A program made the position numbers and the translations under genes. Of a stretch of 38,035 nucleotides of DNA, positions 1 through 38,035 are shown piece after piece (the first letter of the stretch is position 1; each line of letters opens with the position of its first letter). The stretch is from an uncultured bacterium (GTDB lineage Bacteria; Pseudomonadota; Gammaproteobacteria; Burkholderiales; Burkholderiaceae_E): assembly GCA_903864485.1 (NCBI GenBank), contig CAIPGD010000122.1, positions 1 through 38,035 of the forward strand, in the 5' to 3' direction. The notes beneath the pieces are model-generated. The model was not told the origin of the DNA. It worked only from the letters and a program-made list of their open reading frames with translations, and searched no databases.

Positions 1-210
1 GCTACGGAGTATTGCCGTTATTCCAAAGGATATTACGGCACCTGTTGAGGCGAGGATGGACCTGCACCGAATAAGGTCAGCGGTAACTCTGCGCTGATCT
101 TGCCCGAACACCTCTACCTCCCCCAACAAGCCTGGATTTTGCCTTATCGCGCTACCGGCGATAAGAAACCCCAAGCCCTGTAGACTGTGTGATCTTTTGG
201 AGGTGCGGCA

Positions 211-414
211 ATGTCTGACGAAGCCTTAGCAGCCGTTTTCATCATTGTCGGTGTCTTCTTTGCTTTCTGGCTCTACATCCTGCTGCCAGCAAACATGGCG
301 GCGGCGCGAGGGCGAAGCGCCTTTGGCTGGGTCCTGCTGAGTTTGTTGTTCTCGCCGATCCTTGCCTGCCTGCTGCTAATGCTTCTTGGAAACAATCCCA
401 ACAGCAGAAGGTAA
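211..414 (+). CDS. small membrane protein (67 aa), possible cargo gene in the structural region
   Basis: Strong SD (TTTGGAGGT) just upstream of ATG; two hydrophobic segments; opposite strand to the structural genes. Confidence 0.55.
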   Translation: MSDEALAAVFIIVGVFFAFWLYILLPANMAAARGRSAFGWVLLSLLFSPILACLLLMLLGNNPNSRR

Positions 415-460
415 TGCAGACAGACTTGGACGTTCGGGGTCATGTGGCTCAGGTGAAGCG

Positions 461-883
461 CTAACCCTGCAAGGGATCGCCCGTGCTGTAATGCAGGATG
501 ATCGTTATGACCGCGGCCTTGAAAGCTGCGGCACCCTCGACAGGAAGATCGACCGGACGCGGTGCTTCCGCCTCGACCCAGTCGCAAAGGCCGCCCAGCG
601 TGCGGTCTGCCGCAATGATCGCACCCACGCTGGCGCAGAGCGCATCAAAGGCAGCATCTCGTTCAGCGCCCTGCAAGACCGCTTCGATCTCTGCCCTGTG
701 CTGATAGTGGTAGCGCAGAGGCGACATCGTCACCTCGGGATCACCTGGTTCACCGTCACGTAGGATCAGCAGGCCATCGATGGGCACGCGCTCGGGCAGG
801 ACGTCACCGCGCAGGGCGGTGGCGGGTAGCGCCGAAAGACGCGTGTGCAGCGCGACGAGGATGGTCTCGCGAAGGGTGCGCAC
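461..883 (-). CDS. phage tail terminator-like / conserved prophage protein
   Basis: 140-aa ORF collinear with the minus-strand head/tail genes; position and size fit a tail-completion protein. Confidence 0.55.
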   Translation of the reverse strand: MRTLRETILVALHTRLSALPATALRGDVLPERVPIDGLLILRDGEPGDPEVTMSPLRYHYQHRAEIEAVLQGAERDAAFDALCASVGAIIAADRTLGGLCDWVEAEAPRPVDLPVEGAAAFKAAVITIILHYSTGDPLQG

Positions 884-953
884 GGGTAATGCTCAATTTC
901 CGAGACGCATTTGTTGGATTGCCAAGAGCTCTACTTCCCGCCAAGTTTGGGTC

Positions 954-1892
954 ATGCGTGTATCCGATATGATGAAGCCCGATGGGCGAGTTTTCTTAAA
1001 AAGCGAATGGGGCCAGATTAGTGATGAGTGGCCCTGTGTGTCTTTTACCAAGCGTTCTGTAGGAGATCGCCTGAGGCGCGAGTTTGTTTCAGGGCGAGAC
1101 ATTCTTATCTATGTTGGCACGACCAACACGGAGATGACGCGCCAGACCGAACACCGCAGCCGCCTTATTTCGGCGGTAACAATTGAGCCTAACCAGATTC
1201 TTCAGACGCGTAAGATCGTACCTCCACACGCGTGGGCGAAGTCGAATGCCCAATGGGGTGATCGTTGGCCACACTCTATGGCCGTCTTGGCGGCAGCCAA
1301 TATAGTTGGCCCACCCTATCCCGCAGCTCGCGACATAATCCCTATTGCCTACCGGTCCTTTGGTGAAGTCGCCAATCGGGGCGGCGTCGTGGAAGCGTTG
1401 GGCGACGAACGAAAAGCCGTAATGGGCCTAGAGCTTGAACCCCTAACCCTAAATCTTCGCGAAGACGTTCTAAATTATCTTGGGTTGCGCGGAGCATTTT
1501 CTGTGGAAATTGACCAATCCGTAAAGCAAGAAGCATACAGAATGGCACAGTTAATCATCGACCGCGTCAAGCGTGGTGGAGAAGTTGGCGTGAAGGTCAA
1601 CCCCCTGAGATCGTCGCCGAATCTCTCCGACTTAAACGCTCTTCTTGTTCAAAAATGGTCTGAACAAGCCGGACGATGTGCTCTGTGTGGTGGTGCTTTG
1701 ACCGCCAAGGGTGGAAACAAGATGCTACAGCCCTCTGCAGATCGAACTGACAGCGGCAATGGAGCATACGACGATGCCAATGTTGCGATTACGCACCTCG
1801 CCTGCAATCTCGCAAAAAACAGTTATGGTGTGGATGACTTCGAAGACTGGCTCTCAGTTTTGCGAGGTGTAGACCTCGGTTCTGCGCCTTAA
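954..1892 (+). CDS. HNH-type endonuclease with large N-terminal domain
   Basis: C-terminal CALCGG...QPSADRTDSGNGAYDDANVAITHLACNLAKN is HNH/zinc-finger-like; start moved from 780 to the internal ATG at 954 because the upstream part overlaps the 461-883 gene. Confidence 0.65.
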   Translation: MRVSDMMKPDGRVFLKSEWGQISDEWPCVSFTKRSVGDRLRREFVSGRDILIYVGTTNTEMTRQTEHRSRLISAVTIEPNQILQTRKIVPPHAWAKSNAQWGDRWPHSMAVLAAANIVGPPYPAARDIIPIAYRSFGEVANRGGVVEALGDERKAVMGLELEPLTLNLREDVLNYLGLRGAFSVEIDQSVKQEAYRMAQLIIDRVKRGGEVGVKVNPLRSSPNLSDLNALLVQKWSEQAGRCALCGGALTAKGGNKMLQPSADRTDSGNGAYDDANVAITHLACNLAKNSYGVDDFEDWLSVLRGVDLGSAP

Positions 1893-1933
1893 AGCCATCG
1901 GATGATTTGCCATGGCCGCTATGCCGTACGTCT

Positions 1934-2551
1934 CTACACCCAGCTCGTCACAATGAACCCCGGTAAACCGTCCACCGCCCGTGCCGCATCCCGCGCCAGA
2001 TCCAGCCGCTTTGACAGCTTCACTTGTGGAAGCAGCAGGAAGATCGTCGCGCTGACGAGGCCGCGGCCAGTTTTCGACCGTGACGCCACGGCGCGACCCT
2101 TGGTGTTCAGCCGCCCCTCGGCCACCAGCAAGCTCGGACCCCTGCGGCGATAGATGAACCGCAGGCGTAGGCCGCTGCGGCGTTCCCATTCATTGGGGGT
2201 GATCCGACCACCTCGTGTGGATTTGCCCGCCGCGGGTGTGGGGATTGCCAGCCAAAAGCCATTCTTCGACCGGATCAATGGGCCGCTGTCGTGCGCGCCA
2301 ATAATTACCGGCGCCTTGGACCAAACCAGTGCTGCCGCGTTCAGGCTGGATTTGCCCTTGGGATATTGCTCCAACCGGATGGAGCCTGCCAGACGTGTAC
2401 CAAGCCCTGCGCCGGTGATCTGCCCGCGCCAATTGGCTTTGAGGCTAAGGGCAGCGCCCCGAAGGGCGTCGAATACCGCCTTTTCGCCGGCGAGGACCTC
2501 GGCCTGCATGGCGGCTGCGATGCTGCCGGTGATGTCTAGGCGGAGTTTCAC
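1934..2551 (-). CDS. DUF6441-like phage protein (tail/head completion)
   Basis: 205-aa ORF with ATGA-type overlap to the next gene; sequence resembles the DUF6441 family. Confidence 0.6.
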   Translation of the reverse strand: MKLRLDITGSIAAAMQAEVLAGEKAVFDALRGAALSLKANWRGQITGAGLGTRLAGSIRLEQYPKGKSSLNAAALVWSKAPVIIGAHDSGPLIRSKNGFWLAIPTPAAGKSTRGGRITPNEWERRSGLRLRFIYRRRGPSLLVAEGRLNTKGRAVASRSKTGRGLVSATIFLLLPQVKLSKRLDLARDAARAVDGLPGFIVTSWV

Positions 2552-2859
2552 GCGGGTGTAGCTTCGATGGTCCAGATCAAGCGATCCCGATCGCGGATCG
2601 GCTCTCCTTGGATGAGGAAGGTTTCGTCCTCAAAGAGGATTTGCTCATGGCGGCAGGGTGCGGGAAGTTCTGACACGCGCACGTCAAACCGGAAGGTTTC
2701 GGACACCAGACGCGCGGCCCCGAACTCGGTCACGGCATCATTGCGCCGCGGGATGATGCGGATGCGGGTGAACTGCCCGTCGCTGTCACGATGCCACGCC
2801 TCATGGGCGAGGTTCGCATCAGCGAAGAGCAGATCAATTGCCAAGGCAAAGGCCGTCAT
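2548..2859 (-). CDS. phage head-tail joining/attachment-like protein
   Basis: 103 aa, located between the capsid and tail genes. Confidence 0.5.
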   Translation of the reverse strand: MTAFALAIDLLFADANLAHEAWHRDSDGQFTRIRIIPRRNDAVTEFGAARLVSETFRFDVRVSELPAPCRHEQILFEDETFLIQGEPIRDRDRLIWTIEATPA

Positions 2860-2870
2860 TCTGACCTGCC

Positions 2871-3893
2871 TCAGTTCGAGCTGAAGATCCGGATCGCAAG
2901 GCGGGGCCGCTTGTTTACTGGCAGGATCGAGGCTTCCGTCATAAGGTCAATCCAGCGGCCTTTGGCATCCATCATTTGGCGCGCGTAAAGTGGCAGCCCG
3001 ATGGTGTTGGCAGTTTCCAGCAAGTTTGCCGGTCCGCCGTAGGTGGTAAAGGTGTCAAAGGTGCCAAGCGGGAAAGCAATCCCTTCGCCTGCGGGGATCA
3101 GCCGCTCTGAGGTGCCGCTCGAGAGGGTGACCGAGCCGTTGTATTCCTCAAAGAGTATGCCCGCAAAGGGGAAGGCGCGGCGCATATCCTCGCGCAGCGG
3201 CTGACCGCCGGTCGCGGAGAAGAACTTGTAGGCCTCTTCGGTCTTGGGGTGGCTGATCAGCTTGTCGAAGAACTCCGAACTGACCAGCGCATGGGCGGTG
3301 GTCATGGTCTCGCCCAGAAGGCTGTCCTCGATCCCGCGCAGGACGGTCCGGACCTTGCCCTGAACGTTGGTGCCTGCGGTTGCAAACACAAAGTCGACCG
3401 AGATTTGCTCGATACCGAATTCGGTGAAGTAGTTGTAGAGCGTGGTACCCGCACCGTCCTTTACGATGCCGCGCAACGCATTCATCTCCATGTATTCGCG
3501 GGTCTGGGCGTGCTTGCGGCGCATGAGTGTCAGTTTGCGGTTCATCACCTCGACCAGTGGGTCTGCCGCGTCTGACAGGCCAAGTGCTGGCGTGCCTTGG
3601 ATGTCGGCCGGTAGGATCACGTCATCATGGGGGATCCAGGGCAGGGCGAAGCTGCGCATCGAGCGCGCCTCGCGATTGCCCACCGTGGCGGGTGCCCCCA
3701 GGGGCACCGAGGGCAGGAGGCTCAGGACGCCGGCGCGTTGTTCGATCACGATCGAGCGCTGGGTCACCCCTTCAAAGCGAAAGAGGCCGATCTGGCCTAG
3801 GCGGGTGTAGAAGTTGGGCAGGATGTTGATGGCCTGCGTCATCTCGGCGAGCGAATAGCCGCCCGCGTCGAACGGGTTGCGGGTGATGGTCAT
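2871..3893 (-). CDS. major capsid protein (phage capsid E family)
   Basis: 340 aa; MTITRNPFDAGGYSLAEMTQAINILPN...RVGLIGLF-like N-terminus and gene order after the decoration protein. Confidence 0.85.
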   Translation of the reverse strand: MTITRNPFDAGGYSLAEMTQAINILPNFYTRLGQIGLFRFEGVTQRSIVIEQRAGVLSLLPSVPLGAPATVGNREARSMRSFALPWIPHDDVILPADIQGTPALGLSDAADPLVEVMNRKLTLMRRKHAQTREYMEMNALRGIVKDGAGTTLYNYFTEFGIEQISVDFVFATAGTNVQGKVRTVLRGIEDSLLGETMTTAHALVSSEFFDKLISHPKTEEAYKFFSATGGQPLREDMRRAFPFAGILFEEYNGSVTLSSGTSERLIPAGEGIAFPLGTFDTFTTYGGPANLLETANTIGLPLYARQMMDAKGRWIDLMTEASILPVNKRPRLAIRIFSSN

Positions 3894-3951
3894 GGGAAAC
3901 TCCAGGGGAAAGGGTGCGAGTTGCGAGGTGCGCGCTGTGTCTGGGGCGAGA

Positions 3952-4332
3952 TCAGGCGGTGTCGCGCGGTACGATGCCGAGTGTGGTCAGCTGGGCGTGC
4001 TTGGCGGCCGTTTTGGTGGCGTCATCGACGCTGGCATCAAAAACCAAAGCCGCTTTCGACACGATGGCGGGGCCACGCACGATCACCACGCCGATGCCAT
4101 CTGCACCGCTGGCATTAACCGCTTGCAGCAGAATGCCAGCCGCGCTCTGCGCGCCATCTGTGCCGCTGGCCGTGCTGAGTTTGAGCTTGCCGCTTGCGGT
4201 GATGCGGCCAAGCACAGCACCAACGGGATAGTTTGTCCCGGCCAGAAGGGTGACAGTTTCTCGGGTGAAGTTGGGGTTCAGTTCGTATTTGAGAACATCG
4301 CCCATGGTGGCGGGCTGTCGCAAGACGGTCAT
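3952..4332 (-). CDS. head decoration protein (lambda gpD-like)
   Basis: 126 aa; TRETVTLLAGTNYPVGAVLGRIT motif; between protease and capsid. Confidence 0.8.
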   Translation of the reverse strand: MTVLRQPATMGDVLKYELNPNFTRETVTLLAGTNYPVGAVLGRITASGKLKLSTASGTDGAQSAAGILLQAVNASGADGIGVVIVRGPAIVSKAALVFDASVDDATKTAAKHAQLTTLGIVPRDTA

Positions 4333-4422
4333 CTTGGGGATCCTTCTCGGGTATGAGGCAAAAAGAAATCCCCTGCCGGGGAGGAGCGGCAGGGGATCAG
4401 TTGGGCGCGAAGGGGAGGGAGA

Positions 4423-5835
4423 TCAGACCTTTGCGCCGGCGGCAGCTTTTCTCGCGGCAGCCACAATCGGGCTGTCCGCAGACTTCGGGAGGATGGGAGA
4501 GGGTGGTGCTGCCACGATATCTCGCGCATCGGCGGCTGCGGCTGCGCGCTGAAGGACGAGTTTGCGCAAAGCTTCTGGAACAGTGCCTTCGCGCAGCGCT
4601 TTTGCGGAATCAATCGCGATGCCAAGGCGGCCGGCCTGTGCGGCGATCTCGGCAATCTCTGCAGCTGCTTCGCGCAGATGTGCCGATAGGTCTGCCAGGT
4701 TGCTTGGTGTTGAAGCAGCGGCAACGGGCGGCTGAGATACGGCCGAGGGGGAGGCCGAAGGAGCCGGGTGTTCATCAGCTAAATCGGTTTCACCATTCTT
4801 GATGTCCGTCAGCTCGGTGTCGGTATCCTGCGCGCTGTCCGCGGGGTCGTTCTTGGTGGCCATGACTGCCTCCTGTCTGGATTTTGGATGAGATGCGCGC
4901 CCTGCGCGCACGGGTGAGAGCATCGGCGCCGCGCCGAGCATCTGCCCAAAGCCGGCAAAGCCTTGCGCCAGATCTGTGACCTCGTCCGCAAGGCCCGCAA
5001 CCACGGCATCGGCGCCGCGAAAGGTGGCAGCTTCGGTGGCCATTGCCGCCGCCTGGCTCAGCCGAGTGCCCCGCCCTGCGGCGACGGTTTGCGTGAACAA
5101 AACCCGCAAGGCATCGATCTCGCGCTGGATGTCATCACGGACGGGTGCTGGCAGCGGCTCATAGGGGTTGGCATCGACCTTATGCTGGCCTGAATGCATC
5201 AACGTGATGCGCACGCCGTCCTGATCAAGCTGACCGCTGAGATCGGCATGCATCACCACGACCCCGATGCTGCCGACAGCACCCGTGCGCGGCAGGAGGA
5301 TCCGGTCGGCTTGAGAGGCTAGGGCGTAGCCCGCTGAGAAGGCGTGTTCCGCAACAAAGGCCCAGACCGGCTTGTCGCGGCGCAGCGCACGGATCTGGTC
5401 TGCGAGATCAAAAACGCCTGCGACCTCGCCGCCAAAGCTGTCGATCTCAAGGGCTACGCCGCGAACGTTGGGATCGCGCGCCACCGCATCGATCTGTGCG
5501 CCGATCCCCTCATAGCTGGTCTGGCCGGAGGATTGTCCGATCCAGCCACCACGGTGGATAAGCACCCCGGCGATCTCGATCACGGCGATCCCGTCCACGA
5601 CCGGGTAGGGCGTCTCCCCAAACTGGTCCAGGCTGCCAGCCAATCCGCCAGTCAAAAGGCTGGTGCGCGCGCGCATATGCGCAGACCCGTCGAGCGCCTC
5701 GGCGTTATCAGACAGTTCCACCCGACGTCCAAGAATGCGTGACCCGAGCCCTGACAGAAACGCCATGGCCTTGGAAGGTTCGACAAGCAGCGGCGTGTTA
5801 AAGGCGCGTGCGGCAATTCGAGCATGCAGCATCAA
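4423..5835 (-). CDS. S49 family peptidase / head maturation protease (SppA-like)
   Basis: GVALEIDSFGGEVAGVFDLADQI and FSAGYALASQADRILLPRTGAVGSIGVVVMHAD motifs. Confidence 0.88.
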   Translation of the reverse strand: MMLHARIAARAFNTPLLVEPSKAMAFLSGLGSRILGRRVELSDNAEALDGSAHMRARTSLLTGGLAGSLDQFGETPYPVVDGIAVIEIAGVLIHRGGWIGQSSGQTSYEGIGAQIDAVARDPNVRGVALEIDSFGGEVAGVFDLADQIRALRRDKPVWAFVAEHAFSAGYALASQADRILLPRTGAVGSIGVVVMHADLSGQLDQDGVRITLMHSGQHKVDANPYEPLPAPVRDDIQREIDALRVLFTQTVAAGRGTRLSQAAAMATEAATFRGADAVVAGLADEVTDLAQGFAGFGQMLGAAPMLSPVRAGRASHPKSRQEAVMATKNDPADSAQDTDTELTDIKNGETDLADEHPAPSASPSAVSQPPVAAASTPSNLADLSAHLREAAAEIAEIAAQAGRLGIAIDSAKALREGTVPEALRKLVLQRAAAAADARDIVAAPPSPILPKSADSPIVAAARKAAAGAKV

Positions 5836-7325
5836 GGTTGGCCCTCCATAGGGTTCGGACTGTCTGCTGGGTCTGAGGGCAGATCTGTCTGAGCCATATC
5901 TGCGCCTTGCATGGCTTGGACGCCTTGCGCGGGTGATCCGGGCCGTCGGAAATCCAGGCCCAGAGCGCGCTCGCGGGCGCGTTCTGCGGCAATTTCGCGG
6001 TCGACCTGTTCTGCGTCATAGCCGCGCTCGGCAATGGCTTGGGTGCGCGATTTTAACCCCGCCTCAATCTGGGCTATTTCTGCATTGGCGTCTTTGAGCG
6101 GATCGACCCAGTCCCACTTTGTGGGAAGCCAGTCGGCGGCGAGCATCCGCGGCCGTTCAGCCTCGTAGCCCGGCAAGGATAGGGTGTCTGACAACACCGC
6201 AAGATCCAGCCAAAGGGCGTAGACCGGACGGCAAAGCTGGTAGACCATGACCGAATGCTGCCATGCGGACACGCGACGGCGGAATTCGATGAGGGCCAGG
6301 CGCGAATTCGAGAAGTTGCCCTTGACCATATCATTGGCGAGATAGGGATAGGGGATGCCAAGTGCTGCCGAGATTTGCAAAAGCGTGCGGTACTGGAAGG
6401 GCTCATAGGTGACCCCGCTGTCCGCAGGTTGGCCTACGGTCACATCCTCTCCCGGATCGAGCCGCACGATCTGCCCCGGGCTGATCTCGACGCCCGCAGG
6501 CATCTCCTCGTCCTCAAGCGGTGCGAGCGGGTTTTCTGGCGCAGGCGAGGTGACAAACATCGCATACATCGCGGCGACCTTTTTGCGGTCCAACTCGGCA
6601 TCGTCATACTGATCGAGCAAGAAGAGCTTCACGATCGCGGGGGCAAGTTTTGAGACGCCGCGCAGTTGGCCTCCTTCGACCGGGTCGATCACATGGATGA
6701 CCTCCGTGGCCGGCACGCGCACGATCTCACCCGAAAGCCCGGGATCGGTGCTATCGCCCGGATGGCGGCGCAGGAAGTGATAGGCCACACGCCGTCCGAT
6801 CCGGTCAAACTCGATGCCCTGCCGGATCGCGTTGCCATTCCGCGCCACACCTGTTTCATGCAGCGGCAGCATTTCCGAGGGCAGCATTTGGAGTTGCAGC
6901 GGTACGCTAAGCCCGTCCTCCACCCGCCGCGGACGGATCCTGACAAAGACCTCGCCTGCGATGAACACTTCCCGCGCGGCGCGACGCTGCAGGCCATAGA
7001 AATCCGTCAGCCCCTCGGCATCCGCCTCGTCCGTCCAGGCGAGCCAAAGCCGCTGCAGCTCTTCCTTTTGTGCCGCATCAACCAGTTTTGAGATCGGTTT
7101 GATCCCGTCGCCCACCGTATTTGCGGCCCAACTTTCGACCGCATTCACGGCATAGCCGTTGTTGCGCACCAGCCAGCGCGCCCGGGCGGTGATGTCGGGC
7201 CCGGATCCTGCAATCAGCGAATTCACATGGGCCCGTGTCGCCTGGAACCCGCGCATTCGGCGGTGGTGCTGGCCGGCATCGAACCCGCCGATGAAGGCGC
7301 CAAGGCGTTGTCGCCAGTTCATCAC
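5832..7325 (-). CDS. phage portal protein, lambda family
   Basis: 497 aa; GEVFVRIRPR..., DDAELDRKKVAAMYAMFVTSP; ATGA overlap with the protease gene. Confidence 0.9.
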   Translation of the reverse strand: MMNWRQRLGAFIGGFDAGQHHRRMRGFQATRAHVNSLIAGSGPDITARARWLVRNNGYAVNAVESWAANTVGDGIKPISKLVDAAQKEELQRLWLAWTDEADAEGLTDFYGLQRRAAREVFIAGEVFVRIRPRRVEDGLSVPLQLQMLPSEMLPLHETGVARNGNAIRQGIEFDRIGRRVAYHFLRRHPGDSTDPGLSGEIVRVPATEVIHVIDPVEGGQLRGVSKLAPAIVKLFLLDQYDDAELDRKKVAAMYAMFVTSPAPENPLAPLEDEEMPAGVEISPGQIVRLDPGEDVTVGQPADSGVTYEPFQYRTLLQISAALGIPYPYLANDMVKGNFSNSRLALIEFRRRVSAWQHSVMVYQLCRPVYALWLDLAVLSDTLSLPGYEAERPRMLAADWLPTKWDWVDPLKDANAEIAQIEAGLKSRTQAIAERGYDAEQVDREIAAERARERALGLDFRRPGSPAQGVQAMQGADMAQTDLPSDPADSPNPMEGQP

Positions 7326-7531
7326 AGGTCCTTCACGGCATGAGGACGCAGGATCCGCCCGGCACCGCTCGCAAGCTTAGCCATCCGCCGTTCAACATCG
7401 CCGATGGCAGCGGCGAGTTCAGCATCGCTGCCGTAGTTGACGGTCTTGCCATCGTAACTGACTGACCGCGTGCCGCTGTAGCGCGCGGCCAGAAGTGCAG
7501 TATGGCGGAGTCTCAGCTCGTCGAGGGTCAT
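7322..7531 (-). CDS. gpW-like head-tail joining protein
   Basis: 69 aa; YSGTRSVSYDGKTVNYGSDAELAAAI; upstream of portal. Confidence 0.8.
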   Translation of the reverse strand: MTLDELRLRHTALLAARYSGTRSVSYDGKTVNYGSDAELAAAIGDVERRMAKLASGAGRILRPHAVKDL

Positions 7532-7540
7532 TCATATCTC

Positions 7541-7569
7541 TTGTTTTGCACACTATCAGTGTGTATGGT
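7541..7569 (+). promoter_or_regulatory. candidate ccdAB promoter/operator
   Basis: TTGTTT (7541-7546), 17-bp spacer, TATGGT (7564-7569); inverted repeat CACACT-ATC-AGTGTG (7549-7563) inside the spacer. Confidence 0.45.
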
Positions 7570-7591
7570 CCGTATGTGTCTGGAGGACCCT

Positions 7592-7837
7592 ATGTCGCAA
7601 ACCACTTCTGAAAAGCAGCGCACGAACGTCACCCTGTCGGCGGCCAATCTGGTTGCCGCACGCCAGTTGGGTCTCAATGTTTCGGCTATCAGTGATGCCG
7701 CGGTCGCCGAGGCCGTTCGCAAGGCGAAAGCAGAAGCTTGGGCCAAAGAGAACGCAGGCGCGATTGCAGAGCGCCGGGCGTGGATCGAGGCCAATGGAAC
7801 TCCCTTGGGCGAGCTTCAGGTTTTGCAGATCCGATAA
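7592..7837 (+). CDS. ccdA: CcdA-like antitoxin
   Basis: MSQTTSEKQRTNVTLSAANLVAARQLG...AWAKENAGAIAERRAWIEANGTPLGELQVL, typical CcdA; start reassigned to ATG 7592. Confidence 0.85.
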   Translation: MSQTTSEKQRTNVTLSAANLVAARQLGLNVSAISDAAVAEAVRKAKAEAWAKENAGAIAERRAWIEANGTPLGELQVLQIR

Positions 7838-8133
7838 TGGCCCAGTTCAAGGTTTATCATATCGGCGGCGGCTTACTGGTGCTCGATCTGCAAACGGATT
7901 TGATCGAGACAGGTACGCGTGTGGTGGCACCGCTTGTGGCCGTCGCGTCAGGACCAAAGCCCATTGGGCGCTTGGAACCTACCTTTAAAATTGAAGGTGC
8001 AGCCTACGTTCTGCACACGGCAGAGATGGCGGCAATTCCGTCTGCGCTGCTTAAGGCCGAGCCCGTCGCTGATCTGTCCGCCTCGGATTATGAAATCCGC
8101 GGCGCCCTTGATATGGTCTTCTCCGGCTTTTGA
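7837..8133 (+). CDS. ccdB: CcdB-like toxin
   Basis: 98 aa MAQFKVYHIGGG...VAPLV...KPIGRLEPTFKIEG..YVLHTAEMAAIPSALL; TAATG overlap with ccdA. Confidence 0.85.
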   Translation: MAQFKVYHIGGGLLVLDLQTDLIETGTRVVAPLVAVASGPKPIGRLEPTFKIEGAAYVLHTAEMAAIPSALLKAEPVADLSASDYEIRGALDMVFSGF

Positions 8134-10188
8134 TCATTCCATGTATCTTGGCGTGCTGATCTTCCAGCCACGCCGCCTGGGGGCGGTGATGCGCCCAGCC
8201 TCAGGCGCTGTCGATTTCTCGGGCTCGGCGCTCTGCGTGATGGCCGCCGTTTCCACGCCGGCCTGCTTTTCCAGCTGCCGCCACATGCGTTCGTCGAACC
8301 GATCGGCCCCAAGGATCCAGGCCGCGGCACGGGCATAGACCCGGGTATCGAGGGCCTCGTTGCGCTCGCGCATCTTCTGCCATTCCTGCCGGGAATAGCC
8401 GCGCCGGTCGCGGATGGTGACCAGCTGCTCGGCCACCAGTTGCTTGATCCATTCGCTGTCCGCCCAGTCGGGCAGGTGAATGCTGCCGGCGGGATGCGCC
8501 ACACCTTGTGCGCGATCCTCGTCCGACGGTCGCTCCAGTCGCAGATACCGATAGGTCTCGGCCTTGAAGGTGGCTGTGGCCACACTCCAGAGCCGGGCCC
8601 CGCGCTTGAGTTTGCGCCCATTCACCGTGGCATCGACGAAGGTTGGCCCCGAAACTGGCGTGGCGCGGTTGAACCCTTCCAAACCCTTCACGGGTGCGAC
8701 TTGCGTTATCCCCTGCGCCCGCGCCCAGGCATAAACCGCTGCCGTCTCATAGCCCGTGTCGACCGCGAGCTTCGCCAGCGTCATGATCGCGCCGTGTTCA
8801 TGCGCCCAAGTCTGGCTTAGCAGAGCCGTCAACCTGTCCCAACAGGCCGGATCGTCCGGCCCACCCAGGATCACAATGTGATCGACAAGCCAACTTTCCA
8901 AGCCCCGCCCCCAGGCCCAGACATCGACCTCGATCCGGTCCTTTTGCACATCGGCCCCCGCCGTGAGGAACAGACCGCCTGCGGGGACCTGTGCGCGGAA
9001 CGTCTCACGCCGATCTGCCAGCCGCTGCCATTCGGGTGCGTCGCCGCTTTCAACCCAGGTCTCGCCCAAGAGTGTGTTGCGCGCCGCCCGCAACATCTCC
9101 TCTGAGCCTTGGGCTGCCAGCCAATCCCGCGCGATTTGCTCCCAGCTTTTCCAGCCAATCGGTGAGTAGAGTGCTGAGAGGTGGAACCCGATCGCATTCG
9201 GATCGGCGCTGATCGCCGTTACACGCCATTCCCCCTGCGCGAGCATCTGCGTCTTGTGATGCTCTGCGATGGGGCGCTCGCAGCCTGCGCAGTGATAGGC
9301 TGCTGTTTCGGGTTGCCCCTTCGCCCAGCGTAGGCGCTCGAACTGCAGCCATTGGTGATGACCACAATGCGGGCAGGGCACGAAGTAGCGCCGCTGGTCA
9401 CTGGCCTCGAACTCGCGCTCGATCCGGCTTAGCCCCCGGATGGTCGGTGTCGAGACCATGAACACCTTGCGGCGATGCGCGAAAGTGGTGGTGCGTGCCT
9501 CTGCCAGCGTGACCGGATCGCCTTCCTCGTCCGCTGAAGCTGGATAAGCGTCCACTTCGTCGAGAAACACATATCGCGCAGGCATCGACCGCAGGCCGGT
9601 CGCAGAATTGGCTCCCGTCAGAACCAGGATGCCGCCCGGAAATTCCTTGGACAGCATCGAATTGCCGGCGTCGCGCGAGCGGGCAGGTTGCACGCGCTCT
9701 TTCAGCGCCGGGCTATCCTCAATCAGGGGATCGATCCTGCCCCGCGAAGTCCGCTTGGCCATTTCCACCGTCGGCAGAACTGCCAGCATCGGACCGGGTG
9801 CGTGATGGATGACAAAGCCGATCCAGTTGTTGCCCGCCTCTGTCGCGCCAACCTGTGCGGCCTTCATGAACGAGATGCGCTGCGCTGGGTGGCTTGGCGA
9901 GAGCGCATCCATGACGCCGCGCAGGTAAGGTGTTCGGGCCGTGCGATATTGCCCGGGCTCAGCACTGGCCCGCGACGAAAGCTTGCGGTGCTTGTCCGCC
10001 CATTCCGACACAGTTAGATCCGGATCAGGCCGCATCCCCTGACGCCAGATGCGCAGGATGTCTTGCGCACCCTCGAAGCCGAGGTCGAGGCCTTCGGTTA
10101 AGTCACCCCCACTTAGGCTGTAATCATCGTCTCGCTCATCCAAGCGAGACCCTGAGATCGGCCAAGGCGTCGAGCTGCTGTCTGACAT
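8134..10188 (-). CDS. phage terminase large subunit (GpA family)
   Basis: 684 aa; PAQRISFMKAAQVGATEAGNNWIGF; VFLDEVDAYP; CPHCGHHQWLQFERLRW. Confidence 0.93.
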   Translation of the reverse strand: MSDSSSTPWPISGSRLDERDDDYSLSGGDLTEGLDLGFEGAQDILRIWRQGMRPDPDLTVSEWADKHRKLSSRASAEPGQYRTARTPYLRGVMDALSPSHPAQRISFMKAAQVGATEAGNNWIGFVIHHAPGPMLAVLPTVEMAKRTSRGRIDPLIEDSPALKERVQPARSRDAGNSMLSKEFPGGILVLTGANSATGLRSMPARYVFLDEVDAYPASADEEGDPVTLAEARTTTFAHRRKVFMVSTPTIRGLSRIEREFEASDQRRYFVPCPHCGHHQWLQFERLRWAKGQPETAAYHCAGCERPIAEHHKTQMLAQGEWRVTAISADPNAIGFHLSALYSPIGWKSWEQIARDWLAAQGSEEMLRAARNTLLGETWVESGDAPEWQRLADRRETFRAQVPAGGLFLTAGADVQKDRIEVDVWAWGRGLESWLVDHIVILGGPDDPACWDRLTALLSQTWAHEHGAIMTLAKLAVDTGYETAAVYAWARAQGITQVAPVKGLEGFNRATPVSGPTFVDATVNGRKLKRGARLWSVATATFKAETYRYLRLERPSDEDRAQGVAHPAGSIHLPDWADSEWIKQLVAEQLVTIRDRRGYSRQEWQKMRERNEALDTRVYARAAAWILGADRFDERMWRQLEKQAGVETAAITQSAEPEKSTAPEAGRITAPRRRGWKISTPRYME

Positions 10189-10690
10189 GGGCTTCCAGCA
10201 CCCTTTGCAGGATCGCAGTCTCGATCGTCACCGCCGCACCGGATGCCTTCTCCATTTCTGCGGATAACTGGGCCGCCATGAGGGCCGCCACGCGGGTGGG
10301 CCAGGTGACCCAGACGTCACGCTCTTGGCGCGCGAGGCGAAACACGAGCGTCTCGGTGCGGGCGCGATCTACCAGCACTCCCTTCTTCTTCTGGATCGAC
10401 AGCTGCCGTTCCTGCGCCTGATAGACTGTGAGCGCTGTGCGCGCTTTAAGGTAGGAGGTGCTTTCGCCGGTTCCGGAGACGGTTGGCCCCTCTTGGGCCG
10501 CACCGAACCCGCCTCTTGAGCGCATCTGCTGATCTGGATCCGTCGCAGCGTTTCGGCGCGCATCGGATGCGACCGCGTTGATCGACCCATCGGCAAACAG
10601 CACCAGCCGGCCGTTGTTGCGTGCTTTTTGCACGGCCCCGCGCGAGAGGCCCGCGTGGATGGCATAGGCGCGTTCGGACATACCTTCCAT
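10136..10690 (-). CDS. terminase small subunit-like protein
   Basis: 184 aa with N-terminal HTH (AYAIHAGLSRGAVQKARNNGRLVLFADGSIN), directly upstream of TerL. Confidence 0.7.
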   Translation of the reverse strand: MEGMSERAYAIHAGLSRGAVQKARNNGRLVLFADGSINAVASDARRNAATDPDQQMRSRGGFGAAQEGPTVSGTGESTSYLKARTALTVYQAQERQLSIQKKKGVLVDRARTETLVFRLARQERDVWVTWPTRVAALMAAQLSAEMEKASGAAVTIETAILQRVLEAHVRQQLDALADLRVSLG

Positions 10691-10829
10691 GTGGCTTAGC
10701 CTGTCATCAACATATTGGTAATAAACACAAATATGAATTTATTGAGTTGATTACACTCCGCGGTAGAGCGATTCTTGGGTCCAAGAAACGGGTGCTTCGC
10801 ACCCCCTCAGCCTAGGATTGGAGACCACC

Positions 10830-11048
10830 ATGCGCGCGCAAGAAAAGATGGGTCACAGCTTGATGAGCGATGGCTGGCAGAACCACACCAGCCCCGCGCA
10901 AGAGCGGGTGAACTGGGTGATGCAAGAGGTGATGTCTGGCCGCATGAGCCACGACCGCGGGAGGGTCGAGATGGCCCGCGCCCACGAGATGATGCGCGAA
11001 GAGACCCGCGCCAGAACCACCCACCCCGAGCACAGTTGGGAGGCGTGA
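10830..11048 (+). CDS. small hypothetical protein
   Basis: 72 aa from the internal ATG at 10830 of the 10818-11048 frame; first of a collinear plus-strand gene set. Confidence 0.45.
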   Translation: MRAQEKMGHSLMSDGWQNHTSPAQERVNWVMQEVMSGRMSHDRGRVEMARAHEMMREETRARTTHPEHSWEA

Positions 11049-11050
11049 AG

Positions 11051-11335
11051 ATGAGCACGCGCGCCCAGATCGCTATTCAGACCGGACCGGAGCAATGGGC
11101 ACATGTCTATGTCCATTACGACGGTTACCCGTCGTACATGCTGCCCGCGCTGGCGCCGTGGGCGCCCGAGGACATCCTCGCCGCCCGCGAAATCCGGCAG
11201 GTCCGGGCTGACGTGCTCGACTGCTTCGATCCGCCCCGAGCGCCTCGCACCCTGCCGTGCCCAACTTGCGAACTGTCCCATCTCTACGTCTGGCAGGATT
11301 GCAAATGGGTCCATGCAACGGCTTCGGGCGGTTGA
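11051..11335 (+). CDS. conserved hypothetical protein
   Basis: 94 aa MSTRAQIAIQTGPEQWAHVYVHYDGYPSYMLPAL; start reassigned to ATG 11051. Confidence 0.6.
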   Translation: MSTRAQIAIQTGPEQWAHVYVHYDGYPSYMLPALAPWAPEDILAAREIRQVRADVLDCFDPPRAPRTLPCPTCELSHLYVWQDCKWVHATASGG

Positions 11336-11437
11336 TGATAAAGCAATGATATTGCTCATATTTTACTACGATAATCGGCGCTGCAGAGTGAATGTCATCG
11401 CACCAAAACGATGCAACTCACCTGAAAGGCCCAAGCC

Positions 11438-11785
11438 ATGACCAACCCGACGGCCACCCTGATCGCCGATTTCCGCACCGCCGCTGAAGAGATCGAAGCC
11501 CGCCTCACGCCCAGCGCTTGCGCCACGATCGCCTCGCACAACTGGATCGTCATCGACGACTTCGGACCCCTGACCTTCACGCTTGCGCCTGAAGGCACGA
11601 AACACCGCGCCACCTGCACGGGCCATGGCCGCGCGCATGAGGTGAACCGCTTCACGAAAGCAGATGCCGAGCACCTCGCCCGCGCCTGCAACGCCCGCGC
11701 TGCCTTCTGGGCAGACGCCGCGCGCGACGAGGCCGCCACGCTCCGCCGTCACATAGCCACGCTCGAAGCTCTCAGCGCCGCCTGA
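11438..11785 (+). CDS. hypothetical phage protein
   Basis: 115-aa ORF in collinear set with plausible start. Confidence 0.5.
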   Translation: MTNPTATLIADFRTAAEEIEARLTPSACATIASHNWIVIDDFGPLTFTLAPEGTKHRATCTGHGRAHEVNRFTKADAEHLARACNARAAFWADAARDEAATLRRHIATLEALSAA

Positions 11786-11840
11786 GCCCCAACCGGCGGG
11801 GCCGAGCGCCCCGCCCGCGCCCATCACGAGGATCCCGACC

Positions 11841-12242
11841 ATGACCACGCACGCCATCCTGCCCAGCCGCAACGAGGATTACGGCTTCTTCCGCAGCCTG
11901 ACTGTCTGCCCAGAGCGCGACCGCCGCAGCGCGCAGGTCTGGACACTCGCCTCGCGCATGATCGCAGAATCCATGCACGCTGACAGCGAAGACGAGATGA
12001 TCGGTATCCGCGACTTCCTCGACAGCAACATGGGCCGCCACTTCGCCGACGATGTCGTCGGCAACATGACCGGCTGCAACATCGGGCTCGAGGCGGCGGT
12101 CAACTCCGCGATCCGCCGCTGGCAGGACTGGCGCATTGACCGCAAGACCGAGCGCGAGCACGGCATCCCCGCGGGGCTGCCGTACCTGACCGGCTGGGTG
12201 CAGCATTTTGCGGTGACGGCCGCGATGGCTGAGAGCGACTGA
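11841..12242 (+). CDS. hypothetical phage protein
   Basis: 133-aa ORF in collinear set. Confidence 0.55.
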   Translation: MTTHAILPSRNEDYGFFRSLTVCPERDRRSAQVWTLASRMIAESMHADSEDEMIGIRDFLDSNMGRHFADDVVGNMTGCNIGLEAAVNSAIRRWQDWRIDRKTEREHGIPAGLPYLTGWVQHFAVTAAMAESD

Positions 12243-12279
12243 CCCATCCCCGACATTCCCATCACGACAGGAGGCCCAG

Positions 12280-12852
12280 ATGCCAAAGCTCACCGATACG
12301 CAGTCCATCATCCTCAGCCGCGCCGCCACCCGCCCCTACAATATTGCGATGCCGCTACCCGAAGGATTGGCTGGTGCCGCCGCGAAGATGGTGGTGGCCA
12401 AAATGATCGAACGCGGCTGGCTCGAAGAGGTCGAGGCCAACCTGCGCAAGAGTGAGCCGCTCTGGCGCGAGACCGGTGACGGTCATGGCACCACGCTGAT
12501 TGCCACCGAGGCCGGACTTGCAGCGGTCGGCATTGAACCGGTTGTAGCAAGTGCGGTGGCCAATTTGCGCAAGGCGGCGCAGGCTGTGGCACTGAAAGGT
12601 GCGCCTGAAGTACCCGTTGACCCTTCACCCAAAAGCACAGTCATCCGTACCGGCACCAAGCAGGCGCAGATCATTGCACTTTTGCAAAGGCCCGAAGGCG
12701 CATCCATCGGCGAGATCGTCGCCTTGACGGGCTGGGCACAACACAGCGCGCGCGGGATGATTTCTGCTGGGTTGAAGAAAAAACTGGGTCTACCCATCGC
12801 TTCAAGAAAGGTTGATGGGCGCGGGACAGTCTACAGGTTGGACGCGGCATGA
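12280..12852 (+). CDS. DUF3489 domain-containing protein
   Basis: C-terminal TKQAQIIALLQRPEGASIGEIVALTGWAQHSARGMISAGLKKKLGLPIASRKVDGRGTVYRL matches DUF3489. Confidence 0.85.
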   Translation: MPKLTDTQSIILSRAATRPYNIAMPLPEGLAGAAAKMVVAKMIERGWLEEVEANLRKSEPLWRETGDGHGTTLIATEAGLAAVGIEPVVASAVANLRKAAQAVALKGAPEVPVDPSPKSTVIRTGTKQAQIIALLQRPEGASIGEIVALTGWAQHSARGMISAGLKKKLGLPIASRKVDGRGTVYRLDAA

Positions 12853-12860
12853 CCCCGTGC

Positions 12861-13070
12861 TCATAGCCAATAGTCAAAAAACCTGCGCAGTGCATAGCTG
12901 CGCAGCAAAGACAGGCCGGTGAAGACCGCGCTTATCGCGAGGTTATCGCTGAGGCTGACTTTGAGCCCGAACCATGGGAACACGATCCCCTGCGTCGCGA
13001 CTGCAATTAAATAGCCCAATGTGACGTTGGCGCCGGCCTCTATCAGGGAAATTTTGCGCAACTGGGTCAT
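12861..13070 (-). CDS. DUF7220-like small membrane protein
   Basis: 69 aa, LRKISLIEAGANVTLGYLIAVATQ...RRFFDYWL; ATGA overlap with the methylase. Confidence 0.65.
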   Translation of the reverse strand: MTQLRKISLIEAGANVTLGYLIAVATQGIVFPWFGLKVSLSDNLAISAVFTGLSLLRSYALRRFFDYWL

Positions 13071-14329
13071 GCTGCCAGCCTCTTTACTTTCAAAGCTTCG
13101 AAGCTCTCTCCGGTTTCTGCCAACACAGCCTCTTTGCCCGTGAACGACTGCCAGCGCTCGATGGCGACGTCGACATAGACCGGGTTCAGTTCGATCCCGA
13201 AGCAGACACGGCCCGTCGTCTCGGCGGCAATCAGGGTGGTGCCAGATCCCATGAAAGGCTCATAGATCGCTTGGCCGGGGCTGGAATTGTTCAGGATGGG
13301 TCGGCGCATGCATTCCACCGGCTTTTGCGTACCATGCACGGTGGTCGCGTCCTGATCCTTGCTTGCGATCTGCCAGAGCGTTGTCTGCTTGCGGTCGCCC
13401 GCCCAGTGCCCCTTGCCCTTGGCGCGGACTGCATACCAGCAGGGCTCATGCTGCCAGTGATAGTCTCCTCGGCTTAAAACCAGCCGGTCCTTGGCCCAGA
13501 TGATCTGCGACCGGATAGCGAAGCCCGCCGCCGTCAAGCTCTCTGCGACCGTGGCCGCATGCAGTGCGCCGTGCCAGATATAGGCGACATCGCCAGGAAA
13601 GAGCGACCAGGCCTCGCGCCAGTCTGCGCGGTCGTCATTCAGCACCTTGCCGGTGCGTTTGGTCTTGGCCGCACCTGCCTGATTGCGCCAAGACGGATCG
13701 TATTCCACACCGTAAGGTGGGTCGGTCACCATCAATAACGGGCGAACATCACCCAACACCTTTCCGACTGTGTCGGCTGCTGTGCTATCGCCGCAGACAA
13801 GCCGGTGTTGCCCGAGGTGCCAAAGATCGCCAGGTTCCGACACCGGCGTAACCGGAGGTTCTGGAACATCGTTCTCTCCTTCGACCGGACCTTCATCGCC
13901 CAGCGCCTCGGGATCTCGAAGAAGAGCGTCGAGGTCGTCGTCGGAGAAGCCAAGCAAACCAAGGTCGAAATCTTCCGCCAGCAATCCCGCGATCTCGTTG
14001 CGAAGCATCGCCTCGTCCCATTCGCCCAATTCCGTCAATTTGTTGTCGGCGATCCGATAGGCGCGGCGTTCGGCTTCGTCGAGGTGGCTCAGCCGGATCA
14101 CCGGCACCTCGGTCAGGCCCAGCAGGGTGGCAGCCAGCACCCGACCATGGCCGGAAATCAGCTCGCCATCGTCTGCCACCATGCACGGCACGGTCCAGCC
14201 AAACTTGGCCATGCTGGCAGCGATCTTCGCCACCTGATCATCGCCGTGCATCTTGGCATTGCCGGCATAGGGGCGCAGCCGTGCAATCGGCCAGATCTCG
14301 ATCTGGCTCGGCGCGAAGACGAGGTCCAT
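13067..14329 (-). CDS. ParB-like nuclease domain fused to DNA methylase
   Basis: ELISGHGRVLAATLLG (ParB) and VTDPPYGVEYDPSW (DPPY) plus YEPFMGSGTTLIAAE; start taken at MDLVFAPSQIEIWPI. Confidence 0.9.
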   Translation of the reverse strand: MDLVFAPSQIEIWPIARLRPYAGNAKMHGDDQVAKIAASMAKFGWTVPCMVADDGELISGHGRVLAATLLGLTEVPVIRLSHLDEAERRAYRIADNKLTELGEWDEAMLRNEIAGLLAEDFDLGLLGFSDDDLDALLRDPEALGDEGPVEGENDVPEPPVTPVSEPGDLWHLGQHRLVCGDSTAADTVGKVLGDVRPLLMVTDPPYGVEYDPSWRNQAGAAKTKRTGKVLNDDRADWREAWSLFPGDVAYIWHGALHAATVAESLTAAGFAIRSQIIWAKDRLVLSRGDYHWQHEPCWYAVRAKGKGHWAGDRKQTTLWQIASKDQDATTVHGTQKPVECMRRPILNNSSPGQAIYEPFMGSGTTLIAAETTGRVCFGIELNPVYVDVAIERWQSFTGKEAVLAETGESFEALKVKRLAA

Positions 14330-14355
14330 GGGGCTGTTCTCAGGTTTTTGGGGAG

Positions 14356-14394
14356 ACAAAACAAAAGCGCCCACGAGGTCTAACCTCTGGGCGC
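14356..14394 (-). terminator. intrinsic terminator downstream of the DISARM operon
   Basis: Minus strand GCGCCCAGAGGT-TAG-ACCTCGTGGGCGC followed by TTTTGTTTTGT. Confidence 0.7.
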
Positions 14395-14805
14395 AATTCT
14401 TCTATGATCAAGGGGTACGTCAACGGGGGCAGCTTTGTCAAATGAAAAATGCGCGCGGATTCAAAGGCTTTGCTGGTGGTGGCTTCTGCTGGCTTGCTTT
14501 GGCTCAGGTGGCTTGCGCACATTGGATCCGCTGGATTCCGCAAAAGAATCCAGCACGCCGAGATCGTGGTTCCGCAAGCCATTGATAATGAGTCGCTTTT
14601 CCCGAGATCGCCGGGCAGGTGGCTTCCGCCTGGATTCCCCGGTGAAAAAGCCATTCGCTAGCGAAATGCCGCACTGAGCCCCCCCGTATACGACTGGGGT
14701 CGGGGAGGAACCATACCAGGGGGGCAGGAGCACGAGGGTCCGAAAGAGTTTTCTCCCCGAGTGCGCAGTTTCGAAGATGCGCGGAGGCGTGCAATCACAG
14801 GCTCA

Positions 14806-16650
14806 TTACAGGCGGTCGATCAAATCTGACAGTAACAATCGATCCAACAACATGTTCCGCATTTCGCAGCTTGTCTCTGGGACGAGAACGCAGGCGTTGC
14901 ACGCCGCGCCGTTTACCAATGATCCATCGAAATGGGCCTGAGGTCCGCTCTCAGAACAGATCGGGTCGTTCGAGCAAACCTGCATCTTTTCAATCGCCGA
15001 TCTCAATAATCCGACGATCTTTGGTGCCATGGCGACCAGACCGCCGAGCGATCCCTGTGCCCCAGACGACGAGGTGTAGATCAGGATGCCAAGGCGTCCG
15101 ATTGTGTTCTGGGCTGTGTCCAACGGAAGCGCATAGACTCGTTCCTTTATTGACGTTGCTGGATACCCGCACTGCAAAGCGATTTCAGACATCAGACCGT
15201 GCGAAAGTGAATGCAGAAAGGTATAGGCCCCGCCGGGGAACGTCGGAGAGTTCTTAAACTTGCCAGCCCAGTCGTGATAGGCTTCACGCAGCGCAGTTAT
15301 CCGTGACCTATTGAATTCTGACTGCACAATTTTCTCGACCATTGCGGCGTCGAACTGCAGAAAGATTCCTTCGCCGTTCTGCTCAATTGCGGGCAGCCAA
15401 TCTGCGTCCCCAAGGCTTGCCCCTTCGACCGCCAGCAGAACTTCTTCCAAGCTGCCGTCGGATGCGACGGGCGCCGGCTCCAGCCGAGTGAACCCGTACA
15501 GGCATGTCACCTCTGTCAGGCGCTTGACCGCCACAGCGCGAGTAAGCAGCCGTTCAAGGGTGTCGCCAGTTTTCCATTCATGTTCGTGCAGCGTGGTTGC
15601 GTGAAGCCTTGAGTCGATGGAATTTGTGCCGATGGTCTGTTTGCCAGACGCCAAGATGTCAAATTCTGCAATCTTTGGAGAACTTGATGTCGGGGTGTCA
15701 GGGTTCGCCGTATTTTTCATCTCTTGAATTCTGGAAAATAAAAGATGGGGATCGAACTTGCCAAGCGCGCTTGAAAGCGCGGGACTAAAGCTAAGGACGC
15801 CTATCAGTTGGTCGACGTTCGCAAGGGCTGACAAGCTGGCAAGGTTCGCCTTAATGATATCTCCAATCGGATCTGCCCCGATTGGCATCGAAATGACATT
15901 CGCCACTTGGGGAAAGTACGCGTTGGTCGCACCGCGCACCAAGAGCTTTAAATTCTCGGTGCAACCGTTTGGATCCACCGATGTATCGCCGAGCCATGGT
16001 TGATGCCCATTGCAACCCCCAAGAATACCTTCGGCAAAAAGGTATTCGAATTCAACCCGTGCACCACAATCACACTCAATGGACAGATCCTTTGGATCTG
16101 CGCTCGTTCCGCGATCCAAGAACCACATCGCCGACCGACAGCCAGTCTGCCCTTGCCCGCGATGGACAAGACCGCGCCAGTTGATGTCCTGCATATGACC
16201 CTTCTTGCATGCGGCAACAAAACGCATCGGCGTGGCGCTTACGGTCTTGGTTCCGTCGTTGAATTTGCCGGTTGCCCATTCAAGTTCCTTCCACTGGACC
16301 ATTCGGCGTCGCGATCCCCCGGTTGATGGAGCAGTGCCAGAGTCGGGGTCGCAAACAAACCACAGCGGAAAAACCAATGCGGGGACATCACGCTTCATTT
16401 TGTCGGCATCGTTCGTGGCGTAAGGCGGTTGACGCAGCGTGAGCCTGACTCCCTCTGCAAGCCTGCCGCTTTGTGTCAGGCTTCTTTCAAGCATCTCCTG
16501 GAGCCGTGGTTCAATAATGATCCTCGGTTCAATCTGTTGTCGCCACAAAGGTAGGCCGCCCACGATGATCGAACGCGAGGGAAGGTCGATCATTGCCCCT
16601 GGACCAAAGCCCATGATCATCTGACTCAGGCGAATTTCATTGTCGCTCAT
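14806..16650 (-). CDS. drmB: DISARM DrmB, DUF1998 protein
   Basis: 614 aa; MSDNEIRLSQMIMGFGPGAMIDLPSRSIIVGGLPLW N-terminus; DUF1998-like C-terminus with Cys cluster (ACNACVLVPETSCEMRN). Confidence 0.9.
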   Translation of the reverse strand: MSDNEIRLSQMIMGFGPGAMIDLPSRSIIVGGLPLWRQQIEPRIIIEPRLQEMLERSLTQSGRLAEGVRLTLRQPPYATNDADKMKRDVPALVFPLWFVCDPDSGTAPSTGGSRRRMVQWKELEWATGKFNDGTKTVSATPMRFVAACKKGHMQDINWRGLVHRGQGQTGCRSAMWFLDRGTSADPKDLSIECDCGARVEFEYLFAEGILGGCNGHQPWLGDTSVDPNGCTENLKLLVRGATNAYFPQVANVISMPIGADPIGDIIKANLASLSALANVDQLIGVLSFSPALSSALGKFDPHLLFSRIQEMKNTANPDTPTSSSPKIAEFDILASGKQTIGTNSIDSRLHATTLHEHEWKTGDTLERLLTRAVAVKRLTEVTCLYGFTRLEPAPVASDGSLEEVLLAVEGASLGDADWLPAIEQNGEGIFLQFDAAMVEKIVQSEFNRSRITALREAYHDWAGKFKNSPTFPGGAYTFLHSLSHGLMSEIALQCGYPATSIKERVYALPLDTAQNTIGRLGILIYTSSSGAQGSLGGLVAMAPKIVGLLRSAIEKMQVCSNDPICSESGPQAHFDGSLVNGAACNACVLVPETSCEMRNMLLDRLLLSDLIDRL

Positions 16651-16659
16651 TCTTTTTCC

Positions 16660-19600
16660 TTAACTCTTAAGCGGTCGGGCATTCGGGCCACAAATATCCA
16701 GCCTTACAACTGGCTCAACATCCCGCATGGATCTCCCTGCTGTGAAAAGCTGCCTCTCAGGGTCAAGGGTTTTGGTTTGGGGATCCAGAACGTCCTGCAG
16801 AAGACTGTTCTGACCGCGCCGATTGTAGCTAAGCCGTCCCCCGTTGCCGGTCTGCGATGATGCCGTCCTGGACCACACGTCGGCAAGCGAAGCGATTTGC
16901 CGTTCAAGGTCGGCGGGTACATCGGTGAATGGAGCAGCGCGCTCCATAATATAGGAAAGCGCTTGATCATAGACCGTTTGAGGTAAGGTGAATGCCCCGG
17001 CCGCTTCGTCACCGCCATACTGGCGATCAGCATGGCGGATGATCGCTACAAGGACAGCAGCCAGAGCACGATCCAGCGCCCGGTCAGCCCAAGGGGTAAC
17101 GCTTGTCGCCTCGACCCCGCGGTAGAAACTTTCGTGGAAATACCCAAATCGTTCATAGTGCGCGCGGTCGCGAGGCTTGTGAACGTTCAGGAGAGAAAGG
17201 ACCAAGCCTGGTCGATTATGGTCTCGACCCACGCGACTTGTCGCCTGGATGTATTCGGCTGTTGCCTTCGGTTGGCCCATGACCACCATCAGCCCAAGCC
17301 TCGTGATATCCAGTCCGACAGAAATCATGTTCGTCGCAAGCGCGACATCGACAGCATCTTTTGATCCTGCCTTCGAATCCAGCCGCCGTTTTGATTTCGC
17401 CACATCGTCAGTGCTTTCGCGCGATGTCAGTTCTACCGGTGCAGCAATCTTGCGATTGGCGAACGGAATGTCGCCGGGGCTGATCCTTCGCCGCTCCGAG
17501 CCGTATCGCTGCGCGCGGTCGCGCACCTCGTCTTCCACGATTCGTCGAGCGCCACCAAGCTCCCGTAACGCATTGAAATAGCACATTGCCGTCATGTACG
17601 GATCGACTGAGTTTCCATCAACTGGCCCTTGCGCTTCAAATTCTGATTGCGCCGCCGCTTCAAGAGTCACAAGCGCGCGTAGGAAAACGAGTTTCGGTCC
17701 GCGCCCCAGTGCCGCCAAACCAATATACTTTCTGGCCGGATTAGCATCACTCGATGGAAGGGTTTCTGCGAAAAAGCTGTTGCGGCGGCTGATGCCAGGC
17801 GGAGGAAAGATCGCAGTTTCGCTTCGATCAAACAGTGCGCGGATCTGGGTTTGCGCTCGACGGACCGTCGCCGTCGACGCGACGATCTTGGGTCTAATTC
17901 TTGTCTCACCTTTGGTCCTCGTCGCCAAATAGTCGATCGCGGTTTCATAAAGCCCTGCAACTGTCCCCAGAGGGCCGGAAATCAGGTGAAGTTCGTCCTG
18001 CACGATCAAGTCTGGAGGATCCAGCTGCCAGCCGTTGTTCAGACGCGCGCCGCTCCGAGGTTCAGATGCGCCGTAAAAACCTTGGCCGTCGGCGCGGTCA
18101 ACGTGGCCGAAGAACGCTCCTGTCTGCCCAACCCAAGGCAAGGCCGCGAACTTGTCGATGGTCGCCACGATGAACGCCGGAAGTCGGCGATAGATTTCAT
18201 CGTCAGTAGCCAAAATTGGCAGGGGACGATTGCCTGTGAAATCGCAATCGACGTTCGGGCAAACAATCAGCATGCGCGATGGCACCTGTTCGTTTGGCCA
18301 GCATTTAAAGCTAGTGTGATCAAGGTTAGTGCCGCACCATGGGCAATTCCTGATCGGCGCGGGCGCAGGTCCGCTGCGCTTGCGATACGCGCGCACCCTT
18401 GTAACGGCGCGATCATCGCCAGTATCGCCCTTGCCACCCAGCTTGTTCGGGGATGCAGCTGAGCCGATCCACAGACCGATCTCGATGTCCCAATCGCCCA
18501 GCATTCGTCGGCCTTGGGTTTCCTTCCAGTCGTCTGAACAGCGCATCAATTCCAAAGCGCAGATCACGCCTGCCGCCCGGCCAAGTTGGTCTAGGGTCAG
18601 AAGGCGCAGTGTATAGCGCATGATCACAGTAACACCGGCGCCAAGCAAACCCGAAGCCCCAAGCCGCCGCAGAGCGATCGTGTAGGCCGCTAGGCCAAGA
18701 TAGGCTTCAGTCTTGCCACCACCGGTGGGGAAGAACAGCAGGTCAACGATTTCGCGGTCAGGGTGGGTCTTGTCGGTTAAACCTGACAGGTTGACCAGAA
18801 TAAACGCCAACTGGAAGGGTCGCCACTTCAGCGGTCCGATCTGATCCAGCGGTACCCCGCGTTCAGATGCAAAGCGGCGGCGACCTGCGGTTTCGACCGC
18901 TTCATTCATCGCTACAAAAGCCATGCGAGCCATGTCGTTAGTGAGCAGAAGTTCGATCCCAGCTTCCATCCGCGCCTTGCTCTCGGATTGGGCTTTGTTC
19001 AGGTCTTGTGCCATCTCGTAGCGACGTGGTTCACTTTTGAACCGATCTGCCAGTGAGGATTGGCTGGCAATCCAGTCGCTATATTGGCGGGGTAGCTCTG
19101 CAAGAGCCTCGCGCAGCGGTTGGGCACCAGCGCGTGCAGCTTCGCGCAGAGCGATCATATCGAAAGTGACACCGGTAATGCTCTCGTTCGGGGCGACGCG
19201 CTCCACCTCGGCCACAGGCATAGGCTCGGTACGAACGCGGCGAACGACACCGTCGGCGTCAATTTCATGCGCGCAGGCTGTATTGCGGCCAGCGGCGTAT
19301 TGCGGGACATCGTGGTAGTGCAAATCGTGCGTGCGAAGGTCGGGGTCGGTCGAGCGATAACCTGTCAGATCATAGCCTGCCACGATCCCTTGTGCACATT
19401 CCACCGTCATCCGCACCTGAAACGCATAAGACATTTCGGCAAACCGGCGGTTGCTGACAACAGCGCGGCGGTTCACCACGAAAACCGACAACGACCATAT
19501 GTCTAAATCCGGACCCTCGGCCTGGCGCATCTTTGTTTTTCGGCAAATCATCGATAGGTGCAACCAACCGGGGCGGTTGATCAGGGTCTTGCTGCCGTCG

Positions 19601-20112
19601 AGGTGAACCTCCCACTTGCCTTCCTTCAGAACCAGCTTGTGCTCGACGTGCCGGGGTCTTCGGCACCAACGTATTGGTTGATTAGCGGTGCGGGTCTCGG
19701 CCTCGAGGATTGCGTCATTGGGCATTGGTTCGGCGATGTAGTCGCCCCAATCGAGCGTCACCATGACCTCGGTCGCAGAAATCGGCAGCGAAGTTGATAG
19801 CCCGAGCGAGGTAGGCAAAAAGCGTTTGCGGGCGGTGTGGTCTTGCGCGCTGCCCTCGTCATCCGGGGCGGTGCTGGGCGGTTCGAGCCCAGCGAGGGTC
19901 TCTTCGGCCGGGGCGTCAACGTCGTCTTCGTCGAGTGGCGACGTGCCGTCCTGCGTGGGGGCGATCCAGCCGGTCAGATACCATTTCGACGGTTCCTCGG
20001 GCAGGATTTCCTCGGCCAGATCGGCATCTTCCGAGGTAGGGTTCGGGCCGATCAGGTCGCGACGCAATTTGGTCAGGATGGTTTCACGCACCGCGAGGGA
20101 GGTTTTGGTCAT
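16660..20112 (-). CDS. drmA: DISARM DrmA, helicase
   Basis: 1150 aa; FFPTGGGKTEAYLGL Walker A, DLIVQDELHLISGPLG motif II, ATSRVGRDHNRPGLVL; 4-bp ATGA overlap with drmMI. Confidence 0.92.
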   Translation of the reverse strand: MTKTSLAVRETILTKLRRDLIGPNPTSEDADLAEEILPEEPSKWYLTGWIAPTQDGTSPLDEDDVDAPAEETLAGLEPPSTAPDDEGSAQDHTARKRFLPTSLGLSTSLPISATEVMVTLDWGDYIAEPMPNDAILEAETRTANQPIRWCRRPRHVEHKLVLKEGKWEVHLDGSKTLINRPGWLHLSMICRKTKMRQAEGPDLDIWSLSVFVVNRRAVVSNRRFAEMSYAFQVRMTVECAQGIVAGYDLTGYRSTDPDLRTHDLHYHDVPQYAAGRNTACAHEIDADGVVRRVRTEPMPVAEVERVAPNESITGVTFDMIALREAARAGAQPLREALAELPRQYSDWIASQSSLADRFKSEPRRYEMAQDLNKAQSESKARMEAGIELLLTNDMARMAFVAMNEAVETAGRRRFASERGVPLDQIGPLKWRPFQLAFILVNLSGLTDKTHPDREIVDLLFFPTGGGKTEAYLGLAAYTIALRRLGASGLLGAGVTVIMRYTLRLLTLDQLGRAAGVICALELMRCSDDWKETQGRRMLGDWDIEIGLWIGSAASPNKLGGKGDTGDDRAVTRVRAYRKRSGPAPAPIRNCPWCGTNLDHTSFKCWPNEQVPSRMLIVCPNVDCDFTGNRPLPILATDDEIYRRLPAFIVATIDKFAALPWVGQTGAFFGHVDRADGQGFYGASEPRSGARLNNGWQLDPPDLIVQDELHLISGPLGTVAGLYETAIDYLATRTKGETRIRPKIVASTATVRRAQTQIRALFDRSETAIFPPPGISRRNSFFAETLPSSDANPARKYIGLAALGRGPKLVFLRALVTLEAAAQSEFEAQGPVDGNSVDPYMTAMCYFNALRELGGARRIVEDEVRDRAQRYGSERRRISPGDIPFANRKIAAPVELTSRESTDDVAKSKRRLDSKAGSKDAVDVALATNMISVGLDITRLGLMVVMGQPKATAEYIQATSRVGRDHNRPGLVLSLLNVHKPRDRAHYERFGYFHESFYRGVEATSVTPWADRALDRALAAVLVAIIRHADRQYGGDEAAGAFTLPQTVYDQALSYIMERAAPFTDVPADLERQIASLADVWSRTASSQTGNGGRLSYNRRGQNSLLQDVLDPQTKTLDPERQLFTAGRSMRDVEPVVRLDICGPNARPLKS

Positions 20113-23100
20113 TCACCGGTCCGATCAAAAAGAGGGCCTGCGTCGAGGCCGAAATCTATCTGCCGCGCGCGGATGCGGTCCGTCGCGGCAGAGTGTGGGG
20201 CATCGGGGGCAGTAGCAATGGCGATGCCTGCATTTGCCTCGGCCGCATGGCGGGTGCGGTTGAGGTCGAGAAGGCGGGCCAGAACCTCATCCCGGAAGTC
20301 GCTGGGCCAGAACAGGCGGCCCTGATAGGTGAATTCCGTCTCGGTTTCCTCGGTCAGGAAGACCGGGTTGGCAGCCTCGGCCAGATCGTCCCAGCCATAG
20401 GCGCGCAGCACGGCGCGGTCCATGTCTGCATGGAAATCGCGCAGGCGTTGGATGGTCGGGTCGCTATCATAGGAGTCGTGGAAGCGGTTGTAGGTATGGG
20501 TCAGGCCTTTGTTTGCCTCGATCATAAATTGCGCGCGAAAGTCGTAATAGGTTTTGCCTGTGGTCTCCAAATCGTTTTCAGATCCGAAGCCGTTGGGGAA
20601 GGGGAATGTCGAGAAGCAGTCAGAGACGGAGTACCGCAGGTCATCCTTCATTGAGGAAGAAAAATAGTTTGCCCAAATTTCATGTGGACGCGATTGGACA
20701 AGGCCAAATGCGTCAAAGGTCTGAAAGGCGAAAATGACCGTTGAGTCTGCGAAAAGCACCTTCGTTGAAGATCGCCCGACTGCCAACTTGGTCGAAACAC
20801 GGCTTAGAACCAAGGCGTCAGAGAGGCCTGCAATCCCGACCGCGAGCGCACCACCAAAACGCCAGTGTTGCCACCATGGATGCGCAGCAACAGCCGTGTT
20901 TCTGGAACTCAACCGCTCTGGTTTAACTTTATTCTCAACGATTTCTAACAAGTCTGGCCAATCCGTTGCCACCGGGTCGGGATAGTCTCCCGGCACTACA
21001 CCGCTCCTGAGCCAATCCCGTCTCCGCTTCTCGCAAGCCTCGGTCCCGGCGTTCATAAACCATGATTGAAGGGTTGGGTCTCGCCGAAGCGGAAATTCTT
21101 CGAAATCGATCACATAGCGGTGGTGAAGATGACGGGGGCTATTGTTCACTTCTTCGCCGCCAAGATAAGGCTTGATCCGCTCTGCATTTCGCGGATCCTT
21201 GGCGGTCAGCCTTTCCATATCCTCCAGTGAGGATGTTGTCCCCTTGGATGCGGCCAAGTCGTCAAAAGTGAAGCCCATCCCGTAGACGTCTTGTCCGCGA
21301 AACGCCTTCCCCTCATTCGCCGTCAGCGGCATAGGGCTGTCATCGTTGTCGCCATTAACCAAGAAGGCCGACACTCGATCGACTGGTCGCCCGTCGATCC
21401 GCAGCGGCGGCACCCGTTTCGGCCGCTTCACCCCGTGCACCACCGACACGACCACCGCCGCCTCGCCCGGCCATTTCAGCCGCCGCACCGCCCGATAAAG
21501 TACCGTGCCATGGGCGATCATCTGACGCAGCCCGCTTTCGCGGGTGTCGCCCTGCGCGATGGTGTTCGACGCGATCAGGCCGAACCCGCCGCCCTTTCGC
21601 AACAGCCCCTCGGCCCGGCGGAAGAAATGCGCCACCAGATCGGCGTTGCCGTGGGTCTTGTCATGCCGCCATTGCAGCCACTGGCCGTATCCGGCGCGGT
21701 TGCCCTTGGCGATGGTGTTTTTGCCCGCAAAGGGCGGGTTGCCTACGATCAGGTCAAAGCCCGGATTGTCGCGCCCGAACACCTCGGGGAATTCGATCTG
21801 CCAGTGGAAGGGCGCGATGGGGTGATCGCCCGTCCGCAACTCGGCCGCCATGCGCGCCGCCACATCCCAACAATCGGCGGCGCGGCTGGTGAAGATGACC
21901 TGAAACGCCTCCAGCGCCTTTTTGCGGGCGGGGCCTTTCTCGGCGGAAAAGAAGGTGGAGACCAGCGCATCGCCGACGTTGCGGATGGTGGTCAGCTGTT
22001 CTTCCGCCCTGCGTAGCCGCACCTCCTGCAGGGCGAGCGACACGTCATCGGGCGCGGTGCGGATAGCCTGCCGACCCTCGCGCCATTTCGTGACGCGTTC
22101 CTTGATGTGGCCAACCAACAGGGGCTTGGCGATCTTGGCGTCCCAGGTCAGCGCGCCGATCTCGCCCTCGGTCAGGCCGACAAGGCTGTCGCCGGATTTC
22201 AGGGCATGGTCGAGGAAGGTGAATTCATGATCGCGGGCAAGGGTGGCCAGCCACAGCGACAGCCGTGCCAGGTCAACCGCCATCGGGTTGCGGTCAACAC
22301 CATATAGGCAGCGCTGGGCGACAAGGCGGCGGGCATGCAGATCCTCATCCTCATCCTGCGGCAGCGTGGGGCGCTGGGCAGGGTTCCGCTCCCACGCGCG
22401 GGTCAGGTGAGACGCAAGGGCGCGGCAGGTTTCCACCAGGAAGGCGCCGGAACCCATGGCCGGATCGCAAACCTTGATGTCAAGGATCTGATCGGGGGTC
22501 GGACCATCGCCGAGATGGAGGAGAACAGGCTCCAGCGCCTCGGCCACGATGGGTTGGGTCAGGCTGCGCGGTGTATAGTGCGACCCGCTTTCGCGCCGTT
22601 CATCGGTGGGTTGCAGGATGGGCGTGCCAGCAGGGGCGGCGCGTTTGTGGGGCGAGGCGCGTTCATCGACGATGGGATCAAGCGCTGCGGCCAGTTCCTC
22701 GACCGTCTTGGCGGCTTTCAGAGCGTCTTCCTGACGGCCGGTCAAGGCGGATCGCTGGCATTCCTCTTTCAGGTACTTCTTACGGTCGGCCGGTTTGGTG
22801 CCTAGAAGGACAGCCAGATCGACATAGACCGGGGTCTTATTGTTCTTGCCCGCTTTGATGGCCAGCATCGGGCCGCTGGCGCGTTCGACCCGGAAGCCCA
22901 TGACGGTTTCATAGACCGAGCCGATCTGTTCAACATCAAGGGCCTTGTAGGAGAGCCGATCACCCTTCAGCGAAAGCAGCCCCTCCAGCACGTTCAGGAT
23001 GCAGTTGTCGGAAATGCGCAGGACGCGGGCCTTGTCTTCCTTGGTCTTGCGGCCTTGCAGGAACAGGAACACGTCCGGATCGAACAGCCGCCCCCCGCGC

Positions 23101-24179
23101 GACCGAATGAAGCCGCTGCGATGGCCACTGTGGATCATCCCAAACAGCGCCAGCAACCTGCCCCAGCCCCCGACCCTCTCATCCATCGTGTCAGGGTTCA
23201 ACGCCCTGTCTTCCAGCAGGCGATCATAGAGGCCACGGGCCGAATAGTTTTCGTCATAGAGGACGCGGGCGGAATCCTCGGTCATCGAGGGCAGCAACTC
23301 GCGGTCTTCGGCGAAGAGGATAAAGACCAACCGCAGCAAGACGGTCAGCAGGCCTTCGTAAAGCTGGTCAGGGTCTTCGTCGGCGATGGTTTCGATCAGT
23401 GCGCGCGCATCATCGTCGGCGAGAAAGCCGCGCAAAAGTTCATGCAACGCGCCGAGGACCTGTTCGGCTAGGGTGATGGAGACGATGGCCTGCGCTTCGC
23501 GCGAGGCTTTCAGAACAGCGTGCAAGCGCATGTTCGCCGGAGCCGTGAACAATCGGTCTGTGCCCAGCGCCGATTTGAGGCCACCCAGCATGGAACGGCC
23601 AGCCACCGAAGTCAGATCGTGCAGAGGCCAGCCGATCCAACCTGCTGTTTCACCCCGTGGTGCATAGACAAGTCGCAGCTGAAGGTCGGAGAACAGGATG
23701 CCAACCTCGACACCGCTTTCCCGCAGCAAGCGTTCAAATCGCTGTTGGGGTGATGCTTCCCACCCGTCAAGAGCACCGCGGGCGTCTGGATCAGTCCCCG
23801 GATCCTCGGTACGCACAAGTAAAAGAACTCGATCCTCCGCCCGTGTGTCGATCAGCGCCAAGTCAGCGGAAAGCACGGTGTCCAGTTCGGGAAGAGCCAG
23901 CGTTGCAAGCTCTGGCAGCGATGGTCCACCTGGAGCACCAGCAATACGGCTGACCGGCCAACCGAGGATGGATTGCAGGAAACCCGAGGGATCGCCAACC
24001 GCCGGTTCCTCACGTGTGGTAGCGAGATGGGCAGCAATTTCTTGGCTGTCAAAGCGCGTCTGCTGCACGGGACTGATGCCAAGATCATCAAGGATGGGCC
24101 TGGCGAAAACCAAGCCTTCACGCTGGACGTGGTCAAGCCATTCAAATGGCGCGTACTTCAAGGGCTCGGCAATGATCAT
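20109..24179 (-). CDS. drmMI: DISARM class 1 DrmMI, N6-adenine DNA methyltransferase
   Basis: KVCDPAMGSGAFLVETCR (motif I) and FDLIVGNPPFAGKNTIAKGN (motif IV); start at MIIAEPLKYAPFEW gives a TGATG junction with drmD. Confidence 0.9.
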   Translation of the reverse strand: MIIAEPLKYAPFEWLDHVQREGLVFARPILDDLGISPVQQTRFDSQEIAAHLATTREEPAVGDPSGFLQSILGWPVSRIAGAPGGPSLPELATLALPELDTVLSADLALIDTRAEDRVLLLVRTEDPGTDPDARGALDGWEASPQQRFERLLRESGVEVGILFSDLQLRLVYAPRGETAGWIGWPLHDLTSVAGRSMLGGLKSALGTDRLFTAPANMRLHAVLKASREAQAIVSITLAEQVLGALHELLRGFLADDDARALIETIADEDPDQLYEGLLTVLLRLVFILFAEDRELLPSMTEDSARVLYDENYSARGLYDRLLEDRALNPDTMDERVGGWGRLLALFGMIHSGHRSGFIRSRGGRLFDPDVFLFLQGRKTKEDKARVLRISDNCILNVLEGLLSLKGDRLSYKALDVEQIGSVYETVMGFRVERASGPMLAIKAGKNNKTPVYVDLAVLLGTKPADRKKYLKEECQRSALTGRQEDALKAAKTVEELAAALDPIVDERASPHKRAAPAGTPILQPTDERRESGSHYTPRSLTQPIVAEALEPVLLHLGDGPTPDQILDIKVCDPAMGSGAFLVETCRALASHLTRAWERNPAQRPTLPQDEDEDLHARRLVAQRCLYGVDRNPMAVDLARLSLWLATLARDHEFTFLDHALKSGDSLVGLTEGEIGALTWDAKIAKPLLVGHIKERVTKWREGRQAIRTAPDDVSLALQEVRLRRAEEQLTTIRNVGDALVSTFFSAEKGPARKKALEAFQVIFTSRAADCWDVAARMAAELRTGDHPIAPFHWQIEFPEVFGRDNPGFDLIVGNPPFAGKNTIAKGNRAGYGQWLQWRHDKTHGNADLVAHFFRRAEGLLRKGGGFGLIASNTIAQGDTRESGLRQMIAHGTVLYRAVRRLKWPGEAAVVVSVVHGVKRPKRVPPLRIDGRPVDRVSAFLVNGDNDDSPMPLTANEGKAFRGQDVYGMGFTFDDLAASKGTTSSLEDMERLTAKDPRNAERIKPYLGGEEVNNSPRHLHHRYVIDFEEFPLRRDPTLQSWFMNAGTEACEKRRRDWLRSGVVPGDYPDPVATDWPDLLEIVENKVKPERLSSRNTAVAAHPWWQHWRFGGALAVGIAGLSDALVLSRVSTKLAVGRSSTKVLFADSTVIFAFQTFDAFGLVQSRPHEIWANYFSSSMKDDLRYSVSDCFSTFPFPNGFGSENDLETTGKTYYDFRAQFMIEANKGLTHTYNRFHDSYDSDPTIQRLRDFHADMDRAVLRAYGWDDLAEAANPVFLTEETETEFTYQGRLFWPSDFRDEVLARLLDLNRTRHAAEANAGIAIATAPDAPHSAATDRIRARQIDFGLDAGPLFDRTGE

Positions 24180-27100
24180 CAAGTCGTCTCCGGCCACAGA
24201 TAAATCAGTCCGACTGGCTCCAGACGACATGCGATGACGTCAAAGCCCTTGCGGATTTTTTCGGGCTCAACATCGATTTCGGTCAACAGACGGTCCAGCT
24301 TTTTCTGCCAGTGCCGTCGGTCAGCATCCAACTGGCGTTGCTCTTCAAAGTTGAACTCACCTTGTTCAGGTTCGCGCGAACGCTTCTGGAGGCGCTGACG
24401 CTGATCCAGCAGCAGCCGACGCATGCTTTCCTCTTCCCTCTTACCAAGCTCTTGAAGCTGTTCAGTTACTGCTTGGGCAATCGGCGTGGAACGGAGTTCG
24501 AATTCCGCACGCAGGCTCGTAACGTCACCCTTTCTACGGCTCAACGCCTCGGTCGATAATGCTTCGCTGGCCGCTTTTCCATCCCGAAGGGCATCTTCAA
24601 GGCTCGCCAATGTCAGCACTTCTGCGTCCAGTCCCTGGCGAAGAAGGCGCAATTGACCGTCCGCGCCAATGCGCCCCGTGATTGGTATGACCTCCTCGTG
24701 CAAGCGCACCCCTTTGGGCCCGTAAAGGGACATGCGACCGAGCAAGACGACGCGTTGCTGTGTGCTGGGGACCAAGAGCACGCAAGCGCGGTTCAGGCGG
24801 GTCCGAAACCCTTGAGATACAAACCGGGCCACCAATCGCCGAACCAGCCGATGTTCGACATGCAGATGGCAAACTTCGGGTGCGTCGCTTTGATCGGGCA
24901 GGATAACCGGATCGAAGGACAAACACTTTAGCGGTTGCGCTGCCCGCCACTCATTCAGCTTTTGTCCCTTGGTTGGCGGAGCAAGACGCAGGTCATCCAG
25001 GATAGGTGCCCATCCTGCACCCGAAAATACCGGATCGTTCTCCTGGATCGTGAAGACGCTGGCGCTGGGCACCGCCGACACCGATGAGGGCGTCAACTGG
25101 CCGCCAGATTGCGAAAGTGCGATTCCAATGACTCGCTGCAGATCGCTCCCAACAATGCCAACGCGCCGCCGAGAATCTTCCAATGTCTTTCGCAGCTTGG
25201 CGTTCTGCTCGCCAACTGCCTTGCGGCGTTTTTCTTCGGTGCCGTTCAAAGCCCGAATCTCGGCACGATACGTCGCGGTTTCGTCGTCGCTCTCCAACTC
25301 AGCCGCCAGCGCTAAAGCCCTGTCGCGCCTTATGCCCTCCGACGTGAGCCTTTTCATCAAGCGATCTTCGATGACGCGCCCGACAGCGCCCAGTTCATTA
25401 CGAATTCTCTCCGTTTTGCGAACCAAGGCCGCCTGAACAATGTCCGTGGGCCGCTGTGCGTACCTGAAATACCGGCAGAACACCGTTGGCGCTGGCTGCA
25501 ATTTTCGGTCGATGCGGCCATTCCGTTGCTCCAAGCGCGACGGGTTCCACGGAAGGTCAAAATGGACCAGGTCGTGACAACCCTTTTGCAGGTTGATCCC
25601 TTCACGCGCCGCGTCAGTACATAGCAGCAGCCTCAACGGGCTTTCGGCAGGGTTGCAGTTGAAGGCGAATTTGATGCGCTCCCTTTCATCTGGCGACGTC
25701 GCGCCTGTGAGGCTTGCAACATGTATTTCGGGGTCAAGGTCGTCCAGAAGTTCAAGCAGACGGTTTTGGAGCCACAGACGAGTGTCCTGATACTCTGTGA
25801 AAACGATCAGCCTGCGGTCATTCCACCGACCGGTCGTTGTCATGTTCTGACGAATCCAAGATGCCATCCACCTGACCCGGGCGTCAGGTTTCAGGCTGGC
25901 CTTGCGGGCTTCCTCCAACATCGATTTGACGAATGTTTTCTCGTCTTCAACCGCTGGTTCCGTCGCCCCCGCCAGACCCGCCTTAGTTGCTGCGATGACC
26001 AGGCTCGGATCATCATCAACATCGTCAATCCCCGCTGCAGAATAGTTGAGGTCATCTTCGTCGAGACCGTCAACTTCCCTACCGTCGGCAAAAGCAGTCG
26101 CCATCGAACCAAGCGTTGAACGCTCTGCAGCTGTTGGGGCTTTCATGGCCCGCAGGTGGACCTCCAGTGTCTTCTTGAACGCCTCAGGCGAGGACAAAAG
26201 GCGCTGTTGCAACCCGGAAAACACCAGCTTCCCCTCAGCCCGTTCACGGGGAGACATTGCATGAAGCCGGGCGTCCCGCATTGCGCCATACGATTCCAGC
26301 ATTTCGGACAGCCGCAGATCCGCTGCGTCCGATTGTAAGCCATCAATTTTGACTTCTTCGACAACCCGTTCCGGAAAATGCTCGCCCAGCGCGCGAAGGT
26401 CCGATTTCAGCCGCCGCACCATTACAGGTTCAAGATCGGCGGTCTCGACAGGAACACCGCGTGTAAACCGATGTGGGTCTAGGATTTCCAGCAGCGCCGT
26501 GAAGCTGTTGGAATGACCATTGTGCGGCGTCGCACTGAGAAACAGCCGATGTTCAAATCCCTGCGCAATATCGCGCACGGCCTTGGTGAACTGGCTGTCG
26601 ATCGCATAGCGGCTTCCGCTGGCCGGGGCTGCATGATGCGCCTCATCAAGGATCAGCATGGAGTTTGAACGCATTGGACCGAGGATCTCTCGCAAGCCCG
26701 ATGCATATGTTTCGTCGGCCAGAAGGCGATGAGAGACCAGAAAACAAGATCCAGAAGCCCATGGGTTGGTGCCGAATCCGCGCCTGCGGCGAACCTGAGC
26801 CAGGTAATTCCGGTCAAGAACTGTCGCTGCTATACCGAACTTCTGGCCAAGTTCTTCATGCCATTGCATAATCATTGAAGGCGGGCATGCGATGACCACA
26901 AAGTTTACCCGACCGCGCAACAGCATTTCTCGGAGCACGAGCCCCGCTTCGATCGTCTTGCCCAATCCAACATCATCGGCGATCAGCATGTTGACCCTTG
27001 GCAAGTCCAGTGCTTTTTGAAGCGGGGCGAGCTGGTAAGGATCAAGCCGTATGCCCGCACGAAATGGTGCCTGGAATAGACCCTTGTCCGCCACGGAAGT

Positions 27101-27532
27101 CGAATTCCAGTCAACAGTCTTTAGCCAGGCAGAGAACGTGGCTGCCGTGTCGGTACCAACAGAGCCAATCGAGCCCCATAGGGAATCAGTCATTGAATGC
27201 GCTGCGACCTCTGCATCCCAGATGACTCTCGCCTCTTCGCCCTGAGCATCGTCTTCAATGCAGGAAAGTTGCAGTACGTTCAGATCTTTTCCGAGTTTAT
27301 CAGCACCCTGTGAGAGCCACTTGCGGCCTCTTAGTTCGACAAATTCACCAAACGCAATCTCGCCGAGTGCTTCTTGCTGCAAAATTCTACTCCCAAATTT
27401 GGCCCGCCGGGGTATCGTGTTCGCAACCGATTGCCGTTTATTGCCAAGGCCAAGATGAGAAATACGATTGCAGCATGCCCAGACAGATGCAATGGGCAGT
27501 TTACGCAGGTCATAGTTGAACGATCCGACCAC
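24179..27532 (-). CDS. drmD: DISARM class 1 DrmD, SNF2-like helicase
   Basis: NMLIADDVGLGKTIEAGLVLREML, LILDEAHHAAP, LCTDAAREGINLQKGCHDLVHFDLPWNPSRLEQRNGRIDR; GTG start at 27532 is uncertain. Confidence 0.9.
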   Translation of the reverse strand: MVGSFNYDLRKLPIASVWACCNRISHLGLGNKRQSVANTIPRRAKFGSRILQQEALGEIAFGEFVELRGRKWLSQGADKLGKDLNVLQLSCIEDDAQGEEARVIWDAEVAAHSMTDSLWGSIGSVGTDTAATFSAWLKTVDWNSTSVADKGLFQAPFRAGIRLDPYQLAPLQKALDLPRVNMLIADDVGLGKTIEAGLVLREMLLRGRVNFVVIACPPSMIMQWHEELGQKFGIAATVLDRNYLAQVRRRRGFGTNPWASGSCFLVSHRLLADETYASGLREILGPMRSNSMLILDEAHHAAPASGSRYAIDSQFTKAVRDIAQGFEHRLFLSATPHNGHSNSFTALLEILDPHRFTRGVPVETADLEPVMVRRLKSDLRALGEHFPERVVEEVKIDGLQSDAADLRLSEMLESYGAMRDARLHAMSPRERAEGKLVFSGLQQRLLSSPEAFKKTLEVHLRAMKAPTAAERSTLGSMATAFADGREVDGLDEDDLNYSAAGIDDVDDDPSLVIAATKAGLAGATEPAVEDEKTFVKSMLEEARKASLKPDARVRWMASWIRQNMTTTGRWNDRRLIVFTEYQDTRLWLQNRLLELLDDLDPEIHVASLTGATSPDERERIKFAFNCNPAESPLRLLLCTDAAREGINLQKGCHDLVHFDLPWNPSRLEQRNGRIDRKLQPAPTVFCRYFRYAQRPTDIVQAALVRKTERIRNELGAVGRVIEDRLMKRLTSEGIRRDRALALAAELESDDETATYRAEIRALNGTEEKRRKAVGEQNAKLRKTLEDSRRRVGIVGSDLQRVIGIALSQSGGQLTPSSVSAVPSASVFTIQENDPVFSGAGWAPILDDLRLAPPTKGQKLNEWRAAQPLKCLSFDPVILPDQSDAPEVCHLHVEHRLVRRLVARFVSQGFRTRLNRACVLLVPSTQQRVVLLGRMSLYGPKGVRLHEEVIPITGRIGADGQLRLLRQGLDAEVLTLASLEDALRDGKAASEALSTEALSRRKGDVTSLRAEFELRSTPIAQAVTEQLQELGKREEESMRRLLLDQRQRLQKRSREPEQGEFNFEEQRQLDADRRHWQKKLDRLLTEIDVEPEKIRKGFDVIACRLEPVGLIYLWPETT

Positions 27533-28208
27533 TAGAACTATTCATTACCGCCCACGGCCGCACCTTCGGCATCGTGGCTGTCACCTCCAAATCGCGCAGC
27601 ATGCTGCCCGCCAACAGCCCATCTCGTACCCAATCCAGCGCTTGCCACCAGTCTTCATAGCCACGTCGGGCTGATGCGATCTGTTCCGGATGTGGTCGCC
27701 AGATGACCGGGCAAGCCATCAACTCGACTGTTCGCCACTTGCCACGCGAAAGCATTCGTTCCGTCCCAACGACAACGGCGCTTGCCCTTTCCCCATGCTG
27801 GTTCCTTTTGGTCTCCACAGGCACACAGCGCGGAACAGCCCCTGGCATCCAGTCCGGCGTAAGCCCAGCGCGGGCCAGTTCAGCCACGCGGATTGCCATG
27901 CGCTTGCCCCCGAGATTGTCAGGCATCGCGGCCACAATCGCTGCGATCAACTCAGCGTCTTCGTGGATGTAGCTTCCAATTTTGTGCTGTCCGCCATCAA
28001 CCTTGCAGCCCAGCGCTGCTCGTTGGATGAGTACATATTCAAGGCCGAACCCAAATCCCTGCCGGCGTTCAGGATCGGGTGGCTCAGGCAGTTCCAACTG
28101 CGCATGCTCGACGCGGAAGGCCCATTCAAGCGTCTGCTGCACGGACTTGGAATGCTTCGCTCGCTTCGGCCCAGCGGTGCGACCGTGCAAATTGCGTTCA
28201 TATTTCAT
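27510..28208 (-). CDS. conserved prophage protein in early operon
   Basis: 232 aa; ATGA overlap with the upstream gene. Confidence 0.65.
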   Translation of the reverse strand: MKYERNLHGRTAGPKRAKHSKSVQQTLEWAFRVEHAQLELPEPPDPERRQGFGFGLEYVLIQRAALGCKVDGGQHKIGSYIHEDAELIAAIVAAMPDNLGGKRMAIRVAELARAGLTPDWMPGAVPRCVPVETKRNQHGERASAVVVGTERMLSRGKWRTVELMACPVIWRPHPEQIASARRGYEDWWQALDWVRDGLLAGSMLRDLEVTATMPKVRPWAVMNSSSGRIVQL

Positions 28209-29215
28209 CGGATTCCTCGCTCTCGAAGACGCGATGCCGTCACCAGCCCACGGGCCAGCATCGCGTCGCGCATGGAGTTCGTGATCGCGCTGACGGGCAG
28301 GTAGCGATCGGAGTTGACCATCTTGGCATAAAAGTCTGGAACATCAGTCATTGGTAGGCATGCAGGCGCCACTGGTTGCTTGGACTTTCGTCGTTTGCGT
28401 GATGCATCGTCTGCTTTGCGCTGGGCAGCACGCTGCATGGTCCGATCGAGCGCCTTGGGCCCATCAGGCGGCTCGGGATGTTCGTGACGCGAAGCTTCCG
28501 TAGCCTCAAGGATTTCGGCTTCGGTCAGCCCGAGATCATTCTGCCAGCGGCGTACATGCTCCCGGGGCGGCCAGCCTTGCCACCAACCGGGCAGGGCGCC
28601 CTCAGGGGCAAAGCCCAGCGCCAAGAGCAGCGATCCGAAAAACTCTTCATCGAGGCCGCCGCGCCCACGCGCTGCCTCCTCCTCCTTTACAGGTTTACTT
28701 ACTGGTTCTCTTACAAGGTTACTGTCCGGATTTCGGACACGGCTTGAGGCATTTTCCGGACAAGGCTTGGGGTGAAAGTCGGACACGGCTTCGCGTCCGG
28801 CTTCCAGACACGGGTCGGTGGTTTTCAGCGCCATTGGGACGAATTCGGCTGAGTTTTCGGTGGGAAAGAATGGGAGGCTGTCCTCCACCTCGCTGCCATG
28901 TCCGGTTTCCGGACACGGGGCGCCCTGATATTGGGTAAAGCCCGGCTCAAACGACAAGATGTAGCGGGTCGGCATCTGCCGCTTGGTGCCAGGATTAAGC
29001 CGCTGCACCCGGCGGATGAGGCGAGCGCTCTCAAGCAAGGTCAGATGCTCATTCAGCGTCGATCGGCTGATCTCGCAGTCATGGGCCAATTGCTCCTGGG
29101 ACGGGAAACAGCCGAAGTCTGGATTGAACCGATCGCACAGATGCCAGAGCACGATCTTGGTCGTGGGCTTTAGCCCGCGTTGCTGGATGGCCCAATTGGT
29201 GGCGGCATGGCTCAT
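28205..29215 (-). CDS. HTH replication-initiator-like protein (lambda O-like role)
   Basis: N-terminal winged HTH (KIVLWHLCDRFNPDFGCFPSQEQLAHDCEISRSTLNEHLTLLESARLIRRV), low-complexity middle, conserved C-terminus. Confidence 0.7.
   Translation of the reverse strand: MSHAATNWAIQQRGLKPTTKIVLWHLCDRFNPDFGCFPSQEQLAHDCEISRSTLNEHLTLLESARLIRRVQRLNPGTKRQMPTRYILSFEPGFTQYQGAPCPETGHGSEVEDSLPFFPTENSAEFVPMALKTTDPCLEAGREAVSDFHPKPCPENASSRVRNPDSNLVREPVSKPVKEEEAARGRGGLDEEFFGSLLLALGFAPEGALPGWWQGWPPREHVRRWQNDLGLTEAEILEATEASRHEHPEPPDGPKALDRTMQRAAQRKADDASRKRRKSKQPVAPACLPMTDVPDFYAKMVNSDRYLPVSAITNSMRDAMLARGLVTASRLRERGIR
28684..28813. repeat. degenerate ~23-bp-period iteron array (CGGACAMGGCTTS core)
   Basis: CGGACACGGCTTG 28734, CGGACAAGGCTTG 28757, CGGACACGGCTTC 28780; degenerate flanking units. 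Confidence 0.65.
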
Positions 29216-29607
29216 GGTGCTGGCCTCCGTGTGGGAAGGGCGACACGGGTCGTGAAGCAGTGATCTGCCAAAGCGCCCAGCGCATCATCAAGCGAGCGCA
29301 CCAGGGCCCAACCAAAGCCCTGAGCAAGAACTGTGTCGCGGAACGCCTCTTGCGCTGGGCTCAGCCGCCCCTTGAGGGCTTTCAGCTCAAGGAACAGAAC
29401 GCGCCCGGCGCAGAGCACCATCAGGTCCGCAAAACCGGGATGGACGCCCATGCCAACCAAGATCGCCTGACGCTTCGCGCCGCGTGGGCCTGCATCGGTA
29501 ATCTCGTTAGGGCAATGATGGATGATCGCGCCTTTTGGGAGTGCAAACCGCAGTGCGATGACGACGGCGCGTTGCAGGTCGGCCTCGGGTGTGCCGCGCC
29601 CCTTCAT
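29212..29607 (-). CDS. VRR-NUC domain nuclease
   Basis: 131 aa: GTPEADLQRAVVIALRF...HPGFADLMVLCAGRVLFLELKALKGRLSPAQEAFRD. Confidence 0.85.
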   Translation of the reverse strand: MKGRGTPEADLQRAVVIALRFALPKGAIIHHCPNEITDAGPRGAKRQAILVGMGVHPGFADLMVLCAGRVLFLELKALKGRLSPAQEAFRDTVLAQGFGWALVRSLDDALGALADHCFTTRVALPTRRPAP

Positions 29608-29873
29608 CGTCCGACCTCCCTGTCAGGTCGACGATGTTCGGCCCACCTGGGCGACTTAGCGTCAAGGACCACCAGCAAGATCCGAGCGTCCTCACGCTCC
29701 CCAGGTGTCTCCCCATACTGGACCAGAACATTGCACGCCAGCCGGATCAGATGATCGGAATGGTTCACGACATCCGCCACGACGATGCGCGCCTCGCGTC
29801 GTCGCTCGTCGATCCATTCCCGGCGAGCTCGGTCCCGGGGGGCACTCTGGCGGAGGGGCAGGGGGATGTTCAT
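29604..29873 (-). CDS. hypothetical early protein
   Basis: MNIPLPLRQSAPRDRARREWIDERRREARIVVADVVNHSDHL; ATGA overlaps on both sides. Confidence 0.55.
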   Translation of the reverse strand: MNIPLPLRQSAPRDRARREWIDERRREARIVVADVVNHSDHLIRLACNVLVQYGETPGEREDARILLVVLDAKSPRWAEHRRPDREVGR

Positions 29874-30136
29874 TGCTGCCCACCCGAGCGCGAACGACGC
29901 GGGTCCCGTACCTCTTGTGTGTCCAGCCATTCAAGCACGGTCGTCCGGCGGTAGAGTATCTTGCGACCTGCCCTCACAAAGGCCGGCCCCCGTCGGGCAT
30001 CCGCCCAGCGCCGAAGGGTTTCCTCGCAAACCCCCAGTTCCTGGGCGAGGTCGTTGCGGCTGATCCAGCCCTGCAAGAGCGCGCCTTCGGACGCCCTGAT
30101 CTTCGGTGCCACTGCGTTGGTTTCAAGTTGCGTCAT
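29870..30136 (-). CDS. excisionase/AlpA-like HTH DNA-binding protein
   Basis: WISRNDLAQELGVCEETLRRWADARRGPAFVRAGRKILYRRTTVLEWLDTQEV. Confidence 0.75.
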   Translation of the reverse strand: MTQLETNAVAPKIRASEGALLQGWISRNDLAQELGVCEETLRRWADARRGPAFVRAGRKILYRRTTVLEWLDTQEVRDPRRSRSGGQQ

Positions 30137-30205
30137 CTGTTTTCTCCCGATTGTCGCCCGCTGCGGGCGAAGGTCGTGAGCAAGCAGAAGCACACCGGCA
30201 TGGGC

Positions 30206-30667
30206 GGCAGGGTGGCAGTGACCGGCAGTGAGATTGTGAACCTTGCCACCCCCCGTGCCACCCCTTGTTTTGTTGAGGTTGTTCAAAACTGCGCTGCGCT
30301 GCAGCGAGATGTATCGACTTTGCAAACTTGATTTTCTGGCTACCAGCAGGTCGCTGAAAGGTTAGATCGAGGTAGTTTCCCCGAAGTCGCCAACATTGGC
30401 GGGGTTTTGATGACATTCAGGGGTGGCAATGGGTGGCAGTGAGGGCGCTGAATTGCCGGTTTTTGTGCCGGTCCCTGATTTTACTAAGAAATCTGCGAAA
30501 GTTCGGGCAGGGATCTGGCCCAACTTCCGACATGACCATTTACCGGCATCGGCTTCACCGCGCTGAGCGTGGCGATTTGAAAAAACACCATATGCGCTCG
30601 GGTGGCGGCGGTGCGGCAGTGGGGTGGCATGCCCTCTGGGGTCACTGCCGGTCGCTGCCACCCTGCC
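30206..30667. repeat. GGGTGGCA motif cluster bounded by a 26-bp inverted repeat (25/26)
   Basis: GGCAGGGTGGCAGTGACCGGCAGTGA (30206-30231) vs reverse complement of TCACTGCCGGTCGCTGCCACCCTGCC (30642-30667); 7 exact GGGTGGCA/TGCCACCC plus one variant. Confidence 0.7.
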
Positions 30668-30740
30668 GGTCCGGGTCTCATGATTACCTTGCTAGAGCCG
30701 CGAATCTACGCGTCATGGACGGGGAAAAGGAGGTGCGTCG

Positions 30741-32000
30741 ATGCAAACAAGAGAACGCCTGACAGAGAAAATTGTCCGCGAGGCCACTTCGGCCGAGGGG
30801 CGCGATTACCAGATTTTCGATGACGAAATCCGCGGCTTTGCGGTGTGCATCTACCGAGGCGGGGGGCGTGCTTTCACGTTCGACTACCGCGTTGCCGGAC
30901 GGCAGCGCCGCATGACCTTCGGGCGCTGGCCGGAATGGACCGTGACGGCCGCCCGCGAGCGCGTCAGGGAACTCCGTCGGGAAGTGGACACCGGCCACGA
31001 TCCGCTTGGCGAACGCGAGCAGGTCAGGGAGGCGGCACGGGTGCCGGATTTGATTGACCGTTATCTGAAGGAGCATTGCACCCGGCTTTCGCCGACAAAC
31101 GCCTCTGACCAGAAATCGATGATGATGAAGCTGGTGGCACCGCATTGGAGCAAGAAGCTGGTAACGGAAATCACGAAGTCCGATGTGGAGAAGCTGCTTG
31201 CGAAAGTCGCCGAGGGCAGGGCGCGGCCGCACAAGGAAAAGCCCAACAATCGCGCCCGCAAGCTCCAACCTCCAAGGCCGACGCCGGTGCGCGCAAACCG
31301 CTTGGGCGAGGCGCTTCGCAAGATGTTCAATCTCGCCGTCGAGTGGGGGATGCGTGCCGACAATCCTGCCAGCAGCTTCTATCGCCGGATCGAGAATGCG
31401 CGCGAACGATTCCTGATCAAGGATGAGATCGATCGACTCGCCAAGGCACTCGATGCCGACGAGGATCAGCGCGCAGCCGGCATTATCCGGATTTGCCTAT
31501 TGACCGGTGCCCGTGTTGGCGAGGTTCGGCAGGCGCGGTTTGAGCAGTTCAACCTCGAACTGGGCATCTGGACCAAGCCCGCCGCGACGACCAAGCAGCG
31601 CAAGGTCCATCGTGTGCCAATCTCGGAGGAGGTTGCCGCCATTGTGCGCCAGCGCCAATTGCTGGTGACCAAGGGTAATCCATGGCTTTTTCCGGGCGAT
31701 GTGCCGGGGCAGCCCGTCAAGGAAATCCGGCGGTTCTGGCGGCGTATTCAGGGGACAACCGGTATTGGCGATGCGCGGATCCATGACCTGCGCCACACTT
31801 TCGCTTCGCTCTTGGTCAGCGGTGGTGCGTCGCTTGAGATGATTGGCAAGTTGCTGGGCCATACCCAGATGCAGACTACGCAACGCTATGCGCATTTGCT
31901 TGATGCGCCACTGCGGGCAGGTCTAGACGCCGTCGCCAGTGCGATCCGCCCAAGGTTGAAGGTTGTGCATGATGAAACGATTGAGCGAAAGTCGGCCTGA
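30741..32000 (+). CDS. int: tyrosine site-specific integrase
   Basis: 419 aa; N-terminal DUF4102-like arm domain; LTGARVGEV, HDLRHTFASLLVSGGASLEMIGKLLGHTQMQTTQRYAHL. Confidence 0.93.
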   Translation: MQTRERLTEKIVREATSAEGRDYQIFDDEIRGFAVCIYRGGGRAFTFDYRVAGRQRRMTFGRWPEWTVTAARERVRELRREVDTGHDPLGEREQVREAARVPDLIDRYLKEHCTRLSPTNASDQKSMMMKLVAPHWSKKLVTEITKSDVEKLLAKVAEGRARPHKEKPNNRARKLQPPRPTPVRANRLGEALRKMFNLAVEWGMRADNPASSFYRRIENARERFLIKDEIDRLAKALDADEDQRAAGIIRICLLTGARVGEVRQARFEQFNLELGIWTKPAATTKQRKVHRVPISEEVAAIVRQRQLLVTKGNPWLFPGDVPGQPVKEIRRFWRRIQGTTGIGDARIHDLRHTFASLLVSGGASLEMIGKLLGHTQMQTTQRYAHLLDAPLRAGLDAVASAIRPRLKVVHDETIERKSA

Positions 32001-32008
32001 CGGAAGAA

Positions 32009-32776
32009 TTACAAAGAGAGCTCTTCGATTTCGATCGCAGATAGCAACAGGCGCGATCGCCGGGCGATCCGGCGCGTGAGATGCTGAAACATAGGATCAA
32101 AGATGTCTTCAGCGTCAGCCACTTTCATTCCGACGAATTTTGCGCCCCAACCGCGAGCGTGCATCTGTTCGGCGACCTGCTCTGCGTTCGCCGGTCGTTT
32201 GCCCTTGTCCGGACCCTTATTCGAATTGCGCACGACGAAGCCGCAAAATGCACCGTCTTTATGTGCAAAGATTGACGGATCCACTTCTAGATCTGTCTGC
32301 CAGCTTGCGATTGTCCATCCGTTCGCGACCAAGTGCTGGCGAACTGCCTGAACACCAACATCGTGGATTTCCCAAGGTGTCATCAAAATGGGCTGATCTG
32401 TGACGCGTTCGAAGGGGTTTAGGGGGGCTTGGGTTTTCCAATCGATCAGCCCCCATCCCAGTTCGACGGGCTTCCAACCGTCGTCGACGCGTTTCATCGG
32501 CATGATGCATCCAATGCAGTTCGCGTCTTCGACAGCCGTCGCCAGTCTTCTTTCTTGGTACCAGCCGTTATCCTGCGCATTCACGTCCATAATTTGTATG
32601 AAAAACAACTGGTTTCCCAGCGCGAACGAGAGATGCTCGCGAAACGGGGGAAGGTCAGCGCGCAGCCAAGAGGCCCCCGCATCTCGGACACGCAAGTTCA
32701 GGTGGCGTCCCGCTGCCAGCCAGCATGCCTCAAAGTCGGGCGTCAGCTCAAAGGGTTTGATTTCATAGGTGGTCAT
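32009..32776 (-). CDS. hypothetical cargo protein
   Basis: 255-aa ORF, convergent with integrase; no family recognised. Confidence 0.55.
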   Translation of the reverse strand: MTTYEIKPFELTPDFEACWLAAGRHLNLRVRDAGASWLRADLPPFREHLSFALGNQLFFIQIMDVNAQDNGWYQERRLATAVEDANCIGCIMPMKRVDDGWKPVELGWGLIDWKTQAPLNPFERVTDQPILMTPWEIHDVGVQAVRQHLVANGWTIASWQTDLEVDPSIFAHKDGAFCGFVVRNSNKGPDKGKRPANAEQVAEQMHARGWGAKFVGMKVADAEDIFDPMFQHLTRRIARRSRLLLSAIEIEELSL

Positions 32777-32879
32777 CGCAGACCTCTCGGACCTTGTTGT
32801 TCGGGCCTAGTGTTACATAGGCAGAGCGTTTGGGCCATCCTAGGCGAAGATGGCCCAATTCAGCCACCTCGCGGACGTG

Positions 32880-33485
32880 TCAGTTTTTGTCCTGCTTCTT
32901 TGTCAATTCGCGCCAGATTGGCGTAATCCTGCGCCGGATAGAGCGTTCATCGGGCACCTCGTTCCCGTCTGAATGTTCCACGAACCATTCCTGCATGTCG
33001 CCGACGAGTTCCCCCTGCGAGGCTGGCAGGCCCTGTTCGTGGATGCGAAGGGCCAGGGCCTGCAACATACCCTCCCAGTCATAGGGTGAGACCGATCCTG
33101 TGCTGGCGCTCACTCGTCGAAAGAGCTCGTTCTTTTCCTCGAAGCGGTGAACTTGAAGGCCAGAAATCAGCAGGTCGGCCACCGACACCTCTACGCCTGC
33201 GACTGGATCGGTGATGAGCTGCCAGTCCGCTTCGTTCTTGGTGCGAACCCTGCGCAGCCAGGCTGTTTGTGGCCCAGTTCCGCAACGTCGGAACATCGGT
33301 AGGATGTCGAAGGTGGAAATAATCACTGCGCCGGCGACAATCTTCTCACCGCACATCGCGGGCGGGATCCCCGTCAAAATGTCGAAATGTCCGGCCGCGG
33401 ACCAACCGGCGACATCCGCGATCGTATAGCCCCAACGGGCAGCAACTTCATGGACGGCGTAGAACTCTCGTTTTGGTAGCTTCAT
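32880..33485 (-). CDS. hypothetical protein with N-terminal HTH-like segment
   Basis: 201 aa; FYAVHEVAARWGYTIADVAGWSAAGHFDI resembles a MerR/excisionase-type HTH. Confidence 0.6.
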   Translation of the reverse strand: MKLPKREFYAVHEVAARWGYTIADVAGWSAAGHFDILTGIPPAMCGEKIVAGAVIISTFDILPMFRRCGTGPQTAWLRRVRTKNEADWQLITDPVAGVEVSVADLLISGLQVHRFEEKNELFRRVSASTGSVSPYDWEGMLQALALRIHEQGLPASQGELVGDMQEWFVEHSDGNEVPDERSIRRRITPIWRELTKKQDKN

Positions 33486-33844
33486 GCTTGCTCCTGTCTG
33501 GTACAGGGGCCCGTCGCTTCCTCATGCTCGGTGCCCAATCTTCGAAAAAACGCAGGCAATGCCCAGCGCTCCCCCAAAGAGTTGTTCCGAGTCGCCTGCA
33601 TCCCGAGTGTGCATCACCTCAGGCGGCAAGCGGTGGTTTGCAGCCGAGCACGGGCGTTCCCAGACAACGGTAAAGGCATTATCGGTCGAAATTGCAGGAC
33701 TGCGATGTCCGACCCTTGCTGGGGTTTATCAAAGATGCTTCTGGCATCGTCCGGCAAGTAGCTTAGCTGCTCTTGCTTTTGAACGGTCTCATCACGACCG
33801 TCGTGGGACGTCGGGCTGGTAATCAAACAGCGATCTCCGCAATC

Positions 33845-33953
33845 AGTTACGTAACTTTGTTGGAAATTCGTTTTTGAAATTTAAATTTTCATTTGATGCA
33901 TTGACCGAGCGCTCTGCGCGGGTTACGTTACCTAAAAATCAAGTTAGGTAACC
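33845..33953 (+). promoter_or_regulatory. GTTAC-type palindromic operator cluster
   Basis: AGTTACGTAACT (33845-33856) and GTTACCTAA-N8-TTAGGTAAC (33927-33952) directly upstream of ATG 33956. Confidence 0.6.
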
Positions 33954-33955
33954 GC

Positions 33956-34618
33956 ATGAACATCACAAATTCCGAAAAACAAGCCAGGTTTCGCAAGAAG
34001 GATGCCCTTAAGCGTGGGGCAGAACAGATCTTTCGCGAATGGCAGGGGCACATCAATGGAAGTAGAGTTCCTCCTGAGGAGGTCCTCCAGCTGCTTGAGA
34101 AGGCATGTGACCTGCCCTCAGGCTGGACGGACGAAGACTACCTTCGGGCTGTAAACAGGTTGGAGCAATTCCGGCTCGACCTTCTTACCAACGCGCATGA
34201 TCTGTCGAACGACGTCAACTCTGCCCACTCGACGGATCCTCAATCGGGGCAGGTTCGCTTCAAGCCTGGTATGGTCGAACTGGCAAGGCGTGACGTGGAA
34301 CTGGGACATGAGCTTGCCCGGCACCTCATCTCTGCGATCCAACTTTCAAAGTGCGGCGAGGTCGCAACCACAGCAGCTATCATGGAAGTCGTGCGCCATA
34401 TTGCTCGCGACTTAGTCGTTTCACCGCAGATCCCGAGGTCGCCTGCGACAACAGCATGCTTGGCGGCTCTGCCGCAATATCTTGACCGGCCAGAATGGTT
34501 CGCTGACGAGATGGTGAACATGTTGTGGGACCGCCTTGGCCGAGAACTCTGCGCGCAAATAGGGTCAAAACTTTCCTCGGGGGTAAAGGAGTGGAAACAT
34601 GCAGCGGATTTCTCCTGA
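33956..34618 (+). CDS. hypothetical cargo protein
   Basis: 220 aa; overlaps the HNH gene start by 20 bp; operator-like palindromes upstream. Confidence 0.6.
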   Translation: MNITNSEKQARFRKKDALKRGAEQIFREWQGHINGSRVPPEEVLQLLEKACDLPSGWTDEDYLRAVNRLEQFRLDLLTNAHDLSNDVNSAHSTDPQSGQVRFKPGMVELARRDVELGHELARHLISAIQLSKCGEVATTAAIMEVVRHIARDLVVSPQIPRSPATTACLAALPQYLDRPEWFADEMVNMLWDRLGRELCAQIGSKLSSGVKEWKHAADFS

Positions 34619-35591
34619 CCAATTTGGGCGACAAGTTCCCTGCAATTATAGGGGGGAGCGCTACGTTATCCGCGACAACGGCGCGGTCTGCCGTAAGCGT
34701 CGACCAAATATGCGGCAACGCCCCCACGATGAGACATGGACGTTCGGAAAGCCCTGCGCGACCTCTGGATACATGAAGGTCTCGACCCATGCGGTTCATC
34801 GCGTTGTCGCCACCGGTTTTCTTGGCGAACCTCCGTCCGAAACGCATGTCGTTGACCACATCGACACCAATCGAAGGAACAATCGCCCGCAAAATTTGCG
34901 CTGGGTTACCCGCATGGAGAACATTCTTCTAAACCCTATTACGTCCCGCCGGATCATTGATGCTTACGGAAGCATCGAGGCGTTCTTGGACAACCCCACT
35001 AAGTCTGAGCGCGGATCCTTGGAGCCAAATTTCGCCTGGATGAAAGCAGTTAGTTCCAAAGAAGCGCAGTCCAGTTTGGATCGGATGCTTGCATGGGCTC
35101 GTCGAGAAGAACTTGGTTCTGCTGAAACCCTAGGCAATTGGGTGCAACGGCGCGGATTTCCCAAGGAAAGACTGCCGCAGGCTTTCCAGGGAGAGCCGCT
35201 GACTAAGCCCTCGCTTACTGTGGGTGCTGCGCAGCGGAAATGGCGAGAGCCCACGGAGTTTCCACTTTGTCCATATCCTGCCGCGCGAGACGGCTTGCAA
35301 GCCTATGCCATGGCAATTTCCATCGGCGGCGTATTCTCCCGCAACCGGTATGGCGACGTGCTGGTGGAAGCCGTGGGTTGGACGCCAGATGGCTCGGGAC
35401 TACTTGTTCTGGGTCTGATGCCACCGAACGCGCAGAAACCTTGGGCGCTGGCCCAAATCACATTGGAGGACGGCATCTTCGTCCATGCCAATTGCGGTAG
35501 CTTTTTCGAGGACGAAGGGGCGCAAAAATACTTCGTGCTCGCTCAGGGGCGTGAGTGGGCAGGGGGCGATACGTTCGACGACTACTGCTGA
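34599..35591 (+). CDS. HNH endonuclease-domain protein
   Basis: VHRVVATGFLGEPPSETHVVDHIDTNRRNNRPQNLRWVTRMENILLN is HNH_3-like; long C-terminal extension of unknown type. Confidence 0.75.
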   Translation: MQRISPDQFGRQVPCNYRGERYVIRDNGAVCRKRRPNMRQRPHDETWTFGKPCATSGYMKVSTHAVHRVVATGFLGEPPSETHVVDHIDTNRRNNRPQNLRWVTRMENILLNPITSRRIIDAYGSIEAFLDNPTKSERGSLEPNFAWMKAVSSKEAQSSLDRMLAWARREELGSAETLGNWVQRRGFPKERLPQAFQGEPLTKPSLTVGAAQRKWREPTEFPLCPYPAARDGLQAYAMAISIGGVFSRNRYGDVLVEAVGWTPDGSGLLVLGLMPPNAQKPWALAQITLEDGIFVHANCGSFFEDEGAQKYFVLAQGREWAGGDTFDDYC

Positions 35592-35772
35592 AGTTGGCCT
35601 GCTGTTGGGACATGAATCGGATGTGAATGGTAAGGCCGGAATGGGCGGAGAACTGCCTGACGGCGGAGCGGTGGAACCGCGCAGCAGATACAGCGAAACA
35701 GAAAAAGCGGCCATTCGGGCACTGTTGCAGCAAGTCGGCCTTAGGCGTGACTTCCCCTTTCCCCCTTCAGGT

Positions 35773-36190
35773 TCAGGCCACGCGGACGATCTCGGCGGTG
35801 CCGAGCGCGTTGAAGCGGTTCATCAGAGCGACGCGGATGTGGATTTCGGCGGTTTGGTATCCGAAGGACTTGAGGCCCCGCCTCTTTGCCTCGGCGCTAC
35901 TTCGAGCATAGTATCCAGTCCATCGCTTCCAAAACGCCCTGCCATAGTAACGCGTGGCGCGCAGGGTTTCGTCGCGGGCCACGGCCGCTGGGCAAGCCTC
36001 CCCCAAGGTCGGCCATTCTTGCGGATCTGGATGATCGCCGTGCCGCCGGGTGCGATGATGGCGCCGTGGAAGCAGCGGGTTGGCGCCCAGGGCGGCCTTC
36101 ATGTGACGCATGCCAGGTCATCTCCTTGTCCAGCCAGACCAGCAAGGACCCGCGGTTGCGGAGTGCTGCCCTTGCCATCGGGCTCGAACC
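35773..36190 (-). pseudogene. IS5-family transposase relic, internally deleted and frameshifted
   Basis: N-term RNRGSLLVWLDKEMTWHASHEGRPGRQP (frame 35897-36178) and C-term RATRYYGRAFWKRWTGYYARSSAEAKRRGLKSFGYQTAEIHIRVALMNRFNALGTAEIVRVA (frame 35773-36111) on the same strand; central catalytic part missing. Confidence 0.75.
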
Positions 36191-36587
36191 GGATGGCGCC
36201 GCGATGGCTCGACAGGCAGACCAGCTAGTCGTGCGGTAACGTGCGGGCTTGGGCTTGCTCCTGTAACCCGTCTAAACACATGGATTCACGATGTAGGTCC
36301 TTCACGGCGAGAGTTCTGAAACATTGCCCTGCTGATCATATTTTATGGCACTTTTCAATTTTTTAGTATTTCCTTTGATCGCGGGGCAAGCTGTGTTATT
36401 TTTTTCCGTGTGGTGCTTCGTCTTCGGTTTGGGGGTTGTCGGCAGAAGGGCAAGAGACCGATGGTCAGGCGTCACGAATCCTTGAATCTTGGCAGAAAAC
36501 CGCTTAATCCGCCGTTTATCAGTCGTTAACCCGCCCATGCGTACTATATACCGAGTGAAGCAGCTCTCTCATCGAAAGGAGGATCAG

Positions 36588-36827
36588 ATGCTTGCAGAGT
36601 TCATCAGATGGTTCAACTTTCTCGCAGAGAAGACGGACAAGCCGCAGTTTCGCTCGCAACGCGAGGCAATCGACTTCGTTCGTCGTGTCACTAATGAGAG
36701 CGGCGGTCCAAACGCAAAGATTTTGAAGATGCGCAAGGATTATGTCACTGTTCTCAAAGAGCAAAAAACCCGCGCCAGCGCCGGAAACCAAGGCGAGCCT
36801 CAACCTATCACGGTTAATAGTCGCTAA
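36588..36827 (+). CDS. small ORF, candidate partner of the GNAT gene
   Basis: 79 aa from ATG 36588 preceded by AAAGGAGGA; overlaps the GNAT ORF. Confidence 0.5.
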   Translation: MLAEFIRWFNFLAEKTDKPQFRSQREAIDFVRRVTNESGGPNAKILKMRKDYVTVLKEQKTRASAGNQGEPQPITVNSR

Positions 36828-37329
36828 GTTTGATCCACGCTGGCACGTCTACAATCGCTTTGATTGCGACGCTGTCCCACTGAACAGCTTCATCAGGAAC
36901 AAGGCTGTCAAGGCCGCGGCGCGTCGAGAGTTCGCAGTATATGTGGCAACTCTCGACAACTCGCCAAATGTCATCGCTTACTATGCACTCCAAGTCGGAT
37001 CTGATGCCGTTCCAAACAAGCACCCGATGAAGACCACTTATCTCTCAACCTATGCGGCTTTCCCGACTGTCAGCCTTGCCTACCTGGCTGTGAACCGTGA
37101 TCAAAAACGGCAAGGAATTGGACAGTTTCTTCTGATGCATGCCTTCGAGCGCGTGGCCGAGATCGCCGACAAAGCTGGTCTCTTTGGCGTCAGCTTGCAG
37201 TCATTCAGCAAGGATTCGACCGCGTTCTACATGAGCCTTGACTTCGCAAAGTATGGCGGAACAGATGAACAGCCGAAGCTGATTTATCCGCTTTCTCTGA
37301 TCTACAAGCTCTTTGAATACGACGAGTGA
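36742..37329 (+). CDS. GNAT acetyltransferase, TacT toxin-like
   Basis: FDCDAVPLNSFIRNKA...YVATLDNSPNVIAYYAL...LAVNRDQKRQGIGQFLLMHAFERV...FYMSLDFAKYGG. Confidence 0.75.
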   Translation: MSLFSKSKKPAPAPETKASLNLSRLIVAKFDPRWHVYNRFDCDAVPLNSFIRNKAVKAAARREFAVYVATLDNSPNVIAYYALQVGSDAVPNKHPMKTTYLSTYAAFPTVSLAYLAVNRDQKRQGIGQFLLMHAFERVAEIADKAGLFGVSLQSFSKDSTAFYMSLDFAKYGGTDEQPKLIYPLSLIYKLFEYDE

Positions 37330-37894
37330 GCCGAAAAGCTAGTCAGGACTTCGGTAACGAGGCGGTGCCAGTCAGGCATCTTTCGACAAGCGATGTTGGC
37401 CGCAAGGCTGCGGTTTTGAGCAGATGTTCTTTCTAGCCGCCCTGCCTTCGCGGCAGCCTTCGTCTGATATCTGACCCGGGTGCAGGCTTCGGTCCGTGGC
37501 CAGCGCAGCGGCCGCCAACATGTTTGTCTGCATCAGCGACATTAGACAAAGAGTTGTGCTGTGCCATCCACGAACGGCCGCTTCGGGCAGGCCTCCCCAC
37601 AGCTTTGGTGCGCTCTCGACTGGCGGCTTTGGGCCGCTTAAGGCCCTAGGCATGATCACTTTCACTCGATCCACTCCTACCCGTCTTAGGTAAGCATGAT
37701 TGCGCGATTATGTTTGGTTTTGGCGCCCCGTTTTACATCAACACCACATCAACAGTCGAAAGTGGTTTGAAAACAACGCCCTGTAGTCTAGTGTCCACGA
37801 GTGTTGTCGAACGTCAGAATAGAAATACCGTGAAATCAAAGGGTTGTCTGCTAAATCGTTGATTTCTATAACCTATTGGAATCATTTGGGTTTT

Positions 37895-37941
37895 GGCTCA
37901 TAACCTGAAGGCCGCAGGTTCAAATCCTGCCCCCGCAACCA
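37895..37941 (+). other. 3' fragment of initiator tRNA-Met gene: putative attachment site (att) and element boundary
   Basis: GGCTCATAACCTGAAGGCCGCAGGTTCAAATCCTGCCCCCGCAACCA: CAT anticodon loop, T-arm GCAGG-TTCAAAT-CCTGC, acceptor CCCCGCA-A-CCA; no 5' half upstream. Confidence 0.75.
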
Positions 37942-37958
37942 TCGTTACTTGCCTAACA

Positions 37959-37982
37959 CCCGCACCAACCGTGCGGGTTTTT
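37959..37982 (+). terminator. intrinsic terminator downstream of the tRNA fragment
   Basis: CCCGCAC-CAACC-GTGCGGG-TTTTT. Confidence 0.7.
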
Positions 37983-38035
37983 GCATTTGTACCTACCCCA
38001 TTGTCGCAAAACGACAATATGGCGCCCAGCTCCCC

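Follow-up and report, generated by a model that had tools for sequence, protein, structure and literature searches.

Between the integrase gene (int) of a prophage and its divergently transcribed excisionase-like gene (xis), an 8-bp sequence is repeated many times, which raises the question whether these repeats serve recombination or gene regulation and which protein reads them. The DNA analyzed here (the window, 38,035 nucleotides) is one entire contig of its assembly, and its closest relatives are Rhodobacterales genomes. It carries a prophage with a lambda-type portal, a gpA-type terminase, a replication gene cluster, the xis-like gene and int (Table 1). The xis-like gene is the first gene of a divergent early operon, which also contains an O-like replication initiation gene (rep), and beyond int lies a gene designated g1.

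A class 1 DISARM operon (14806-27532, minus strand) is located within the prophage between the terminase side and the replication genes. The matching interval comprises only ~1.7 kb in L085, a 90% relative, so that the operon looks like inserted defence cargo. Between int and g1 the window contains a local insertion, an ORF of 255 aa (32009-32776, minus strand) that belongs to no known family; loci L039 and L086 show a shift of g1 by about as much, whereas g1 adjoins int in L085. A WYL/WCX-domain regulator gene (L101:8005-9057, with orthologues in ~39 loci) follows g1 in many relatives and is absent from the window; it stands first in the variable cargo region that separates g1 from the attachment end. 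At the prophage end, a small ORF overlaps a weak GNAT acetyltransferase match (36489-37329, plus strand; Acetyltransf_7, 9.3e-05, below the family cut-off) in a layout like that of a TacAT-type toxin-antitoxin pair.

Table 1. Positions of prophage genes, half-site modules and attachment features in the window.
Feature	Position	Strand	Remarks
drmB (DISARM)	14806-16650	-	
drmA (DISARM)	16660-20112	-	
drmMI (DISARM)	20109-24230	-	
drmD (DISARM)	24179-27532	-	
rep, O-like replication initiation gene, in xis operon	28205-29215	-	PHROG_345, 4.3e-21
xis-like gene, 88 aa, HTH_17	29870-30136	-	Pfam HTH_17, 1.3e-10; PHROG_66 (excisionase and transcriptional regulator), 3.2e-10
Inverted repeat, left arm, 27 bp	30205-30231	+	96% match to right arm
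Module L (xis-proximal)	30210-30276	+	30210+ GGGTGGCA, 30220+ GACCGGCA, 30244- and 30256- TGCCACCC
Module L AT element TTGTTTTGTTGA	30265-30276		after half-sites of L
Module M (middle)	30421-30487	+	30421+ and 30431+ GGGTGGCA, 30454- TGCCGGTT (relaxed match), 30466- TGCCGGTC, then CTGATTTTACT
Module R (int-proximal)	30600-30671	-	30600+ GGGTGGCG, 30622+ GGGTGGCA, 30646- TGCCGGTC, 30656- TGCCACCC, 30664- TGCCGGTC
Inverted repeat, right arm, 27 bp	30642-30668	-	96% match to left arm
int, tyrosine recombinase, 419 aa	30741-32000	+	Arm-DNA-bind_3 and Phage_integrase domains
g1, 201 aa, candidate operator-binding regulator	32880-33485	-	PHROG_13283; HTH-like folds predicted at both ends
Codons of g1 residues 181-189 (RSIRRRITP)	32919-32945	-	start of third helix in C-terminal domain; distinguishes operator classes
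Int arm-type direct repeat pair ACATCAACACCACATCAAC	37735-37753	+	adjoins prophage end
Attachment core, 3' part of tRNA-fMet(CAT)	37895-37941	+	prophage/host junction

Half-sites form three conserved modules

The first-pass annotation, made from the sequence alone, described a 462-bp stretch between xis and int as looking like a multi-site regulator or recombination region that is not due to chance. The copies of GGGTGGCA listed there are all exact (plus strand at 30210, 30421, 30431 and 30622, minus strand at 30244, 30256 and 30656), and the variant GGGTGGCG at 30600 (plus strand) as well as the two copies of GGCAGTGA at 30214 and 30224, spaced by 10 bp, were recovered. The reported inverted repeat is also present, but it extends over 27 nt with 26/27 matches (96%) rather than over 26 bp with 25/26. 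In the window the exact octamer occurs nine times against a shuffle mean of 1.75, with nine reached in 0 of 100 shuffles, and only two of these copies (14125 and 18432) lie outside the region. Genome-wide, 147 octamers were counted in 2.84 Mb, i.e., 1 per 19 kb, so that ~0.02 copies are expected from genome background in 462 bp, where seven are seen. This density far above background, together with conservation of the sites in related prophages, bears out that this is a multi-site regulator region and that its repeats did not arise by chance.

A second half-site type, GACCGGCA, had been missed (30220+, 30466-, 30646- and 30664-), and the modules become complete when it is counted. Both types together occur 12 times in 604 bp compared to a simulated mean of 0.18, while elsewhere in the window a stretch of this length holds two at most. 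Within the 2.84 Mb of the genome, the inverted pair GGGTGGCR N10-30 YGCCACCC is confined to two places, 30210-30251 and 30622-30663. The half-sites group into an xis-proximal module L, a middle module M and an int-proximal module R. Module R is an inverted copy of module L, which is why the outermost octamers form an inverted repeat. A distance of 15-16 bp separates the inner inverted half-sites in the window, and the outer ones are placed ~1 or 2 helical turns further out. On its gene-distal side, the module is followed in most relatives by a conserved AT element, TTGTTTTATTGG.

The majority of ~100 related prophages from Rhodobacterales retain the three modules, and five half-site classes are distinguished among these relatives: A (GGGTGGC), B (GACCGGC), C (GAGTGAC), D (GACCGGA) and E (GGGTGGA). 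Most relatives, those with rearranged loci included, have an orthologue of module L at ~100-130 bp upstream of xis, and module M has a constant orientation in loci of normal gene order. Exactly three inverted pairs are present within 600 bp upstream of int in 50 of the 67 class A relatives, and in those with three pairs the spacings are 189 ± 9 and 178 ± 11 bp; as a control, 82 kb of int coding sequence contain 3 inverted pairs. Thus, near-identical multiple sites lie between the divergent early and integration genes, as is expected of lysogeny-repressor operators. L138 (G062:C1 3541269-3542058) has five operator pairs instead of three, with a 392-bp stretch in which modules are apparently tandemly duplicated, and in L040 a g1 homologue is located between xis and int and not beyond int, with operators flanking it on both sides.

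Half-site classes follow the C-terminal helix of g1

The classes, which we assigned from module L (L048, L092, L101 and L144, unassigned at first, entered later scans as class C), were compared with the proteins encoded nearby. In Mantel tests on 52 dereplicated loci, in which the sequence pairs are not independent of each other, site class correlated with g1 at r 0.71, and the partial correlation was 0.60 with all others held (0/500 permutations). The corresponding values (r/partial) were 0.43/-0.18 for Xis, 0.43/0.21 for the N-terminal and 0.18/-0.09 for the C-terminal part of Int, 0.05/-0.01 for Rep and 0.32/0.12 for VRR-NUC. Thereby, g1 tracks site class best although it is encoded farther from the sites, with int in between. 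Fewest class changes were required on the g1 tree (four, the minimum), followed by Int (5), Xis (6) and Rep (16). The covariation rests on only ~4 independent class changes. In the pair L097 and L110, which differ in site class, the C-terminal domain of Int is 96% and Xis 80% identical, but g1 only 54%. Near-identical rep and nuclease genes can occur in loci of different class, so that neither product can be the reader of the sites.

When 1,108 nine-residue windows from five proteins were ranked by how well they predict class at matched identity, the top ten all fell into g1 residues 177-194, coinciding with the predicted C-terminal third helix (residues 180-200); for g1 alone, the observed peak was reached in 1 of 2,000 column shuffles. 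The helices read PD[SEGD]R[ST]IRR in class A, PSER[ST]IRRH in C, PDESTIRRR in B, PEDSTIRKR in E and PEESTTRKK in D. Lys185 goes together with GGA-type sites (D and E) and Arg185 with the others, and His186 is found with the GAC type. Class E combines Ser181 with GGT-type sites, so that a simple one-residue code does not exist. A g1 gene or a remnant of it is present in 83 of the 84 loci that have enough downstream sequence. The sites thus coevolve with a linked protein for which DNA binding is predicted, as is expected of the operators of a lysogeny repressor.

The first-pass annotation named the protein encoded at 29870-30136 as a possible reader of the sites. According to this explanation, which we consider unlikely, the octamers would be operators of the divergent HTH_17 protein (Xis/Cox/AlpA-like), which would autoregulate its own gene and repress int. 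Repeats phased by 8-10 bp fit filaments of Xis/Cox proteins, module L is always upstream of xis, the label of PHROG_66 includes transcriptional regulation, and classes D/E also deviate in the recognition helix of Xis, with A/S for R/H. However, Xis adds nothing once g1 is taken into account (partial correlation -0.18 vs. 0.60), which makes it the weaker candidate, and its best class-predicting window scores 0.078 compared to 0.409 for g1. The same Xis helix, TVDTLRRWEAQRFGP, can be common to class A and class B phages, i.e., the switch between these classes occurs with the Xis helix unchanged. Moreover, no half-sites were found beside the attachment core, where Xis should act, in the attL and attR sequences read, while Xis/Cox sites would be shared with the att region.

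The g1 protein

The g1 protein is a full-length member of PHROG_13283 (1.6e-74), a family annotated as of unknown function. It matched no Pfam-A or NCBIfam model and had no match among 50,697 phage records. A sequence search of the PDB returned only designed and unrelated proteins, the few matches below 0.01 being designed proteins, and a structure search gave no match at E ≤ 0.001 in PDB or BFVD, its weak partial matches including PrtN- and MerR/AlpA-like proteins. In the AlphaFold2 model (pLDDT 87, pTM 0.58), the C-terminal domain consists of three helices, the third of which comprises residues 180-200, and the N-terminus adopts a strand-helix-helix-strand-strand fold that is MerR/Xis-like by eye. 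These structure and PDB sequence searches gave no structural relative in support of DNA binding beyond the predicted helices, and the literature search found nothing on a g1 regulator.

Integrase sites are located at the prophage ends

The octamers had also been read as Int arm sites. Indeed, they adjoin int, direct repeats occur 10 bp apart, and the N-terminal domain of Int retains a small partial correlation with site class (0.21). Arm-type sites are expected no more than a few hundred bp away from the crossover core, but the core, the 3' end of a tRNA-fMet gene, lies 5.9 kb past int and is followed by terminator-like host sequence, whereas the octamers span 30210-30671. Rfam gave only a sub-threshold tRNA match, the tRNA-fMet fragment itself, and the same fragment is present in ~50 relatives. 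At the other prophage end, as seen in three complete relatives and two neighboring elements, the tRNA 3' end is followed within ~110 bp by a CATCAAC-type direct repeat pair resembling the one at 37735-37753, so that complete relatives carry such pairs on both sides of the core.

These pairs differ by lineage (CATC, CGTC, TGTC, CCTC, GGTC and GCTC), and a scan of Int, Xis, g1 and Rep for arm class at matched overall identity was best at Int residues 31-47, inside Arm-DNA-bind_3. This recovery of the arm-binding domain is a positive control for the scan of operator classes. It is the CATCAAC pairs that covary with the N-terminal domain of Int, while the octamers follow g1, and class A operators are combined with four arm types (CAT, CG, TG and CC). 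With core and arms at the prophage ends and octamer class decoupled from arm class, the flagged region does not consist of arm sites, and a role of the octamers as arm-type sites or as part of attP is very unlikely.

Several tRNA-fMet cores occur in a row in single genomes (G064:C4 266880-367569; G063:C133 9458-125718; G062:C1 3441121-3580806), suggesting tandem elements, some of them with the same operator class. L161, L162, L163 and L074 are islands with type I restriction-like genes, whose ~62% identical Int is encoded ~554 bp from the same tRNA-fMet core; they have a TGCCACCCTGCCACCC pair upstream of int and no detectable g1. A survey of Rhodobacteraceae prophages mentions tRNA-Met integration and reports no excisionase in its prophages (PMC8224337).

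Terminators, replication iterons and DNA inversion

In several classes the inverted pair followed by TTGTTTTATTGG resembles a stem with a T-rich tail, i.e., an intrinsic terminator or attenuator. As explanation of the repeats this is highly improbable: terminator-like matches are at chance level in the window (2 vs. 1.3), the outer half-sites change together with the stem although they are outside of it, and the sequence tracks a protein, g1. Termination may be an additional, stoperator-like function. That the repeats are iterons of a replication origin bound by the O-like initiator (28205-29215) is hardly credible, although AT-rich elements adjoin them and rep belongs to the divergent operon, given that Rep is up to 99% identical across site classes, with a Mantel correlation of 0.05 and 16 class changes on its tree. 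Sequence-specific recognition by Rep is refuted, as the sites do not covary with the initiator.

In some loci (L046, L060, L061, L084, L113, L116-L119, L121, L122, L124, L125, L127, L128, L137, L141 and L152) the int-g1 cassette, often together with the WYL gene, lies in the reverse orientation with respect to xis and the attachment end. They include classes D/E and L046, and the int-side breakpoint lies inside module R. One could therefore regard the octamers as sites of a DNA inversion system, but this we hold to be next to negligible: no matching site was found at the other cassette end, the g1 sequences of the D and E loci fall into a single clade, which is what an old rearrangement would produce, and module M has one orientation in loci of normal order. 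In the inverted loci module L stays with xis and the int-side remnant of module R with int, kilobases apart, and both carry the same lineage-specific half-site. This agreement points to one factor acting in trans, since linkage alone is not expected to suffice.

A proposed lysogeny switch

Judged from these sequence comparisons, the modules are probably the operators of a prophage switch, to which g1 would bind via its C-terminal helix-turn-helix, shutting off or coordinating xis-rep and int. Of the earlier readings, repressor operators are what survives, with a candidate repressor, g1, that had not been considered. In the proposed mechanism, g1 produced in the lysogen would bind modules L, M and R, three arrays of inverted, helix-phased 8-bp half-sites (GGGTGGCR/GACCGGCR) between the divergent xis-rep operon and int. 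Bound g1 would silence the xis-rep operon and control int, most likely as a lysogeny repressor, which g1 probably is. The presence of multiple modules suggests cooperative binding or looping, and looping would be probable between modules ~180-210 bp apart. We infer physical binding, repression rather than activation, and looping. A search for sigma70-like promoters found none, with a consensus that is not tuned to this clade. The genomes G063 and G064 each contain two class A prophages, which calls for caution regarding strict superinfection immunity by g1.

A broader proposal, put forward tentatively, is that PHROG_13283 founds a new family of lysogeny repressors with two DNA-binding domains and that the tRNA-fMet prophages of Rhodobacterales comprise at least five heteroimmune groups, whose specificity would reside in ~9 residues of a single helix and in two variable positions of the 8-bp half-site. 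The operator reading gives a testable function to a family of unknown function in a widespread prophage group, for which a search of 50,697 phage records gave no match. It predicts the residues that set operator specificity, and the prophages offer a natural series of matched regulator/operator pairs for testing immunity grouping and coevolution.

Comparison with known systems

In phage lambda, CI acts on OL and OR, clustered multi-site operators on divergent early promoters, with possible looping. The arrangement described here is similar in its clustered multi-site operators, its divergent early genes and possible looping. Unlike CI, g1 shows neither an HTH_3 nor a peptidase domain detectable with Pfam, and its gene is located beyond int and convergent with it, while the operators lie between int and xis. 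In P2 Cox, P4 Vis and AlpA, an HTH_17 protein adjoins int and regulates it through multiple boxes; an HTH_17 protein near int and multiple boxes are found here as well, but the HTH_17 protein, Xis, is not the best-correlated factor.

Another of the closest known systems is the immunity repressor of Cluster A mycobacteriophages (L5, Bxb1, TipsytheTRex) with its operators and stoperators, in which the sequence of the sites diverges together with that of the repressor, resulting in heteroimmune groups (PMC9283540, PMC6550527). No sequence or fold match was found between the Cluster A repressor and g1. The Cluster A sites are asymmetric, 13 bp long and scattered genome-wide, and stoperators of this type are dispersed in one orientation, whereas 8-bp half-sites in inverted arrays are confined here to one region. 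Coevolution of a regulator with clustered operators is a principle known from lambdoid phages and Cluster A mycobacteriophages (PMC6550527, PMC9283540), while the regulator family and the operator design of these prophages appear to be new.
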